In this document: positions 1-64,000 of the stretch, piece after piece
Layout of the letters: each line of letters starts with the position of its first letter
How positions within the stretch are numbered: the stretch's first letter is position 1
NCBI RefSeq assembly: GCF_013337285.1
Contig: NZ_SUPW01000002.1
Coordinates: forward strand, 124,001-188,000
Reading direction: 5' to 3'
Origin: Agrobacterium tumefaciens
GTDB lineage: Bacteria > Pseudomonadota > Alphaproteobacteria > Rhizobiales > Rhizobiaceae
Length of the DNA stretch: 64,000 bases
The notes under the pieces: model-generated
The model's database searches: none
Told to the model about the DNA's origin: nothing
The model's input: only the letters and a program-made list of their open reading frames with translations
Translations under genes and position numbers: made by a program

Positions 1-486
1 GCCACCGTCCTCTCACCCGTCGGCGATGTGTCCGAACATGGCGCGGCGCGTTTCTTCCGGCGCACGGGCGAGGGCGTTTACGACTTGGCCGATCTTGCCC
101 GCGCAACGGTGAAGATGGCCGATTTCGTCAAGGCGAACCGCGCGCATTACCAGTCCGGGCCAATCATCGGTCTCGGCTTTTCCAACGGCGCGAATATTCT
201 CGCCAATGTGCTGATCGAACAGCCCGAGCTTTTCGATGCCGCAGTGCTGATGCATCCGCTGATCCCGTTCGAGCCGAAGATCTCCCCAGCCAAATCGTCA
301 CGCCGGGTGCTGATCACGGCGGGAGAGCGCGATCCGATCTGCCCGGTGCCGCTGACGACAGCGCTGGAACGGAGCCTTCAGGCGCAGGGTGGAACCGTGG
401 AAACGGTATGGCATCCGGGCGGGCATGAAATCCGCTCCAGCGAGATCGATGCTGTGCGGGAATTTCTGGCGGTTTACGGGGAGTAA
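1..486 (+). CDS. Alpha/beta hydrolase (carboxylesterase/phospholipase type), 5' truncated
   Basis: The reading frame is open from base 1, so the true start lies left of the window; 161 codons are visible. The nucleophile elbow G-F-S-N-G (in GLGFSNGAN) follows a beta strand, the acid is probably the Asp in ERDPICPVP, and the catalytic His is in PGGHEI near the end. This order of Ser, Asp and His is typical of the small carboxylesterase/phospholipase family (COG0400-like). The substrate cannot be told from the sequence. The GTG at 28 is an internal codon and should not be taken as a start. The gene ends about 75 bp before the convergent transglycosylase gene. Confidence 0.8.
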   Translation, partial: ATVLSPVGDVSEHGAARFFRRTGEGVYDLADLARATVKMADFVKANRAHYQSGPIIGLGFSNGANILANVLIEQPELFDAAVLMHPLIPFEPKISPAKSSRRVLITAGERDPICPVPLTTALERSLQAQGGTVETVWHPGGHEIRSSEIDAVREFLAVYGE

Positions 487-560
487 CACTTGCACTATCG
501 GCGTTCTACGCCGGGTGGGGGGCTTCGGCTCCACATCAGCGAGCCTCTTCCCGCCCAACC

Positions 561-1145
561 TCAGCGATACCCGCATTGCTGCAACTGCGCCTCGTAACGC
601 AGCGCCATGTTGGCGGAGCGGCGGGCGGCCTTCTGGACGGCGGAATTGTTGCGCCAGCTGCCCTTGGCATAACCGGCATGGCCGGAATAATAGGCGAGGT
701 AGAGATTATAGGGGTCGTTCAGCGAAATGCCGTTTTCGCGGCGGCTTTTGGCGTGATACCAGCCGACGAAGTGGATGGCATCGGTGAAATCGGTGCGGCT
801 TGCTCCCCGGCGGCCGGTTTCACGCTGGTAGACACTCCATGTGCCATCCAGCGCCTGGGCATAACCATAAGCGCTGGACTGGCGCGTCCAGGGAATGAAG
901 CCCAGGAGCTTGGTGCGCGGCGGCCGCGCATAGGGGCGGAAGGCGGATTCGGTATAGATCGTCGCCATCATCACAGGCACCGGCACGCCAAACTCCCGTT
1001 CCGCCGCTTTCGCATCACGTCGCCAGTTGTTGAAGATGCCGTTTCGCTGCTCGAAAATCGCACAGGCATTGGTGACCTGCGACGGTGCGGTGGCGCAGCC
1101 GGCAAGAACGAGCATCAAAAAAACTACGGCCAATACGCCACGCAT
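561..1145 (-). CDS. Lytic transglycosylase SLT-like lipoprotein
   Basis: A 194-residue protein with a lipoprotein signal peptide: a short basic start, a hydrophobic core and the lipobox LAGC at about residues 14-17. The mature part matches the lysozyme-like SLT fold: the probable catalytic Glu is in TIYTESAF, followed by the aromatic YGYAQAL segment and a YLAYYSGHAGY motif near the end. It should cleave peptidoglycan between MurNAc and GlcNAc in the periplasm, anchored to a membrane. I chose the ATG at 1145 rather than the longer frame to 1187 because it has an AAAGGG ribosome site about 8 bp upstream and starts directly at the signal peptide. Confidence 0.82.
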   Translation of the reverse strand: MRGVLAVVFLMLVLAGCATAPSQVTNACAIFEQRNGIFNNWRRDAKAAEREFGVPVPVMMATIYTESAFRPYARPPRTKLLGFIPWTRQSSAYGYAQALDGTWSVYQRETGRRGASRTDFTDAIHFVGWYHAKSRRENGISLNDPYNLYLAYYSGHAGYAKGSWRNNSAVQKAARRSANMALRYEAQLQQCGYR

Positions 1146-1818
1146 AACGGAACCCTTTCGTTCCGCTATTCTTAAATTGCTAACCATTAACGTCGGGTTT
1201 TAAGACAAGGTTAATTCAAATGCCGCCGATCAGGGGCTCGTTAACCCGCTGAAAATTCCTGTGTCCGGGATGGGGCGAAAGCGTGTGCCCAGCTTCGCCT
1301 GCGCGCCTTTTTTCAAGACATTCATCCCCGCGCATCCCCGGTCCTGCCGGGCCGGCTATACTCGCCGCCATCCCGGTCATCGAGCGTGCGCGCGGCGCAA
1401 GATGGGCGGGACAGGCGGCCAAAACCGGGGAGTTTCCCGATGTCACGGTTGAGGCGGCCGGCATATGTCCATCCTCCAAACAGGAACCGGTTTGGCGGGC
1501 GGTGTATATGTTGAGACCGGGGCCGCATCGCCTGCAAACCCTCAACCATCCATTCAATACCCCGCAGCGATGCGGCCCATTTATCGCCTCTCAACACTGC
1601 TTCCGAATTGGGGCGGTGATATCGGCGCATATTTGAATAAAAAGCGATCGCTGTACAAAAATGAAAACCGATAAAATTGTAGCAATCGGCTTAAAGCGGT
1701 CGAAAACAGTCGTGTGCCATTGTGGGATCACAGACGGAGAGCGCCTTTGAAAAGAGACGCTTCCAAAAACAGAAATCGAGACCGGCACAAGTCGGCGGAT
1801 CGCCAAACGGGGTATGAA
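1146..1818. other. Intergenic region with no supported gene
   Basis: This gap of 673 bases holds several short overlapping ORFs on both strands. None has a recognisable domain, a good ribosome site or convincing codon use. The part next to the transglycosylase start (about 1170-1215) is rich in TTAA, including CTAACCAT followed by TTAACG, which resembles CtrA half-sites. The right part should hold the promoter of the secreted protein at 1819. I see no tRNA or terminator hairpin. Confidence 0.5.
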
Positions 1819-2352
1819 ATGTTGAAGAAGATTATTGCTGCTGCCATCTGCGGAATTGTCGTTGCTTCCATGTCCACCCATGCCGATGCGGCGGGTGCTG
1901 CCGGTTTTGCCCGTGGTTTTGCCGCCGTCGAAAAGAGTGCGGTAACGCAGATCGGTGTTTCGGCTCCCGGCGGTTTCGATGGCTGCGTTCTTGCCGCCGG
2001 CCAGTGTGTTTCGACGATTGCCGCGCCGCTCAACGGCGAGCGCCGTGATAAGCTGCTGCGCGTCAATCGCGATGTGAACGCCACCATGGGCGCGCTCGAT
2101 GATTATTTTTCCGGTTTCGCAACCGATGTCCCGGCAACGCCTTCGTTAAGCCTTGGCGATTGTGGTGATTGTGCCGCCATCAAGCGCACGGCCCTTGCCG
2201 GTGCCGGCTGGTCTTCGAGCGCACTGCGCCTTGCCTTTTCGCTGAACAATGACGGATCGCTCGAAAAAGTGCTGATCGTCACCACCGACAAGGGCGATAT
2301 TGTTCTCGGCAATGCCCACTTCTCTCCTGCTGAGCGCGAAACCGCGCTTTAA
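1819..2352 (+). CDS. Secreted transglutaminase-like cysteine peptidase (BTLCP-type), shortened
   Basis: A 177-residue protein with a clear signal peptide (basic MLKK, hydrophobic core, cleavage after a THADA-like site). The middle contains GDCGDCAAIKR, the catalytic-Cys motif of the bacterial transglutaminase-like cysteine proteinases, then GWSSSALRLAF and LIVTTDKGDIVLGN. In this family the segment before that last strand normally carries the catalytic His (GHAVL-like). Here it reads EKVLIV, with no His. The protein also stops soon after GDIVLGN, without the usual C-terminal region. It may be a non-catalytic relative. I chose the ATG at 1819 because translation upstream of it gives a basic, non-signal sequence. 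Confidence 0.65.
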   Translation: MLKKIIAAAICGIVVASMSTHADAAGAAGFARGFAAVEKSAVTQIGVSAPGGFDGCVLAAGQCVSTIAAPLNGERRDKLLRVNRDVNATMGALDDYFSGFATDVPATPSLSLGDCGDCAAIKRTALAGAGWSSSALRLAFSLNNDGSLEKVLIVTTDKGDIVLGNAHFSPAERETAL

Positions 2353-2406
2353 GCCCATCTTTTCATGCCTGCCAGACTGCGCCGGTTTCTCCTGATCCTT
2401 ACGTGA

Positions 2407-3315
2407 TCAGGGAGCCGGCGATTTTTTTCGTTCGGCCACGGCAATGCCGGCCAGCGCCATGACGAGTGCTGCGATCTGGTAGGTGTGCAGGGTTTCGCTG
2501 AGGACAACAACTGACAGCAATGTCCCGAAGACCGGCACGAGGTTGATGAAGAGGCCGGCGCGGTTCGCGCCGATCTGTTCTACACCCTTGATGTACAGGA
2601 TCTGCGCGATGAGTGACGCAAAAATGGCGGCATAGACCACCAGAACCCAGCCCTTCTGATCCGGCCAGACGACGCTGTCTCGCGACATTTCCCAGAGGAC
2701 CAGCGGCACTGAGGTGAGGAGGGCAAAAAAGGCGGGGATGGCCATCAGCGTGCGCCAGTCGACGATGGGTTTCCAGCGCAGGATGACGGTGTAGATGGCA
2801 TAGACCAGCACGGCGAGCAGCATGATGGCGTCGCCCGCATTCATTTCCAGTTGCAGCAGCGAGACCGGATCGCCATGCGAGGCGAGCAGCGCTACGCCTG
2901 ATATGGTGAGGCAGAAGCCGACGATCTGACCGAACAGCACGCGGGTGCGGAACAGGATGAAGTTCAGGACGAAAATGACCATGGGAATGCCGGCCTGGAT
3001 GACCGCGGCATTGATGGCCGAGGTGTGCTGCAGGGCCGTGTAGAGAAAAACGTTGAAGGCGGTGTAACCGACGCTGCCGAGCACGAAAAAATAGGGCAGG
3101 CGCTTTTTCACCACCGGCCAGTCCTTGATCAGCTGCGGCACGGAAATGGCGAAGATGATGGCGACGGCGAAGACCCAGCGCAGGAAGGTGAAGGCCATGG
3201 GGCTGATGTGGCCGACGGCCAGTTTGCCGGCAACGGTGTTGCCGCCCCAGCAGAGCGTGGCGATGATGAGGGCGATGTAGGCTTTGGAGGGCACGCTGAT
3301 GTTTCGCTTCTTCAC
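2407..3315 (-). CDS. EamA/DMT-family transporter
   Basis: A 302-residue, very hydrophobic protein with about ten membrane segments arranged as two EamA repeats. The first repeat has the typical early motif WGGNTVAGK and the second begins near residue 150. Proteins of the drug/metabolite transporter superfamily export metabolites, amino acids or drugs across the inner membrane; the substrate cannot be inferred here. The gene stands alone, transcribed away from purA, with a gap of about 220 bp that must hold both promoters. Confidence 0.85.
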   Translation of the reverse strand: MKKRNISVPSKAYIALIIATLCWGGNTVAGKLAVGHISPMAFTFLRWVFAVAIIFAISVPQLIKDWPVVKKRLPYFFVLGSVGYTAFNVFLYTALQHTSAINAAVIQAGIPMVIFVLNFILFRTRVLFGQIVGFCLTISGVALLASHGDPVSLLQLEMNAGDAIMLLAVLVYAIYTVILRWKPIVDWRTLMAIPAFFALLTSVPLVLWEMSRDSVVWPDQKGWVLVVYAAIFASLIAQILYIKGVEQIGANRAGLFINLVPVFGTLLSVVVLSETLHTYQIAALVMALAGIAVAERKKSPAP

Positions 3316-3535
3316 GGGGCGGGATAACGGCTAAGGGGTGAATGGCGGTCTTGCGCCCGCGCTTGCCCCCCACGGGGCGAGATAATGCGGGAAATCCGCG
3401 CCTTGTCACGGAAAAAGCAAAATTCTCCATAAGAAACAGGGTCGCTTTCCGTAAAACAACACAGTATACATTCGCGGGTTTGGGTTTCCCATCGGGTTAT
3501 CGGGCGCGCAAGCGCCATGAGCAGGAAAGCAAGAA

Positions 3536-4834
3536 ATGACGAATGTTGTGGTGGTCGGCTCGCAATGGGGCGACGAAGGCAAAGGCAAGATTGTCGACTG
3601 GCTGTCCGAGCGGGCAGATGTCGTCGTGCGGTATCAGGGCGGCCATAATGCCGGCCATACGCTTGTCATCGATGGCATCAGCTACAAGCTTTCGCTTCTG
3701 CCGTCCGGCGTCGTGCGTCCCGGCAAGCTCGCCGTCATCGGTAATGGCGTCGTGGTCGATCCGCATGCGCTGATTGCTGAAATCGGCCGTCTGGAAGTGC
3801 AGGGCGTCAAGGTCACGCCGGAAAACCTGCGCATTGCCGACAATGCCACGCTCATTCTGTCGCTGCACCGTGAACTGGACGGCATGCGCGAAGACGCCGC
3901 CTCCAACAGCGGCACCAAGATCGGCACCACCCGTCGTGGCATCGGCCCGGCTTACGAAGACAAGGTGGGCCGTCGCGCCATCCGCGTCATGGATCTGGCC
4001 GACATGGAGGCGCTTTCCGCCAAGGTCGATCGTATCCTGACACATCACAACGCGCTTCGTCGCGGTTTCGGCGCTGCCGAAGTTGCGCATGCAACCATCA
4101 TGGAAGAGCTTGGCTCGATTGCCGAGCGCATCCTGCCGTTCAGCGAAACCGTCTGGCTGCTGCTCGACAAGAAGCGCCGCGCCGGTGCACGCATTCTGTT
4201 CGAAGGCGCTCAAGGGTCGCTCCTCGATATCGACCACGGCACATATCCTTATGTGACCTCGTCCAACACTGTTGCCGGCCAGGCCGCTGCCGGTTCGGGC
4301 ATGGGTCCGGGTTCGCTGGGTTACATTCTCGGCATCACCAAGGCTTACACCACCCGCGTTGGCGAAGGCCCATTCCCGACCGAGCTGAATGACGAAATCG
4401 GCCAGTTCCTGGGCGAAAAGGGTCATGAATTCGGCACCGTCACCGGCCGCAAGCGCCGCTGCGGCTGGTTTGACGCGGCACTGGTGCGCCAGTCGGTCGC
4501 CACCAACGGCATCACCGGCATCGCGCTGACGAAGCTTGACGTGCTTGACGGTCTCGATGAGCTGAAAATCTGCGTCGGCTACAAGCTCGACGGGCAGGAA
4601 ATCGACCATCTTCCGGCAAGCCAGGGCGCGCAGGCGCGGGTCGAGCCGATCTACATCACGCTGGAAGGCTGGAAAGAATCGACCGTCGGTGCCCGAAAAT
4701 GGGCGGATTTGCCTGCTCAGGCAATCAAATATGTCCGTCAGGTCGAGGAATTGATCGGAGCGCCTGTCGCACTCCTGTCGACAAGTCCGGAGCGTGACGA
4801 CACCATACTTGTGACTGATCCGTTTGAGGATTAA
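3536..4834 (+). CDS. purA: Adenylosuccinate synthetase
   Basis: PurA joins IMP and aspartate with GTP to form adenylosuccinate, the first committed step from IMP to AMP. The 432-residue length is standard. The N-terminal GTP loop QWGDEGKGK has Asp13 as the catalytic base, and [10 protein letters not shown] gives the second catalytic residue His41. [20 protein letters not shown] (IMP binding), [20 protein letters not shown] and the GTP-binding [10 protein letters not shown] are all intact. The ATG at 3536 begins immediately before the family's normal N-terminus and has an AGGAAAGCAAGAA leader. The next gene starts 70 bp downstream on the same strand. Confidence 0.98.
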
Positions 4835-4904
4835 TGTCCTCGGCGATCTAGATTCATAAACCATATCGGGCCGGTACGTCGCCGGCCGCGACGAGAAAGT
4901 GCTT

Positions 4905-7187
4905 ATGGCGGATTTTGTAGCAGTCATTCGCAAGGCCGTGGATGGCTTGGCGAGCAATACTCCCGAAAACCGGGCGAAGGTTTACGACAAGGCGCGCAGT
5001 GCGGTTGTGCGCCAACTCGAGAATATGAAGCCACGTCCGCCGGAAGAATTGTTGCGCCGGCAGATCGCCAAGCTGGACGCCGCCATTGCCGAAGTGGACA
5101 GTGAATATGCCGAGGCGCTTCCGGCGCTGGAGGAGGATGATGCGTTCTCTTCCACTGCCGAAGAGGCGGCAGCGCCCTACCATCAGCACGATATCGACGA
5201 AGATCGGGTGGCCCATGCCCCCGAGCCTGTCGAGGCGGAAGAGCCGGCCGCGACTGAGATCGCACAGCCTGAGCCAGCTTATGAAGAACCCGCCGTCGAG
5301 GAAGAGCCTCGCCACGAGGCACCCCTTTCCGCGGCAGCCGAGCAGGATGAGCAGGTTTACGAGGAGCAGCGGGAAGAAGACCGCGAACCGGAAGAGCTCT
5401 ATGAAGCGCCCGCTCCGGTAGCTCCTGTCGTTGCCGATGAGACGCACGGAACCTATTTTACCCGTGCGGAGGAAGAGCCGGCCTATCGCTCGGCGGACGA
5501 GCACGATCGCGAATTCGAGACCGCGCCGCGCGAAGAAGAAACGTCCGTTCCCGCCCATTGGGCAAAGCCCGTGGATGAGGACGACTGGCGCAAGCTTGAA
5601 GAAGCGCAGGCCGACGATGTGCGCCCTGCTGAAGATTATGCCGATGTGCGTGCCGAGACGGACGAGCGCCCGCTGGTCGCCGGTTATGCCGCGCAGCATT
5701 ATCAGGACCCGGCGGTGAATTTCGAGCCGGAAAAGCGCGATGCGGATGACCGCTTCGGCCATGCGGCGGTTGATCACGATCCGGTCTTCGGCCGGCAGGA
5801 TGAATTTTCCGAACCGCGCCAGACGGACGATACGACCCCGAAAAAGTCTGCCGTTGTTGAGGACTTCTCGTCCTACTTTCAGGACACGGAGATCGCCATT
5901 CCGGCCAAGGACGCGCCGGCTCTGCCGCGCGCTGACAATGATCCCTTCGGTGATCAGACACCGGCCAAGGACAACAAGGAACGCACCCCCTGGGACGATC
6001 TGGATGAGCTGATCGGTTATGACGGCGCGTCGTCTTCCAGCCGGGCAACTGCAGACGATACGCCCGCCGTGGGCGCAGGTGCTGCGACGCCGGCTTACAT
6101 GGTCAAAAAGAAGCCGCGCCGCAACTATGCGTCGCTGGTGCTTGCCCTTGTCGGTGCCGGGCTTCTGGCAGGTGGCGGTTATGCGCTGTGGATGAACCGC
6201 GACGCCCTGAACGACATGGTCGGCGGGCTGGTGCAATCGGCACAGAATGGCGGTCAGACCCAGACGCCTCCGGCCAATACTCCGACAGGTGAGGCGCAGA
6301 CATCGACGCCGCCTGCAACCCAGCAGCCGCCCGCCACCGGGCAGCAGCCGGCAAATCACCAGGCGCCGACGCATGGCGACGATGGTTCCGTGACCGGCAC
6401 GAAGTTCACCCAGCGGCTTCTGGCTGACGGGACCGAGCGTGACGAGGGACCAGCGCCGGGCGCGAACGGCCAGCCGGTTACGGCAGAAGGCCAGTCGGTT
6501 TACGAACAGAACGTTGCGCCGCCGCCTGCGGGTGAGGCTCCTGCCAATACTGCCAGCGCGCCCGCCGGAACGCCCAATGGAACACCGGCCGGCACGCCGC
6601 CGGCCCAGCAGCCCGCAGCTGCCGCCACCGGCGATCGCATGTTCCTTTACGAGGAAGTGCTGGGCCAGACCGTTCCAACGGCCATTCAGGGCAGCGTTTC
6701 CTGGTCGCTACAGCAGGAAAACGATGCGGAAGGCAAGCCATCGCCGACCGTTCAGGGCCAGATCACGGTTCCCGGCCGGGGCCTGAGCGCGCTCATCACC
6801 TTCAAGCGCAACACCGATCCGTCGCTGCCGGCCAGCCACCTGATCGAGATCGTCTTCTCGGTTTCGCCCGGCTTTGAAGGCGGAGCGATCGACAGCGTCC
6901 AGCGTATCGCGATGAAGAGCACGGAGCAGGATCGCGGCAATGCCCTGATCGCGGTGCCGGCCAAGATCACCGACGATTTCCACATGATTGCGCTCAACGA
7001 CTTCCCGGATGCGATGAAGACCAATCTGGAGCTGCTGAAGAGCCGGAACTGGATCGATATCCCGGTCTCCTATCGCAACGGTCGCCGGGCGCTGCTTACC
7101 CTGCAAAAGGGCAATGATGGCATCGCCGCCTTCGACAAGGCGCTTAGCGAATGGGCGGCGGCTGCACCTGCTGCCGGCGGTCAATAA
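4905..7187 (+). CDS. Large acidic single-pass membrane protein, function unknown
   Basis: A 760-residue protein with four parts. Residues 1-75 are a conserved-looking helical domain (FVAVIRKAVDGL, NRAKVYDKARSAVVRQLE). Residues 75-400 are low-complexity and very acidic, rich in E, D, A and P. There is a single membrane segment around 407-430 (SLVLALVGAGLLAGGGYALW). Then comes a Pro/Thr/Gln/Gly-rich linker (about 440-570) and a folded C-terminal domain of about 180 residues from RMFLYEEVLGQ. The likely topology is a cytoplasmic acidic part and a periplasmic C-terminal domain. I do not recognise a family with a known role. ATG 4905 is preferred over GTG 4899 because it has GAGAAAG at the right distance. 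A strong terminator follows. Confidence 0.8.
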   Translation: MADFVAVIRKAVDGLASNTPENRAKVYDKARSAVVRQLENMKPRPPEELLRRQIAKLDAAIAEVDSEYAEALPALEEDDAFSSTAEEAAAPYHQHDIDEDRVAHAPEPVEAEEPAATEIAQPEPAYEEPAVEEEPRHEAPLSAAAEQDEQVYEEQREEDREPEELYEAPAPVAPVVADETHGTYFTRAEEEPAYRSADEHDREFETAPREEETSVPAHWAKPVDEDDWRKLEEAQADDVRPAEDYADVRAETDERPLVAGYAAQHYQDPAVNFEPEKRDADDRFGHAAVDHDPVFGRQDEFSEPRQTDDTTPKKSAVVEDFSSYFQDTEIAIPAKDAPALPRADNDPFGDQTPAKDNKERTPWDDLDELIGYDGASSSSRATADDTPAVGAGAATPAYMVKKKPRRNYASLVLALVGAGLLAGGGYALWMNRDALNDMVGGLVQSAQNGGQTQTPPANTPTGEAQTSTPPATQQPPATGQQPANHQAPTHGDDGSVTGTKFTQRLLADGTERDEGPAPGANGQPVTAEGQSVYEQNVAPPPAGEAPANTASAPAGTPNGTPAGTPPAQQPAAAATGDRMFLYEEVLGQTVPTAIQGSVSWSLQQENDAEGKPSPTVQGQITVPGRGLSALITFKRNTDPSLPASHLIEIVFSVSPGFEGGAIDSVQRIAMKSTEQDRGNALIAVPAKITDDFHMIALNDFPDAMKTNLELLKSRNWIDIPVSYRNGRRALLTLQKGNDGIAAFDKALSEWAAAAPAAGGQ

Positions 7188-7193
7188 GGATTG

Positions 7194-7220
7194 AAAGGGC
7201 GGCTCGGGCCGCCCTTTTCG
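7194..7220 (+). terminator. Rho-independent terminator after the acidic membrane protein
   Basis: An inverted repeat AAAGGGCGGC / GCCGCCCTTTT separated by TCGG starts 7 bp after the stop codon and ends in a T-run. The tight loop and GC-rich stem fit an intrinsic terminator reading to the right. Confidence 0.85.
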
Positions 7221-7290
7221 TTATATGGCTACGGCGGTGTCTTTGCGTTTGTCGGGTGATGGGTGGGTTAGTTGGTGCTGGTGGGTGTGG

Positions 7291-7452
7291 CTCACCCCCC
7301 TCTGCCCTGCCGGGCATCTCCCCCACAAGGGGGGAGATCGACATGCCGCGAGGTCTCGACCAACTCAACGGTCGAGGATGAAGCGGCGGTAGAGCGTCTT
7401 GCCGATCTCCCTCCTTGTGGGGGAGATGCCCGGCAGGGCAGAGGGGGGTAAG
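7291..7452. repeat. Dispersed palindromic repeat, family A, copy 1 (CACAAGG subtype)
   Basis: An inverted-repeat element of about 160 bp. The left arm contains CTGCCCTGCCGGGCATCTCC then CCCACAAGG; the right arm is its reverse complement, ending in GGCAGGGCAGAGGGGGG. A variable core of about 60 bp lies between the arms. It belongs to the same family as 12171-12330, 22215-22377, 38863-39024 and 63664-63824. It lies between the terminators of two convergent genes. It has no ORF and no direct target repeats that I can see. Confidence 0.9.
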
Positions 7453-7552
7453 CGGCATCCCCCGAAGCATGGATATTTTTCCTGCCGGTTTTCCTCCAGC
7501 GCAATCGCCGGTCTCGGATGGCAGGCCATTTCCAGTCGTCAGCCTTTTACTA

Positions 7553-7584
7553 ACAAAAAATCCCCGGCCGAGGGCCGAGGATGA
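7553..7584 (-). terminator. Rho-independent terminator of rpoH
   Basis: Read leftwards, ATCCTCGGCC-CTC-GGCCGGGGAT forms a ten-pair stem (one G-T pair) followed by a T-run. It lies about 48 bp beyond the rpoH stop codon. Confidence 0.88.
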
Positions 7585-7631
7585 TCGATGGTCCGGACGC
7601 AAAACCGCTCCGCACTTTTGTTGGATATGCT

Positions 7632-8534
7632 TTAAGCATCCACCACGCGCAAGGCGCGCGCGGCTTCCAGTGCTTCCTTCTGCACCGCTTCCTGCACCTT
7701 CTCAAAGGCGCGCACCTCGATCTGGCGCACGCGTTCGCGGCTGATGTCGAACTCGGAGGAGAGTTCTTCCAGCGTCACCGGGTCTTCCGCAAGGCGGCGG
7801 GCCTCGAAGATGCGGCGTTCACGGTCGTTCAGCACGCCCATGGCCTTGGCCAGCATGCGGCGGCGGGTTTCCAGCTCGTCCTGCTCGATCAGCACGGCTT
7901 CCTGGCTTTCATGGTCATCCACCAGCCAGTCCTGCCATTGACCGGACTCGCCTTCGGAGGCCTTGATCGGCGCGTTCAGCGATGCGTCGCCATGCAGGCG
8001 GCGGTTCATCGAGATCACTTCTTCCTCGGAAACCTGCAGCTTGGTGGCGATTTCCTTGACGTGTTCCGGCTTCAGATCGCCATCGTCAATCGCCTGGATA
8101 CGGCCCTTCAGCCGGCGCAGGTTGAAGAACAGGCGTTTCTGGTTGGCGGTTGTGCCCATCTTCACCAGCGACCACGAGCGCAGGATATATTCCTGGATCG
8201 ACGCCTTGATCCACCACATGGCATAGGTGGCGAGACGGAAACCGCGTTCCGGATCGAATTTCTTGACCGCCTGCATCAGGCCGACATTGCCCTCGGACAC
8301 GACTTCGCCGATCGGCAGGCCGTAACCGCGATAACCCATGGCGATCTTGGCGACGAGACGCAGATGGCTGGTGACGAGCCGATGGGCGGCGTCGCGGTCG
8401 CCATGCTCGGCGTAACGCTTGCCAAGCATGTACTCTTCCTGCGGCTCCAGCATCGGAAATTTGCGGATGTCGTCGAGATATCTATTGAGACCGGCTTCGC
8501 CGGCCGTAATCGTAGGCAAACTATTGCGGGCCAT
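7632..8534 (-). CDS. rpoH: RNA polymerase heat-shock sigma factor (sigma-32)
   Basis: A 300-residue group-3 sigma-70 family protein. Region 2 (about 50-120) has the core-binding and -10 recognition segment GNVGLMQAVKKFDPERGFR and ATYAMWWIKASIQEYILRSW. The RpoH box QKRLFFNLR at residues 132-140 separates it from other sigma factors and is known to affect core binding and stability. Region 4 near the C-terminus carries the helix-turn-helix (LEELSSEFDISRERVRQIE). It directs transcription of chaperone and protease genes after heat stress. Rhizobia often have more than one rpoH; which paralogue this is cannot be settled here. The start ATG has a GGGGGTG leader. Confidence 0.96.
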   Translation of the reverse strand: MARNSLPTITAGEAGLNRYLDDIRKFPMLEPQEEYMLGKRYAEHGDRDAAHRLVTSHLRLVAKIAMGYRGYGLPIGEVVSEGNVGLMQAVKKFDPERGFRLATYAMWWIKASIQEYILRSWSLVKMGTTANQKRLFFNLRRLKGRIQAIDDGDLKPEHVKEIATKLQVSEEEVISMNRRLHGDASLNAPIKASEGESGQWQDWLVDDHESQEAVLIEQDELETRRRMLAKAMGVLNDRERRIFEARRLAEDPVTLEELSSEFDISRERVRQIEVRAFEKVQEAVQKEALEAARALRVVDA

Positions 8535-8701
8535 AAAGCACCCCCTTATCTATGGTCTGGAACGGCACCCTCTTTGGACTGGCAATCACCCGCCCCGAGG
8601 CACACCGTAAGCTGCGGGTCGTTACCGACCCCGCACGAACCCATGTAACAAATATGTATGCACCCGCCGCGTTTCAAGCGACGGCTGTGTTCACAGCTCT
8701 G

Positions 8702-9526
8702 TTATGTGCCGACAGCATTGTCTCTGACCTGTTTAACTTTCGAACGGTAGATTCGTTCCGAAAAACCGCCAAGGCCGGAGCGGACCATCAACTCATACAT
8801 CACCCGCCGGCGCATGGGATTGTGCAGCCGCACGACATTGGAGCCGAGAAATTGCGTTTCCCCACGGCCAAGCGCCTGTAAATCAGGGTCAGCGGTGATT
8901 GCGCTGGCGTAGGTCGCGTGAAATTCCCGGCGGCAGACATAGGTTTTATATTTGGTCATGCCGAAGCAGACGAGGCTGTGGCCGTGGGTGCGCAGAAAAT
9001 CGGCGACGCCCACCGTCACCTCCGGCCAGGCGGGGTTGAAGGTATCGTCAAAGACGATGACGCCATGCGGTGCGATGACCTCCATCGCCAGTTTCGCATC
9101 GGCGAGCACATGATGCAGGTGGTGACCGCCATCGATGCTGAAGAAACGCGCCGGGCCGATGCGCGAGGTGATCTCGGCAGGCGCCAGCCGGGTGCTGTCG
9201 CCCCTAATGATCAGGTCCTCATCCATAGGAAACCCCAGCCGGCGGCCGTTTTCCATCAGGCGCTCATATTGGTCGAGACTGCCATCTTCGGGCGGATCAA
9301 GATCGAACAGGTCGACGCCCAGCACCTTTTCCTGTGTCTGGGCAAATTTGCGCAGCAGGAAATAAGAGCGGCCGTAATAGACGCCGATTTCCGCCATGCC
9401 GCCCTTGAGGCCGTCTCTTGTCTGCGCCTGCAGCAGCGCCTTGAACACAAGCGCGTCGGGCGGGTCGATGTAACCTTCTATGCTGCGTAGATCCTGAAAT
9501 ATAAACCGGCGGTCTTCGATATTCAT
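8702..9526 (-). CDS. Class I SAM-dependent methyltransferase (Methyltransf_24-like)
   Basis: A 274-residue protein with a Rossmann-type SAM-binding fold: motif I in GGMAEIGVYYGRS (about 43-55), an acidic end of strand 2 in VLGVDLFDLD, then SIDGGHHLHHVLADAKLAMEVIAPHGVIVFDD, a metal- or substrate-side pattern seen in class I methyltransferases of sugar and surface-polymer loci. The target is unknown. It lies between rluD and rpoH on the same strand, two genes that are often close together in alphaproteobacteria, so it may be an inserted gene. It has its own leader of about 285 bp. Confidence 0.72.
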   Translation of the reverse strand: MNIEDRRFIFQDLRSIEGYIDPPDALVFKALLQAQTRDGLKGGMAEIGVYYGRSYFLLRKFAQTQEKVLGVDLFDLDPPEDGSLDQYERLMENGRRLGFPMDEDLIIRGDSTRLAPAEITSRIGPARFFSIDGGHHLHHVLADAKLAMEVIAPHGVIVFDDTFNPAWPEVTVGVADFLRTHGHSLVCFGMTKYKTYVCRREFHATYASAITADPDLQALGRGETQFLGSNVVRLHNPMRRRVMYELMVRSGLGGFSERIYRSKVKQVRDNAVGT

Positions 9527-9776
9527 GCGCGATAGATCCCGTCATCATGCCGGTTCCGCTGAGGCTGGCGCATCGAACGGACGGCGTTGCTTGCGGCGTC
9601 GGTTATTCGGCAAGCTCGGCATGCGGACACGGCGTTCACCGGAGCGGTTGCAAGCTTTCCGGGGCCGAGGAGGTGCGACGATTGAAGCGAAATTGGGGCG
9701 GTCTACAAAAAGGACCGACTGCGGAATATCGCTATCCGCTAATCTTTTTTTATTATCCGGGACTTCCGGCGAGATA

Positions 9777-9805
9777 TATGGCGCGGTTTTTTTGACCGCG
9801 CCATA
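9777..9805 (-). terminator. Hairpin downstream of rluD, probable terminator
   Basis: An eleven-pair perfect stem TATGGCGCGGT / ACCGCGCCATA with a loop made mostly of T (A in the leftward reading) lies 8 bp beyond the rluD stop. There is no clear T-run after the stem in the rluD direction, so it may act as a transcript-end stabiliser rather than a classic terminator. The rest of the gap up to the methyltransferase start (9527-9776) shows no gene. Confidence 0.6.
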
Positions 9806-9812
9806 CCAGTTT

Positions 9813-10835
9813 TCAGCTGCGCAGAGCTTCAAGCAGCTCTTGCATATCGTCAGGCATATCGGTTTCGAACTCCATCACCTCGCCGGTGCGGGGGTGTTCG
9901 AAGGCCAGCAGATAGGCATGCAGCGCCTGTCGGGGAAAGCGGTTGACGGTGGATCTCGCCGGTTCTTCCAGCAGGTTCGCCTTGGTGCGGAAGGCTGCGC
10001 CATATTCGGGATCGCCGATCAGCGGGTGGCCGATATGGGCCATGTGCACACGGATCTGGTGGGTGCGGCCGGTTTCCAGACGGCACTCCACCATGGAGGC
10101 GAGGCAGGATGCATCGGGCTTTTCGTGGAACCGTTCGATCACCTCGTAGTGGGTGATCGCCTCGCGGGCGTCATCGGTATCCTCGCGCTTGACGGTGCGT
10201 TTGGTGCGGTCGGCGCCACGGCCGAGTGCGGCGTCGATGGTGCCGCGCAGCGTGCGCGGGCGGCCCCAGACGACGGCCTTATAGGCGCGTTCCAACGGCC
10301 CGGTGCGGCCGTGATCGGCAAATTGGGCGGCCAGATGACGGTGGGCATTGTCGTTTTTCGCCACGACCATGACGCCGGAGGTTTCCTTGTCCAGCCGGTG
10401 CACGATGCCGGGGCGCTTGACGCCGCCGATGCCGGAGAGGCTGTCGCCGCAATGGTGGATGAGGGCGTTGACCAGTGTTCCCGTCCAGTTGCCGGCACCC
10501 GGATGCACGACGAGACCGGCGGGCTTGACCAGCACGATCAGGTCTTCGTCCTCATACTCCACAACCAGCGGAATGTCCTCGCCCTTGGGTTCAGGGTCTT
10601 CCGGCTCCGGCATGACGATTTCGATGCGATCGCCCGGATGCACTTTCTTTTTCGGCTCGGTCACGGGCGTTCCATTGAGGAGGACCGCGCCCTGCTCGAT
10701 CAGCGCTTTCAGGCGGCTGCGGGACAGATCGCTGCCAACTTCGCCCACCAGCCACACATCAATGCGGCCTTCGGCGTCTTCCCCGGCAATCAGGACTTTC
10801 CTTGGGTCTCCGCCTTGTTTAAAGGGGTCGTTCAT
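9813..10835 (-). CDS. rluD: RluA-family 23S rRNA pseudouridine synthase (RluD-type)
   Basis: A 340-residue enzyme. The N-terminal S4 RNA-binding domain (about 23-75, RLKALIEQGAVLLNG) is followed by the catalytic domain, with the active-site motif HRLDKETSG, in which Asp149 is the nucleophile, and the later GRTHQIRVHMAHIGHPLIGD. RluD-type enzymes convert uridines of helix 69 in 23S rRNA to pseudouridine. The combination of an S4 domain and this length favours RluD over RluA. It is divergent from the small membrane protein at 10874, with only 38 bp between the starts. Confidence 0.88.
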   Translation of the reverse strand: MNDPFKQGGDPRKVLIAGEDAEGRIDVWLVGEVGSDLSRSRLKALIEQGAVLLNGTPVTEPKKKVHPGDRIEIVMPEPEDPEPKGEDIPLVVEYEDEDLIVLVKPAGLVVHPGAGNWTGTLVNALIHHCGDSLSGIGGVKRPGIVHRLDKETSGVMVVAKNDNAHRHLAAQFADHGRTGPLERAYKAVVWGRPRTLRGTIDAALGRGADRTKRTVKREDTDDAREAITHYEVIERFHEKPDASCLASMVECRLETGRTHQIRVHMAHIGHPLIGDPEYGAAFRTKANLLEEPARSTVNRFPRQALHAYLLAFEHPRTGEVMEFETDMPDDMQELLEALRS

Positions 10836-10873
10836 TGTTATTTTTCCGATCCATCAGCATTTCAGGGAACCCT

Positions 10874-11266
10874 ATGACGCAGATCGAGCCAGACGAACAG
10901 GAAGACAAGCCGCTTGATCCGGCCGTGGAAAAAGTTCGCCGCAAGATGATCCGTTTGCAGATCGTGTCGGGCTCCGTGATGTTTATCAGCCTTATGGCCG
11001 TCTTCGGCGCAGTTGTCTACAAGGCGATGGGGCCGTCGAAAACCGTTGCAACGCAGAGTGCTGCGCCAAATCTTGCCGTTCCCACCGGTAACGGCCCGCT
11101 GGCCGTCACCGCCAGCCTGCCGCAGGGCTTTACGATCGACAATGTCAGCTATTCCGGCGGCGACATGCTGTTTTACGGCCGGCTTGCCAATGGCACCCGC
11201 AAGGCGCTGGTCTTCAACGTCGCGGCCGGCCGTTTTCTGGCCGATGTGACTGTTGATGCCCAGTGA
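10874..11266 (+). CDS. Small membrane-anchored protein, function unknown
   Basis: A 130-residue protein: an acidic N-terminus of about 35 residues, one membrane segment (VSGSVMFISLMAVFGAVVY, about 35-55), and a periplasmic tail with two short beta-rich segments (FTIDNVSYSGGDMLFYGRL, KALVFNVAAGRFLADV). No family with a known role is recognised. The ATG at 10874 follows a CAGGGAA ribosome site; a longer frame begins inside the rluD leader. Its last 11 bp overlap the start of the RNA methyltransferase, which points to translational coupling. Confidence 0.75.
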   Translation: MTQIEPDEQEDKPLDPAVEKVRRKMIRLQIVSGSVMFISLMAVFGAVVYKAMGPSKTVATQSAAPNLAVPTGNGPLAVTASLPQGFTIDNVSYSGGDMLFYGRLANGTRKALVFNVAAGRFLADVTVDAQ

Positions 11267-12116
11267 CAGCAACGAGGGTGTGCTGCTGGATGGGCGGGCG
11301 CTGATTCCGGTCGATGACCCGGCCGATCCGCGCATCGCCGCCTTTCGCGATATTCGCGAACGCGACCTCACCGGACGGCAGGGCCGCTTCATCGCCGAAG
11401 GTACGGTGGTGCTGCGCATGCTGGCCGCCGCCCACAAGGCGGGTGGCGCCTTTGCGGCGGAAAGCATTCTCATCCTCAAGAACCGGCTTGCCGGCGTGGC
11501 GGATATCCTTGCCGATTTTCCGGCCGATGTTCCCGTCTATGTGGCCGAAGCGCCGGTGCTCGATGGTATCGTCGGTTTCCACCTGCATCGCGGCATTCTG
11601 GCGCTCGGCCGCCGGGTGCGTGATGAGGGGCTTGAGGAAATGACGGCAGCGCTTCCCGCCTCTTCGCTGGTGCTGGTGGGCTGCGGCATTTCCAACCACG
11701 ACAATCTCGGCGCGATGTTCCGCAATGGTGCGGCGTTTTACGCCGATGCCGTGTTGCTGGACGAGACGTGCTGCGACCCGCTCTATCGCAAGGCGCTCAG
11801 GGTTTCCGTCGGTTCGGTGCTGTCGGTGCCCTATCATCGCGGCGGCGGGGCGGTGGAAATGCTGGAGCGGCTGTCCGAGGCCGGATTTGCGATCTGGAGC
11901 CTTTCGCCAAACGGCGAGACCGAGATCCGCGATATTCCCCGCTCCGAGCGCATGGCGCTGGTTATCGGCACGGAAGGCGAGGGGTTGCCGCAATCGGTGC
12001 TGTCGCGGTTTCATACCGCGCGGATTGCGCAATCGCCGCAGCTGGATAGTTTGAATGCGGGGACGGCTTCGGGGCTGGCGCTTTATCAGATGGCGGGGGT
12101 TATGGGGCGGGTTTAG
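11256..12116 (+). CDS. SpoU/TrmH-family RNA 2'-O-methyltransferase
   Basis: A 286-residue protein with an N-terminal substrate-binding part and a C-terminal SPOUT (trefoil-knot) methyltransferase domain. The three SpoU motifs are visible: SNHDNLGAMFRNGAAF (motif 1, with the conserved Asn and Arg), LVIGTEGEGLP (motif 2) and SLNAGTASGLALYQM (motif 3; Asn and Ser are usually strictly conserved). It should methylate a ribose 2'-OH in tRNA or rRNA; the exact target is unknown. I use the ATG at 11256 rather than the TTG one codon earlier. The gene overlaps the preceding membrane-protein gene. Confidence 0.88.
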   Translation: MPSDSNEGVLLDGRALIPVDDPADPRIAAFRDIRERDLTGRQGRFIAEGTVVLRMLAAAHKAGGAFAAESILILKNRLAGVADILADFPADVPVYVAEAPVLDGIVGFHLHRGILALGRRVRDEGLEEMTAALPASSLVLVGCGISNHDNLGAMFRNGAAFYADAVLLDETCCDPLYRKALRVSVGSVLSVPYHRGGGAVEMLERLSEAGFAIWSLSPNGETEIRDIPRSERMALVIGTEGEGLPQSVLSRFHTARIAQSPQLDSLNAGTASGLALYQMAGVMGRV

Positions 12117-12170
12117 GTTCTGCCTGCTTCAGGGGGTGGGATTTATAGCGAGTGTCGGTGTATGCCGCTT

Positions 12171-12330
12171 CACCCCCCTCTGTCCTGCCGGACATCTCCC
12201 CCTCAAGGGGGGAGATCGACTCGTGGTTAGGTCTCGCCTCTCTCAACGCTCGCAGATGAAATGGCGGTAGCGCCGCTTGCCGATCTCCCCCCTTGAGGGG
12301 GAGATGCCCGGCAGGGCAGAGGGGGGTGAG
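12171..12330. repeat. Dispersed palindromic repeat, family A, copy 2 (CTCAAGG subtype)
   Basis: Same architecture as the copy at 7291. Here both arms carry the alternative inner sequence: the left arm has CCCCCTCAAGG and the right arm CCTTGAGGGGG, where copy 1 has CACAAGG and CCTTGTG. The left arm also has GTCCTGCCGGAC, which would pair through G-T with the right arm. It lies between the convergent SpoU methyltransferase and coiled-coil genes. Confidence 0.9.
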
Positions 12331-12369
12331 CCGCACACACTAAGGCGAACTATCCCGCAGCCACCAGCC

Positions 12370-13605
12370 TCACCCCTCCCGCTTCCCCATCAACGCACCC
12401 GCCCGCACTGCAAGACTATCGCGCCCTGATGCGCCAGAGGCCTTGGCCAGCAACCCCGGAATAGGCGATTTATCACCCTCCTGTGCCGCCGTCAGCGCGA
12501 TCATCCTGGCGGCGATCCTCGCGATTTCGCGGCGGATCGGTTCGTCATTGCCGGTGCCGCGCACATTCAGCAGGCGTTCGGTGAGCGCCGTTCCCTGATT
12601 GCGGATATCCTCGATTTCCTGTTCCAGGCCTTCCGGCGACGGTGCCGTTGGCTCAACCACGGCGGAGGCTGCGGCCTCCTCTGTCCTCACCGCCTGCGCC
12701 ACGTCCTCCGCAACGACGGGTACGGTTTCGGGCACGTCGGCTGCGGCAGGGGCTGCCGGTGGCAACTCGCTCGCTGCTTTCTCAACCGGCACTGCCGGGT
12801 TCGGCAGGCGAATGATCATGTCGTTGGCGCGACCGCCGGTTGCCGCAAGCTGTTCCTTGAGACGGGCGACTTCCTGATTGCGCAGCGTCAGCATCGTATC
12901 GAGATCGGCATTTTTCGCCATCACGGTAGCGACCTGGTCTTCCAGTCGGGTGACCTTGCGGCTTTCGCGCGCAACCGCCGTCATGGCCTCCTTGTTACGG
13001 GCCGCCACATCCTGCAATTCGCGGGTCGCGGTCTCGCCTTCCTTGCGGAAACGCGTGGCGCTCTGTTTTGCCTGCTCGGCTTCCAGATCGCGGGTGGCAG
13101 AGGTGATTTTCGTGTCATCCAGCTCGCGCGTCAGATTGGTGAGGCGGGCGGTGAGATCAGACATCTGGGCGGCGCGCTCGTTGGCGGCCTGTTCCTGTTG
13201 CGTCAGGTTCGTGGCAATCGCATCGGCGCGTTCTTCGCTGGTATCGAGGGCGGCGCGCAACTCACCGATTTCCAGCGTCAATTCCTCGATTTTCAGCGAA
13301 AAGCCGCGGTTCTGTTCGCCAAGGCGATAGGCATCGCTGGAGGCGGCTTCGTTGGCGAGGCGCAGCGAGGTGTTTTTCTCCCGCTCGGTATCCAGTTCCT
13401 GGCGGACCTTGGCGTTTTCGGCGGCGTAAAGCGCGCGCGCCATATCCTTCTGGGCGCGGACTTCCTGCGGGCTGATGGGCATGGTCGCGCGCAGGCGGTT
13501 TTCCGTATAGGCGACAATGCGGCGGTGGATCGCGGGCGCGATCAACAGGGCCAAAAGGGTTGCGGTGAGAAAACCCAATCCGAAAAGAATGGCATATTCG
13601 ATCAC
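12370..13605 (-). CDS. Membrane-anchored coiled-coil protein, function unknown
   Basis: A 411-residue protein. It starts with one membrane segment (ILFGLGFLTATLLALLIAPA, about 5-25), followed by a very long coiled-coil (about 45-265) rich in E, A, L, R and Q, a Pro/Ala-rich linker with acidic patches (about 265-325) and a short helical C-terminus. The start is a GTG with GGAG 11 bp upstream. Such proteins in Rhizobiales are usually annotated as hypothetical. An envelope scaffold role is possible because the EipA gene is next to it, but that is only inference from position. Confidence 0.75.
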   Translation of the reverse strand: MIEYAILFGLGFLTATLLALLIAPAIHRRIVAYTENRLRATMPISPQEVRAQKDMARALYAAENAKVRQELDTEREKNTSLRLANEAASSDAYRLGEQNRGFSLKIEELTLEIGELRAALDTSEERADAIATNLTQQEQAANERAAQMSDLTARLTNLTRELDDTKITSATRDLEAEQAKQSATRFRKEGETATRELQDVAARNKEAMTAVARESRKVTRLEDQVATVMAKNADLDTMLTLRNQEVARLKEQLAATGGRANDMIIRLPNPAVPVEKAASELPPAAPAAADVPETVPVVAEDVAQAVRTEEAAASAVVEPTAPSPEGLEQEIEDIRNQGTALTERLLNVRGTGNDEPIRREIARIAARMIALTAAQEGDKSPIPGLLAKASGASGRDSLAVRAGALMGKREG

Positions 13606-13730
13606 GCGGGACAGTCTCCGAAACTCAGATACGCGCGCATTCGGAAAGAGGAGCGCGAAAGCACGTTACGCTATTATTGCAACCGTGGGGAGGGGTTTCC
13701 CTAGGCAATTAGCAGGGCGGGAGGTTGCCG

Positions 13731-13862
13731 CCTGTTTCTTCTCCCCGCCGGGGAGAAGGTCGCGGCAGCGGGATGAGGGGGCGAGGGTCGTGAGATACGG
13801 CGACGGTGCCCCCTCATCCGACCCTTCGGGCCACCTTCTCCCCGGCGGGGAGAAGAAACCTG
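13731..13862. repeat. Dispersed palindromic repeat, family B, copy 1 (orientation 1)
   Basis: A 130 bp element with outer arms GTTTCTTCTCCCCGCCGGGG and the reverse complement ending AGAAGAAAC. Inside the left arm is the CGCGGCAGCGGGATGAGGGG block; inside the right arm is CCCCTCATCC with GACCCTTCGGGCCACC. The asymmetric inner blocks give the element an orientation. It lies upstream of the coiled-coil gene and downstream of eipA. Confidence 0.9.
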
Positions 13863-13915
13863 CCGCAATGCTTCATCCTATAGAGCACCCTTAGCTCCGC
13901 TTAGACCTCAGCGAA

Positions 13916-14512
13916 TCAGAAGGGGTTCCAGGTCGGCTGCTGGGTGAGCTTCAGGTAACCGACATTGATGCCGAGGCGCGCGCCGATGCCGGTGCGGATG
14001 GGGGCGAGCGTCACATCGCTGCTCTTCAGATAGGTCATGCCGACGCCGGCGACGATGAAGGCGGAACCGCTGACGCCGCCGTAACGGCGGTAAAGCGCAT
14101 CGACCGATGGCAGATTGTAGACCAGCATCATGGCGCGGGTGCCCTGGCCACCGTAATCAAGCCCGAGCGACGGGCCTTGCCAGAAGACCGGATGCTGGCC
14201 GGCATTCTTGGTATAAAGCGTGCCTTCGCCATAGGTGAGGCCGGCAACGAAAGCGCCGGAGCCTTCCTGACCGAGAATATAACCGTTCGGAAGTCCGTAT
14301 TGCTGGAAGGCGCGCTCCACCACCTTGGCAAGGCCGCCGGTGGTTTCACCGAAGAATCCGTGGCCTGCATCCACGACTTCCTGGATAGAATATTGATCGC
14401 TGGTCTGGGCAAAGGCCGGTGCGACCCACATCAAGAGGCTCGCAAGGAGCGCGACAATCTTTCCCAGTCCGAGGCGTGCAATGGTGCGGGTTTTCGTAAG
14501 GCGCATCGTCAT
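13916..14512 (-). CDS. eipA: Envelope integrity protein EipA (DUF1134)
   Basis: A 198-residue secreted protein with a signal peptide (hydrophobic core IVALLASLLMWVAPAFA, cleavage before QTSDQ). The mature part matches DUF1134: the conserved VVDAGHGFFGETTGGLAKVVE, YGLPNGYILGQEGSGAFVAGL and WQGPSLGLDYGGQGTRAMML blocks are all present. EipA was described in Brucella as a periplasmic protein needed for cell-envelope integrity, and the family occurs across alphaproteobacteria. It is divergent from chpT with a gap of 250 bp, which places it in the cell-cycle neighbourhood. Confidence 0.88.
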   Translation of the reverse strand: MTMRLTKTRTIARLGLGKIVALLASLLMWVAPAFAQTSDQYSIQEVVDAGHGFFGETTGGLAKVVERAFQQYGLPNGYILGQEGSGAFVAGLTYGEGTLYTKNAGQHPVFWQGPSLGLDYGGQGTRAMMLVYNLPSVDALYRRYGGVSGSAFIVAGVGMTYLKSSDVTLAPIRTGIGARLGINVGYLKLTQQPTWNPF

Positions 14513-14677
14513 GTCCGTCCGTCTGTTTCGTTAACGCATCAGCCCGAAAAACCGAATCGATTTTCGCAAGGGCCGAGGCGTAGAGTCAAAGTTCTACAGC
14601 ATCTGTCGTGCATCCTGGCGGATACACGGGGCTCCAATGTGGCCTGTTAAGGCATTTGGCATTTTGAAACCATCCTA

Positions 14678-14692
14678 TTAACAATCGGTTTA
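14678..14692 (+). promoter_or_regulatory. Candidate CtrA box upstream of chpT
   Basis: TTAA-CAATCGG-TTTA matches the CtrA consensus TTAA-N7-TTAA except at one position. It lies about 72 bp before the chpT start, in a leader of 250 bp that also holds two GANTC sites (14554-14558 and 14583-14587). This is a pattern match only. Confidence 0.4.
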
Positions 14693-14763
14693 CCAAATAT
14701 GGTGTCATTATGGCTTAACAATTTCCACACCGTCCGCGCCTCCCTTGCGCAGGAGAGAATTTT

Positions 14764-15411
14764 ATGACGAGCAAACTCAATATCACGCTGTCCGGTCCCG
14801 ATCTGGCGGCTCTTTTGTGCAGTCGCGTGTGCCATGATGTGATTTCTCCTGTCGGCGCCATCAATAACGGCCTCGAATTGCTGGACGAGGGCGGCACGGA
14901 TGACGATGCGCTCGATCTCATCCGCACCTCAGCCGTTAACGCATCCGTGCGGCTGAAGTTTGCCCGACTTGCTTTCGGCGCTTCCGGTTCCGCCGGCGCT
15001 TCCATCGATACCGGCGAGGCCGAAAAGGCCGCGCAGGATTTCGCCGCTGCCGAAAAGAAGGCTGAAGTCAGCTGGAGCGGTCCGCGCGCCATCGTTCCGA
15101 AAAATCGTGTCAAACTGCTGCTCAACCTGTTCCTCGTCGCTTACGGCGCAATCCCGCGCGGTGGCAATGTGGATGTGGTGCTGGAAAACCCTGACGGTGA
15201 CGCCAGGTTCGAAATCGCCGTCAAGGGCCGGATGATGCGTGTTCCGGCCAAGTTCGTGGAGATTTACGAAGGCCGGCTGGAAGAGGCGGTCGATGCCCAT
15301 TCCGTGCAGCCCTATTACACGCTGCTTCTGGCGGAAGAGGCCAATATGACGGTGGAATACAAGGTGCATGAAGATCGCATCGTCTTTACCGCAAAGATGG
15401 CTGCCGAGTGA
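14764..15411 (+). CDS. chpT: Histidine phosphotransferase ChpT
   Basis: A 215-residue protein. The N-terminal dimerisation and phosphotransfer helices include SRVCHDVISPVGAINNGLELL, in which His24 is the phosphoacceptor. The rest is a degenerate HATPase-like domain without usable ATP motifs, as in ChpT of Caulobacter. ChpT relays phosphate from the hybrid kinase CckA to CtrA and CpdR and so controls replication and division. The start ATG follows CAGGAGAGAATTTT, a good ribosome site. CtrA and its inhibitor SciP are encoded within 6 kb. Confidence 0.93.
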   Translation: MTSKLNITLSGPDLAALLCSRVCHDVISPVGAINNGLELLDEGGTDDDALDLIRTSAVNASVRLKFARLAFGASGSAGASIDTGEAEKAAQDFAAAEKKAEVSWSGPRAIVPKNRVKLLLNLFLVAYGAIPRGGNVDVVLENPDGDARFEIAVKGRMMRVPAKFVEIYEGRLEEAVDAHSVQPYYTLLLAEEANMTVEYKVHEDRIVFTAKMAAE

Positions 15412-15437
15412 CCGCTCAATTGCGGACGTGATTTTGC

Positions 15438-15479
15438 GAAAAGGCTGGGGCTGCGTCTGCCGACGCGCCGGCCTTTTTT
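15438..15479 (+). terminator. Probable rho-independent terminator of chpT
   Basis: AAGGCTGG and CCGGCCTTTTTT can pair (one G-T pair) across a loop that itself contains a smaller GC-rich inverted repeat. A T-run follows. It begins about 27 bp after the chpT stop codon. Confidence 0.7.
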
Positions 15480-15498
15480 CGTTTTGGGGGGCACGTTC

Positions 15499-16038
15499 AT
15501 GGTACGTCTGACAACCGCTCGCCTTCTCCTTCGGCCGCACGCCATCGGGGATGAAGCGCTTTATCGCGCATTCTGGGGGGCGGATGTTCCACCGATCGAG
15601 GGGCTTACCTCGATTGCGCCGCTGGATGCGGAACTCGCCTTTGCCCGGCTTTTACGGTTTATCGGCCATTGGTCCGTTTATGGATTCGGCCCCTTTGTGG
15701 TGGAGGAGCTTGCCACGGGGCGCATCGTCGGCGAGGTGGGTTTTGCCCATATGCGCCGCGGAAACGGCGCTGATTTCGATACTGCGCCCGAGGCGATGTG
15801 GAAAATCGACGGAGAACTGAACGGCAAGGGCGTCGCGACCGAGGCGGTGGAAGCGGCAACACGGTGGTTCGACAGTAGCGGAATTTCGCCGCGAACAGTC
15901 TGCATGATCGATCCGCTGAACAGCCCTTCATTGGCCATTGCTGCCCGATTCGCCTTTCGGCCATTCCGCGAGACGACGTTCCGTGAACACCCCATCCGGC
16001 TTTTCGAGCGTGTGGGCGGCAGTCAGGTGAGCGGGTGA
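15499..16038 (+). CDS. GNAT-family N-acetyltransferase
   Basis: A 179-residue protein of the RimJ/RimL-like acetyltransferase_3 group: it starts with TTARLLLRPHAIGDEALY, has a central strand LATGRIVGEVGF, and an acetyl-CoA loop region around LNGKGVATEAVEAATRWF (the Q/R-x-x-G-x-G/A pattern appears as NGKGVA). The late block PLNSPSLAIAARFAF resembles the conserved N-x-x-S motif. It could acetylate a small molecule or a protein N-terminus; the substrate is unknown. ATG 15499 is preferred over TTG 15484 because of the GGGGGG stretch upstream and the normal N-terminus. Confidence 0.8.
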   Translation: MVRLTTARLLLRPHAIGDEALYRAFWGADVPPIEGLTSIAPLDAELAFARLLRFIGHWSVYGFGPFVVEELATGRIVGEVGFAHMRRGNGADFDTAPEAMWKIDGELNGKGVATEAVEAATRWFDSSGISPRTVCMIDPLNSPSLAIAARFAFRPFRETTFREHPIRLFERVGGSQVSG

Positions 16039-16144
16039 AGGCGCTGCCTTGATCGTGTTTCAGTCCGTCCTGAAACCCGTTTGAGGTCTCGGGCGGTGGC
16101 GGTTTGAGCCAGGGGGTGGTGCATATCAACTCCTGGAGCACCTC

Positions 16145-17191
16145 ATGCGCAATTTTCTTCTGGCGACAATTGTCATCTTCTCCCTTGCCCCCGCCGCGAC
16201 GGCGGAAAGCACCATCGGTTTCAGGCAGATCAAATTGCCGGATGATACCGGTGCAAGAGCACTCAATGTCTCATTATGGTATCCGGCTATTCCATCGGGA
16301 AAAACCGAGGTCGTGGGTGAAAACGCTGCCCTATACGGTCTTGAGGTCCAACCGGATGCTTCCATTCCAGCCGGTTCCCGTCCTCTTGTGTTGTTGTCGC
16401 ACGGGTTTGGCGGAAGCTGGCGCAATCTGAACTGGCTTGCCGGGGAGCTTGCGCAGGACGGTTATGTCGTGGCCGCGCCGGATCATCAGGGCGAATCATT
16501 TACCGAGGAAAATGCTGCCGAGATCGTCCCCTTATGGGAGCGGCCGCGTGATATCGGCAGAACGCTGACGGCACTTCTTGGGGACAATCAGCTTGCCGGC
16601 GAGATCGACACGATGCGCATCGCCGTGATTGGCCATTCCCTTGGCGGCTGGACCGCTATGGAACTGGTGGGAGGCCGTTATAGCGCCGAACTTGCCTTGA
16701 AGGGCTGCAATGCGGAGAAAGCGCCACCGCAATGCAAGGCGCCCCGGCTCCTGGCCAAGGTTGGCATTGTTGGCGGTGGCAAGGCCGATCCGCGCCTTTC
16801 GATGGATATGAGGGATATCCGCATCCGCGCGGCCATTGCGCTTGATCTCGGCCCGGCTGCCGGGTTTCTGCCGGAAACGCTTGAGGGTGTGGACGTGCCG
16901 GTTCTGGTTCTGGCTGCCGGTGTGGAGACGCCCGAGATCGCCGCGATCAGGGCCGATTCCGACTATATCGCCCGGCATCTGCCAAAAACCACGACGGTCT
17001 ATCGGGAAATACTGGATGCCAGCCACTTCAGCTTCATGCAACTCTGCAAAGCCAATGGTGAAAAAATCGTCGAGGCGCTGTCACCGGGCGAAGGTTTCGT
17101 GTGCCGGGATGGCGGGGGCAGGGGCCGCGCTGAAATCCACGCGCAAATCGCGGAGATAATCGGCGGCTTTCTCAAAGAGAAACTGCGTTAA
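16145..17191 (+). CDS. Secreted alpha/beta hydrolase (dienelactone hydrolase-like, COG4188 type)
   Basis: A 348-residue protein with a signal peptide (MRNFLLATIVIFSLAPAATA). The oxyanion region is LLSHGFGGSWRNLNWLAGELA, the nucleophile elbow is GHSLGG, and the late DASHFSF supplies the catalytic His. The overall plan, with an early LWYPA block, resembles predicted dienelactone/PAF-acetylhydrolase-like enzymes. It should be periplasmic or exported; the substrate is unknown. Several Cys residues (KGCNAEKAPPQCKA) may form a disulfide in the lid region. The gene is followed by a convergent acetyltransferase gene. Confidence 0.82.
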   Translation: MRNFLLATIVIFSLAPAATAESTIGFRQIKLPDDTGARALNVSLWYPAIPSGKTEVVGENAALYGLEVQPDASIPAGSRPLVLLSHGFGGSWRNLNWLAGELAQDGYVVAAPDHQGESFTEENAAEIVPLWERPRDIGRTLTALLGDNQLAGEIDTMRIAVIGHSLGGWTAMELVGGRYSAELALKGCNAEKAPPQCKAPRLLAKVGIVGGGKADPRLSMDMRDIRIRAAIALDLGPAAGFLPETLEGVDVPVLVLAAGVETPEIAAIRADSDYIARHLPKTTTVYREILDASHFSFMQLCKANGEKIVEALSPGEGFVCRDGGGRGRAEIHAQIAEIIGGFLKEKLR

Positions 17192-17262
17192 GAAAGCTAT
17201 GCGCCTGATAGATGGGGGACGCCTCGCTGAAACTTTTCGGTCTTGCGCGGCGTCCCGATCTT

Positions 17263-17778
17263 TCAAGCCTTATTGCGTGGGTAATATCGATAAACGAGAT
17301 CTTCCGGGTCGCTGCGCGGCGCAGATGGGTCGAGAGAACCACCGATTCGCGTGGCGACGGCTGCGGATTTGCTGTTTTCCGGTGATACGTAGCTCACCAG
17401 CGTCGGCAGCTGCAGGGTTTCGAAAGCCCAGCCGCGCAGCGATATGGCGGCTTCGGCGGCATAACCTTTGCCCTCGTGACCGTCATAAAGCAGCCAGCCC
17501 AGTTCCTTTTCGGGAAATAGCGGGCCGTGATTGATGCCGACCTGGCCGATGCATTCACCCGTCTCGCCAAGTTCGATCATCAGCGCGCCGTGTCCGAAGA
17601 AGTGCCAGTTGGCCAGATCGTGGCAAAAAACGCCCCAGGTTTTCCAGAGGTCATAGGGTCCGCCGACACCGAGAGAGCGCGGTGAGGCCATGAAGGCCAG
17701 ATAGGCGGGGAAATCCGCCATGGTCTGCGAGCGCAATGTCAGGCGTTGGGTTTTAAGGGTCGGGATAGGGTGGTTCAT
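17263..17778 (-). CDS. GNAT-family N-acetyltransferase
   Basis: A 171-residue acetyltransferase_3-type protein: LKTQRLTLRSQTMADFPAYL at the start, GECIGQVGINHGPLFPEKELGWLL in the middle, and the acetyl-CoA binding HEGKGYAAEAAISLRGWAF. The frame extends to 17967, but the ATG at 17778 has AAAAAGGA 8 bp upstream and begins at the family's normal N-terminus; the extra sequence overlaps the ctrA terminator. The substrate is unknown. It lies downstream of ctrA, separated from it by a terminator. Confidence 0.82.
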   Translation of the reverse strand: MNHPIPTLKTQRLTLRSQTMADFPAYLAFMASPRSLGVGGPYDLWKTWGVFCHDLANWHFFGHGALMIELGETGECIGQVGINHGPLFPEKELGWLLYDGHEGKGYAAEAAISLRGWAFETLQLPTLVSYVSPENSKSAAVATRIGGSLDPSAPRSDPEDLVYRYYPRNKA

Positions 17779-17861
17779 CGCATTGGTCCTTTTTGGGAGT
17801 GCCAATATGCGCTTTCTGTTGCGTCTGAATGAAGCGGGCATGTTTCGGATGTGACGCACAA

Positions 17862-17892
17862 CAAAAAACCCGCTGTCGCCAGCGGGTCTTTT
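17862..17892 (-). terminator. Rho-independent terminator of ctrA
   Basis: Read leftwards, ACCCGCTG-GCGA-CAGCGGGT forms an eight-pair stem with a tetraloop, followed by a T-run. It begins about 26 bp beyond the ctrA stop. Confidence 0.88.
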
Positions 17893-17917
17893 AAAACTGT
17901 CCTGTTCCGAGAAGAAA

Positions 17918-18622
17918 TCAGGCGGTTTCGAGGAATTCCGCAGCGCCGTCAGGCTCGCGCAGAACATAGCCGCGGCCCCAGACGGTTTCGATGTAGTTCG
18001 CGCCGCCTGCGGCGTTTGCCAGCTTCTTGCGCAGCTTGCAGATAAACACGTCGATGATCTTCAGTTCCGGTTCGTCCATGCCGCCATAAAGGTGGTTCAG
18101 GAACATTTCCTTGGTCAGCGTCGTGCCCTTGCGCAGCGAAAGCAGCTCGAGCATCTGATATTCCTTGCCGGTCAGGTGAACGCGCTGGCCACCCACTTCA
18201 ACCGTCTTGGCATCGAGATTGACGATCAGTTCGCCGGTGGAGATGACCGACTGCGCATGGCCCTTGGAGCGGCGGACGATGGCGTGAATGCGGGCGACAA
18301 GCTCGTCCTTGTGGAACGGCTTCGTCATGTAATCGTCGGCGCCGAAGCCCAAGCCGCGCACCTTGTCCTCGATGCCGGCCATGCCGGAGAGGATGAGGAT
18401 CGGCGTCTTGACCTTGGAAAGGCGCAAGGTTCTCAAGACTTCGTAACCCGACATGTCAGGCAGGTTGAGGTCGAGAAGAATAATGTCGTAGTCGTAGAGC
18501 TTGCCGAGGTCCACGCCTTCCTCGCCGAGGTCGGTCGTGTAGACGTTAAAGCTTTCCGACTTGAGCATCAGTTCAATGCTCTGCGCTGTCGCGCTGTCGT
18601 CTTCAATCAGTAGAACCCGCAT
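17918..18622 (-). CDS. ctrA: Cell-cycle master response regulator CtrA
   Basis: A 234-residue OmpR-family regulator. The receiver domain (1-120) has the acidic pair in IEDDSA, phospho-acceptor Asp51 in [14 protein letters not shown], and Lys in YMTKPFHK. The C-terminal winged helix (about 125-225) contains [32 protein letters not shown] and the recognition segment [14 protein letters not shown], the CtrA hallmark. It controls replication initiation, division, DNA methylation and motility genes in alphaproteobacteria, and is phosphorylated through CckA-ChpT. It has its own terminator and a long leader (478 bp) that it shares with the divergent FliJ-like gene. Confidence 0.97.
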
Positions 18623-19101
18623 AATTATCCCCTTTGCCGCCCGCGAACCGGTAAAACATTGCCTCGCGCGATGCGGATCCAGACGTTGCCTGATTTGCAG
18701 GCTGCCACCAAATGGTTAACAAATTCTAATTGCCTTTGGCAAGGTGTATCGAATTTATTAAGCAAAGAAGGCATTTCGCTGTTTTTGCACGTGAATCCAC
18801 CATCGCCAAAATTGAAGCTTAACGTGAGGATTTCTCGCTAAGTGATTCAATCGACTCTTACATCGTCTGGCCCATTTTTTGGACCTGGCATTTACCGACC
18901 CTTAAATGATCGTGTTTATCATTAACGATGCCCGTAAACGAAAGGTTAACGACGGTGGTTTTTTATTAACGTCGGGTAACTTTTAGGAATCATTCCGGCA
19001 CAGGGATTAACCTTTGCGGAATGACGGGCGGGTTAAACGGGCCGATCAGGGGGGCATAGTGCCTTTTTGATCCGGGTCTCGCTATCCATGGAGTATTGCG
19101 T
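18623..19101. promoter_or_regulatory. Divergent regulatory region of ctrA and the FliJ-like gene
   Basis: A gene-free stretch of 478 bp, markedly AT-richer than its neighbours and rich in TTAA. It holds four GANTC (CcrM methylation) sites at 18793, 18844, 18853 and 18987, and ATGGTTAA at 18712-18719, the reverse complement of the TTAACCAT CtrA motif, followed by a near TTAA-N7-TAAT box. Caulobacter ctrA is known to be controlled by GANTC methylation and by CtrA itself, so the arrangement fits autoregulation. No reading frame here looks coding. Confidence 0.6.
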
Positions 19102-19452
19102 ATGAAGTCGCGTGACAGCCTGGTTCGCCTGAAGGAATTTCAGGTCAACGAAAAACGTCGGCAACTTAACCAGTTGCAGCAGATGATGTCCGAATTCGAG
19201 CGGATGGCAAAGGAACTGGTGCATCAGATCTCGCTGGAAGAGAGCAAATCGGGGATTACCGATCCCTCGCATTTTGCCTATCCGACCTTTGCCAAGGCCG
19301 CGCGCCAGCGTGCGGATAATCTTCAGGTCTCCATTCGGGAGCTGAAGACCCAGCAGGAAGCCGCCGAAGCTTCGCTGGAAGAAGTGCAGGCCGAATATGA
19401 AAAGGCCGCTGCCCTCGAAAACCGCGACGGAGCAATCCGCGCCCGCGCCTGA
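19102..19452 (+). CDS. FliJ-like coiled-coil protein
   Basis: A 116-residue protein that is almost entirely helical: two long amphipathic coiled-coil stretches (about 3-50 and 70-112) around a short break (SGITDPSHFAYPTFAKAA). Length and pattern resemble FliJ, the chaperone and ATPase-stalk protein of the flagellar export apparatus, which makes an antiparallel coiled coil. No fliI or other flagellar gene is in the window, so the assignment rests on shape and on the common occurrence of such a gene next to ctrA in rhizobia. ATG 19102 has GGAG 8 bp upstream. A strong terminator lies about 97 bp beyond the stop. Confidence 0.6.
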   Translation: MKSRDSLVRLKEFQVNEKRRQLNQLQQMMSEFERMAKELVHQISLEESKSGITDPSHFAYPTFAKAARQRADNLQVSIRELKTQQEAAEASLEEVQAEYEKAAALENRDGAIRARA

Positions 19453-19548
19453 CAACTGGCGCGAAATCGGACGAATGATCGTCCTCATTGACGGCTGCCG
19501 GTGGATCAGGAGGCGGCTTTCAATGACGGGACGGCATGCGTTTTTTTG

Positions 19549-19579
19549 AAAGGCCGCCCCGTAAAGGGCGGCCTTTTGT
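19549..19579 (+). terminator. Rho-independent terminator after the FliJ-like gene
   Basis: A perfect eleven-pair stem AAAGGCCGCCC / GGGCGGCCTTT with a six-base loop, ending in TTTTG. It lies about 97 bp beyond the FliJ-like stop, leaving an untranslated trailer or a tiny unproven ORF. Confidence 0.88.
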
Positions 19580-19738
19580 TTTGGCGCGATGCTCCGTGTC
19601 TTTCTGCGGGACGGCGTCGCCTGATTTTTATTGTCCGGGGGTGGGGAAAGGCGTAATTTAAGGGGGTTCCGACCGTGAGCCGGAGGCTTTGCGTGCGCGC
19701 CTCAAGCGGGCGCGCACGGCTATGGCAGGGAGGGAAAA

Positions 19739-19942
19739 ATGGCCCGCCAATATATTGATTGCCGCGAATTCCCCAGTGACAGCAAATGCACGATCGCCAT
19801 CTCCGCCGATTCTCCGGAGGAGCTTTTGGAGGCAGCGGTGCACCATGCCGTGGCGGTGCATGGGGCCAAGGATACGCCTGAATTTCGCGAGGAAGTCCGC
19901 CACAGCATGCATGCAGGGACGCCGCCGCTGAAGGTGGCGTGA
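19739..19942 (+). CDS. DUF1059 small protein
   Basis: A 67-residue acidic protein with the DUF1059 pattern: YIDCREFPSDSKCTIAISADSPEELLEAAVHHAVAVHG. The two Cys residues of the C-REF-x(5)-C motif and the His-rich helix are kept. The family's function is not known; the Cys/His pattern suggests possible metal binding. A good ribosome site (GCAGGGAGGG) precedes ATG 19739. It is a single-gene unit. Confidence 0.8.
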   Translation: MARQYIDCREFPSDSKCTIAISADSPEELLEAAVHHAVAVHGAKDTPEFREEVRHSMHAGTPPLKVA

Positions 19943-19998
19943 CGCACATTTATGAATGACGCGATATTTGGAACGGCTGTGAGGGACCGGGCGTAGGC

Positions 19999-20036
19999 CG
20001 CTTGTTTCTTCTCCCCGCCGGGGAGAAGAAACGCGC
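19999..20036. repeat. Minimal family-B palindrome (internal deletion form)
   Basis: Only the outer arms of the family-B element are present: TTTCTTCTCCCC joined directly to GGGGAGAAGAAA around GCC, forming one compact hairpin of about 36 bp. It lies between the DUF1059 gene and the convergent acetyltransferase. It may be a deletion product or the basic unit of the larger element. Confidence 0.75.
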
Positions 20037-20063
20037 GGCGACGCTTGTGACTATTCTGCCGGC

Positions 20064-20345
20064 TTATCCCTGGATGACATCCGCCCATTCTTTATGGCGC
20101 AGCGTCTGGGCCTTGAAAAACGGGCAAAGCGGAATGATTTTCCAACCGCCTTTGCGGGCCTCATCGATCGCGTGGGCGGCGAGAGCCTGGCCGACACCTT
20201 TGCCGCGCAAGGCATCGGGCACGCCGGTATGATCGATAATGATAAGGGAAGGGGAGGTGCGCGAATAGGTCATCTCGGCCTTATGGCCATCGACGGTTGC
20301 CGAATATTCGCCGTGCGATCCAGTTTCGGTTGTCTTGATATCCAT
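20064..20345 (-). CDS. Small GNAT-like N-acetyltransferase (YjdJ-type)
   Basis: A 93-residue protein of the short GNAT_2 family: AEMTYSRTSPSLIIIDHTGVPDALRGKGVGQALAAHAIDEARKG, in which RGKGVG is the acetyl-CoA pyrophosphate-binding loop, then KIIPLCPFFKAQTLRHKEW. The C-P-F motif is typical of this small family, whose substrate is unknown. The frame extends to 20444, but ATG 20345 has a consensus AAGGAGG site 9 bp upstream, which settles the start. Confidence 0.85.
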   Translation of the reverse strand: MDIKTTETGSHGEYSATVDGHKAEMTYSRTSPSLIIIDHTGVPDALRGKGVGQALAAHAIDEARKGGWKIIPLCPFFKAQTLRHKEWADVIQG

Positions 20346-20496
20346 GATGTGCGCCTCCTTGCTGTTCGTTTTCGCCACTGTAACGGCTTGCGCCTGAATT
20401 GAAACAGCGGGAAAGCGAACGCAGCGGACACAAACCGGCGACAATCATTTTACCAGTGGGACTGGCATGCTATGCGGGGAAATCCGAAATCAAACC

Positions 20497-20528
20497 AAAT
20501 GCTCCGTCGAAAATCCGACGGAGCATTT
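20497..20528 (-). terminator. Strong terminator hairpin downstream of sciP
   Basis: A perfect thirteen-pair stem AAATGCTCCGTCG / CGACGGAGCATTT with a six-base loop. It lies about 40 bp beyond the sciP stop. T-rich sequence flanks both sides, so it could end transcription from either direction. Confidence 0.85.
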
Positions 20529-20568
20529 TGATAATTCGGTCTGGGCGCGTTGCCGCGCCGGCGCAATA

Positions 20569-20844
20569 TCAGTGGCGATATTGCTGAATGCGCGTGGTAC
20601 GCAGGCCGGCAAGGCCATGATCGGAGATCGAGGACTGCCAGGACAGGAATTCTTCAACGGTAAGCGTATAACGCTCGCAGGCTTCCTCGAGGCTCAACAG
20701 TCCTCCGCGTACCGCTGCAACCACCTCCGCCTTTCTGCGAATGACCCAGCGTCGGGTATTGGCAGGCGGAAGATCCGCGATCGTCAGAGGGCTGCCATCG
20801 GGGCCGATGACATATTTAACTCGTGGGCGTATCATTTCGGTCAT
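20569..20844 (-). CDS. sciP: CtrA inhibitor SciP (DUF1153)
   Basis: A 91-residue protein matching DUF1153 over its whole length: PRVKYVIGPDGSPLTIADLP, then RRWVIRRKAEVVAAVRGGLL and the helix-turn-helix-like LSLEEACERYTLTVEEFLSW. In Caulobacter SciP binds CtrA and prevents it from recruiting RNA polymerase at its promoters in G1, so it acts as a timing brake. The gene is about 2 kb from ctrA in this window. It is monocistronic, with its own terminator. Confidence 0.92.
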   Translation of the reverse strand: MTEMIRPRVKYVIGPDGSPLTIADLPPANTRRWVIRRKAEVVAAVRGGLLSLEEACERYTLTVEEFLSWQSSISDHGLAGLRTTRIQQYRH

Positions 20845-21035
20845 TGGACACTCTATACAAACTCAAGACCATATGACGGGAACTTTAGCCCCGTACCTTT
20901 AAAAATTGCCTAAGCAGGTCGTGACAATTTATTAAGAATTTGAACGGTTTCGCCTGATTTGTTCGAGTCGCCTTATTTTGCCGGGAAAAAATTTTTCCAA
21001 AAATCACAATTTTTATCGTCTGTCGGTTGTTTTCC

Positions 21036-22079
21036 TCACAGCGCTGCAAGCGAAAGGCACGTTTTGCCGTTGCCTTGGGTAAATTCCGCCGATCCTTCAT
21101 GTTGTAGTCGCAGGCGGTCGCCGGCGTTGAGGGAAATGATCGATGTCGTCGACTGCAATGTCCCGGCGTTCGATGTGTTGCCGGTGACGCCGAAGCTGCC
21201 AACCGCGCCGTTGACGGAGAGCCACACCCGGTGGCCGGAAGAGGATGCCACGGCAAGCGACAGGACTGCGAGATAAAGGCCCTTTGCCGGAATGACGAGT
21301 TCCTTTCCGCCGCCCGTGCCGACGGGCTCACCGAGTGCAAAACCACCCTCGGCGATGAAGAGCAGGGAAAAACCTGCGGCCGAATTGTCGGCGGGCTTCG
21401 TGGTGCCTGCCGGCAGGCCGGCGACGGCGAGCGGTCGGTTCGGCATTGAGACCCGACCATCGCCGCTGCACAGAAGCGCCGTGTGCCAGGAGTTTCCGTC
21501 CGCGCTGGTCTTGATCGAAAACCCGTCATGGCCGGCAAGACCCATTTCGGCGCGACCGCTCCAGCCGGACTGGAACAGCAGCGAGGCGGTATCGATCTTT
21601 GCCGCCTTGTTGACCGTCATGCGGTGGCTGCCGTCGGCCTGTGTGTGGGTGAAGAGACTGGCGGGGGCGGCGAGCGCCAGCCGGTTCGTCGCGTCGGCCT
21701 CCGTGCCGATGCCCAGCCTTTCCAGCCGGCCCATGGCGGGCAGCGGCATGTCCCGCCACACGCCGTCCCGCAGGAGGCGATATTTGCCCTCAGCGGCGAA
21801 CCAGGCGGTCCAGCCGGGCTGCGGCGTTATCAGCAACCACGCGCCGTCCTGCCGGAAGGCGAGTTTTCCGCCTTTGCCCGCCCAGTCGCCGGTGGCATCC
21901 GCGGAGAGGAGAAAGCAGTCTCCTTCCACGGGCTCGCCGGGCGGGGCGGCAATCACATCCTTTATGGTGAGCTGCACGATCGCATCCAGCCTTTGCAGGG
22001 CCTCATTGTGGGTGACGTGTTTCTGTGCCTGCGAGGGCAGGATATAGGGAAGCTGAAGTCTCGCCGTTTGGTCCGTCAT
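21036..22079 (-). CDS. DUF2793 protein (phage/GTA tail-fibre-like)
   Basis: A 347-residue protein. Residues 1-120 match DUF2793: LQLPYILPSQAQKHVTHNEALQRLDAIVQL, then PGEPVEGDCFLL and WLLITPQPGWTAWFAAEGKYRLL. The remainder is beta-rich and Gly/Ser/Thr-rich, like a fibre or carbohydrate-binding tail; its last part (SLAVASSSGHRVWLSVNGAVGSF) resembles a C1q/TNF-like jelly roll. DUF2793 proteins occur as tail fibres of phages and of gene-transfer agents. No other phage or GTA gene is nearby. GGAGAG precedes the ATG at 22079. It lies near sciP and ctrA. Confidence 0.72.
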   Translation of the reverse strand: MTDQTARLQLPYILPSQAQKHVTHNEALQRLDAIVQLTIKDVIAAPPGEPVEGDCFLLSADATGDWAGKGGKLAFRQDGAWLLITPQPGWTAWFAAEGKYRLLRDGVWRDMPLPAMGRLERLGIGTEADATNRLALAAPASLFTHTQADGSHRMTVNKAAKIDTASLLFQSGWSGRAEMGLAGHDGFSIKTSADGNSWHTALLCSGDGRVSMPNRPLAVAGLPAGTTKPADNSAAGFSLLFIAEGGFALGEPVGTGGGKELVIPAKGLYLAVLSLAVASSSGHRVWLSVNGAVGSFGVTGNTSNAGTLQSTTSIISLNAGDRLRLQHEGSAEFTQGNGKTCLSLAAL

Positions 22080-22214
22080 GGTGTCTCTCCGCGCTCGGGT
22101 GTCGTTTGGCGGGGATTGTGATGCGGTTGGGCGGGGCGGGGATGAGTGGGGAAGAGATTATTTTTGCTGGTGGGATGGGGATGTTTTCGGTCGTTGCGGC
22201 TTCGGTGGGTGTGG

Positions 22215-22377
22215 CTTACCCCCCTCTGCCCTGCCGGGCATCTCCCCCACAAGGAGGGAGATCAGCAAGAAGTGCTACTGCCGCTTCATTCTCAAATGTC
22301 GAGATGGCCGAAGCCTCGCCTCGAGTCGATCTCCCTCCTTGTGGGGGAGATGCCCGGCAGGGCAGAGGGGGGTAAGC
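22215..22377. repeat. Dispersed palindromic repeat, family A, copy 3 (CACAAGG subtype)
   Basis: Same arms as the copy at 7291, with CCCACAAGG on the left and CCTTGTGGG on the right; the central 60 bp differ. It lies between the DUF2793 gene start and the cysQ end. The rest of this gap of 351 bp shows no gene. Confidence 0.9.
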
Positions 22378-22431
22378 CGCATACGCCAAAGCGAAGAAAC
22401 CCGTCGGATCACCGAAGGGAGCCGCGTCTAT

Positions 22432-23220
22432 CTATCCCGCGATTTCCACCGCCATCGCGCCTTCAGCAATAAAATCCGGATTGGCCAGCGCATCCTCGCC
22501 ATCGCCCCTCACCGCATAGGCAAGCAGCCGGCCTTCGCAATCGAGCGTCCGGCCGCCGGCGGCGCGCAGCACGGCGTCGCCGGCTGCTGTGTCCCACATC
22601 ATGGTGCGGCTGAAGCGGGGGTAAATATCGGCAGCACCTTCGGCCAGCATGCAGAATTTCAGCGAGGAGCCGACGGAAATGCAGTCTTTCAGCCCGTGTT
22701 CGGCCACGAAAGCTTCCGTCTTCGCCGTACAGTGCGAGCGGCTGATGAGCGCGACGGGAGAAGCGCCGCGCTGGCGTGCGCGGATGGGGTGGCGCGACAG
22801 GATCGCGCCTTGCCCGGAAATGGCGAGCTTTTCGGCCTCGTTACTTTCGCCCGTCCACGCCTGTCCACGGCAGGGCGCGTAAACCACGCCGGCAACCGGA
22901 ACGCCATTGCGGATAAGCGCGATATTGACGGTGAAGTCGTCCTTGCCGGAAATGAATTCCTTGGTTCCGTCAAGCGGATCGACCAGAAAGAATTCCTGGC
23001 CCGTTTCCGGCTGGATGCCGTTCGAGACGGCCTCTTCGGCGATGACAGGAATGTCGGGAAAATGAGCGGCCAGCGCCGCAAGAATGATCGTCTCGGCGCG
23101 TTGATCGGCCTCGGTCACCGGCGAGCAGTCATCCTTGTACGACACATGCGGGCCGGCGCGATGGACCGCCATGATCGCCTGCCCGGCGTCCAGCGCCGCT
23201 TTCGTCAATATGTCGATCAT
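22432..23220 (-). CDS. cysQ: 3'(2'),5'-bisphosphate nucleotidase CysQ
   Basis: A 262-residue member of the inositol-monophosphatase superfamily. Metal-binding motifs are present: VIAEEA (first Glu), LVDPLDGTKEFISG (the D-P-L-D-G-T signature) and the late MMWDTAAGDAVL (W-D-x-A-A). CysQ removes the 3'-phosphate of PAP, a by-product of sulfate assimilation, and the TKEFI variant supports CysQ over inositol phosphatase. The frame extends to 23295, but ATG 23220 has AAAGAG just upstream and starts at the normal family N-terminus. Confidence 0.9.
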   Translation of the reverse strand: MIDILTKAALDAGQAIMAVHRAGPHVSYKDDCSPVTEADQRAETIILAALAAHFPDIPVIAEEAVSNGIQPETGQEFFLVDPLDGTKEFISGKDDFTVNIALIRNGVPVAGVVYAPCRGQAWTGESNEAEKLAISGQGAILSRHPIRARQRGASPVALISRSHCTAKTEAFVAEHGLKDCISVGSSLKFCMLAEGAADIYPRFSRTMMWDTAAGDAVLRAAGGRTLDCEGRLLAYAVRGDGEDALANPDFIAEGAMAVEIAG

Positions 23221-23553
23221 CTCTTTGCCGTTGCCATCCCGTGCCGGGATCTTTCGATCCTCAATGTCGCTACTCCTTTGGCCGTCGCCCGTCAAATAAT
23301 GGCGGTAGACAAGACTAAAATAAGCATTCCGATGTCATTTTTTCAGCACTTCCTGCCAAAATCATGGCTCTTTTGATCGGGAAACGGGCAGTCCATGTGG
23401 AAATTCCAAATTTTGTGCAGGATCGCCCGTTTTTGACTTCACATTTTTAACGAACACGATATGCATTTTGGGAGTGGGGATGCTCGCAGGGGTTCCCCCG
23501 ATAATTAACATAACGAGGCGTGGCTCATTTGAGGCCATACCCGGGGGAAAGAC
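23221..23553. promoter_or_regulatory. Leader region of the liv operon
   Basis: The gap of 333 bp between cysQ and livH contains no gene I can support. It should hold the cysQ promoter and the liv operon promoter. A TTGACT hexamer at 23434-23439 could serve as a -35 element, but no good -10 follows, so the assignment is weak. The livH start is preceded by GGGGGAAAG. Confidence 0.4.
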
Positions 23554-24456
23554 ATGGAGTATTTTATCCAGCAGCTCATCAACGGGCTGACTCTTGGATC
23601 GATCTATGGCCTCATCGCTATCGGCTATACGATGGTTTATGGCATTATCGGCATGATCAACTTCGCCCATGGCGATATTTTCATGCTTGGCGGTTTTGCC
23701 GCGCTGATCGTTTTTTTGATTGCAACATCGTTTTTCGCCGGCATTCCGGTGGCGCTTCTTCTGCTTTTGATGATGGTCGTCGCCATGCTGATGACCGGAT
23801 TGTGGAACTGGGTGATCGAGCGCGTCGCCTATCGGCCGCTGCGCGGCTCATTCCGGCTTGCGCCGCTGATCACCGCCATAGGCATGTCGATCGCGCTGTC
23901 CAACTTCATCCAGGTCACGCAGGGCCCGCGCAACAAGCCGATCCCGTCAATGGTGACGGAAAGCTATCACTTCGGCGCCATCACCGTATCGCTGAAGCAG
24001 CTGATCATCATGGTGGTTACCTCGGTGCTACTGTTCGCCTTCTGGTATATCGTCAACAAGACCCCGCTCGGCCGGGCGCAGCGCGCCACCGAACAGGACC
24101 GCAAGATGGCCGCCCTGCTCGGCGTTGATGTCGACAAGACGATCTCAATCACCTTCATCATGGGTGCGGCGCTCGCTGCCGTCGCCGGTACGATGTACCT
24201 GATGTATTATGGCGTGGCTTCGTTCAGCGACGGCTTCGTTCCCGGCGTCAAGGCCTTCACTGCGGCCGTTCTCGGCGGCATCGGCTCGCTTCCGGGCGCC
24301 GTTCTCGGTGGCCTGTTGATCGGTCTGATCGAATCGCTGTGGTCGGCCTATTTCTCCATCGCCTACAAGGACGTCGCGGCATTCGGCATCCTGGCTTTCG
24401 TGCTGATCTTCAAGCCGACCGGTATTCTCGGTCGTCCGGAAGTCGAGAAGGTGTGA
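23554..24456 (+). CDS. livH: Branched-chain amino acid ABC transporter permease LivH
   Basis: A 300-residue inner-membrane permease with about eight membrane segments. The family hallmarks are the N-terminal [34 protein letters not shown] and the C-terminal [19 protein letters not shown], part of the loop that contacts the ATPase. With LivM it forms the channel for leucine, isoleucine, valine and related amino acids. It is the first gene of a six-gene unit; livM begins 4 bp after its stop. Confidence 0.95.
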
Positions 24457-24460
24457 GCCC

Positions 24461-25858
24461 ATGACCAATATCGCTTCCGAAAATGCTGCTTCCAGCCCGA
24501 GCCTGATGGCGACGGCTGTGAAGGAGGGGCTGATTGCCGGCGTCATCTCGTTCGGCATGTTCATTCTCTACATCGGCATCATCACCTATCAGGACATCAA
24601 CAACCAGCTGATCTGGGGCACCCGCTGGGGGCTGCTGGCGATCTTCGTCGCTGTCGCCGCCATCGGCCGTTTCCTCGTGGTCGGCTTTTTCAAGCCGTCC
24701 ATGGATCGCCGCAGGCTTGCCAAGGCGAAAACCGGCATTCTGGAAATCTCCGAGGAAAAGGGCTTTTTTCACAAGCACTTCCTGAAGCTGGCGCTGGCGC
24801 TGCTGCTGCTTTATCCTGTCATAACAGTGCAATTGTTCGGCTTTCAGGGCTCGCTGAAATACGTCGACAATTTCGGCATCCAGATCCTCATCTATGTGAT
24901 GTTGGCCTGGGGTCTCAATATCGTCGTTGGGCTGGCCGGTCTGCTCGATCTCGGTTACGTGGCCTTTTATGCGGTCGGCGCTTATTCCTATGCGCTGCTG
25001 TCGAGCTATTTCGGCCTGTCCTTCTGGGTGCTTCTGCCGCTTGCCGGCATTCTCGCCGGCTTCTGGGGCATCATTCTCGGCTTTCCGGTTCTGCGGCTTC
25101 GCGGCGACTACCTGGCGATCGTCACGCTTGCCTTCGGTGAAATCATCCGGCTCGTGTTGTTGAACTGGACGGCGGTGACCAAGGGCACATTCGGCATTTC
25201 GGGTATCGCCAAGGCCTCGGTCTTCGGCATCTGGTCCTTCGATGTCGGCGCGCCGAACAACTTCGCCAAGGTTTTTGGCCTGTCGATGTCGTCGGCCTAT
25301 TACAAGATCTTCCTGTTCTACGTGATCCTGTTCCTGTGCATGCTGACGGCTTACGTCACCATCAAACTGCGCCGCATGCCGATTGGCCGCGCATGGGAAG
25401 CGCTGCGCGAAGACGAGATCGCCTGCCGTTCGCTCGGCATCGATACCGTCATCACCAAGCTCACCGCCTTTGCGACGGGCGCGATGTTTGGCGGTTTTGC
25501 CGGTTCATTCTTCGCCGCGCGTCAGGGTTTCGTGTCTCCGGAAAGCTTCGTGTTCCTCGAGTCTGCCGTCATCCTCGCCATCGTCGTGCTTGGCGGCATG
25601 GGCTCGCTGACCGGCATCGCCATCGCCGCCCTCGTCATGGTTGGCGGCACCGAGCTTCTGCGCGAAATGGAATTCCTGAAGCACATCTTCGGGCCTGATT
25701 TCACGCCGGAACTCTACCGTATGCTGCTGTTCGGCCTCGCCATGGTCATCGTCATGCTGTTCAAGCCGCGCGGCTTCGTTGGCTCGCGTGAACCTACGGC
25801 CTTCCTTAAGGAACGCAAGGCCGTGTCCGGCAGCTTTACCAAGGAAGGTCACGGTTGA
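24461..25858 (+). CDS. livM: Branched-chain amino acid ABC transporter permease LivM
   Basis: A 465-residue permease. The N-terminal 120 residues form the extra LivM-specific region (DUF3382-like, three membrane segments); the core begins near [41 protein letters not shown] (the GLAGLLDLG motif). The contact loop reads [20 protein letters not shown]. The large loop with [15 protein letters not shown] is typical of the family. It partners LivH; its stop overlaps the livG start (TGATG), which implies translational coupling. Confidence 0.95.
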
Positions 25859-26748
25859 TGGCTTCCGGAACGATGAACATGACATCCAATACGACTGGCA
25901 ATACGACTGGCGACACGATCCTCAAGGTCGAACATCTGTCGATGAAGTTCGGCGGCCTGATGGCCATCAATGACTTCTCCTTCGAGGCGAAGCGCGGTGA
26001 AATCACCGCGCTGATCGGCCCCAACGGTGCTGGAAAGACCACGGTTTTCAACTGCATTACCGGTTTCTACAAGCCGACGATGGGCATGATCACCATGCGC
26101 CAGCAAAGCGGCGAGGCGCATCTTCTCGAGCGCCTGCCGGATTTCGAAATCACCAAGAAGGCGAAGGTGGCGCGCACCTTCCAGAACATCCGCCTGTTCT
26201 CGGGTCTTACGGTTCTGGAAAACCTGCTGGTGGCACAGCACAATGCGCTGATGAAGGCCTCTGGTTACACCATTCTCGGTCTTCTCGGCCTGCCCGCCTA
26301 TAAAAGGGCGGTCGCAAGTTCGATCGAGAAGGCCAAATACTGGCTGGACAAGGCCGATCTGACCGACCGCGCCGACGACCCGGCCGGCGATCTGCCCTAT
26401 GGCGCGCAGCGCCGTCTGGAAATCGCCCGCGCCATGTGCACCGGGCCGGAGCTTTTGTGCCTTGATGAGCCGGCCGCCGGTCTCAACCCGAAGGAATCGC
26501 TGGCGCTCAATGCACTGTTGCGCGGCATCCGCGATGAAGGCACGTCGCTGCTGCTGATCGAGCACGACATGTCGGTGGTGATGCAGATTTCCGACCATGT
26601 GGTGGTTCTGGAATATGGCCAGAAGATTTCCGACGGCACCCCGGACCATGTGAAGAACGACCCGAAGGTCATCGCCGCCTATCTGGGTGTCGAGGATGAT
26701 GAAGTGGAAGACGTGATTGCGGAAGAACTCGACGGAGGAGCGGCCTGA
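25858..26748 (+). CDS. livG: Branched-chain amino acid ABC transporter ATPase LivG
   Basis: A 296-residue ATPase. It has Walker A GPNGAGKTT, the Q-loop in ARTFQNIRLF, the LivG-type signature LPYGAQRRLEIARA in place of LSGGQ, Walker B LLCLDEPAAGL, and the switch His in LLIEHDMSVVM. A short Thr/Asn-rich tail precedes the ABC domain, and the C-terminal 20 residues are unusually acidic (DDEVEDVIAEELDGG). It pairs with LivF to power the transporter. The ATG overlaps the livM stop. Confidence 0.94.
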   Translation: MASGTMNMTSNTTGNTTGDTILKVEHLSMKFGGLMAINDFSFEAKRGEITALIGPNGAGKTTVFNCITGFYKPTMGMITMRQQSGEAHLLERLPDFEITKKAKVARTFQNIRLFSGLTVLENLLVAQHNALMKASGYTILGLLGLPAYKRAVASSIEKAKYWLDKADLTDRADDPAGDLPYGAQRRLEIARAMCTGPELLCLDEPAAGLNPKESLALNALLRGIRDEGTSLLLIEHDMSVVMQISDHVVVLEYGQKISDGTPDHVKNDPKVIAAYLGVEDDEVEDVIAEELDGGAA

Positions 26749-27476
26749 TGTCCGGTGAATCGCTTCTCAAAGTTCAGGGTGTCGAAACCTATTATGGCAA
26801 TATCCGCGCTCTGGCCGGTGTCGATGTCGAAGTCAACAAGGGTGAAATCGTCAGCCTGATCGGCGCCAACGGCGCCGGCAAGTCGACGCTGATGATGACC
26901 ATCTGCGGCAGCCCGCAGGCCCGTGCCGGCCAGGTGATCTTCGACGGCGAGGATATTACCCAGTTGCCGACACATCTGATTGCCCGCAAGCGCATCGCCC
27001 AGTCACCCGAAGGCCGCCGGATTTTCCCGCGCATGACGGTGCTGGAAAACCTGCAGATGGGCGCCAATCTCGATAACCTGAAATATTTCAAGGAAGACGT
27101 CGAGAAGATTTTCGTCATGTTCCCGCGCCTGAAGGAGCGCCAGAGCCAGCGTGGTGGCACGCTTTCCGGCGGCGAGCAGCAGATGCTCTCCATCGGCCGC
27201 GCGCTGATGGCACGGCCGAAGCTGCTTCTGCTCGACGAGCCGTCGCTCGGCCTCGCGCCGCTGATCGTCAAGGGCATTTTCGCGGCGATCAAGAAACTCA
27301 ACCAGGAGGAAGGGCTGACCGTCTTTCTGGTGGAGCAGAACGCCTTTGCCGCGCTGAAGCTTTCCGACCGCGCCTATGTGATGGTCAACGGCCGCGTGAC
27401 GATGAGCGGTTCGGGCAAGGAATTGCTCGCCGATCCGCAGGTGCGCGCCGCTTATCTCGAAGGCGGACGGCACTGA
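26748..27476 (+). CDS. livF: Branched-chain amino acid ABC transporter ATPase LivF
   Basis: A 242-residue ATPase: Walker A GANGAGKST, Q-loop IAQSPEGRRIF, signature LSGGEQQMLSIGRALMARP, Walker B LLLLDEPSLGLAP, and the LivF-type VFLVEQNAFAAL, in which the usual switch His is replaced by Gln, as is normal for LivF. The ATG overlaps the livG stop (TGATG). A nine-pair hairpin without a T-run lies 10 bp after the stop, between livF and the DUF6867 gene, and may set the amounts of the two parts of the transcript. Confidence 0.94.
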   Translation: MSGESLLKVQGVETYYGNIRALAGVDVEVNKGEIVSLIGANGAGKSTLMMTICGSPQARAGQVIFDGEDITQLPTHLIARKRIAQSPEGRRIFPRMTVLENLQMGANLDNLKYFKEDVEKIFVMFPRLKERQSQRGGTLSGGEQQMLSIGRALMARPKLLLLDEPSLGLAPLIVKGIFAAIKKLNQEEGLTVFLVEQNAFAALKLSDRAYVMVNGRVTMSGSGKELLADPQVRAAYLEGGRH

Positions 27477-27485
27477 AAGATTTTA

Positions 27486-27512
27486 CTTGCGCCGGAAATT
27501 TTGCGGCGCAAG
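27486..27512 (+). other. Intercistronic hairpin between livF and DUF6867
   Basis: CTTGCGCCG and CGGCGCAAG pair perfectly around a nine-base AT-rich loop. No T-run follows, so it is more likely an mRNA-stability or partial-termination element than a full terminator. Confidence 0.5.
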
Positions 27513-27646
27513 ACTGCAAACGGTGTTCAGCCTAAACCTTCGGGACCATGGCGGGACGCAAACAATAAAATGCCCACCGGCAAAACGGCGGGACGACAGA
27601 CAAGGCAGGGCGCGGGCGTTTTCGCCCGGCACTGATGGGGAAAGAG

Positions 27647-28000
27647 ATGCAGGGCCTTTTTTTCGAAACCGATAACGGCGTGCGTTATGTTCTGCGCGCA
27701 CTGGTTGTTCTCTTGGGTTTCTGGACGGCGTGGCGCACGGGCAGATCCGTCGCCGATGGCTGGGGCGATTATACGCGTGTGGTGATCTACACGCTGGCAT
27801 TGGGGCTGGTGATGCGCTTCCTGCATTACGCGCTCTTCAACGGGCCGTTCATCAACGGCTTCTACTACGTGTTTGACGTCGCTCTTCTTCTGGTCTTTTC
27901 CAGCATCGGTTTCCGCATGCGCCGGGCGAGCCAGATGGTCAATAACTACTATTGGCTTTACGACCGGACGTCGGCATTTTCCTACAAGAAGAAAGATTGA
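27647..28000 (+). CDS. DUF6867-type small membrane protein of the liv operon
   Basis: A 117-residue protein with three membrane segments (about 15-33, 45-62 and 70-88) and a basic, aromatic-rich tail (NNYYWLYDRTSAFSYKKKD). I recognise it as the short membrane protein (DUF6867) that often sits between livF and the binding-protein gene in rhizobia. Its role is unknown; an accessory role in the LivHMGF complex is inferred from position only. A second in-frame ATG at 27635 lacks a ribosome site; ATG 27647 has GGGGAAAG just before it. Confidence 0.7.
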   Translation: MQGLFFETDNGVRYVLRALVVLLGFWTAWRTGRSVADGWGDYTRVVIYTLALGLVMRFLHYALFNGPFINGFYYVFDVALLLVFSSIGFRMRRASQMVNNYYWLYDRTSAFSYKKKD

Positions 28001-28117
28001 CAGGCGGATTTTTCCGGCTGCACAATGCTCGTCAGAGTGGAACGGTTTCTGTTCGGTTAAGGTGGGTACCGAACAGGTCCTTGCAATCAACCCATCCAAG
28101 GAACTGGGAGTAAAGTA

Positions 28118-29236
28118 ATGAAGAAGTCTCTTCTTTCCGCTGTCGCGCTGACCGCCATGGTCGCCTTCGGCGGTTCGGCCTGGGCCGATGTCGTGATCGC
28201 TGTCGGCGCACCGCTGACCGGCCCGAACGCTGCTTTTGGCGCTCAGATCCAGAAGGGTGCCGAACAGGCTGCAAAAGACATCAATGCCGCCGGCGGCATC
28301 AATGGCGAGCAGATCAAGATCGTGCTGGGCGACGACGTATCCGACCCGAAACAGGGTATTTCGGTTGCCAATAAATTTGTTGCCGACGGCGTGAAATTCG
28401 TCATCGGTCACTTCAACTCCGGCGTTTCCATTCCGGCTTCCGAAGTTTATGCCGAAAACGGCATTCTCGAAGTGACGCCGGCTGCAACCAACCCGGTCTT
28501 TACCGAGCGCGGCCTGTGGAACACCTTCCGCACCTGCGGTCGTGACGACCAGCAGGGTGGCATTGCCGGCAAGTATCTGGCCGACCACTTCAAGGACGCC
28601 AAGATCGCCGTCATTCACGACAAGACGCCCTATGGTCAGGGCCTTGCCGATGAAACCAAGAAGGCAGCCAATGCCGCCGGCGTGACGGAAGTCATGTATG
28701 AAGGCGTCAATGTCGGCGACAAGGACTTCTCGGCGCTGATCTCCAAGATGAAGGAAGCCGGTGTTACGGTCATCTATTGGGGTGGCCTGCACACCGAAGC
28801 CGGTCTGATCATCCGCCAGGCGGCCGATCAGGGCCTGAAGGCGAAGCTGATTTCGGGTGACGGCATCGTCTCCAACGAACTGGCTTCCATCGCCGGCGAC
28901 GCCGTCGAAGGCACGCTCAACACCTTCGGCCCGGATCCGACGCTGCGCCCGGAAAACAAGGAACTGGTTGAGAAGTTCAAGGCCGCCGGCTTCAACCCGG
29001 AAGCCTATACGCTCTACTCCTACGCAGCCCTGCAGTCGATCGCAGGCGCGGCAAAGGCCGCCGGCTCCATTGAGCCGGAAAAGGTTGCCGAAGCTCTGAA
29101 GAAGGGCACCTTCCCGACGGCGCTCGGCGACATCTCCTTCGACGAGAAGGGCGACCCGAAGCTTCCCGGCTACGTCATGTACGAGTGGAAGAAGGGTCCG
29201 GACGGCAAGTTCACCTACATCCAGCAGGGCAGCTAA
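28118..29236 (+). CDS. livJ: Branched-chain amino acid ABC transporter substrate-binding protein
   Basis: A 372-residue periplasmic protein with signal peptide [23 protein letters not shown]. The mature part is a type I periplasmic binding protein: [32 protein letters not shown] (the canonical start of LivJ/LivK proteins) and [18 protein letters not shown] (ligand-binding Ser/Gly loop). It delivers amino acids to LivHMGF. The ribosome site is GGAACTGGGAG upstream of ATG 28118. It ends the liv gene cluster and is followed by a strong terminator. Confidence 0.95.
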
Positions 29237-29258
29237 GCCCTTCTGCGATACACGATCG

Positions 29259-29287
29259 AAGCCCGGCAGCGATGCCGGGCTTTTTTG
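29259..29287 (+). terminator. Rho-independent terminator of the liv operon
   Basis: GCCCGGCA-GCGA-TGCCGGGC is an eight-pair stem with a GCGA tetraloop followed by six T. The same 20-base hairpin ends the peroxiredoxin transcript at 51754. Confidence 0.92.
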
Positions 29288-29336
29288 TTTTCGAGGTAAA
29301 GCCTCCCGACCTCAGTCAGGTCGGCCTTGAGCGGCA

Positions 29337-29897
29337 TCAAGCCAGCCCAAGTCCTTGGGCGGTGAGGCCTCCCTCCGCCAACCGCTCCAGCACCACCTCG
29401 ACGCGCTCCGATACCGGCACCTTCGGCACTATCACCGTTTCATAATCCAGCCGGGCATAGTCCGCGAGCAGGCGCTCGTATTCCTCAACGGCCGAATCGA
29501 AATCATGTTTGCGCTCATCATCGCCCCGGTAGATTTCCGGCCAGGGTGGGGTGAGGAAAACCAGGCTGTTGTAGCGGTGCACATGGCGCAACGTATCGAT
29601 GAAGGCATCGCCGCTGACATGGCGCAGCGCGGAGGCGGCATCGATCAGGCCACGGTCGAAGAAGACGAGGCCTTCCGGCGGCGCCTTTTGCCGGTCTTCG
29701 AGTGCAACGGCGATGGCGCGGCGGGCGAAGGCTTCGATGTCTATCCAGGGCAGGGCGGTGCCGCCATTACGGGTTTCCTCGATGACGATCCGCCGCCCTG
29801 GTTCCTCGACGGTGGCGAAACCGCGCCTTGCAAGTTCGGCAAGCAGGGTGGATTTGCCGCCGCCGGAGCAGCCGGAAAGGATGATGAAACGGTCCAT
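29337..29897 (-). CDS. AAA-family ATPase (NadR/Ttd14-like P-loop, AAA_28)
   Basis: A 186-residue single-domain P-loop protein. Walker A is SGCSGGGKSTLL near the N-terminus; EEPGRRIV and LVFFDRGLIDAA (with a D-R-G motif) follow, then VFLTPPWPEIYRGDDERKHDFD. This matches the AAA_28 family of small kinase-like ATPases whose substrate is mostly unknown. The ATG at 29897 is preferred because it starts directly before the first strand; an in-frame ATG at 29924 has no ribosome site. It is convergent with livJ and stands alone. Confidence 0.8.
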   Translation of the reverse strand: MDRFIILSGCSGGGKSTLLAELARRGFATVEEPGRRIVIEETRNGGTALPWIDIEAFARRAIAVALEDRQKAPPEGLVFFDRGLIDAASALRHVSGDAFIDTLRHVHRYNSLVFLTPPWPEIYRGDDERKHDFDSAVEEYERLLADYARLDYETVIVPKVPVSERVEVVLERLAEGGLTAQGLGLA

Positions 29898-29958
29898 GGG
29901 GGGTATTCCTGTTTCGGGGGGCATATGGGTCTGTGGTGATTTTTGGGAGATGGGTGCC

Positions 29959-30091
29959 GCTTGTTTCTTCTCCCCGCCGGGGAGAAGGTGGCCCGAAGGG
30001 CCGGATGAGGGGGCAACGCCGGAGATAAACTGAGAGCTTGCCCCCTCATCCCGCTGCCGCGGACTTCTCCCCGGCAGGGAGAAGAAACAAG
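29959..30091. repeat. Dispersed palindromic repeat, family B, copy 2 (orientation 2)
   Basis: Outer arms as in the copy at 13731, but the inner blocks are swapped: GTGGCCCGAAGGGCCGGATGAGGG is on the left and CCCTCATCCCGCTGCCGCGG on the right, so this copy is inverted. It lies between the AAA ATPase start and the response-regulator stop. Confidence 0.9.
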
Positions 30092-30162
30092 CGGCGCGCG
30101 CTCGCCCGGAAGCGGCTACTCAGGGGATGTCAGTAGGAGCCTAACGCATCACGCGCCGAAAT

Positions 30163-31092
30163 TCACCCCTGATGCAGAACATGCGCCGCCTTGACCGCAG
30201 CAGAGGCGCGGTTTTCGACGCCGAGCTTCACATAGATCTGTTCCAGATGCTTGTTCACGGTTCTGGCGGAAAGGCCGAGGATTTCGCCGATGTCGCGGTT
30301 GGATTTGCCCTTGGCGATCCATAGCAGCACTTCGGATTCCCGCGTCGTCAGGGCGAAGTGGTCCTTGAGCAGATGGTCGTCGGATTTCTCGTTGGCGGCA
30401 GTCAGGCGGAAGAGATATTCGTCCGGTCCCATCGCGCCGAGGAAGGAGAGTTGCAGAGCAGGCCGCCCGGCTTCGGTGATCGTCAGCGGTGTGTCGCGGG
30501 CGGCGTCCACCGTCGCCCTGTCTTTTAGCCAGCCCGAAATATGGGCGACGACGATCTCCAGCCCGTCATCGCGGCCGGTGGCGGCATTGACGAGCCGCGT
30601 TGCCTGCGGGGTCGACCAGTGGATGGCGCCATTGGCGCGAACCGCGAGCAGGTGGCGGCCGGCGGCATCGAGGGCGACGCGGGCGCTCTGGGCCGAGCGG
30701 GCATTGGAGAGATGCACGCGAATGCGGGCGCGCAGCTCGTCGATATTGATCGGCTTGGTGAGATAATCCACACCGCCGGACTCCAGCGCCCGCACCACAT
30801 GTTCGGTTTCCGTCAGCCCGGTCATGAAGATGACGGGCACCTGCGCCACCGCCGCATTGGCTTTCAGGCGGCGGCAGGTCTCGAAACCGTCCATGGATGG
30901 CATGACGGCGTCGAGCAGGATGATGTCGGGGGTGATGCGTTCGGCGATGTTGAGCGCGGCCTGACCCGAGGTGGCGATGAGGGCCGAAAAGCCTGACTGT
31001 TCCAGCGCGTCGGTCAAGAACCCCAGCGCTTCCGGGCTGTCATCCACCAGCAGGACGATGTCTCTTGGAGCCGCTGTCGCCTGACCGCTCAT
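30163..31092 (-). CDS. Response regulator with LuxR-type DNA-binding domain
   Basis: A 309-residue protein. Receiver domain (about 11-128): acidic pair in LLVDDSPEA, phospho-acceptor Asp in IILLDAVMPSMDGFE, Thr in FMTGLTE, Lys in YLTKPI. A linker domain of about 110 residues follows. The C-terminal LuxR helix-turn-helix (about 245-305) reads LTTRESEVLLWIAKGKSNRDIGEILGLSARTVNKHLEQIYVKLG. It should be phosphorylated by the sensor kinase encoded just upstream: the two genes overlap by 4 bp (ATGA), a firm sign of co-translation. Its targets may include the surrounding nitrogen genes, by inference only. Confidence 0.9.
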   Translation of the reverse strand: MSGQATAAPRDIVLLVDDSPEALGFLTDALEQSGFSALIATSGQAALNIAERITPDIILLDAVMPSMDGFETCRRLKANAAVAQVPVIFMTGLTETEHVVRALESGGVDYLTKPINIDELRARIRVHLSNARSAQSARVALDAAGRHLLAVRANGAIHWSTPQATRLVNAATGRDDGLEIVVAHISGWLKDRATVDAARDTPLTITEAGRPALQLSFLGAMGPDEYLFRLTAANEKSDDHLLKDHFALTTRESEVLLWIAKGKSNRDIGEILGLSARTVNKHLEQIYVKLGVENRASAAVKAAHVLHQG

Positions 31093-34000
31093 GCCGTGCC
31101 GTCTCCCCTGTTGTTGTCGTCAGAAAATCGCTTGAGAAAATCGGCGTAACCGGTGAGATCGAAGGCCTGCACATAGGCGCCAAGTTCCTGCGTGAAGGGC
31201 AGGTTTTCCGTGTTACGGGCAAGATCGGCGAGTTTCGCCTCGATGCCACGTATGTAGCCGATTTCGCCGAGCCGCTGCAAATCCTTGATATGGATTGCGC
31301 CGGGATGGATGATCTGCGGTATTGGCTGCGGGGCAGGTGCCGGGGGCAGGTCGGCCTCGTAAATCCATTTCAGGCCGAGATGCACGGCGAGCCTGTCGCA
31401 AAGGTGGCGGATATCGACCGGCTTGGCGATGGCGTCGTTGTGGTTGTCTTCGCCGGCACCCGCAACTGTCCCGTCGCCGATATTGGCCGAGAGCATGATG
31501 AGCGGGGCGGTCTGGCCGGCCTCGCGCAGCTTCGTCACCAGCTGCCATCCGCTCATGCCGGGCATGGAAATATCGATGAGGAAAAGGTCGGGCTTCACGC
31601 CTTCGATGAGCGTCAGGCATTCCGGTCCGCTCTGCGCCGTCAGCACTACGAAATCAAGCGGCGAAAGCACCTGCCGCATCAACTCGCGGTGGTCCTCATT
31701 ATCGTCGACCACGACGATGGTGCGGCGCGGGCCGGAATAGGAGCGGATGGTCTTCTCCGGCGCGGGTGCCGTGCTTGGCCGGTGGACGGCTGATAGCATG
31801 AGGCGGACGCGGAAGGTGGAACCCTCGTCCTTTTCGCTGGAGACGGAAATCTCGCCGCCGAGCGTATTGGTCAGAAGCCTTGTTATGGTGAGGCCGAGGC
31901 CGAGGCCCGGCATGGGTCGCACGCTTTCTGCCTCTCCGCGCTGGAAGGGTTCGTAGATGCGGGCGAGGTCCTTTTCGGCAATGCCGCGGCCGGTATCGGA
32001 CACCGTGAAGCTTGCCACCTGGCTGCGATAGGCGACATCGAAGGTGACGGCTCCCTCATCGGTGAATTTGATGGCGTTGGAGAGCAGGTTGACGAGGATC
32101 TGGCGCAACCTTTTTTCATCGGTGCGGACATATTGCGGCAGCGCGGCGGTGCGCTCATGGCGGAATTCCAGCCCCTTGGCCTGCGCCTGCGGGCGAAACA
32201 TATCAACGATCTGGTCGAGGAAATCCTTGATATTGATCTCGTTGGAATAGACCTGCAGACGACCCGCCTCGATCTTGGAGATATCCAGAAGCCCGTCGAT
32301 CAGGCCCGAGAGATGATCGGCGGAGCGGCGGATGACCCGGATGGCCGATTGCCGGGGAGCGGGAATTGTCTCGTCACGTTCGAGGATCTGGGCATAACCC
32401 AGGACGGCGTTGAGCGGGGTGCGCAGTTCATGGCTGAGACCCACCACGTAGCGGCTCTTGGCGCGGTTGGCGGCCTCAGCCGTTTCCTTGGCGTCCTGAA
32501 GGGCGGCGTCGGTCTTCTTGTGGGCAGCGATTTCTTTGAGGAGCAACGTGTTCTGGCGGGAGGATTCCTCTTCCGCCACCACCCGGCTGTCATGGGCAAG
32601 CACGAGGAACCAGCAGACGATGCCGGCAATGACGGCAAAGACGAAAAACACGATGAGGATGGTGCGGTTGACCACATCAGCCGTTGCCGGCGATGCGGTG
32701 CCGACCTGATGGGCGATGAGCGCCAATATGCCGCCAATGGCGGTGACGGCAATGGCCGCCGCCATGCCGTAACGCCCCAGCCGGGTGGCGAGTTTTGCCA
32801 CCAGCTGCCGTGGCAGGAAAGTCTTTGCGACGGTGGCGACCTGATAGTTGAGCTTGGCCTTCGGTTTGCACATGTCATGGCAGCGGCTGTCCAGCGAACA
32901 GCAGAGCGAACAGATCGGCGCGGCATAGGCCGGACACCACGCCATGTCCTCCGGCTCGAAGGGGTGTTCGCAGATCGAGCAGGTGATGCTGCTTTCTTCG
33001 CGCCATTGCTGGCGCGGCTTGCGGGCGAGGTAGAACTTGCCCCTGGTGGCGAAGGCGAGGGCGGGGGAGGCGATGAAGGCGACGATGAGCGTCAGATAGG
33101 GGGCCAGCGAGGCGGCAAGCGGGCCGAAAGTGCCGAAATGCGCCATCAGCGCAATGGTGGCCGAAAGCGCCATGGAACCGACGCCGACCGGATTGATATC
33201 GTAGAGATGGGCGCGCTTGAATTCGATGCCCGGCGGGGCAAGGCCGAGCGGCTTGTTGATGAAAAGATCGGCGGAAATGGTGCAGAGCCACGCCATGGCG
33301 ATGATGGAGAAGATGCCGAGCGTTTCCTCGAGCAGCCGGTAGATGCCGAGTTCCATCAATAGCAGGGCGATCGCCACATTAAAGACCAGCCAGACGACGC
33401 GGCCGGGGTGGCTGTGGGTGAGGCGGGAGAAGAAATTCGACCAGGCGAGGGACCCCGCATAGGCATTCATGACGTTGATCTTCAGCTGCGAGACGACCAC
33501 GAAGGCGACCATCAGCAGCATGGCGGCGGTCTGGTTGGGGATCATGTAACCGAAGGCGGTCAGGTACATCTGCGCCGGATCGGCGGCGCGGTCCACCGAG
33601 ACGCCGGAACTGAAGGTCAGCACCACCAGGAACGAACCGGCCAACAGCTTCGGCACACCGACGACGACCCAGCCGGCACCGGCGAGGAAGACGGCGATGC
33701 GGTGGCGAAGCCTGCTCTGGCCTTCGGCCGGCAGGAAGCGCAGGAAATCCACCTGTTCGCCGATCTGCGACATCAGCGCCAGAATGACGGCGGACGCCGC
33801 GCCGAACTCCACCAGATTGAAATCCGCGACTGTGCCCGGCGGGCCGGAGGCATGGTGAATGCCGGCAAAGGCCCGCCAGAGATCGTATTTTTCCCAGTCC
33901 ATCAAGGCGATGAAGATGAAGGGCAAAACGTTCAGCACGATCCAGAACGGCTGGGTGATGATCTGGAAGCGGCTGATGAGGCGCACGCCATGGGTGACGA

Positions 34001-34487
34001 GCGGAATGACCATGACGGCGGAGATGATGTAGCCGATCCAGAGCGGAATGCCGAGCGCCAGTTCCAGCGCGCCAGACATGATCGACGCCTCGATGGCAAA
34101 GAGCATGAAGGTGAAGGCGGCATAGATCAGCGAGGTGATGGTGGAGCCGATGTAACCGAAGCTCGCGCCGCGCGTCAGAAGATCGATATCGACACCGTGG
34201 CGGATGGCATAGCGACTGATCGGCAGGCCGACGGCGAGCATGGCGATCGCCGCGACGATGATGGCATAGAAGGCGTTGGTGGTGCCGTAGGACAGCGTGA
34301 TCGCGCCGCCAATGGCTTCCAGCGCCAGAAAGGAGATCGCGCCGATGGCGGTGTGGGAAATGCGGTTTGACGAAAATTGCCGGGCGCTTTTGGCTGTGAA
34401 GCGCAGCGCATAGTCTTCCAGCGTCTGGTTGGCGACCCAGCGGTTATATTCGCGCCTGACGGGGATGATGCGTTGCCGTGCGGCCAT
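31089..34487 (-). CDS. NCS1-transporter/hybrid histidine kinase fusion
   Basis: An 1132-residue multidomain protein. Residues 15-480 are a complete NCS1-type (cytosine/purine/allantoin permease) module with about 12 membrane segments. Residues 500-542 form a Cys-rich cluster with eight Cys (503, 506, 518, 526, 529, 530, 536, 540), like a zinc-binding knuckle. Two more membrane segments span 575-632. A DHp domain with SHELRTPLNA (phospho-His686), an HATPase (NLLSNAIKF, DTGRGIAEKD, GLGLGL), a receiver (VVVDDNEDH, Asp972) and a C-terminal helical tail follow. It probably senses a nitrogenous compound through its transporter module, as CbrA does with its SLC5 module. The start at 34487 lies 32 bp after the SDR stop. 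Confidence 0.88.
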   Translation of the reverse strand: MAARQRIIPVRREYNRWVANQTLEDYALRFTAKSARQFSSNRISHTAIGAISFLALEAIGGAITLSYGTTNAFYAIIVAAIAMLAVGLPISRYAIRHGVDIDLLTRGASFGYIGSTITSLIYAAFTFMLFAIEASIMSGALELALGIPLWIGYIISAVMVIPLVTHGVRLISRFQIITQPFWIVLNVLPFIFIALMDWEKYDLWRAFAGIHHASGPPGTVADFNLVEFGAASAVILALMSQIGEQVDFLRFLPAEGQSRLRHRIAVFLAGAGWVVVGVPKLLAGSFLVVLTFSSGVSVDRAADPAQMYLTAFGYMIPNQTAAMLLMVAFVVVSQLKINVMNAYAGSLAWSNFFSRLTHSHPGRVVWLVFNVAIALLLMELGIYRLLEETLGIFSIIAMAWLCTISADLFINKPLGLAPPGIEFKRAHLYDINPVGVGSMALSATIALMAHFGTFGPLAASLAPYLTLIVAFIASPALAFATRGKFYLARKPRQQWREESSITCSICEHPFEPEDMAWCPAYAAPICSLCCSLDSRCHDMCKPKAKLNYQVATVAKTFLPRQLVAKLATRLGRYGMAAAIAVTAIGGILALIAHQVGTASPATADVVNRTILIVFFVFAVIAGIVCWFLVLAHDSRVVAEEESSRQNTLLLKEIAAHKKTDAALQDAKETAEAANRAKSRYVVGLSHELRTPLNAVLGYAQILERDETIPAPRQSAIRVIRRSADHLSGLIDGLLDISKIEAGRLQVYSNEINIKDFLDQIVDMFRPQAQAKGLEFRHERTAALPQYVRTDEKRLRQILVNLLSNAIKFTDEGAVTFDVAYRSQVASFTVSDTGRGIAEKDLARIYEPFQRGEAESVRPMPGLGLGLTITRLLTNTLGGEISVSSEKDEGSTFRVRLMLSAVHRPSTAPAPEKTIRSYSGPRRTIVVVDDNEDHRELMRQVLSPLDFVVLTAQSGPECLTLIEGVKPDLFLIDISMPGMSGWQLVTKLREAGQTAPLIMLSANIGDGTVAGAGEDNHNDAIAKPVDIRHLCDRLAVHLGLKWIYEADLPPAPAPQPIPQIIHPGAIHIKDLQRLGEIGYIRGIEAKLADLARNTENLPFTQELGAYVQAFDLTGYADFLKRFSDDNNRGDGTA

Positions 34488-34518
34488 GCCTATCGAGCGC
34501 CTTTCCGCAACGGGCTTC

Positions 34519-35289
34519 TCACAGCCGCACCGACATGCCGCCATCCACCGTCAGCACATGGCCGTTGACGAACGAGGCCGCATCGCTGGCCAAAAACAAA
34601 GCCGCACCGGCGATTTCATCCGGCCTGCCCCAGCGCTCCAGCGGCACGCGCAGCTTGGCGAAGGCAACCATGTCAGGGTTTTCGGCAAGGGCGGCATTGG
34701 TTTCTGTTGCAAACATGCCGGGCGCAATGGCGTTGCTGGTGATGCCGCGCGCGCCATATTCCACGGCAATCGCCCGCATCAGCCCGGTCAGCCCCTGTTT
34801 GGCGACGGGGTAGATCGCATCCCCCGGCCGGACGATATGGCCGAGAATGGAGGTGATGGTGATGATGCGGCCATAACCGTTGGTATTCATGGCCTCCGCA
34901 GCATCGCGCGACAGCGAGATGGAGGAGGTGAGGTCGGTGCGGATCAACTCCAGCACATCCTCGTCATTAAATTCAGCAAGCGGGCGGCGGTCGCGCGCGC
35001 CGACATTGTTGACGAGAATATCGAGATGGCCGAATTCGTCCATGATACGGCGGACGAGCGCGCTGCCGGCTTTGGTATCGGCGATGTCGAAAGCGGCGTA
35101 GTCGGCCTTTCCGCCGGCCTGGCGAAGCGTGTCGACCGCCTGTTGCAGCGTCTCGGGGTTGCGGCCGGTCATCCACACATGCGCACCTGCCTCAGCAAAG
35201 GCGCTGGCGATTTCGAAACCGAGACCACGGCCGCTGCCGGTAATGACGGCGATGCGGTTTTCGAGAGAGAATTTCTGGAGAATGCCCAT
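34519..35289 (-). CDS. SDR-family oxidoreductase (gluconate 5-dehydrogenase-like)
   Basis: A 256-residue classical short-chain dehydrogenase. It has the cofactor motif TGSGRGLG, the NNVG motif in DILVNNVGARDRRP, a catalytic Ser in ITITSILGH, and Tyr and Lys in YPVAKQG. The C-terminal ending FVNGHVLTVDGGMSVRL is typical. The basic Arg in TGRNPETL suggests NADP preference. Its substrate is unknown. It is the first gene of the unit that continues with the sensor kinase and the response regulator, so it may act in the same catabolic response. Confidence 0.85.
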   Translation of the reverse strand: MGILQKFSLENRIAVITGSGRGLGFEIASAFAEAGAHVWMTGRNPETLQQAVDTLRQAGGKADYAAFDIADTKAGSALVRRIMDEFGHLDILVNNVGARDRRPLAEFNDEDVLELIRTDLTSSISLSRDAAEAMNTNGYGRIITITSILGHIVRPGDAIYPVAKQGLTGLMRAIAVEYGARGITSNAIAPGMFATETNAALAENPDMVAFAKLRVPLERWGRPDEIAGAALFLASDAASFVNGHVLTVDGGMSVRL

Positions 35290-35402
35290 CGCTCACCTTC
35301 TTGCTTGACGTGCTGCAACTTCTTGGAGTTTGCGAAGGAAGAATATGCCGCGCGGGGCAGGGGGCGAAAGGTCGCCTGTCCGGCCTGTCCGTTCGCTGGA
35401 CA

Positions 35403-35436
35403 CAAAAATGGCGTCGCCCGGTTGGGCGACGCCATG
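35403..35436 (-). terminator. Rho-independent terminator of glnII
   Basis: A perfect twelve-pair stem ATGGCGTCGCCC / GGGCGACGCCAT with a four-base loop, followed by a T-run when read leftwards. It lies 11 bp beyond the glnII stop. Confidence 0.92.
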
Positions 35437-35446
35437 TCTTGGATTA

Positions 35447-36481
35447 TCAGGCAGCAGCCGACTTTGCGAGCGGCACTTCTGCAATCGTCTGCAGAACGAC
35501 GGAAGCGATCTGGTAAGGGCAGCCCTGCGAGTTCGGACGACGGTCTTCGAGGTAACCACGGTAGCCGTTGTTGACGAAGGAATGCGGAACGCGGATCGAG
35601 GCACCACGGTCTGCAACGCCGTAGGAGAACTTGTTCCACGGCGCGGTTTCGTGCTTGCCGGTCAGGCGCAGATGGTTGTCCGGGCCGTAAACGTCGATGT
35701 GTTCCTGCCAGTTCTTGGCAAAAGCGGCCATGAGGGCTTCGAAATATTCCTTGCCGCCAACTTCGCGCATGAACTTGGTGGAGAAGTTGCAATGCATGCC
35801 GGAACCGTTCCAGTCGGTATCGCCGAGCGGCTTGCAATGGAATTCGACGTCGATGCCGTACTGTTCGCAAAGACGCAGCAGCAGGTAACGGGCGATCCAG
35901 ATCTGGTCGGCGGCGCGCTTGGAGCCCTTGCCGAATACCTGGAATTCCCACTGGCCCTTGGCCACTTCGGCATTGATGCCTTCGTGGTTGATGCCGGCTT
36001 CGAGGCAGAGATCGAGGTGCTCTTCAACGATTTCGCGGGCAACCGAACCGACGTTCTTGAAGCCGACGCCCGTGTAATACGGACCCTGCGGAGCCGGGTA
36101 GCCCTGTTCCGGGAAGCCGAGCGGGCGGCCGTCCTTATAGAAGAAATATTCCTGTTCGAAACCGAACCATGCATCCTCGTCCTCGACGATGGTGGCGCGG
36201 CTGTTCGAGGCATGCGGGGTAACGCCATCGGGCATCATGACTTCGCACATGACGAGCGCGCCGTTGGTGCGGGCCGGGTCGGGGTAGATCGCGACGGGCT
36301 TCAGCACGCAATCCGACGAATGGCCTTCAGCCTGCTGGGTGGACGAACCATCAAAACCCCAAAGCGGCAGCTGCTCGAGCGTGGGGAATTCGTCGAATTC
36401 CTTGACCTGTGTCTTGCCGCGCAGGTTTGCGACCGGCTTGTATCCGTCCAGCCAGATGTACTCGAGTTTGAACTTAGTCAT
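35447..36481 (-). CDS. glnII: Glutamine synthetase type II (GSII)
   Basis: A 344-residue eukaryote-like glutamine synthetase, the second GS of rhizobia: it makes glutamine from glutamate, ammonia and ATP. It starts FKLEYIWLDGYKPVANLRGKT. The beta-grasp domain ends in PLWGFDGSSTQQAEGHSSD; the catalytic domain has FGFEQEYFFY (metal Glu), GINAEVAKGQWEFQV, GSGMHCNFST and the glutamate loop NKFSYGVADRGASIRVPHS. There is no adenylylation Tyr motif, as expected for GSII. ATG 36481 has GAGAGG upstream. Its promoter region carries a sigma-54 site and a candidate NtrC site, as known for rhizobial glnII. Confidence 0.96.
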   Translation of the reverse strand: MTKFKLEYIWLDGYKPVANLRGKTQVKEFDEFPTLEQLPLWGFDGSSTQQAEGHSSDCVLKPVAIYPDPARTNGALVMCEVMMPDGVTPHASNSRATIVEDEDAWFGFEQEYFFYKDGRPLGFPEQGYPAPQGPYYTGVGFKNVGSVAREIVEEHLDLCLEAGINHEGINAEVAKGQWEFQVFGKGSKRAADQIWIARYLLLRLCEQYGIDVEFHCKPLGDTDWNGSGMHCNFSTKFMREVGGKEYFEALMAAFAKNWQEHIDVYGPDNHLRLTGKHETAPWNKFSYGVADRGASIRVPHSFVNNGYRGYLEDRRPNSQGCPYQIASVVLQTIAEVPLAKSAAA

Positions 36482-36575
36482 TACGAACCTCTCATAGGTA
36501 ACAATGCGAAGCCTTGAGGCTTGCCGTGGCGTTTGCCACCGGAAGCACATTCGCGTTCAAGGGCTGACCCCTTAG

Positions 36576-36592
36576 ATGCATGCCGCGTGCCA
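36576..36592 (-). promoter_or_regulatory. Sigma-54 promoter of glnII
   Basis: Read leftwards, TGGCACG-N4-ATGCAT has the invariant GG and GC spaced by ten bases, matching the sigma-54 consensus TGGCACG-N4-TTGC except for one T to A change. It lies about 95 bp before the glnII start. Confidence 0.72.
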
Positions 36593-36755
36593 GATTGGCG
36601 ATATCCGACGATTTATTCGAAAAATCTTTCAGCGGCTCTTTCTCAAGCCCATCGCATTACCGCTCCCGTCTCCGCTTGTTGCGCCGCAGCAGGCAAATTC
36701 GTCCCTCAAGTTTCATCATTGAATCCTTATAGATAGCCGGCTCGTTGCCCTCAAA

Positions 36756-36772
36756 TGCCCTGCTGCGGTGCA
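36756..36772 (-). promoter_or_regulatory. Candidate NtrC-binding site upstream of glnII
   Basis: TGCCCT-GCTGC-GGTGCA matches the NtrC dyad TGCACC-N5-GGTGCA perfectly on the right half and in four of six bases on the left. It lies about 165 bp upstream of the sigma-54 element, a normal enhancer distance. The rest of the gap of 490 bp between glnII and the DUF2735 gene shows no gene. Confidence 0.5.
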
Positions 36773-36971
36773 GTGATTTCGATTGCGCGCGATGGATCGG
36801 CATTTGCCCCAAAAACCGGCGCTTTCGGAATGGTTTTTCTTGCTGATTGGCTGTTTAATGCCTATATTTTTCGCAACGTGATTTTTTTTTAATCAAACGG
36901 AGCGAATCCGGTCTTTGTGGGTTTGCTTCCTGAACAAAGTGCTTCGATGCAACCAAAGTGAGATGATCGAA

Positions 36972-37169
36972 ATGGCAACTGGCTTTCATCGCGAGACGGC
37001 AACGATCTATCAATTCCCGGTCGGCGGGCGCGCGGGCCTTTCCAAGTTCCACAATAGCGGGCTTAGCGAGCTTGAGCGTCAGGCACGGGAGCCGCATGTG
37101 GATTTTGGCTCCTGGTATCATGATGATGCGATCCGGGATGAAGAGCGGGACGGCAAGCCGCATTCCTGA
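36972..37169 (+). CDS. DUF2735 small protein next to glnII
   Basis: A 65-residue protein starting MATGFHRETATIYQFPVGGRAGL, the hallmark of DUF2735, a family of short proteins often encoded beside glnII in Rhizobiales. Function is unknown. It is divergent from glnII and shares the nitrogen-regulated intergenic region, so it may respond to nitrogen as well. In-frame ATGs at 36963 and 36972 are both possible; I chose 36972 because it gives the usual family start and has GTGAG at a suitable distance. Confidence 0.75.
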   Translation: MATGFHRETATIYQFPVGGRAGLSKFHNSGLSELERQAREPHVDFGSWYHDDAIRDEERDGKPHS

Positions 37170-37187
37170 TCTGAGACGTCGCCGCGC

Positions 37188-37315
37188 ATTTCTTCTCCCC
37201 GCCGGGGAGAGGTGGCCCGAAGGGTCGGATGAGGGGCAACGCCCGCGATTGACCGCACCCGTGCCCCCTCATCCCGCTGCCGCGACCTTCTCCCCGGCGG
37301 GGAGAAGAAACAGGC
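37188..37315. repeat. Dispersed palindromic repeat, family B, copy 3 (orientation 2)
   Basis: Outer arms TTCTTCTCCCCGCCGGGG and the matching AGAAGAAAC end. The inner blocks are GTGGCCCGAAGGGTCGGATG on the left and CATCCCGCTGCCGCGACC on the right. It lies between the DUF2735 gene and urtA. Confidence 0.9.
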
Positions 37316-37395
37316 GGAAACCTCCCATTTCACATGGGAAACCTCTGCTTGAAATCTGCCTTCCCCAAATCGCCTACCGCTTTCGCCACCCCGCC

Positions 37396-37411
37396 TACGT
37401 CAATTGACGTA
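37396..37411. promoter_or_regulatory. Perfect 16-bp palindrome upstream of urtA
   Basis: TACGTCAATTGACGTA is a perfect inverted repeat about 100 bp before the urtA start. It has the size and symmetry of a dimeric repressor or activator site (GntR-like proteins often use similar dyads). No -10 box is evident downstream of the embedded TTGACG. The binder is unknown. Confidence 0.4.
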
Positions 37412-37510
37412 TACGGTTTCGCACCCCTCAGGCCGATAGTCCCCTCCAGCAGCGGTCAACGATGCCGCTGAGGCCCCGACAGGGGCTAAACAAGGAGAGG
37501 GGTTCTTCCG

Positions 37511-38800
37511 ATGATATTCCGCAAGACGCTTAGCGCCGCGCTGCTCGGCGCGATCATGTCCACCACCGCCTTCCACGGCGCTTTCGCCGCTGACGATACG
37601 ATCAAGGTCGGCGTGCTGCATTCTCTTTCCGGCACCATGGCGATTTCAGAAACGACTCTGAAAGACGCCATGCTGATGCTCATCGACGAGCAGAACAAGA
37701 AGGGCGGCGTTCTCGGCAAGAAGCTCGAAGCCGTGGTGGTCGATCCGGCTTCCGACTGGCCGCTGTTTGCCGAAAAGGCCCGCCAGCTGATTTCGCAGGA
37801 CAAGGTCGCCGCCGTTTTCGGCTGCTGGACGTCGTCGTCGCGCAAATCCGTGCTGCCGGTGTTCGAAGAACTGAATTCGCTGCTTTTCTACCCCGTGCAA
37901 TATGAGGGTGAAGAATCCTCCCGCAACATCTTCTATACGGGTGCCGCTCCCAACCAGCAGGCCATTCCGGCCGTCGATTATCTCGCCAGCACCGAAGGTG
38001 TGGAGCGCTGGGTTCTGGCCGGTACTGATTATGTCTACCCACAGACCACAAACAAGATCCTGAAGGCCTACCTGATGTCGAAGGGCGTCAAGGAAGAGGA
38101 CATCATGATCAACTACACGCCGTTCGGCCATTCCGACTGGCAGACGATCGTGTCCGACATCAAGAAATTCGGCTCGGCCGGCAAGAAGACCGCCGTAGTT
38201 TCCACCATCAATGGTGACGCCAACGTGCCGTTCTACAAGGAACTGGCCAATCAGGGCATCAAGGCGGAAGACATTCCGGTCGTCGCTTTCTCGGTTGGCG
38301 AAGAAGAGCTTGCCGGTCTCGATACCGCGCCGCTGGTCGGCCACCTTGCCGCATGGAACTACTTCCAGTCCGTTGATTCTCCTGTTAATGCCGAGTTCAT
38401 CAAGACCTGGCATGCGTTTACCAAGAACGACAAGCGCGTGACCAACGACCCGATGGAAGCCGCCTATATCGGCTTCAACGCCTGGGTAAAGGCCGTCGAA
38501 TCCGCCGGCACCACCGATACGGACAAGGTGCTGGACTCGATCCTCGGCGTTTCCGTGCCGAACCTCTCGGGCGGTTACTCCACCGTCATGCCGAACCACC
38601 ACATCACCAAGCCGGTGCTGATCGGCGAAATCCAGGCCGATGGGCAATTCGAGATCGTGCAGCAGACGCCGCAGGTGGTGGGTGATGAGTGGTCGGATTA
38701 TCTGCCGGACTCCAAGGATCTGATTTCGGATTGGAGGAAGCCGATGTCTTGCGGGAACTTCAATGTGGCCACGGGTAAGTGCGGTGGCAAGGGTAGCTGA
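37511..38800 (+). CDS. urtA: Urea ABC transporter substrate-binding protein UrtA
   Basis: A 429-residue periplasmic protein with a signal peptide cleaved after GAFA. The mature part starts DDTIKVGVLHSLSGTMAISETTLKDAMLMLIDEQN, the UrtA/AmiC-type motif, and contains FGCWTSSSRKSVLPVFEELNSLLFYPVQYEGEE and the late MSCGNFNVATGKCGGKGS, all diagnostic of UrtA rather than LivK. It captures urea for UrtBCDE. AAGGAGAGG precedes the ATG. A gap of 288 bp with a family-A repeat separates it from urtB. Confidence 0.96.
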   Translation: MIFRKTLSAALLGAIMSTTAFHGAFAADDTIKVGVLHSLSGTMAISETTLKDAMLMLIDEQNKKGGVLGKKLEAVVVDPASDWPLFAEKARQLISQDKVAAVFGCWTSSSRKSVLPVFEELNSLLFYPVQYEGEESSRNIFYTGAAPNQQAIPAVDYLASTEGVERWVLAGTDYVYPQTTNKILKAYLMSKGVKEEDIMINYTPFGHSDWQTIVSDIKKFGSAGKKTAVVSTINGDANVPFYKELANQGIKAEDIPVVAFSVGEEELAGLDTAPLVGHLAAWNYFQSVDSPVNAEFIKTWHAFTKNDKRVTNDPMEAAYIGFNAWVKAVESAGTTDTDKVLDSILGVSVPNLSGGYSTVMPNHHITKPVLIGEIQADGQFEIVQQTPQVVGDEWSDYLPDSKDLISDWRKPMSCGNFNVATGKCGGKGS

Positions 38801-38862
38801 TTAGTTGGGTTGTGTGCCGCGCCCTTTGGTGGGGGCGGGCCTATTTGGAAACTGAGCAAGAA

Positions 38863-39024
38863 TTACCCCCCTCTGTCCTGCCGGACATCTCCCCCTCAAG
38901 GGGGGAGATCAGCAAGACGCTGTCTCGCCACTTCATTCTCAAACGTTGAGATGGCCGAGACCTCGCCGCAGGTCGATCTCCCCCCTTGAGGGGGAGATGC
39001 CCGGCAGGGCAGAGGGGGGTAAGC
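38863..39024. repeat. Dispersed palindromic repeat, family A, copy 4 (CTCAAGG subtype)
   Basis: Matches the copy at 12171 closely: CTGTCCTGCCGGACATCTCC on the left, with CCCCCTCAAGG in the left arm and CCTTGAGGGGG in the right. It interrupts the urt operon between urtA and urtB, a place where a stable hairpin could help keep the abundant urtA message separate from the rest. Confidence 0.9.
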
Positions 39025-39088
39025 CGCATACTCAAGCCGCGCCAACCACAGACATCGCTTTCACCGGAACCGCTCCAAGGGAACCCAC

Positions 39089-40702
39089 ATGACGATCCGA
39101 TCTTTTCTCGGAGCCATCTTCCTCTGGCTCACCATGGGGATCGCATCCCACTCCTTCGCGCAAAGCGATCCGAAGGCGCTGATCGATGCGCTCGGCACGG
39201 CCGACTTCAAGCAGGCCGAAACCTTGATCGGCCAGATCGCCGCCACCGGCGACGCGCGCGTGGTTCCGGCGCTGGAGGCTTTCGCTGCGGGCGATCTCTA
39301 CGTGCGCAAATCCGACAATCTCGTTTTCATGACGAAGCCCGCCGGATCCAACTTCACGCTGGTCGATCCGCTGACCGGCGAAAGCGCCGGTGAAGCGCCG
39401 AAGGCTGCGGTATCCAAGATCAAGATCAACAATACCCTGCGCCGCGCCATCCGCGCTGCCCTTGGCGGCCTGACCCTGCTCAGCCCGGAAAAATCCGTGC
39501 GGCTTTCGGCAGCAGACGCCGTCCTGAAGGCCCCCAGCGCTGAAAATCTCGAATTGCTGGAAGCGGCCCTATCAAAGGAAACCGATAATGAGGTGCGGAC
39601 CCGGATGGAGGAGGCGCGGGCTGTCTCGCTGCTCTCCTCCGACCGCCCCCTCGAGGTAAAGAAAGAAGCTATCGCCACCATCAAGAAACTTGGCGGGCGC
39701 GATGCGATCAGCATTCTGATGGCGGCGACGCCATCGGTCGATCCGAGCCTGAAGCCTGATGTCGATGAAGCGATTTCCAGCATTGAAAGCGCGCTCGCCT
39801 TCTGGGATTACGTGCAGAATATCTGGTATGGCCTGTCGCTCGGTTCCGTGCTGCTGCTTGCCGCCATCGGCCTTGCCATCACTTTCGGCGTCATGGGCAT
39901 CATCAATATGGCGCATGGCGAGATGGTGATGATCGGGGCCTATTCCACCTTCATGGTGCAGGAGGTTATCCGCACGCATTTCCCCGGCCTGTTCGACTGG
40001 TCGCTGGCCATCGCCTTGCCTGTCGCCTTTCTGGTGACGGCGTTTGTCGGTCTCGTGATGGAGCGTGGCGTCATCCGCTATCTCTACGGCCGGCCGCTGG
40101 AAACGCTTCTGGCCACCTGGGGCATCTCGCTCATCCTGCAACAGGGCGTGCGCTCCATCTTCGGCCCCACCAACCGCGAAGTCGGCAGCCCCGGCTGGAT
40201 GTCCGGCTCCTTCAGCCTCGGTTATCTCAATTTCACCTGGAACCGGGTGTGGATCGTCTGCTTCTCGCTATCGGTGTTCTTCGCGCTGCTGGTGCTGCTG
40301 AAACGCTCCGCCTTCGGCCTGCAGATGCGCGCCGTGACCCAGAACCGCCGCATGGCTTCTTCCATGGGCATCCGCACGCCGTGGGTGGATGCCTTCACCT
40401 TCGCGCTCGGCTCCGGTGTCGCCGGTCTTGCCGGGGTGGCCCTGTCGCAGATCGACAATGTCTCGCCCAATCTTGGCCAGAGCTACATCATCGACAGTTT
40501 CATGGTCGTGGTGTTCGGCGGGGTGGGCAATCTCTGGGGAACGCTGGTCGGGGCGCTGTCGCTCGGTGTGCTCAACAAGTTTCTTGAGCCGACGGTGGGC
40601 GCCGTGCTCGGCAAAATCCTCGTGCTCGTTCTCATCATCCTGTTCATCCAGAAGCGGCCGCGCGGTCTCTTCGCACTCAAGGGAAGGGCGATCGAAGCAT
40701 GA
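39089..40702 (+). CDS. urtB: Urea ABC transporter permease UrtB
   Basis: A 537-residue protein with a signal-like N-terminus, an extended UrtB-specific region of about 240 residues (SDPKALIDALGTADFKQAETL, predicted helical and extracytoplasmic) and a LivH-type permease core from about 250 (WYGLSLGSVLLLAAIGLAITFGVMGIINMAHGEMVMIGAY). The contact loop reads VVVFGGVGNLWGTLVGAL. Length and architecture are standard for UrtB. AAGGGAA precedes the ATG; the gene overlaps urtC by 4 bp. Confidence 0.95.
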   Translation: MTIRSFLGAIFLWLTMGIASHSFAQSDPKALIDALGTADFKQAETLIGQIAATGDARVVPALEAFAAGDLYVRKSDNLVFMTKPAGSNFTLVDPLTGESAGEAPKAAVSKIKINNTLRRAIRAALGGLTLLSPEKSVRLSAADAVLKAPSAENLELLEAALSKETDNEVRTRMEEARAVSLLSSDRPLEVKKEAIATIKKLGGRDAISILMAATPSVDPSLKPDVDEAISSIESALAFWDYVQNIWYGLSLGSVLLLAAIGLAITFGVMGIINMAHGEMVMIGAYSTFMVQEVIRTHFPGLFDWSLAIALPVAFLVTAFVGLVMERGVIRYLYGRPLETLLATWGISLILQQGVRSIFGPTNREVGSPGWMSGSFSLGYLNFTWNRVWIVCFSLSVFFALLVLLKRSAFGLQMRAVTQNRRMASSMGIRTPWVDAFTFALGSGVAGLAGVALSQIDNVSPNLGQSYIIDSFMVVVFGGVGNLWGTLVGALSLGVLNKFLEPTVGAVLGKILVLVLIILFIQKRPRGLFALKGRAIEA

Positions 40703-41871
40703 TTACCGGCTTCCTCCTGCGCGCGCTCGATCGCCGCATTTCCATCGCCATCGGCATAATTCTCGCCATTGCCGTGCTGGTGCCCGCCTCCAACCTGCTG
40801 TTGCCTCAAGACAGCGCCTTGCACATCCCGACCTACATCATGTCGATGCTGGGCAAATATCTGGCCTATGCGCTGCTTGCGCTGGCGCTCGATCTGGTCT
40901 GGGGTTATTGCGGCATTCTCTCGCTCGGCCATGCCGCCTTCTTCGCGCTCGGCGGTTATGCCATGGGCATGTATCTGATGCGGCAGATCGGCACGCGCGG
41001 GGTCTATGGCCATCCGGTGCTGCCTGATTTCATGGTGTTCCTCAACTGGAAGGAACTGCCGTGGTTCTGGCAGGGCTTCGACATGTTCTGGTTTGCGGCG
41101 CTGATGGTGCTTGTCGTGCCGGGGCTTCTCGCCTTCGTGTTCGGCTGGTTTGCCTTCCGCTCGCGCGTCAACGGCGTTTACCTCTCGATCATCACCCAGG
41201 CCATGACCTATGCCCTGCTGCTTGCCTTCTTCCGCAACGATATGGGTTTCGGCGGCAATAATGGTCTCACCGATTTCAAGGATATCCTCGGCTTTTCCGT
41301 GCAGGCGGATGGCACCCGCGCCGTGCTGTTTGCCATGACGGCTGTGATGCTGGCGCTTTCGCTGCTGGTTGCGTCCGGCATCGTCAATTCCAAATTCGGC
41401 AAGGTGCTGGTGGGCGTGCGTGATGCCGAAAGCCGGGTGCGGTTCCTCGGCTTTCGGGTGGAAAACATCAAGCTCTTCACCTTCGTCGTCTCGGCCATGA
41501 TGGCAGGCATTGCCGGCGCGCTGTTCGTGCCGCAGGTGGGCATCATCAATCCCGGCGAATTTTCGCCCGCCAATTCCATCGAGGTCGTGGTGTGGACGGC
41601 TGTGGGCGGGCGCGGCACGCTGATCGGACCGATCATCGGCGCCATTCTCGTCAATGGCGGCAAGAGCTATTTCACCGGGGCATTTCCAGAATTCTGGCTG
41701 TTTGCGCTGGGTGGACTGTTCATCGCGGTGACGCTGTTCTTCCCCAAGGGCATCGTCGGCACGGTGCAGCATTATCTGGCCGGACGACGCGAAAAGCGGG
41801 CGGCGCGGGCGGCAAGCGCTGGTGAACAGCCGGGCAATGACAGCGCGGTTGCGCAACAGGCGGCGGAGTAA
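40699..41871 (+). CDS. urtC: Urea ABC transporter permease UrtC
   Basis: A 390-residue LivM-type permease with about ten membrane segments. Diagnostic stretches are LALDLVWGYCGILSLGHAAFFALGGYAMGMYLM, VNGVYLSIITQAMTYALLL, NNGLTDFKDILGF and VVWTAVGGRGTLIGPIIGAILVNGGKSYFT. With UrtB it makes the urea channel. Its ATG lies inside the urtB stop (ATGA), so translation is coupled. The tail is rich in Ala and Arg. Confidence 0.95.
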   Translation: MITGFLLRALDRRISIAIGIILAIAVLVPASNLLLPQDSALHIPTYIMSMLGKYLAYALLALALDLVWGYCGILSLGHAAFFALGGYAMGMYLMRQIGTRGVYGHPVLPDFMVFLNWKELPWFWQGFDMFWFAALMVLVVPGLLAFVFGWFAFRSRVNGVYLSIITQAMTYALLLAFFRNDMGFGGNNGLTDFKDILGFSVQADGTRAVLFAMTAVMLALSLLVASGIVNSKFGKVLVGVRDAESRVRFLGFRVENIKLFTFVVSAMMAGIAGALFVPQVGIINPGEFSPANSIEVVVWTAVGGRGTLIGPIIGAILVNGGKSYFTGAFPEFWLFALGGLFIAVTLFFPKGIVGTVQHYLAGRREKRAARAASAGEQPGNDSAVAQQAAE

Positions 41872-41875
41872 GCCC

Positions 41876-42637
41876 ATGAACACGGTTTCCGAAAACAGAA
41901 CCAAAAGCCTGCTTTATCTCGATGGCGTCTCCGTTTCCTTCGATGGGTTCAGGGCATTGAATTCCCTTTCCTTCGTGGTGGAGCCGGGCGAGCTTCGCGC
42001 CATCATCGGGCCGAATGGCGCGGGCAAAACGACGATGATGGATATTATCACCGGCAAGACGCGGCCTGACAGCGGCACCGTGCTGTTCGAAGACAGTATC
42101 GACCTCACTAAAAAGGACGAGGTCGACATCGCCCAGCTCGGTATCGGCCGGAAATTCCAGAAACCGACGGTGTTTGAAAGCCACACCGTCTGGGACAATC
42201 TGGAACTGGCGCTGAACCGCAAGCGCGGGGTGTTCGCCACGCTGTTCTACCGGCTGACGCAGGAAGACAAGGCCCGCATCGAGGAAATCCTCGCCACCGT
42301 GCGCCTTGCCCACCGCCGCAGCGACCTCGCCGCCAACCTTTCGCACGGCCAGAAACAATGGCTCGAGATCGGCATGCTGCTGGCGCAGGAGCCGAAGCTG
42401 CTCTTGGTGGACGAGCCGGTGGCGGGCATGACGGATGCGGAAACGGCCGAAACCGCCGTGCTCTTGAAGGAAATCGCCAAGACCCGTTCGGTGGTGGTGG
42501 TGGAACACGACATGGGCTTCATCCGCGAGTTGGGCGTGAAGGTGACGTGTCTTGCCGAAGGTTCGGTGCTGGCTGAAGGGTCTATCGATTTCGTGTCCAG
42601 CGATCCGAAGGTGATCGAGAATTATCTGGGGCGATAG
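41876..42637 (+). CDS. urtD: Urea ABC transporter ATPase UrtD
   Basis: A 253-residue ATPase: Walker A GPNGAGKTT, the UrtD-specific GIGRKFQKPTVFESHTVWDNLELAL, signature LSHGQKQWLEIGMLL, Walker B LLLVDEPVAGMT and the switch His in VVVVEHDMGFIREL. The ATG is 4 bp after the urtC stop. The frame extends upstream to 41822 inside urtC, but that part is not family sequence. After urtD the operon is interrupted by an unrelated gene before urtE. Confidence 0.95.
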   Translation: MNTVSENRTKSLLYLDGVSVSFDGFRALNSLSFVVEPGELRAIIGPNGAGKTTMMDIITGKTRPDSGTVLFEDSIDLTKKDEVDIAQLGIGRKFQKPTVFESHTVWDNLELALNRKRGVFATLFYRLTQEDKARIEEILATVRLAHRRSDLAANLSHGQKQWLEIGMLLAQEPKLLLVDEPVAGMTDAETAETAVLLKEIAKTRSVVVVEHDMGFIRELGVKVTCLAEGSVLAEGSIDFVSSDPKVIENYLGR

Positions 42638-42713
42638 AAAGAGCTGGCCTCTACTTGTGCCTGTAATAATAACCGGATTTAAGTTGAAAAATTTAAAATC
42701 TGGAGTTGATCTA

Positions 42714-43232
42714 ATGGCGTTGATTGGAATTCTGGTTATGGCAATCGGTGCTGCAGCAGTCTGGTATTGGCGGTTGAAGATGGTGCGTGAGGCAGGTAGC
42801 GAAATCATCGATACCGTCGAGAAAATGCGCGGCGCCTATAAGCGCAGATCGTTTCGCAAGAAGGCCGAAGTTGCTCCGATAGCCTCCATCCGCGATCCCG
42901 CCATTGCTGCGGTGGCATTCTTCATGTGCCTTGCGAACGAAAAGCCGATGTATCTCGAGATGGCCAAAAATGTCGTTCGCGACAGGATGAAAGGTATCAT
43001 CCCGCCCGCGGATATGGAGGAAGTGATCGTCTTTGGAGAATGGGCGTCCAGAAATGTCGTCAATCCCGAAGACCCTATCCGCAGGTTTCGCGATTTATGG
43101 GCAAATGCGCTCGATTTCGATGAAAGACGCCAACTGATCGATATAGCCGAAGAGGTCAGCCGAGTGGGGGGTGACAAGACCTCTGGGCAGGACCTTGCCC
43201 TGCAGGCGTTGCGACGAACATTACTGAACTAG
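42714..43232 (+). CDS. Unrecognised membrane-anchored protein inserted in the urt operon
   Basis: A 172-residue protein: one N-terminal membrane segment (LIGILVMAIGAAAVWYW), a basic juxtamembrane stretch (KMRGAYKRRSFRKKAE), then an all-helical domain of about 110 residues (SIRDPAIAAVAFFMCLANEKPMYLEMAKNVVRDRM, then RRQLIDIAEEVSRVGG). The helical layout faintly recalls TerB/DjlA-type domains, but the match is too weak to assign. The leader and early codons are visibly AT-richer than urtD and urtE. ATG 42714 has GGAG 10 bp upstream. It stops 14 bp before the urtE start, so it is probably co-transcribed. It is not a known urea-transporter component. Confidence 0.75.
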   Translation: MALIGILVMAIGAAAVWYWRLKMVREAGSEIIDTVEKMRGAYKRRSFRKKAEVAPIASIRDPAIAAVAFFMCLANEKPMYLEMAKNVVRDRMKGIIPPADMEEVIVFGEWASRNVVNPEDPIRRFRDLWANALDFDERRQLIDIAEEVSRVGGDKTSGQDLALQALRRTLLN

Positions 43233-43246
43233 AACAGGTGGATGAC

Positions 43247-43942
43247 ATGCTGACAGTCGAAAACATCAACCTCCACTACGGCGCAGCGCAAGCGCTCCGC
43301 GGCGTGTCGCTCAATGCGGAGATGGGCAAGATCACCTGCGTTCTCGGCCGCAACGGCGTCGGCAAAAGCTCGCTGTTGCGCGCCGTGACCGGCCAGCACG
43401 CCATCAGTGCCGGCTCGATCAGTTTCGGCGGCGCGCCGCTGGATGGGCTGGCGCCGTACCACCGGGCCAAGCGCGGTGTCGGTTATGTGCCGCAGGGGCG
43501 GGAGATCTTTCCGCTGCTCAGCGTTCAGGAGAACCTCGAAAGCGGTTATGCGCCGCTGCCGCGCAAGGAACGGTTCATTCCCGATGATATTTTCAGCCTG
43601 TTTCCGGTGCTGCAAACCATGCTGGGGAGGCGCGGCGGTGATCTCTCCGGCGGCCAGCAGCAGCAGCTTGCCATTGGCCGGGCGCTGGTGACGCGACCGA
43701 AAATCCTCGTGCTCGATGAGCCGACCGAGGGCATCCAGCCGTCGATCATCAAGGATATCGGCCGGGCGATCAAATATCTGCGGGATTCCACCGGCATGGC
43801 GATCCTGCTGGTCGAGCAATATCTGGATTTCTGCCGTGAACTTGCAGATTACGTCTACATCATGGATCGCGGTGAAATCGTGCATGAGGGGCTGGCCGAA
43901 ACGCTGGATACACCGGAAGCGCGGCGTCATTTGACAGTATAA
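43247..43942 (+). CDS. urtE: Urea ABC transporter ATPase UrtE
   Basis: A 231-residue LivF-type ATPase: MLTVENINLHYGAAQALRGVSL, Walker A GRNGVGKSS, GVGYVPQGREIFPLLSVQENLESGY (the UrtE pattern), signature LSGGQQQQLAIGRALVTRP, Walker B ILVLDEPTEGIQPSII and AILLVEQYLDFCRELAD. It completes the urea importer. The frame allows a GTG at 43238; ATG 43247 gives the family N-terminus and has AGGTGG just upstream. It closes the urt operon. Confidence 0.95.
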   Translation: MLTVENINLHYGAAQALRGVSLNAEMGKITCVLGRNGVGKSSLLRAVTGQHAISAGSISFGGAPLDGLAPYHRAKRGVGYVPQGREIFPLLSVQENLESGYAPLPRKERFIPDDIFSLFPVLQTMLGRRGGDLSGGQQQQLAIGRALVTRPKILVLDEPTEGIQPSIIKDIGRAIKYLRDSTGMAILLVEQYLDFCRELADYVYIMDRGEIVHEGLAETLDTPEARRHLTV

Positions 43943-44152
43943 ATCGAGACTAAAAATGCCGCGCGCCGATCACGGCGTGCGAACGGCCGATTAATATTTT
44001 GAAAGCCTATGCGCCTGAGCATGGCTTTTATGCGCAATTTTAGTATTTCGTTGAATAAAAGCCTGTGATATTGGCAGCGCAAATGCTGCATGCGAGACAC
44101 AGGAAAAGTCTATTCGCACGCCGCGACAGTTGATCCCTTACATTCCATGCAC

Positions 44153-44171
44153 CTCCGACGTATCGTCGGAG
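44153..44171 (+). other. Perfect small hairpin in the leader of the esterase gene
   Basis: CTCCGACG-TAT-CGTCGGAG pairs over eight bases, 25 bp before the esterase ATG. No T-run follows. It may be an mRNA leader structure or a dyad operator. The remaining gap from 43943 shows no gene. Confidence 0.45.
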
Positions 44172-44196
44172 ACATAGTGCCAATAAAGGCGTGTCA

Positions 44197-45450
44197 ATGC
44201 ATCAAGACTTTGCCCTTGGCCGGGCCGCCCGGCTGTTCCGCTCCGCCCGCACCCTGGTGCTGGGCTTTGCGATATGTGCGAGCGCTGGCGCCGCAGCGTC
44301 GGCCTCGACCTGCGGTCAGCTTCCCGGACCCGGCATGGAGCCAGGTCGGCATGATTTTTCCATTCTCTCTAACGGGCAGAAACGCGACGGCGTCTATTTC
44401 GTTCCATCGGCCTATGACGGAAAAAAGCCGTTGCCGGTGGTATTCGATTTCCACGGCTCCAACAGCAATCCGCACGGCCAGCTGAACCGCAGCGGCTGGG
44501 ACAAGCTTGCCGAGCGCGACGGTCTGATGGTCGTGGCGCTGGCGGGCAGCCTTAATGGCGAAATGCCCGGCACTCACGCCTGGAATGTTCCGGGTGTTAC
44601 CACGCGTCCGGGCGGGCTGGATGAAGTGAGCTTCATTCGCAATGCGGTTGACATGGTCAAGGGCAAATTCTGCGTGGATGAAGAGCGCTTTTACGGTTCA
44701 GGTTATTCCGGCGGCGGGCGCATGCTGTCGCAATTCATCTGCACCGGAGCCAAGGATTTCAACGCTGCCGGCTTTGTCGCATCGCTGCGTGCCGGTTATC
44801 CGCTGGAGACCGAAGGCAAATGGGGACCGGATGCGGCAAGCTGCCAGCCGGCGCGGCCGATGTCGATCATCGCCTTTGCGGGCCTGAAGGATCCTGCCAA
44901 TCCCTATCAGGGCGGCGGCAAGTCCTATTGGCAATATGGCGGCGAAACGGCGCTGAAGCGTTGGGCCGAAATGGACGGTTGCAAGGGCGGCGCAAAAAGC
45001 AAGCCGGGCGAGAGCTTTACCGTTAATTCCTACGACGTCTGCAAGGGCGGTGCGCGCATTCAGTCCTATGTCATCGAAAACTGGGACCATGCCTGGCCGC
45101 GCGCCACCATGAAGGCGGAAGTGCTGGCAGCGGCTGCCGTTGTCACCCGCAAGCCCGGTGGCGAGCAGACGCCGAAAGCCGAACCGGCCGTGGAGCGCAA
45201 GATGCCCACAGGCGAAGTGATGCGCACGGTTGATGCGGCCGAGAGAATGTGGGATTTCTTCCGCAACACGGAAGGGCAGCTGGTGGTGGACGCCGTCGTC
45301 AAGAAGGATTGTGGCGCCAAGGCCTCGTCCGCTTCCGCAAGTACATCGGAGACCGCGTGCAGCAGCAACAGCAAGCCATCGGCCCTTCCGGTTGTGAAGA
45401 CGCTGAACCTGTCCGGCAGCAGCGCGCCCGTGGCAGAGGACGCATTGTAA
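44197..45450 (+). CDS. Secreted esterase of the PHB-depolymerase/LpqC type
   Basis: A 417-residue protein with a signal peptide (core LVLGFAICASAGAAASAS). The catalytic domain has VVFDFHGSNSNPHGQL (oxyanion region), nucleophile elbow GSGYSGGGRM, AFAGLKDPANPY near the acid, and NWDHAWPR with the catalytic His. The pattern fits poly(hydroxybutyrate) depolymerase-like/feruloyl-esterase-like secreted enzymes. The C-terminal 90 residues are Lys/Ala/Ser-rich with three Cys. The last 94 bp overlap the start of ureD in another frame. Position at the head of the urease cluster gives no functional clue that I can defend. Confidence 0.8.
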   Translation: MHQDFALGRAARLFRSARTLVLGFAICASAGAAASASTCGQLPGPGMEPGRHDFSILSNGQKRDGVYFVPSAYDGKKPLPVVFDFHGSNSNPHGQLNRSGWDKLAERDGLMVVALAGSLNGEMPGTHAWNVPGVTTRPGGLDEVSFIRNAVDMVKGKFCVDEERFYGSGYSGGGRMLSQFICTGAKDFNAAGFVASLRAGYPLETEGKWGPDAASCQPARPMSIIAFAGLKDPANPYQGGGKSYWQYGGETALKRWAEMDGCKGGAKSKPGESFTVNSYDVCKGGARIQSYVIENWDHAWPRATMKAEVLAAAAVVTRKPGGEQTPKAEPAVERKMPTGEVMRTVDAAERMWDFFRNTEGQLVVDAVVKKDCGAKASSASASTSETACSSNSKPSALPVVKTLNLSGSSAPVAEDAL

Positions 45451-46208
45451 CCAAAGCCGTCGAAGGGCGCAGCCGGCTGGACCAGCTGTTTCAGGAAGGC
45501 TGCGCCAAAATCCGCCTGCCGGATACGTTTTCGAATGAGATGGAAGCCATTCTCATCAATTCCTCCGGCGGCTTGACCGGCGGAGACGAAATAGAATGGC
45601 GGGCCACGGCCGCTGCGGGCACCTCGCTGGTGGTAACAACGCAGGCCTGCGAGAAGGTCTACAAGGCATCATCAGGCACAGCCACTGTCACCGCCCGTGT
45701 TTCTGCCGGGCCGGGCGCCAGATTGCACTGGCTGCCGCAGGAAACCATTCTGTTCGACCAGGCGTCGCTGACCCGCAGGCTGGAAGCCGATCTCGACGCC
45801 TCCTCCGAATTCATCGCCGTCGAAGCCGTTCTGCTCGGGCGTCAAGCCATGGGCGAGGCGATGACGCATGGCCTGTTCCGCGACCGCTGGCGCATTCGCC
45901 ATGGCGGCAAGCTGGTGCATGCCGAAGAGCTGCTGCTTGCGGGTGAGGTGGCGGAGATGACGGCGAAGACGGCGGTTCTGGCCGGGCAGGTGGCCTTTGC
46001 GACGCTGCTTTATATCGGGCCTCTCTCCGAGGCGCTTCTGCCTAAAATCCGGGCTATTGCCGGTGAAAGCGGCGGTGCCAGCGAATGGCAGGGCAAGCTT
46101 GTCGTGCGTGTCTCTGCGGCAGACGGTTTCTCCCTCAGAAAATTGCTTTTTCCGATCATTTCGCTCTTGCGAAACGGCGCGCCAGTGCCGAAGGTCTGGA
46201 ATCTGTAA
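45357..46208 (+). CDS. ureD: Urease accessory protein UreD
   Basis: A 283-residue urease chaperone that, with UreF and UreG, delivers nickel to apo-urease. Conserved UreD blocks are ILINSSGGLTGGDEIEWR, VVTTQACEKVYKASSG, LHWLPQETILFDQASLTRRLEADL and LVVRVSAADGFSLRKLLFPI. I chose the GTG at 45357 because GGAG lies 6 bp upstream; the longer frame to 45249 has no ribosome site and reads as antisense-like sequence. This start lies inside the esterase gene, giving an overlap of 94 bp. Confidence 0.9.
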   Translation: MQQQQQAIGPSGCEDAEPVRQQRARGRGRIVTKAVEGRSRLDQLFQEGCAKIRLPDTFSNEMEAILINSSGGLTGGDEIEWRATAAAGTSLVVTTQACEKVYKASSGTATVTARVSAGPGARLHWLPQETILFDQASLTRRLEADLDASSEFIAVEAVLLGRQAMGEAMTHGLFRDRWRIRHGGKLVHAEELLLAGEVAEMTAKTAVLAGQVAFATLLYIGPLSEALLPKIRAIAGESGGASEWQGKLVVRVSAADGFSLRKLLFPIISLLRNGAPVPKVWNL

Positions 46209-46319
46209 CCTCCGGATCGCCCGCGACAGGCGACCTTCCGGGGTCTGTCAAACAAGTCGGACCTGTTCCCCGAAACCCTCAGTGGTTTGCGGTGCAGGTG
46301 CGCAAGCTGCGGGACGACG

Positions 46320-46622
46320 ATGAACCTTAGCCCAAGAGAAAAAGACAAGCTGCTGATTTCCATGGCCGCCATGGTGGCGCGCCGCCGGCTGGAGCGCGGC
46401 GTGAAGCTCAACTATCCCGAAGCGATTGCGCTGATTAGCGATTTCGTCGTCGAGGGCGCCCGTGACGGCCGCGCCGTGGCCGATCTGATGGAAGCCGGCG
46501 CGCATGTGATTTCACGCGATCAGGTGATGGAAGGCATTGCCGAAATGATCCATGATGTGCAGGTGGAAGCGACGTTTCCTGACGGCACCAAGCTGGTGAC
46601 CGTTCACGAACCGATCCGGTGA
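46320..46622 (+). CDS. ureA: Urease gamma subunit
   Basis: A 100-residue urease small subunit: [48 protein letters not shown] and the C-terminal [19 protein letters not shown] are the standard blocks. Together with UreB and UreC it forms the nickel enzyme that hydrolyses urea to ammonia and carbamate. An in-frame ATG at 46287 is not part of the conserved protein; ATG 46320 follows GGGACGACG. The DUF1272 gene begins 10 bp after its stop. Confidence 0.97.
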
Positions 46623-46632
46623 GGGGGAAGGC

Positions 46633-46890
46633 ATGGCGCTGGAACTGAGGCCCAATTGTGAATGCTGCGACCGCGATCTCGCGCCCGACAGCCGGGATGC
46701 GATGATCTGCTCGTTCGAATGCACCTTCTGCGTTGATTGTGTGACGGATGTGCTTCAAGGCGCCTGCCCGAATTGCGGCGGTGAGCTGGTTCGCAGGCCG
46801 GTCCGCCCGACGGCAAAGCTCGTCAACAATCCGGCGTCAACGAAGCGCGTGCTGAAGGCCGAAGGCTGCGCGGCCGCGACCGCCGCCTGA
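46633..46890 (+). CDS. DUF1272 Cys-rich protein within the urease cluster
   Basis: An 85-residue protein with the DUF1272 pattern: [18 protein letters not shown], then [18 protein letters not shown] and [12 protein letters not shown]. Eight Cys in C-x-C-C, C-x3-C-x2-C-x2-C and C-x2-C arrangements suggest two structural zinc sites. The family has no established role. Here it lies between ureA and ureB with short spacers, so it must be co-expressed with urease. A metal-related role is tempting but unproven. Confidence 0.85.
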
Positions 46891-46910
46891 GACAGACAAG
46901 GGAGAGCACC

Positions 46911-47216
46911 ATGAAGCCAGGCGAAATCATTGCCGCAGAGGGCACCATCGAACTCAATGCCGGCCAGCCGACGGTGACGATCGAAGTGGCCAATTCCGGC
47001 GACCGGCCGGTCCAGGTGGGCAGCCATTACCATTTCTTCGAGACCAATGCCGGGCTTATTTTCGAGCGCGACAAGGCGCGCGGCATGCGTCTCGATATTC
47101 CGGCAGGCACGGCGGTGCGTTTCGAGCCGGGCCAGAAGCGGGAAGTAACGCTGGTGCCGCTTTCCGGCAAGCGTGAGGTTTATGGTTTTCGTCAACAGGT
47201 CATGGGGAGGTTATAA
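46911..47216 (+). CDS. ureB: Urease beta subunit
   Basis: A 101-residue urease subunit with the normal start [18 protein letters not shown], and the blocks [45 protein letters not shown] and [24 protein letters not shown] precedes the ATG. The stop is followed directly by the GFA-family gene. Confidence 0.97.
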
Positions 47217-47217
47217 G

Positions 47218-47574
47218 ATGGCCAGTGCGCATTATCATGGAAGCTGCCAATGCGGCGACGTCAGCTTCGAGGTCGATGCCGATCTCGATCATACCATTGT
47301 CTGCAATTGCTCGCGCTGCAAGCGTCTGGGTTCCACGCTGGCCTTTGCGCCGCGTGAGAAATTCACGTTGCTTTCCGGCGAGGACAAGCTGAGCGAGTAT
47401 CTCTTCAACAAACATAAAATCCATCATCTTTTCTGCTCCACCTGCGGCATTGAAAGCTTTGCTTATGCCGATGGGCCGGATGGAACGCCGATGGTGGCGG
47501 TGAACGCCAATTGTCTTGATGGCGTTGATCCTCGGGCGCTGAAGCCGCAGGCTTTTGACGGCGCGGCGGCCTGA
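47218..47574 (+). CDS. GFA-family (glutathione-dependent formaldehyde-activating enzyme-like) protein
   Basis: A 118-residue Mss4-like protein. Zinc-binding Cys: HGSCQCGDVSFEV, IVCNCSRCKRLGS and LFCSTCGIESFAY. GFA-type proteins bind zinc and some condense glutathione with formaldehyde; most have no proven activity. Its start lies 1 bp after the ureB stop, with GGGAGG inside ureB. It is the first of three non-urease genes between ureB and ureC. Confidence 0.9.
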   Translation: MASAHYHGSCQCGDVSFEVDADLDHTIVCNCSRCKRLGSTLAFAPREKFTLLSGEDKLSEYLFNKHKIHHLFCSTCGIESFAYADGPDGTPMVAVNANCLDGVDPRALKPQAFDGAAA

Positions 47575-48000
47575 ATGATGATTGAGAGACGGAAAAATCT
47601 TTTCTTGGCGGCTGTGCTGCTTACCGTCACCGCCGGCTTTTCGATGCCGGCTGCCGCGCAGAACGAACCGGATTGCAAGGCACCGGAAACGCAGGCGGAC
47701 ATGACCATCTGCGCCGGCAAGGACTATGAAAAGGCCGACAAGCAGCTGAACGCCGAATATCAGAAGCTGCGCAAGCTGCTCACCGAGCGTGACAAGGCGG
47801 CGGATGCAAGCGGCAAGGGTGCGACTGACGCTCTGGTGACTGCGCAGCGCGCCTGGGTGGCGTTTCGGGATGCCAATTGCGCTCTCTCCGGCTTTCAGGC
47901 GCGCGGCGGCTCGATGGAACCGATGCTGATCTCTTCCTGCCTTGCCGATCTGAGCGGCAAGCGCGCCGAAGAACTGCGCCAGCTTGCCGAGGGTTTCTGA
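47575..48000 (+). CDS. LprI-family (DUF1311) periplasmic protein
   Basis: A 141-residue secreted protein: signal peptide with core LFLAAVLLTVTAGFSMPAAA, then a DUF1311 domain (DCKAPETQADMTICAGKDYEKADKQLNAEYQKL, AQRAWVAFRDANCAL). Four Cys should form two disulfides. Some LprI family members inhibit lysozyme; whether this one does is unknown. It starts at ATG 47575, immediately after the GFA stop codon, with a second ATG directly following. Confidence 0.85.
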   Translation: MMIERRKNLFLAAVLLTVTAGFSMPAAAQNEPDCKAPETQADMTICAGKDYEKADKQLNAEYQKLRKLLTERDKAADASGKGATDALVTAQRAWVAFRDANCALSGFQARGGSMEPMLISSCLADLSGKRAEELRQLAEGF

Positions 48001-48005
48001 ACGGC

Positions 48006-48650
48006 ATGGGGCGGCGCATCACGATTGTCGGAAACGGGGAACTGCCGCCGGGTGCGGCTGATTTCATCGACCGTTCCGACATCGTCATCCGCTTTAATGA
48101 TTGCCGGTCTCTGGGGCCTGGCGGCACACGCACCGATGTGGTGGCCGTCTGTAACACCGGGCGGCCGGGTCGCGAGATGACTGAAGGCACCGAATGGCGC
48201 GACAGCGACGGGGTGCGGCAGGCTGCGGCCATCTGGTCGGTGCGCGATCCCGCAAAGTTTGCCGAAATGGAGCCGGATATTCGCCGGCGCTGGCCGGAAC
48301 TGACCGACTTCTGCGCCGATTACACCGCTGGCTTTGCCGCCATCGCACGAGAAACCGGCAAGAGCCACATCGTTATTCCGCGCGGCCTGCACGAAAGGCT
48401 GGATATGGCGCTCGAAGCCTATACGCCCGCACCCTATGTCTGCCCCAGCACTGGCCTTTTCGCCATCGCCCATGTTCTTGAGAGCGTCAGCGGTGATGGT
48501 GATGAGGTGGCGATTGCCGGTTTCGGCCATCAGGGCTGGAGCGGTCACCCATTTGCCGCCGAACAACAGCTGGTCGAAGCCCTTGCGGGCAAGGGCCGGC
48601 TCAAACGAATTTCTCGCACATCGATTTTCTCCGCATCCCAAGGAGCCTGA
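48006..48650 (+). CDS. GT29 (sialyltransferase-like) urease-operon accessory protein
   Basis: A 214-residue protein. It begins with [31 protein letters not shown], the Rossmann-like start (GNG, then VIRFNDC) of family-29 glycosyltransferases, and contains the late [12 protein letters not shown] and [16 protein letters not shown], which match sialyl motifs S/VS in part. Rhizobial homologues are often labelled urease operon accessory protein, but I know of no proven activity. The ATG is 5 bp after the LprI stop, and ureC follows after 4 bp, so it is embedded in the operon. Confidence 0.7.
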
Positions 48651-48654
48651 GCCC

Positions 48655-50364
48655 ATGCCTTACAAGATTTCCCGCGCCGCCTATGCCGGCATGTTCGGCC
48701 CGACCGTTGGCGACAAGGTGCGTCTTGCCGATACCGAACTCTTCATCGAGATCGAGAAGGACCACACGACCTATGGCGAGGAAGTGAAATTTGGCGGCGG
48801 CAAGGTCATTCGCGACGGCATGGGCCAGAGCCAGGCAACACGGGCGGAAGGCGCTGTCGATACCGTCATCACCAATGTGGTGATCGTCGACCATAGCGGC
48901 ATCTACAAGGCGGATGTCGGCCTGAAGAACGGTCGCATCCACGCCATCGGCAAGGCAGGCAACCCGGATACGCAGCCGGGCGTGACGATCATCGTCGGTC
49001 CCTCTACGGAAGCGATCGCCGGCGAAGGCAGGATCCTGACCGCCGGCGGTATGGACGCGCATATCCATTACATCTGCCCGCAGCAGATCGAGGAAGCGCT
49101 GATGAGCGGCATCACCTGCATGCTGGGCGGCGGCTCCGGCCCGGCGCATGGCACGCTCGCCACCACCTGCACCGGCGCATGGCACATCGAGCGGATGATC
49201 GAAAGCTTCGATGCTTTTCCGATGAATCTGGCGCTGGCCGGCAAGGGCAATGCCTCGCTGCCCGCACCGCTGGAAGAGATGATCCTTGCCGGCGCATCGT
49301 CGCTGAAGCTGCATGAGGACTGGGGCACGACGCCCGCCGCCATCGACAATTGCCTGACGGTCGCCGACGAATACGACGTGCAGGTGATGATCCACACCGA
49401 TACGCTGAACGAGAGCGGCTTCGTGGAAGACACGGTCGCCGCCATCAGGGGCCGCACCATCCATGCCTTCCACACCGAAGGTGCGGGCGGCGGGCATGCG
49501 CCTGATATCATCAAGGTCTGTGGCAATCCCAACGTCATCCCGTCTTCCACCAACCCGACGCGGCCCTATACCGTCAATACGCTGGCCGAACATCTTGACA
49601 TGCTGATGGTGTGCCACCATTTGTCGCCGTCCATTCCGGAAGACATCGCCTTTGCCGAAAGCCGCATCCGCAAGGAAACCATCGCGGCGGAAGATATTCT
49701 CCATGATATCGGCGCGTTTTCGATCATCTCGTCCGACAGCCAGGCCATGGGCCGTGTCGGCGAAGTGGCGATCCGCACCTGGCAGACCGCCGACAAGATG
49801 AAGCGTCAGCGCGGCCGCCTGAAGGAAGAGACCGGCGAAAACGACAATTTCCGTGTGCGCCGTTACATCGCCAAATATACCATCAACCCGGCCATCGCCC
49901 AGGGTGTCAGCCATGAGATCGGCTCTGTCGAAGTCGGCAAGCGCGCCGATCTTGTCTTGTGGAACCCGGCCTTTTTCGGCGTGAAGCCGGAGATGGTGCT
50001 GCTCGGCGGTTCGATTGCCGCTGCACCCATGGGCGATCCCAATGCCTCCATTCCCACTCCGCAGCCGATGCATTACCGGCCGATGTTTGCGGCCTACGGC
50101 AAGCTGCGCACCAATTCCTCGGTTACTTTCGTATCACAGGCGTCGCTGGATGCCGGCCTTGCCCAGCGCCTCGGCGTCGCCAAGAAGCTTTTGGCGGTGA
50201 AGAATGTGCGCGGTGGCATTTCCAAGGCGTCGATGATCCACAATTCCCTCACCCCGCATATCGAGGTTGATCCCGAGACCTATGAAGTGCGGGCGGATGG
50301 CGAATTGCTGACCTGCGAACCGGCCACCGTGTTGCCGATGGCGCAGCGTTATTTCCTGTTCTAA
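48655..50364 (+). CDS. ureC: Urease alpha (catalytic) subunit
   Basis: A 569-residue amidohydrolase. The two-nickel site is intact: His136 and His138 (DAHIH), carbamylated Lys218 (SLKLHEDWG), His247 (MIHTDT), His273 (HTEGAGGGH) and Asp361 (SSDSQAMGR). The flexible flap [13 protein letters not shown] carries catalytic Cys320 and His321. It hydrolyses urea. CCAAGGAGCC precedes the ATG. Substrate should be supplied by UrtABCDE, encoded about 5 kb upstream, and the ammonia can be used by the nearby GlnII. Confidence 0.98.
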
Positions 50365-50376
50365 CGGGGCGTTACG

Positions 50377-51042
50377 TTGAGAACTGTCCTCAGATGGATC
50401 GGCGGCGGCGTGCTGCTGATCGTGCTGCTTCTTGTGTTCGGCACTGTGGTGCCGCGCCCCTTTTTCGCCGATGATGCAAGCGGCGTGAGGGATCGCGAAA
50501 TCCTGCTATTGTCCAACCCGATCCATACGGACATTGCCCTGCCGGTGGATGACGATCTGCGGCGGGTGTTTTCCGAGTTGCAGGAATGCGGTATTGCCGT
50601 CAACCATCCCGCAGCTGCCACTCTGGTGTTCGGCTGGGGTGGCCGGTCGTTTTACATACAGACACCTACATGGGCAGATCTGAAACCGATGCCGGTGCTG
50701 CGCTCGTTTACGCTGGATCAATCGGTGATGCATGTTGATGTGACGGGGGATTTTCCCGCCGATCTGGCCGGGGTGAAACGGCTTCGTATTTCTGAAGCCG
50801 GTTATCAGCGCCTTCTCGCCGGTATCAGGGCAAGTTTCCTCAGAAACGGTGGCAAGGTTCAGCTCGTCCCCGGTGCCGCCTATGGTCTGACGGACGCGTT
50901 TTTCGAGGCGAATGGCTGGTTTAATGCGCTGGCCGGTTGCAACACGTGGTCGGCCGCCATGTTGCGCGAGGCCGGTATTCGAACCGGCTGGTGGACGCCC
51001 TTGCCGCCGCTGTTGCGCTGGTCGGTCGATCTCCACAATTGA
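50377..51042 (+). CDS. TIGR02117/DUF2459 urease-region membrane-anchored protein
   Basis: A 221-residue protein with one N-terminal membrane anchor (WIGGGVLLIVLLLVFGTVV). Conserved blocks are LLLSNPIHTDIALPVDDDLR, LVFGWGGRSFYIQTPTWADLK, YGLTDAFFEANGWFNALAGCNTWSAAMLREAGIRTGWWTPLPP. I recognise this as the family defined as conserved hypothetical in urease regions. The NTW and GWGGRSFY patterns look like a Cys/His-type hydrolase core, but activity is not known. The start is a TTG at 50377; no ATG is available before the anchor. Confidence 0.78.
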   Translation: MRTVLRWIGGGVLLIVLLLVFGTVVPRPFFADDASGVRDREILLLSNPIHTDIALPVDDDLRRVFSELQECGIAVNHPAAATLVFGWGGRSFYIQTPTWADLKPMPVLRSFTLDQSVMHVDVTGDFPADLAGVKRLRISEAGYQRLLAGIRASFLRNGGKVQLVPGAAYGLTDAFFEANGWFNALAGCNTWSAAMLREAGIRTGWWTPLPPLLRWSVDLHN

Positions 51043-51195
51043 TCCCTCGCCGATGCGGCATTTCGTACATTCGATGACTTAAATCCGATTTTTATGCTGC
51101 ACCGCAGCGCATCTTGCGTTATGGAAACGGCAAAAGAATTCCGCGCGGATTGATCCCAAGCGATCCGCATAAAACACCTGATCAGGAGAAAAGAC

Positions 51196-51732
51196 ATGCT
51201 CGGCAAAAAAGTGCCCGCCGTAACTTTCCGCACGCGCGTTCGTGACGAGGCCGTTGGCGGCCCCAATCCGTTCCGCTGGCAGGACATGACCTCCGACGAT
51301 TATTTCAAGGGCAAGAAGGTCGTCCTGTTTTCGCTGCCCGGCGCCTTCACGCCGACCTGCTCGACCTTCCAGCTGCCCGATTTCGAAAAGCTGGCGGGTG
51401 AATTCCGCGCGCTCGGCGTCGATGAAATCTACTGCCTGTCGGTCAACGATGCCTTCGTCATGAATGCCTGGGCAAAGGGCCAGAACCTCGAAAACGTCAA
51501 GGTCATTCCGGATGGTTCGGGCGAGTTTACCCGCAAGATGGGCATGCTGGTCGCCAAGGACAATCTCGGTTTCGGCATGCGCTCCTGGCGTTACGCCGCC
51601 GTCATCAATGACGGTCTGGTCGAGCAGTGGTTCGAGGAAGAGGGTTATCAGGACAATTGCGAATCCGATCCTTACGGCGTTTCCTCGCCGCAGAACATTC
51701 TGGAAAACCTGAAAAGCCGCGCTGCGGCCTGA
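51196..51732 (+). CDS. Peroxiredoxin (Prx5 type)
   Basis: A 178-residue thiol peroxidase: FSLPGAFTPTCSTFQLPDF carries the peroxidatic Cys55 with the TPTC motif, VDEIYCLSVNDAFVMNAWAKG is typical of the Prx5/AhpE-like atypical group, and RSWRYAAVINDGLVEQWFEE follows. It reduces H2O2 and organic peroxides with thiol donors in the cytoplasm. CAGGAGAAAAG precedes the ATG. It has its own leader (51043-51195) and terminator, so it is a separate unit lying between ureC and ureE. Confidence 0.93.
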   Translation: MLGKKVPAVTFRTRVRDEAVGGPNPFRWQDMTSDDYFKGKKVVLFSLPGAFTPTCSTFQLPDFEKLAGEFRALGVDEIYCLSVNDAFVMNAWAKGQNLENVKVIPDGSGEFTRKMGMLVAKDNLGFGMRSWRYAAVINDGLVEQWFEEEGYQDNCESDPYGVSSPQNILENLKSRAAA

Positions 51733-51751
51733 TTGGTTTGTTATTTTGTGA

Positions 51752-51778
51752 AGGCCCGGCAGCGATGCCGGGCTTTTC
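51752..51778 (+). terminator. Rho-independent terminator of the peroxiredoxin gene
   Basis: GCCCGGCA-GCGA-TGCCGGGC followed by TTTT. The 20-base hairpin is identical to the liv terminator at 29261. It lies 21 bp beyond the stop codon. Confidence 0.9.
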
Positions 51779-51877
51779 CTTTTTCCGAGGCACGCGTGCC
51801 CCGAAATCGCTTCTTGAAATCCCCCCGCCTATCCGTCAAAAATCGAAACCCCAAGACAGTTTCGAACGGATCATCCC

Positions 51878-52372
51878 ATGCTGCGCGTTACCTCTTACCA
51901 TCCCGCCGGAACCCCTGGCGACGAGCCTTCCGGTTATGTCACGCTGGCGCATGACCAGCGGCATCTGCGCCGCAAACTGCTGCATCTGCAAAATGACGAG
52001 ATGGTGATGCTCGATCTGAAGGAAGCCGTGCTGTTTGCCCATGGCGATCTTCTCGTGGTGGAAAACGGTGATCTGATCGAGGTTCGGGCTGCGGCTGAAA
52101 AGCTGTTTGAAATCACGCCGAAGGATCGGCTTCACCTGATCGAGCTTGCCTGGCATCTGGGCAACCGGCATCTTGCCGCGCAGATCGAGGAGGAGCGTAT
52201 CCTCATCCTGCGCGACCACGTCATCCGCGCCATGCTCGAAGGTCTCGGTGCCACGGTGCGTGATGTGGAAGAGCCTTTCCAGCCGGCTCGTGGCGCCTAT
52301 CACGCCCATGGCGGCCATTCCCATGGGCATGGGCATGGGCATGACCATGGCCACCATCACGATCACGGCTGA
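51878..52372 (+). CDS. ureE: Urease accessory nickel metallochaperone UreE
   Basis: A 164-residue protein. The N-terminal domain ([28 protein letters not shown]) and the metal-binding domain ([43 protein letters not shown], with the H-x-GNRH motif) are normal. The C-terminus is a His-rich tail, [20 protein letters not shown], with about a dozen His, which can store or pass nickel. It delivers nickel to the UreD-UreF-UreG complex. ureF begins 3 bp after its stop. Confidence 0.96.
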
Positions 52373-52375
52373 TCC

Positions 52376-53047
52376 GTGAGCGACGATCGCGGCGTTGCCG
52401 CGCTGCTGCGGCTGATGGCCTGGCTGTCGCCAGCCTTTCCGGTTGGTGGCTTTTCCTATTCCGGCGGGCTGGAAAAGGCGGTTGAGGACCGGCGTGTCTG
52501 CGATGCCGCTGAACTGGGCGGCTGGGTGGAGACGCTTTTGCGCCACGGCAGCCTGTGGAACGATGCGGTGTTTCTGGCGGAAGGCTGGCGCAGGGGCACC
52601 GATGCCGCCGCCCTGAATGAAACGGCCACCCTGGCGCGGGCGCTGGCCGGCTCGGCGGAGCGATATCGCGAAACGGTGCTCCTGGGTGATGCCTTCGTTG
52701 CCGCTGCCGGCGCATGGCCGCATGCGGTTCTGGAACTATTGCCGAAGGAGTGTCCATATCCTGTCGCCGTCGGGGCCGTGGCCGCTGCGCATGCGGTGCC
52801 GCTTCAGGAAACGCTTGCCGCTTTCGCACATGCCGGGGTCTCGCAACTGGTTTCGGCCGGCATCCGCCTCGGCGTGGCAGGCCAGAAGGATGGCGTCGCC
52901 ATTCTGGCCGCAAGCGAGGCGGTGATTGCGGAGATGGCGGCACGGGCTGCGCAATCCACGCTCGATGACCTCGGCAGCGCCACGATCCTCGCCGATACGG
53001 CGGCGATGCGCCACGAGATGCAGGGCACGCGGCTTTTCCGTTCTTGA
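52376..53047 (+). CDS. ureF: Urease accessory protein UreF
   Basis: A 223-residue all-helical chaperone that bridges UreD and UreG. UreF blocks: LMAWLSPAFPVGGFSYSGGLEKAVE, WVETLLRHGSLWNDAVFLAEGW, and the C-terminal ADTAAMRHEMQGTRLFRS. It starts with GTG at 52376, 3 bp from the ureE stop. A family-B repeat lies between ureF and ureG. Confidence 0.95.
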   Translation: MSDDRGVAALLRLMAWLSPAFPVGGFSYSGGLEKAVEDRRVCDAAELGGWVETLLRHGSLWNDAVFLAEGWRRGTDAAALNETATLARALAGSAERYRETVLLGDAFVAAAGAWPHAVLELLPKECPYPVAVGAVAAAHAVPLQETLAAFAHAGVSQLVSAGIRLGVAGQKDGVAILAASEAVIAEMAARAAQSTLDDLGSATILADTAAMRHEMQGTRLFRS

Positions 53048-53079
53048 AAGCTACGGCATTGATGGAGCGAGTGTATGCC

Positions 53080-53214
53080 GCTTGTTTCTTCTCCCCGCCG
53101 GGGAGAAGGTCGCAGCAGCGGGATGAGGGGGTAAGCTCTCGGTATATCGCTGGCGTTGCCCCCTCATCCGACCCTTCGGGCCACCTTCTCCCCGGTGGGG
53201 AGAAGAAACAGGCG
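53080..53214. repeat. Dispersed palindromic repeat, family B, copy 4 (orientation 1)
   Basis: CTTGTTTCTTCTCCCCGCCG on the left, inner GTCGCAGCAGCGGGATG, and ACCCTTCGGGCCACCTTCTC then CCCGGTGGGG on the right. One arm base differs (GGTGG for GGCGG). It splits the ureE-ureF-ureG series. Confidence 0.9.
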
Positions 53215-53296
53215 GCACGGTTCTTGCTTATCTTGAAGCGATAAGCGGAGGAGATATGGTGAGACAGGACCGAAGCATAGTGAAGGAAACACAGTC

Positions 53297-53920
<624 letters not shown>

Positions 53921-53923
53921 GCC

Positions 53924-54748
53924 ATGAATACGTCTCTTCATTTCGGCCCCTATGCCGTGTCCCGTTTTGTCGATGGCGTTTACAAGGCGCCCGTCGGCCA
54001 TCTCATCCATCGGCAGGGCGAGACGGCGCTGGCCGCGGTTCTCGACGGGCTTGAAGGCGAGACGGTGGATGTGGACGTCAATTGTTTCACGCTCTCCGGT
54101 CCTGATGGCATCTGGCTGGTCGATGCCGGTTGCGGCACGGCCTGGGGTGCCGCCTATGGCCATGCCCGCGCGGCAATGATTGCTGCCGATATCCAGCCGA
54201 CCGATGTGAGGCGTGTCATCCTCACCCATATTCACGGCGATCATGCGCTTGGCCTCATTGATGGCGACAAGCCCTATTTTCCCAATGCGGAAATATGGGT
54301 GCCAGAGGCCGATCTCGGCTTTTTCACCAGTGCGGATGCCCGCAAGAGCCTGCCGCCTGCCCGGCAGGGCGGTTTCGATCTCGCCTCCCGGCTGCTCGAT
54401 ATCTGTGGTGCCATGCTGCGGCCGATCCCCATGGGCATGATTGCCGACGACATCGAGGCGATCGCCATGCCCGGCCACACGCCGGGGCATGCCGGCTATC
54501 TCATCGGCAGCGGCGATAACCGGCTGTTATTGTGGGGTGATGTGCTGCATGTGAGCGGATTGCAGGCGGACGATCCTGCAATCGCTTTCGTTTACGATAT
54601 CGATTCCGAACTTGCCTATGCCACCCGTCTTGCGGCGCTGGCGGAGGCGGCCGATCACGGCTGGCTGGTATCCGGCGGCCATCTCGGCGGGTTTTTCCAT
54701 ATTAAACGGCAGGGCGACGGCTTCCGCTTTGTGCCGCAGCCGGGCTGA
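53924..54748 (+). CDS. MBL-fold metallo-hydrolase
   Basis: A 274-residue metallo-beta-lactamase fold protein with the di-metal motif THIHGDHALG (H-x-H-x-D-H), the third His in MPGHTPGHAGYL, the bridging Asp in LLLWGDVLH and a last His in VSGGHLGG. Lactonases, glyoxalases and many hydrolases share this pattern; the substrate is unknown. It begins 3 bp after the ureG stop, so it is the last gene of the urease transcript unless a hidden terminator exists. Confidence 0.85.
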   Translation: MNTSLHFGPYAVSRFVDGVYKAPVGHLIHRQGETALAAVLDGLEGETVDVDVNCFTLSGPDGIWLVDAGCGTAWGAAYGHARAAMIAADIQPTDVRRVILTHIHGDHALGLIDGDKPYFPNAEIWVPEADLGFFTSADARKSLPPARQGGFDLASRLLDICGAMLRPIPMGMIADDIEAIAMPGHTPGHAGYLIGSGDNRLLLWGDVLHVSGLQADDPAIAFVYDIDSELAYATRLAALAEAADHGWLVSGGHLGGFFHIKRQGDGFRFVPQPG

Positions 54749-54819
54749 TCTGCCCTTTCCGGAACGGCGAAAGGCGGGCTGCCGGCTGGCATCCCGCCCT
54801 TCTTCCTCTCCCGCTATCT

Positions 54820-55602
54820 TCAGATCTGCTTCAATGCGGCGACGTCATTGACCTGCACGATGCGGCCACGCACGGTGACGCCTGATTTTTTCAGCGCCGA
54901 GAAGGCGCGCGACAGGGCTTCCGGCGCAAGGCCGAGCTTGCCGGCAAGCAGGCTTTTCTGGAATGGCAGTCGCATCGAAAAGGATGTCGCGTCGCGCGGG
55001 CCCTGATTGATGAGATAATGGGCGACGCGTTGTGGTGCTGTCTGCAGCCGGTCGTTGGCAATGCAATCCATGGTGCCAAGCAGGCTGTTGGAAAGGCAGC
55101 GCATGACGGCCTTGGCGATTGCCGGTTCCTGGTCGATCAACGTGCGGATTCTCGCGAGCTCGAAACGCGCCACGGTGCAGCTTTCCGCCGCCTGTGCGCT
55201 GTAACGATAGCTGTCGCTGCCGAAAATCAGGCATTCGTTGAACGTATCGCCCGGACCGCTGACGCGCACATCCGCCTCGCGCCCATGCCTGTCCAGCCGG
55301 TAAAGGCGGACATAACCCGACAGAACGCAATAAAAATGCTGCGCCGCTTCGCCTTCCTTGAAGAGCACATGGCGGGCGTTGACATTGATGATGGTCGCCG
55401 CCTCCATCAGCTTCAACGCCACTGCGTCATCCGCTATCCCGATCAAGGGCGCGCGCAGCAGAATGTTCCTGTCCCTGTTGCTCAGCTTCACGGTCTTGTT
55501 CACGTCCATCCGGCTCCCGCTCAAACCTTTTGCCGGGCTGTCCGCAGCGATACGAAACCGGGGATGTTCCGTCTCTCTCACGCCTATCTGCAAAGAACTC
55601 AT
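54820..55602 (-). CDS. sinR: Crp/Fnr-family transcriptional regulator, probably SinR
   Basis: A 260-residue regulator: cyclic-nucleotide-type sensor domain (about 60-170, VNARHVLFKEGEAAQHFYCVLSGYVRLYRLDRHG) and a C-terminal winged helix whose recognition helix LAPEALSRAFSALKK has the FNR-type E-x-x-S-R pattern. It lacks the N-terminal Cys cluster of true FNR, so it is not an iron-sulfur oxygen sensor of that type. Agrobacterium SinR is a protein of this kind near the urease genes that influences surface attachment; identity is inferred from class and position. ATG 55602 has AAGGAT upstream; ATG 55509 (GGGAG) is an alternative. A perfect FNR box lies upstream. Confidence 0.72.
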   Translation of the reverse strand: MSSLQIGVRETEHPRFRIAADSPAKGLSGSRMDVNKTVKLSNRDRNILLRAPLIGIADDAVALKLMEAATIINVNARHVLFKEGEAAQHFYCVLSGYVRLYRLDRHGREADVRVSGPGDTFNECLIFGSDSYRYSAQAAESCTVARFELARIRTLIDQEPAIAKAVMRCLSNSLLGTMDCIANDRLQTAPQRVAHYLINQGPRDATSFSMRLPFQKSLLAGKLGLAPEALSRAFSALKKSGVTVRGRIVQVNDVAALKQI

Positions 55603-55666
55603 CGCATTATCCTTCGACCGGCAATTCCCGATGCGAGGGAGATTAGCAGTTCACCTGAAAAGCGAA

Positions 55667-55680
55667 TTGATTTCGATCAA
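55667..55680 (-). promoter_or_regulatory. Perfect FNR box (anaerobox) upstream of the Crp/Fnr gene
   Basis: TTGAT-TTCG-ATCAA is an exact match to the FNR/FixK consensus. A class II promoter with this box centred at about -41 would start near 55632, giving a leader of 30 bases before ATG 55602. This supports low-oxygen control and perhaps autoregulation. Confidence 0.8.
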
Positions 55681-55754
55681 ACGGGCTTTGGCAATATGGC
55701 CGGGCCATTCGTGCTCCAGACAGAAGGTTAAATATGGAGCGGGCGAGTACGGCA

Positions 55755-55882
55755 TATTTCTTCTCCCCGAGGGGGAGAAGGTCGCGGCAGCGGGATGAGG
55801 GGGCAAGCTCCCCGTAAATCTCTGCCGTTGCCCCTCATCCGACCCTTCGGGCCACCTTCTCCCCCTTGGGGAGAAGAAGCAA
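55755..55882. repeat. Dispersed palindromic repeat, family B, copy 5 (variant arms, orientation 1)
   Basis: Both arms differ from the other copies at the same inner place: CTCCCCGAGGGGGAGAAGG on the left and CCTTCTCCCCCTTGGGGAG on the right. The left arm and the reverse complement of the right match in all but one base, so the arms have changed together. It lies between the Crp/Fnr gene start and the RND pump stop. Confidence 0.9.
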
Positions 55883-55953
55883 GCGGCGACGCATTGCGCA
55901 AAATAAGAACGCCGGGCACAAGGCCCGGCGTTTCAATCTTCATTTTGCAAGCT

Positions 55954-58900
55954 TCACTCCGCAGCAAGCGGCGGCAGCCGCAATATATTGCTGCCCCTGT
56001 CGCTGGATTTGTCTCCCGAGCCCTTTTCCATGCCGGCGACGCGGGCCTCCAGCGAGGAGAGCGCCAGGCTGTTTTCGCGGGCGATCTCCGAGAGTTTCTC
56101 ATTGGAGAGAGCCTCTTCCTCCTCTTCCTTCTTGCCGACGAAGCGGCCGAAGAGGTGGGCGAGCAGGCGCGACAGGTCGTCCATGATCAGGAAGAAGGCC
56201 GGAACCACGATCAGCGACAGCACGGTCGAGACGATGATGCCGCCGATGACCGCGATTGCCATAGGCGCGCGGAACGAGCCGCCTTCGCCGACGCCGAGTG
56301 CCGAGGGCAGCATGCCCGCCGACATGGCGATGGAGGTCATGATGATCGGGCGGGCGCGCTTGCGACCGGCCTCGATCATGGCTTGCACCCGTTCCATGCC
56401 GTGACGGCGCATTTCGATGGCGAAGTCTACCAGGAGGATGGCGTTCTTTGTCACGATGCCCATCAGCATCAGGATACCGATGAGAACCGGCATGGACAGC
56501 GCGTTCTGGGTGATGATGAGCGCGACGGCCACGCCGCCGATGGCGAGCGGCAGTGAGAACAGGATGGTGAAGGGCTGGATGACATCCTTAAACAGCAGGA
56601 TGAGCACCACCAGCACCAGCAGCAGGCCGAGCAGCATGGCGTTAACGAAGCCCTGCTGCATTTCACCCTGCACCTTGGCGTCGCCGCTTTCCGCCAGGCG
56701 GACGCTTGCCGGCAGTTTGGTTTCCGCCACGATCCGCTTGAACTCGGCCGTCGATGTATCGAGCGCCGTGCCGAACGGCACGTCGGAGCCGATGGAGACG
56801 ACGCGGTTGCGGTCGTTGCGCTTGATCGAGCTTGGACCTTCCGAATAGTCGATATCGGCAACGCTGTAGAGCGGCACCAGCGACCCGGATGCGGTCTTGA
56901 TCTTCAGGGCGCGGATGGTGGCGAGATCGCGGCGGGTATCGATGGACGCCTGTACGCGGATCGGAATCTGCCGGTCATCGAGCGAGATCTTCGTCAGCAG
57001 CGCATCGATATCACCGATGGTGGCGACGCGAACCGTCTGCGAAATCTGCTGCGGCGTGATGCCGAGGCGGGCGATTTCATCCTTGCGCGGGCGGATCTGC
57101 AATTCCGGACGCGGCAAGGCGCCTTCCGAGCTGACATTGGCGAGGATGGGCGAGGCGCGCAGGCGGCTTTCGAGAATGCCGACGGCGTCGTTCAGGTCCT
57201 TCTCGTTCGACGACAGGAAGTTGAAGCTCAGCTCGCGTTCCGCACGGTCGTTCAGCTTGATGATGCGCACATCCGGAATGGTGCGGACCTTGGCGAAGAT
57301 ATCCCGTTCCACATCCCATTGCGGTCGGATGCGGCCCTTTTCTTCCACCTTCGGAAGATATTGGCCGATGAGCGGAATGGAGCCCAGCCCCTTGTTGACC
57401 AGCACCTTCAGCAGCGAATGGTCGATATGCTGGAGGATGACGTTGACGGTGGCGCGGCGAAGTTCCAGATCGCCCTTGGGCGACGCGCCGCCGAGAATGA
57501 AGACGCTTTCCACGCCGTTGATGTCACGGATGGCATGGTAGATCTCGGTCGTCGTCCGGTCGGTTTCATCCAGCGTCGCATTGGGCGGCAGTTCCACCGA
57601 AAGCGTCACACGCGAGGCGTCGTCCGGCGGCAGGAAGCTGCCCGGAACGCCGGCGAGAAGAATGACGGAGGCGACGAGGAAGCCGATGGCGCCGATGAGC
57701 GTCAGGTAACGCGCCCACCATTTGCGGGTGGTGGCGGAAACCATGCGCGTATAGGCCTTCATCAGGCGGCCGTCATTGTCGTGATGGTCGTCCATCGCGT
57801 CTTCGGCACGCATCAGATAGGCCGCCATCAGTGGCGTGATGAGGCGGGCCACCGCCAGCGAGAAGAACACCGAGAAGGCAACCGTCAGACCGAACTGGAT
57901 GAAGTACTGACCGGGAATGCCGGGCATGAACGACACCGGCACGAAGACGGCGATGATGGTGAAGCTGGTGGCGATGACGGCGAGGCCGATTTCGTCGGCG
58001 GCCTCCAGTGCTGCCCGATACGGCGTCTTGCCCATCTTGATATGGCGGGCGATGTTCTCGATTTCCACGATGGCGTCGTCCACGAGAATACCCGTGGCGA
58101 GCGTCAAGGCCAGGAAGCTGACGAGGTTGAGAGAAAAGCCCATCAGGTCCATGATCCAGAAGGTCGGGATCGCGGAAAGCGGTAGCGCCACGGCGGCAAT
58201 CAGCGTGGCGCGCCAGTTCCTGAGGAACAGCAGGACGACGATGATGGCGAGGATGGCGCCCTCGATCAGCGTATCCAGCGCCGCCTTGTAGTTGCCATAG
58301 GTGAAATAGACGGCGTCATCGACCATCTGGATCGAGACTTCCGGATGATCCTTGCGGACCTTTTCGAGGCTTTCCGCCACGGTTTCGGCGACCGAAACCT
58401 CGCTTGCGCCCTTGGACCGGAACACTGAGAAGGTGACGGCGGGGTTGCCGTTGAACCGTGAGAAGGATTTCTGCTCCTGATAGGTGTCGGCCACCGTACC
58501 CAGTTCGGAAAGCTTGACGAAGCGGCCGTTGGAGAGCGCGATGGTGGTGTTGGCAAGTTGCGTCACGTCGCGCGTATCGCCGAGCGTGCGGATCGTCTGC
58601 TCATTGCCGCCGATCTGGCCGCGGCCGGAACCGAGATCGATGTTGGTGCCGCGCAGCTGGCTGTTCACCTCGCTTGCGGTAATGCCATAGGCATCGAGCT
58701 TTTCGGGGCTGAGCGACACGCGCACTTCGCGGTCCGCACCACCGTAACGGTCGACCTTGCCGATGCCGGACTGACCCTGCAGCGAGCGCTTGATCGTGTC
58801 GTCGACGAACCAGGACAGTTCTTCGAGTGTCATGTTCGGCGAAGAAACGGCAAAGGTCTGGATCGCCTGGCCTTCGACGTCGATCTTGCTGACGACAGGC

Positions 58901-59274
58901 ACTTCGATGTCAGCCGGCAGATCGCTGCGGATCTTGTCGATGGCGTCTTTCGTGTCCTGAACCGCTTCTTCGGTCGGCTTTTCGATGCGGAAGACGACTG
59001 TTGTCGTCGACTGGCCGTCGACCACGGTGGACTGGATTTCATCGACGCCGCTGATCGCGGCGACGGCGTCTTCGATTTCCTTCGTCACCTGCATTTCCAG
59101 CTCGGAGGGCGAAGCGCCGCTCTGGGTCACGGTGACGGCAACGACGGGAACGTCGATATTCGGAAAACGGGTGATCGGCAGGGTCTTGAAGGCCTGCATG
59201 CCGAGGATCATCAAAAGCGCGAAGCCGAGAAGCGGCGCAATCGGGTTACGGATTGACCATGCGGAGAAGTTCAT
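55954..59274 (-). CDS. RND efflux transporter permease (AcrB/MexB superfamily)
   Basis: An 1106-residue inner-membrane proton-driven pump. It starts MNFSAWSIRNPIAPLLGFAL (first membrane segment), with the porter loop SGASPSELEMQVTKEIEDAV, the conserved TM4 acidic motif LATGILVDDAIVEIENI, and the second-half GIVTKNAILLVDFAIEMR. Twelve membrane segments and two large periplasmic loops are present. The C-terminal 70 residues are an unusual charged tail (GKKEEEEEALSNEKL). It forms an operon with the adaptor encoded just upstream; no outer-membrane partner gene is present, so it may use a TolC encoded elsewhere. Confidence 0.93.
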   Translation of the reverse strand: MNFSAWSIRNPIAPLLGFALLMILGMQAFKTLPITRFPNIDVPVVAVTVTQSGASPSELEMQVTKEIEDAVAAISGVDEIQSTVVDGQSTTTVVFRIEKPTEEAVQDTKDAIDKIRSDLPADIEVPVVSKIDVEGQAIQTFAVSSPNMTLEELSWFVDDTIKRSLQGQSGIGKVDRYGGADREVRVSLSPEKLDAYGITASEVNSQLRGTNIDLGSGRGQIGGNEQTIRTLGDTRDVTQLANTTIALSNGRFVKLSELGTVADTYQEQKSFSRFNGNPAVTFSVFRSKGASEVSVAETVAESLEKVRKDHPEVSIQMVDDAVYFTYGNYKAALDTLIEGAILAIIVVLLFLRNWRATLIAAVALPLSAIPTFWIMDLMGFSLNLVSFLALTLATGILVDDAIVEIENIARHIKMGKTPYRAALEAADEIGLAVIATSFTIIAVFVPVSFMPGIPGQYFIQFGLTVAFSVFFSLAVARLITPLMAAYLMRAEDAMDDHHDNDGRLMKAYTRMVSATTRKWWARYLTLIGAIGFLVASVILLAGVPGSFLPPDDASRVTLSVELPPNATLDETDRTTTEIYHAIRDINGVESVFILGGASPKGDLELRRATVNVILQHIDHSLLKVLVNKGLGSIPLIGQYLPKVEEKGRIRPQWDVERDIFAKVRTIPDVRIIKLNDRAERELSFNFLSSNEKDLNDAVGILESRLRASPILANVSSEGALPRPELQIRPRKDEIARLGITPQQISQTVRVATIGDIDALLTKISLDDRQIPIRVQASIDTRRDLATIRALKIKTASGSLVPLYSVADIDYSEGPSSIKRNDRNRVVSIGSDVPFGTALDTSTAEFKRIVAETKLPASVRLAESGDAKVQGEMQQGFVNAMLLGLLLVLVVLILLFKDVIQPFTILFSLPLAIGGVAVALIITQNALSMPVLIGILMLMGIVTKNAILLVDFAIEMRRHGMERVQAMIEAGRKRARPIIMTSIAMSAGMLPSALGVGEGGSFRAPMAIAVIGGIIVSTVLSLIVVPAFFLIMDDLSRLLAHLFGRFVGKKEEEEEALSNEKLSEIARENSLALSSLEARVAGMEKGSGDKSSDRGSNILRLPPLAAE

Positions 59275-59287
59275 TTCATTCCCTCAG

Positions 59288-60481
59288 TCAGTTGGACGCA
59301 GCCGTCTGGGCCTCGACCGGTCGGATCCGGTCACCATCACGCACGAATGCTCCAGCTTTCTCGACAACCTTGTCTCCAGCGGTAAGGCCGCTGACAATTT
59401 CGATAAAACCGCTGTCTTCTATGCCGGTCTCGATCTTCACCTGCTTGACGACGTCGCCTTCCACCTTGCGGGTGGTCGAGCCTTCGCGTCCGGAGGTGAC
59501 GGCCGATAGCGGCAGGGCAAGCGCGTTCGTCTCTTCGACGATGATCTCGGCGCTGGCATACATGCCGGATCGTGCCGGGCTGTTTTCCGGCAGCACCACA
59601 TGCACGGAGCCGAGGCGCGTCGTCGGATCGACGGTCGGCGACACGAGGCGCACCTTGCCCTCTATTTTCTGGGCTCCGCCGGCAACCGTCAAATAGGCTT
59701 TCTGGCCGGCCTTGACCTTCTGGATATCGGTTTCGGAAAGATCGGCGACGAGTTCGATGGCGCCATCCTTGATGACGGTGAAAAGCGGGTTGCCGGAGCC
59801 GCTGGCAATGGCCCCGACCTTGGCGTTCTTGGCGGAGACGATGCCGGCCACGGGGGTTTTCACGCCCGTGCGCGTCAGCTTCAGATCGATGTCGTCGATC
59901 TGCGCGTCAACGACCTTGATATCTGCTTCGCCAGCGGAAACGGCCTGTTTGGCGGCCTCGAGCCGGGCCTGCGCCACCTGAGCGGCGGCCTCGGTCTTTT
60001 CCGTCTCGGAGACGGAACCGGAGCCGCTCTGGCCGAGCTTGGCGGCCCGGTCTCGCTGGCGGATAGCGTCGTTGAGATTGGCCTGCGCTTCCAGAACCTG
60101 CGCCTTCGACTGGGTGACGGAGGCTTCGGCCTTGGCCTTGTTGGCCTCAAGCTGGCTCTTCTGCAGCACAAGGCTGTCGGAGGAGAGCACGGCCAGAACC
60201 GCATTGGCTTCCACCCGGTCGCCGATATCGGCATTCAGCGTATCGATCGACAGGCCGTCAACCAGCGGCTGGACGTAAATCTCGTCCACGGGGCGGATCG
60301 TGCCTGTCGCGATGATGCGGTCAACGAGATCGCGTTTTGCGGCGTGCGCCACGATGATGGAGGGCAGGTTCTGCTGTTTGGCCGGTGCCTGCGCTTCGCC
60401 TTCGGCGGCAGCCGAAAAAGGCAGTGCCGTTGCGGAAAGAAGGAGTAAAACAAAGCGGTTGAAGGTAAATTTATGCTGCAT
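59288..60481 (-). CDS. RND efflux periplasmic adaptor (membrane fusion protein)
   Basis: A 397-residue HlyD/AcrA-type protein: signal peptide (FNRFVLLLLSATALPFSAAA), barrel-sandwich first half VQPLVDGLSIDTLNADIGDRVEAN, a coiled-coil hairpin (about 115-205, Gln/Ala/Lys-rich), second lipoyl half TRTGVKTPVAGIVSAKNAKVGA, and beta-barrel and membrane-proximal domains. It links the RND pump to an outer-membrane channel. There is no lipobox. ATG 60481 is preferred over an in-frame TTG at 60499. The permease gene begins 13 bp after its stop. Confidence 0.9.
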   Translation of the reverse strand: MQHKFTFNRFVLLLLSATALPFSAAAEGEAQAPAKQQNLPSIIVAHAAKRDLVDRIIATGTIRPVDEIYVQPLVDGLSIDTLNADIGDRVEANAVLAVLSSDSLVLQKSQLEANKAKAEASVTQSKAQVLEAQANLNDAIRQRDRAAKLGQSGSGSVSETEKTEAAAQVAQARLEAAKQAVSAGEADIKVVDAQIDDIDLKLTRTGVKTPVAGIVSAKNAKVGAIASGSGNPLFTVIKDGAIELVADLSETDIQKVKAGQKAYLTVAGGAQKIEGKVRLVSPTVDPTTRLGSVHVVLPENSPARSGMYASAEIIVEETNALALPLSAVTSGREGSTTRKVEGDVVKQVKIETGIEDSGFIEIVSGLTAGDKVVEKAGAFVRDGDRIRPVEAQTAASN

Positions 60482-60790
60482 GTGTCTTGGCTCGCGCAAT
60501 ATCCGATCGCATGTCCTGCAGCCGTAAGGCGTGTTTTAATAGGTCATGCGATAGCGAATGTGAAACAAGGGATCACAATACTTCCTTTTCGATCCTCCCG
60601 ATTCAAACGCCCCTCAACGCGAACCTTAAGCACATTGCCCTTGTGCTTTTTCTACAAGATCAAATTTGGCAGTCTTGTGGGGCGGACTCTAATTGTTGTT
60701 GTCGTGCAAATCAATCCGCATAGCCACGATGGTTGATATACATTTTTGTATAGGTCTGGATATTGTAATTGGTCAAATAGGTTACCAGTG
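60482..60790. other. Leader of the RND operon with no gene
   Basis: A gap of about 310 bp between the adaptor start and the terminator of the ABC transporter unit. It is AT-richer than the genes around it and should hold the pump promoter. Short ORFs here have no support. I see no clear TetR-type palindrome and no divergent regulator gene. Confidence 0.4.
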
Positions 60791-60822
60791 AAAAAAGAAA
60801 CGCGCGGACAGGGCCGCGCGTT
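60791..60822 (-). terminator. Rho-independent terminator of the NMT1-type ABC operon
   Basis: Read leftwards, AACGCGCGG and CCGCGCGTT pair around a six-base loop and are followed by TCTTTTTT. It lies about 24 bp beyond the binding-protein stop codon. Confidence 0.9.
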
Positions 60823-60845
60823 CCATGCTTTCGGGTTCGATTTGG

Positions 60846-61838
60846 CTATTTCAGCGCCGCATCGGTGATTTCGGTGGTGTAAGCGCCGGAGGGTTCCTTG
60901 GTGATGACAGGATCGGACCCGCCGCCAAGCAGGGTTTTGACGGTGCGATCATAATCCGCCTTGTCGAGCGCGCCTTTCGAACCGGCAGTCAGCTTTGCCA
61001 CTTCGCCCATCATCCGCTTCTGGTGCTTTTCGGTCTGGGCGCCGGAGGCGTCGTTTTCGAGAACGATACCGGCGGCATCGTCAGGGTTTTCTTCCGCCCA
61101 TTTCCAGCCCTTCATCGAGGCACGGACGAATTTGACCATGTCCTCCTTGAATTTGGCGTCCTTCAGCTTGTCTTCGAGAACGTAGAGCCCGTCTTCCAGC
61201 GTCGCCACGCCTTCATCTTCATATTTGAAGGTGACGAGGTCTTCCGGCTTGATGCCGGCGTCGAGGACTTGCCCGTATTCATTGTAGGTCATGGTGGAAA
61301 TGCAGGCGGCCTGCTTTTGCAACAGCGGATCGACGTTGAAGCCCTGCTTGAGAACGGTGACGCCATCAGCCCCGCCGGTGGTCGGGATTTTCAGGTGCGC
61401 CATCCATGACAGGAACGGATATTCATTGCCGAAGAACCAGACGCCGAGCGTCTTGCCCTTAAAGTCGTCGGGCTTGGTGATGCCGGTTTCCTTGAGGCAG
61501 GTGAGCATCATGCCAGAGGATTTGAACGGCTGGGCGATGTTGACCAGCGGCACGCCCTTTTCACGGGTGGCGAGTGCGGATGGCAACCAGTCGACGATCA
61601 CGTCAGCACCGCCACCGGCCAGAACCTGTGCCGGCGCAATATCCGGACCGCCCGGCTTGATGTCGACATCAAGCCCTTCGGCTTCGTAGAAGCCCTTGTC
61701 CTTGGCGACGTAATAACCGGCAAATTGCGCCTGGGTCACCCATTTCAGCTGCAGGGTCACCTTGTCGGCGGCCTGCGCATTCATCGCCGTCATCAGTGAC
61801 GCGCCGGTCAGAAGCATGGATGCAAGTTTCATTTTCAT
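60846..61838 (-). CDS. ABC transporter substrate-binding protein (NMT1/THI5-like)
   Basis: A 330-residue periplasmic protein: signal peptide MKMKLASMLLTGASLMTAMNAQA; then VTLQLKWVTQAQFAGYYVAKDKGFYEAEGLDVDIKPGGPD, the start typical of NMT1/ThiY-like proteins that bind pyrimidines, thiamine precursors or related ring compounds. QKQAACISTMTYNEYGQVLDAG forms the ligand-side loop. It is the last gene of an operon with two permeases and an ATPase. The substrate is not determined; pyrimidine- or hydantoin-like compounds are the best guess. Confidence 0.85.
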   Translation of the reverse strand: MKMKLASMLLTGASLMTAMNAQAADKVTLQLKWVTQAQFAGYYVAKDKGFYEAEGLDVDIKPGGPDIAPAQVLAGGGADVIVDWLPSALATREKGVPLVNIAQPFKSSGMMLTCLKETGITKPDDFKGKTLGVWFFGNEYPFLSWMAHLKIPTTGGADGVTVLKQGFNVDPLLQKQAACISTMTYNEYGQVLDAGIKPEDLVTFKYEDEGVATLEDGLYVLEDKLKDAKFKEDMVKFVRASMKGWKWAEENPDDAAGIVLENDASGAQTEKHQKRMMGEVAKLTAGSKGALDKADYDRTVKTLLGGGSDPVITKEPSGAYTTEITDAALK

Positions 61839-61859
61839 CGCTGTTCCCTTTTTCGTTAT

Positions 61860-62732
61860 TTACGTTCGTCCCCCACGGACGGACGGATGCCAGAAGGTGA
61901 CGGCCCGCTCTGCGAGCGCCACCAGACCATAAAAGCCCGAGCCTGCCAGCGCCGCGACAGCGATTTCGGCCCAGACCATATCGACATTGCTGCGGCCCAT
62001 TTCCGCCGAAATGCGGAAACCCATGCCGACGATGGGTGTGCCGAAAAACTCCGCGACAATGGCGCCGATCAAGGCCAGCGTGGAGTTGATTTTCAGCGCA
62101 TTGAAGATGAAGGGCGAGGCGGCGGGCAGACGCAGTTTCACCAGCGTCGGCCACCAGCCGGCGGCATAGGTGCGCATCAGGTCGCGCTCCATGTGGCTTG
62201 CGGCGGCAAGGCCCTGCACCGTGTTCACCAGCATCGGGAAAAACGTCATGATGACGACGACGGCGACTTTCGACTGCCAGTCGAAGCCGAACCACATGAC
62301 CATGATGGGGGCGACGCCGACCACCGGCAGAGCGGAGACGAAATTGCCGATGGGCAGCAGCCCGCGCTGGAGGAAGGGCGATCTGTCGATGAGGATGGCG
62401 ACGATGAAGCCGAGGCCGCAGCCGAGCACATAGCCCGTCAGCACGGATTTAAGGAATGTCTGGCGGAAATCCGCCCAGAGGATCGGCAGAGAGCCGAGAA
62501 GACGGGCTAGGATGGCGCTGGGGGCCGGCAGCAGGATGGGCGGCACGGCAAAGCCGCGCACAATGCCTTCCCAGAGCGCCAAAAGGGCAAGTCCGAAAAG
62601 CAGCGGCACGGCGATGTCGCTGATGCGCTTTGCGGCGGGCGCGGAGAACCTGCGGCGCACCAGCCATTCGTTCACGGCCCAGGCGGCAAGCCAGAACAGG
62701 ATCGCGCCAATAAACCAGCCGGGGTTCGTCAT
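61860..62732 (-). CDS. ABC transporter permease (NitT/TauT, SsuC-like), first
   Basis: A 290-residue permease with about seven membrane segments and the BPD-type loop EAA-like stretch (AAASHMERDLMRTYAAGWWPTLVKLRLPAASPFIFNALK). The early block PPILLPAPSAILARL is typical of SsuC-type permeases. An in-frame region extends to 62831 inside the next gene, but the ATG at 62732 overlaps the stop of the second permease (ATGA) and starts at the normal N-terminus. It pairs with the permease encoded upstream. Confidence 0.88.
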   Translation of the reverse strand: MTNPGWFIGAILFWLAAWAVNEWLVRRRFSAPAAKRISDIAVPLLFGLALLALWEGIVRGFAVPPILLPAPSAILARLLGSLPILWADFRQTFLKSVLTGYVLGCGLGFIVAILIDRSPFLQRGLLPIGNFVSALPVVGVAPIMVMWFGFDWQSKVAVVVIMTFFPMLVNTVQGLAAASHMERDLMRTYAAGWWPTLVKLRLPAASPFIFNALKINSTLALIGAIVAEFFGTPIVGMGFRISAEMGRSNVDMVWAEIAVAALAGSGFYGLVALAERAVTFWHPSVRGGRT

Positions 62733-63604
62733 GGCCTTGCTCCCATTCGCTTGAGGACTGCGGCATGGGCGATGCCGATAATGGAGACCAATAGGGCGGC
62801 GACACCGGCTGCCATGAACAGCGCCGCCCATATCTGCACCGTCTGGCCATAATAGGAGCCGGAGAGCAGCCGCGCCCCGAGACCGGCGACGGCCCCTGTC
62901 GGCAATTCGCCGACGATGGCGCCGACCAGCGCAATCGCGATGGCGATTTTCAGCGAGACGAAGAGGTAGGGCAGGGCGGCAGGCCAGCGCAACTTCCAGA
63001 AAATCTGGCCCGGCGAGGCATTATAGGTGTGCATCAGGTCCCGCTGGATGGTTTCGGGACTTCTCAGCCCCTTCACCATGCCGACGACGATGGGGAAGAA
63101 GGACAGGTAGGTGGAGATCAGCGCCTTGGGCAGCAGCCCGGAAATGCCGATGGAATTCAGCACCACGATGATCATCGGTGCAATGGCGAGGATGGGGATC
63201 GTCTGGCTGGCGATGATCCACGGCATGACGGAGCGATCCATGGCGCGGTTATGCACGATGGCGACGGCAAGCAGGATGCCGAGGACCGCACCGATGGCGA
63301 AACCGAGCAGCGTGGCCGAAAGCGTGACGCCGGCATGATAGACGAGGCTGCGCTTGGAGGTGATCGCCTTGTTGACGGTGGTGTCCCACAGTTCGGCGGC
63401 AATCTGGTGGGGGGCGGGGAGAACCGGGCGTTCCTGTGCGAAGGTTTGCGGCAGGAGTTGTGAGAAGCTCAATGTCTGGCCTGCGCGGGTGGCCTGATCG
63501 CGGGCGAAGGGCATGTTGAGATAGATGACGGCGAGGTGCCAGATGATGAGGATGGCGAGGAAGACGGTGAGGATTGGGAGGATGCGGTGGCGGAGGAGGG
63601 TCAT
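62729..63604 (-). CDS. ABC transporter permease (NitT/TauT, SsuC-like), second
   Basis: A 291-residue permease with a signal-anchor N-terminus (ILPILTVFLAILIIWHLAVI), an insert of about 50 periplasmic residues (LSFSQLLPQTFAQERP), then six membrane segments with the ABC contact loop GLRSPETIQRDLMHTYNASPGQIFWKLRWPAALPYLF. It probably forms a heterodimer with the product of the next gene. ATG 63604 has GGAG 9 bp upstream; an in-frame ATG at 63628 has none. Confidence 0.88.
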   Translation of the reverse strand: MTLLRHRILPILTVFLAILIIWHLAVIYLNMPFARDQATRAGQTLSFSQLLPQTFAQERPVLPAPHQIAAELWDTTVNKAITSKRSLVYHAGVTLSATLLGFAIGAVLGILLAVAIVHNRAMDRSVMPWIIASQTIPILAIAPMIIVVLNSIGISGLLPKALISTYLSFFPIVVGMVKGLRSPETIQRDLMHTYNASPGQIFWKLRWPAALPYLFVSLKIAIAIALVGAIVGELPTGAVAGLGARLLSGSYYGQTVQIWAALFMAAGVAALLVSIIGIAHAAVLKRMGARP

Positions 63605-63663
63605 TGTTTTTCGCTCCGCTGCGTGCATCGAGGGTGATGATTAGCGGTGACCTGTGGGTGAGG

Positions 63664-63824
63664 CTTACCCCCCTCTGCCCTGCCGGGCATCTCGCCCACA
63701 AGGAGGGAGATCGACTCGCGGCGATGTTTCGGCCATCTCAACGCCTGTGGAAAGAGCATTGGTAGCGCTCCTTGCCGATCTCCCTCCTTGTGGGGGAGAT
63801 GCCCGGCAGGGCAGAGGGGGGTAG
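63664..63824. repeat. Dispersed palindromic repeat, family A, copy 5 (CACAAGG subtype)
   Basis: Left arm CTGCCCTGCCGGGCATCTCG then CCCACAAGGAGGG; right arm CCCTCCTTGTGGGGGAGATG then GCCCGGCAGGGCAGAG. It lies inside the ABC transporter operon, between the ATPase gene and the second permease gene. Confidence 0.9.
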
Positions 63825-63853
63825 CACTTGCCGCAACGGCGTCTTTTCCAGCG

Positions 63854-64000
63854 TCACCCCTCATAACTATGCCCCGCCTTCAGCCCCTCGCGCACCCGAT
63901 GCGCAATCGCCAGAAATTCCGGCGTTTCCCTGATTTCAAGCGGCCTCTCCCTCGGCAGAGTAGACTCGATCACGTCAGTCACTCTCCCCGGCCGCGGCGA
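63854..64000 (-). CDS. ABC transporter ATPase, C-terminal fragment (NitT/TauT type)
   Basis: The last 48 codons of a gene that continues beyond the right edge. The translation includes RPGRVTDVIESTLPRERPLEI and RETPEFLAIAHRVREGL, ending HSYEG and a TGA. R-P-G-R followed by an acidic stretch and the R-x-x-x-E-F ending are characteristic of SsuB/TauB-type ATPases. It completes the set of two permeases and a binding protein encoded downstream, and it is probably the first or an early gene of that unit. The catalytic motifs lie outside the window. Confidence 0.8.
   Translation of the reverse strand, partial: SPRPGRVTDVIESTLPRERPLEIRETPEFLAIAHRVREGLKAGHSYEG

Follow-up and report, generated by a model that had tools for sequence, protein, structure and literature searches.

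What does a sensor kinase that carries a permease in its own chain detect, and which genes does it control? The question arises from one gene in a 64,000-nucleotide stretch of DNA, referred to here as the window. The initial annotation had described a single 1132-residue chain, encoded with an SDR enzyme and a LuxR regulator between the liv genes and glnII/urt/ure. We confirmed the chain at 31089-34487 on the minus strand and found its neighbours as claimed. On the basis of sequence comparisons, we consider it probable that the kinase and the regulator form a two-component system for urea or short-chain amides, in which the regulator would activate the uptake and hydrolysis of urea (elsewhere formamide). 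The features that enter the argument are as follows.

30163 to 31092, minus strand: cognate response regulator gene, 309 aa, with a receiver and a LuxR-type DNA-binding domain (Pfam)
31089 to 34487, minus strand: hybrid sensor kinase gene, 1132 aa, with NCS1-like permease, eight-cysteine (Cys8) segment, two helices, kinase, receiver and C-terminal tail
33018 to 34487, minus strand: NCS1-like permease module, residues 1-490 (hhalign and hydropathy)
32868 to 32981, minus strand: Cys-rich segment, residues 503-540, predicted cytoplasmic
32595 to 32771, minus strand: two extra membrane helices, residues 573-631
31794 to 32459, minus strand: HisKA-HATPase kinase core, residues 677-898 (Pfam)
31389 to 31718, minus strand: C-terminal receiver, residues 924-1033, with D928, D929, D972 and K1022 invariant in 18 rows
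34519 to 35289, minus strand: SDR oxidoreductase gene (PRK06124, 411.8 bits, cut-off 303)
35447 to 36550: glnII, neighbour between the SDR and urt genes
37396 to 37411, no strand: perfect 16-bp palindrome TACGTCAATTGACGTA, 100 bp upstream of urtA, candidate response-regulator site
37511 to 38800, plus strand: urtA, urea ABC transporter binding protein (TIGR03407, 565 bits, cut-off 492.75)
39089 to 43939, plus strand: urtBCDE open frames
45234 to 53917, plus strand: urease genes ureD, A, B, C, E, F and G (open frames)

The kinase stop and the start of the regulator gene share a 4-base overlap, and the SDR gene lies upstream of the kinase gene across a gap of 31 bp. Because a strong hairpin with a T-run follows directly after glnII on the minus strand (35408-35435), the SDR, kinase and regulator genes may form one transcript. 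The SDR oxidoreductase itself probably lies outside the kinase system, and we judged it unlikely to be a functional partner: it is a neighbour in only 24 of 36 close-relative loci (window counted; 30 of the 36 extend just ~1.5 kb beyond the match). In the same set, window again counted, glnII is a neighbour in 34. An alternative in-frame ATG upstream of the kinase start would give 1151 residues; the 1132-residue start seems the likelier, because in 100 of the 147 relatives surveyed Met occupies exactly this position, which is also where the starts of five loci (L164, L165, L166, L169 and L170) are annotated. Between livK and the regulator gene, the window also holds a small P-loop ATPase-like frame (29337-29924) that recurs in several close relatives.

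Pfam places HisKA at residues 677-742, HATPase_c at 789-898 and the receiver at 924-1033, confirming that kinase core and receiver share one chain; with its conserved phospho-sites, the protein has the parts of a hybrid kinase. His686 of the core is invariant in 18 aligned rows, and a strict H-box pattern matches 123 of 147 relatives, leaving 24 that do not match. Hydropathy averaged over 18 aligned sequences predicts 12 helices in residues 47-479, followed by two more at 573-591 and 613-631, before the kinase core, in agreement with the two further helices described earlier. The loop between the two sets (480-572) is positive, with 15 K/R against 8 D/E, and carries the Cys-rich segment, whose presence was likewise verified: its eight cysteines (503, 506, 518, 526, 529, 530, 536 and 540) are invariant in 18/18 rows, and the eight-Cys pattern was found in all 147 full-length relatives scanned.

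The first 490 residues raise a question of family. Pfam gave no match for the N-terminal part of the window protein at E values up to 10, and no PF02133 match among 18 aligned members (window included) at E up to 1. The case for an NCS1 relation comes from a profile-profile comparison and from intermediates. Using hhalign, a permease profile was compared with 18 PF02133 proteins, giving a probability of 99.3% and an E value of 1e-20. The profile comprised 84 modules, namely 83 fusions (window included) and one standalone Acinetobacter permease; the window row was entered twice, also as query, and the program kept 74 of 85 rows. As an intermediate, the standalone permease G520:C40 matches both the fusion profile (2e-46) and PF02133, the latter above its cut-off. 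By these measures the module is NCS1-related despite the silence of Pfam, and the description of an NCS1-type permease fused to a hybrid kinase is borne out. Pfam gave no match to the SLC5 transporter domain in the window protein, whose permease aligns with NCS1, nor, as far as Pfam may include a model for it, to STAC; the Cys8 segment and the two helices occupy the corresponding place. Searching the sequences of solved structures returned no transporter match for the permease profile or for two standalone relatives; only by way of a PF02133 relative was Mhp1 reached. The genome to which the window belongs has no PF02133 match anywhere; a classical NCS1 permease in addition to the fused module was therefore not found. 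The module resembles Mhp1 and CodB-type NCS1 permeases (PF02133) in a profile relation spanning 424 columns, and differs from them in lying below Pfam detection, in its fusion to a kinase and at two ligand positions considered below.

Genome searches show the fusion to be conserved. It is present in 37/37 genomes of the genus examined (own included) and, across the mixed sample to which these belong, in 40 of 61 genomes, spread over 4 of 25 genera. An even draw across the class gave matches in 21 of 289 genomes, comprising 20 fusions (own included) and one weak standalone protein (G198), and an even draw across the phylum gave matches in 56 of 398, a few of them through fragments or standalone proteins. 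Among named genomes, at least 593 of 598 stretches were confirmed as relatives of the N-terminal part, not all of them checked for fusion. Plasmid records contributed 531 matches, standalone relatives included, of which 517 cover at least 80% of the query and 342 are from Klebsiella. In the one Klebsiella plasmid record viewed (L166, 5909-16264), kinase, regulator, urt-like genes and amiF lie together. A megaplasmid of Sinorhizobium meliloti strain GR4 (L163) carries an orthologue accompanied by the regulator and urtA. A 1901-residue frame in L040 was read as an open frame running past its start into the upstream region and was not counted as a gene fusion.

To ask what accompanies the fusion, neighbours were labelled through BLAST searches, with annotated proteins of the fetched loci and the window as a fixed reference set; genes outside this set are missed, and it contains no purine or allantoin enzymes. 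Three groups of loci were surveyed: named loci, which are the best 80 of the matches listed and are biased to close relatives; 19 class loci, another (L162, from G198) carrying no fusion; and 40 phylum regions picked for family diversity among the phylum matches, of which 37 pass a full-module filter. The three dropped are L207 (a standalone permease), L211 (without a permease) and L218 (a split alignment that failed the filter and adjoins urease genes). The adjoining receiver-LuxR gene marks the cognate regulator in the window, and all 80 named and all 19 class loci have a regulator of this type within 9 kb, as do 34 of the 37 phylum loci, the exceptions being L224, L225 and L236.

The survey revealed a conserved link with nitrogen genes. 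Within 9 kb, urtA was found in 76 of the best 80 named loci; the other four are L100 and L125, both at contig ends, L112, and L142, which has an AmiF-like neighbour. The same holds for 15 of the 19 class loci; counting against our reading, no urt gene lies within 9 kb in L152, L153 and L155, which represent one genus, or in L158. Among the phylum loci, 36 of 37 have urtA, formamidase, urease or AmiS, the exception (L208) being a short contig. At the genome level, UrtA above its curated cut-off occurs in 20/20 fusion-bearing class genomes compared with 63 of 289 overall (Fisher 3.9e-15, a value that ignores relatedness and, with several genomes per genus, overstates independence). In 16 of these 20, the coordinates place UrtA no more than 10 kb from the fusion.

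Two types of partner recur, either ABC genes with urease or a urt-like set with the formamidase FmdA, and FmdA and urease were found together within 9 kb in none of 147 loci. Five genomes of the phylum list have two fused copies each: in four of them (G551, G571, G693 and G487) one copy is at a formamidase locus and the other at a urease locus, whereas both copies in G425 are formamidase-linked. On a maximum-likelihood tree of the permease (59 labelled rows), the partner label changes at least seven times, a count that treats the standalone Acinetobacter protein as urease-linked. These repeated changes point to one ligand family. In L171, L224 and L225, a shorter kinase without the receiver is accompanied by separate regulators, FmdA and an AmiS/UreI-type channel.

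Standalone permeases provide a further comparison. The nearest one inspected (39.7% identity) precedes the urease cluster of Acinetobacter ursingii (L167) and ends in a shorter CxxC...CSLC tail. Annotated as an "allantoin permease" and lying directly before the urease genes (8950-16735), it is a candidate urea permease. Another standalone PF02133 relative, in L207 (8784-13981), adjoins nitrilase-like genes and, in our reading of the sequence, is also near AmiC- and AmiR-like genes.

The initial annotation had looked to classical NCS1 ligands, and a kinase that senses cytosine, purines, allantoin or hydantoins, as its permease relatives would suggest, is the first alternative to be weighed. Standalone homologues are annotated as allantoin or cytosine permeases, and a more distant one (27% identity) adjoins hydantoinase genes; moreover, since the breakdown of allantoin and purines ends in urea, such a sensor could well adjoin urease. 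Against this, the recurring neighbours, also in distant taxa, are urea and short-amide genes, and purine or allantoin enzymes do not appear in the annotated fusion regions viewed, a check that covers annotated loci. The pocket also speaks against it. In Mhp1, Trp117 and Gln121 are ligand residues, and Trp117 stacks on hydantoin. With Mhp1 numbering carried over via a PF02133 relative, so that the assignment rests on alignment, the Trp117 position corresponds to residue 129, which is Leu in 27 and Phe in 56 of 83 rows, and the Gln121 position to Glu133, invariant in 83/83. Because these positions hold L/F129 and E133, we speak of an NCS1-related module and not of a transporter for nucleobases or hydantoins. 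Taken with the neighbours, these residues make a nucleobase or hydantoin ligand very unlikely.

A second alternative is that the input is no permease ligand at all: the kinase might respond to metal or to redox state by way of the Cys8 segment, or to the nitrogen state in general, with the permease as a scaffold or a separate transporter. Urease needs nickel and formamidase does not, yet both are partners of the same module, and nickel sensing through the cysteines was judged unlikely because formamidase loci carry it too. A mere scaffold would also sit poorly with the strong conservation of the permease, in which nine residues (E133, Q241, E244, Q245, D247, Q334, K336, N338 and N341) are retained in 83/83 rows. 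The cysteines are nonetheless universal among the full-length relatives, and standalone permeases have CxxC tails as well. A precedent exists in CbrA, for which the available part of one report states that the transported ligand, L-histidine, did not significantly change any of the kinase activities in vitro (PMC7096432), a result that also counts against our own reading. Weighing both sides, we regard this alternative as unlikely, and urea or a short amide as the probable signal.

A palindrome, TACG-N8-CGTA, was read by eye in eight of ten printed intergenic sequences. We then scored 91 regions, consisting of 90 in which urtA and the kinase gene are divergent and at most 1500 bp apart, plus the glnII-urtA gap of the window. 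A perfect site is present in 79 of the 91, versus 0.21 expected, and one with at most one mismatch in 86, versus 7.1 expected, the expectations being derived from first-order resamplings, not exact dinucleotide shuffles. When the ten regions used for reading the pattern are left out, 71 of 81 have a perfect site. The sites number 37 distinct ones among 78 (window uncounted), many regions being from close relatives, and their consensus is TACGTCAWWTGACGTA. The window has one perfect palindrome, at 37396-37411; of 15 places across the genome, this one alone is a full palindrome.

The position of the palindrome mostly follows the urt operon. From its centre to the urtA start, the median distance is 101.5 bp (quartiles 92 and 105). 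In the 12 regions longer than 600 bp, nine have the site at 98-115 bp from urtA and at 555-1346 bp from the kinase, and in two more (L154 and L157) it precedes a conserved gene lying ahead of urtA on the same strand, so that in 11 of these 12 it is the operon and not the kinase to which a constant distance is kept; the exception, which counts against our reading, is L161, where the site is by the kinase. Where urtA lies beyond the regulator (L231 and L235), a perfect site stands roughly 100-120 bp before it. In L170 and L156 a perfect site is close before that same conserved gene, and in L312 and L313 one lies ~100 bp before a conserved gene opening a second urt operon. The gene that opens some urt operons behind the palindrome is annotated as a hypothetical protein (10262-11452 in L170) and is also seen in L154, L156, L157, L312 and L313.

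Could the neighbourhood have been co-inherited by chance or co-selection, the regulator controlling other genes and the palindrome belonging to another factor? Some lineages lack the site, which also weighs against our reading. The regions upstream in L151, L159, L160, L212 and L240 have no perfect palindrome, although another part of the locus holds one in L212 and L240. None occurs anywhere in the fetched loci L226, L229, L233, L201, L214 and L239 (urease-linked), or in L202, L213, L215, L171, L224, L225, L150, L158, L168 and L142, and an inverted-repeat scan upstream of 18 kinases, most of them without the palindrome, gave no common alternative by eye. In one genus, moreover, kinase and urtA are on different contigs. 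Conversely, among class genomes lacking the fusion, 0/20 urtA upstream regions (20 taken of 43) have a perfect palindrome. Other urtA copies in fusion genomes have a perfect match in 5 of 18 cases, three of these five being from the genus whose kinase is unlinked to urt, where the kinase has an upstream site as well, and the other two being L312 and L313. Together with differing gene orders and repeated partner switches, the motif's absence from the 20 fusion-less genomes argues for function, and we consider this alternative very unlikely. In three genomes of one genus (L314, L315 and L316), near-match palindromes occupy the same position (near 421-424) ahead of a second urtA, suggesting control in trans.

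We favor the urea or amide reading because of the linkage, UrtA co-occurrence, partner switches, the Acinetobacter relative, the motif and the pocket residues. The sequences themselves show how the domains are laid out, the relation to NCS1, the linkage and co-occurrence of genes, and the DNA motif, which is missing from 20 fusion-less genomes; the ligand, the direction of the response, the phosphotransfer route and DNA binding are what we infer. In the proposed mechanism, the NCS1-like module would bind urea, or carry and thereby report it, and in paralogues next to formamidase it would sense formamide instead. The signal would be relayed through the cytoplasmic eight-cysteine segment and the two extra helices to the kinase, and phosphate would pass from His686 to the C-terminal receiver and on to the LuxR-type regulator, directly or through an HPt protein. 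The regulator would then bind TACG-N8-CGTA ~100 bp ahead of the leading urt operon gene and activate urtABCDE, with urtA as the predicted first target gene and, in the window, perhaps the urease genes that follow.

Several transporter-fused kinases provide models. Ks-Amt5, an Amt-fused ammonium sensor kinase, also joins a nitrogen-compound transporter to a kinase, and differs in its Amt fold and in sensing ammonium. CbrA of Pseudomonas (SLC5-STAC-PAS kinase) likewise has transporter and kinase in one chain, but with another transporter family, a STAC linker, another ligand and the regulator CbrB. As far as the consulted portions of the papers go, its SLC5 part transports its ligand, histidine (PMC7096432; PMC13022988), and its STAC domain is located beneath the transporter, whose motions it may relay (PMC13022988); the Cys8 segment occupies this place in the window kinase. 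Our results support the view of the initial annotation that the kinase is a likely sensor comparable with CbrA. The best reading is that the window system works like CrbS/CrbR and RpuS/RpuR, which share with it a transporter-like N-terminus, a kinase, a C-terminal receiver, an adjacent LuxR regulator and a promoter repeat motif. According to the sections consulted, these systems activate acetate or pyruvate uptake or use, and the repeat is inverted for CrbR and direct for RpuR (PMC5715377, PMC9100948). They have SLC5 and STAC where the window kinase has an NCS1-like module, the Cys8 segment and two extra helices, and they respond to acetate or pyruvate where we propose urea or an amide.

On the target side, the Methylophilus methylotrophus fmd cluster is alike in pairing a formamidase with an ABC system that takes up short amides and urea. 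Its fmd genes are induced by formamide and urea, and the cluster has another putative regulator, which counts against the kinase as fmd sensor (PMC10781810, in the part consulted). A urtABCDE-formamidase locus has been described, with formamide uptake suggested in the portion drawn on here (PMC13209695); that paper mentions neither "histidine kinase" nor "two-component". Our search of the literature, mostly open-licence papers, found no title or displayed abstract dealing with an NCS1-fused kinase or with such a two-component system for urt or fmd genes, in agreement, for open-licence papers, with the earlier remark that ligand and targets are undescribed. The kind of protein, a transporter-fused sensor kinase, is known, whereas its transporter fold, linker, presumed ligand and site appear new.

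In agriculture and in animal waste, urea is a main source of nitrogen, and public records often name relatives of the kinase only "ATP-binding protein" or "hybrid sensor histidine kinase". If our reading is correct, a common, vaguely annotated protein would gain a ligand, a target and a binding site open to testing, transporter-fused kinases would gain another transporter fold beside SLC5 and Amt, and the system would probably tell the cell when urea or formamide, both small nitrogen foods, are present. A bolder and still doubtful extension is that NCS1-Cys8-hybrid kinases are widespread membrane transceptors for urea and formamide, the inducer sensor so far missing for urt and fmd operons in bacteria, acting through one palindromic site, repeatedly switched between the two ligands by small permease changes and using the cysteine cluster as a second input. 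Residue 402 is a lead as a determinant of urea versus formamide: it is Gly or Ala in 39/39 formamide-type rows (three of these with urt-like genes only), and 16 of the 19 urease-linked rows carry Cys, Ser, Thr or Met there, although only four well-supported independent pairs were available, too few for significance. Finally, L211 (9642-12505) encodes a kinase of the same family that has a Cys-rich start and two helices but no permease; it has its own regulator and, in our reading of the sequence, adjoins an iron-type alcohol dehydrogenase-like frame.
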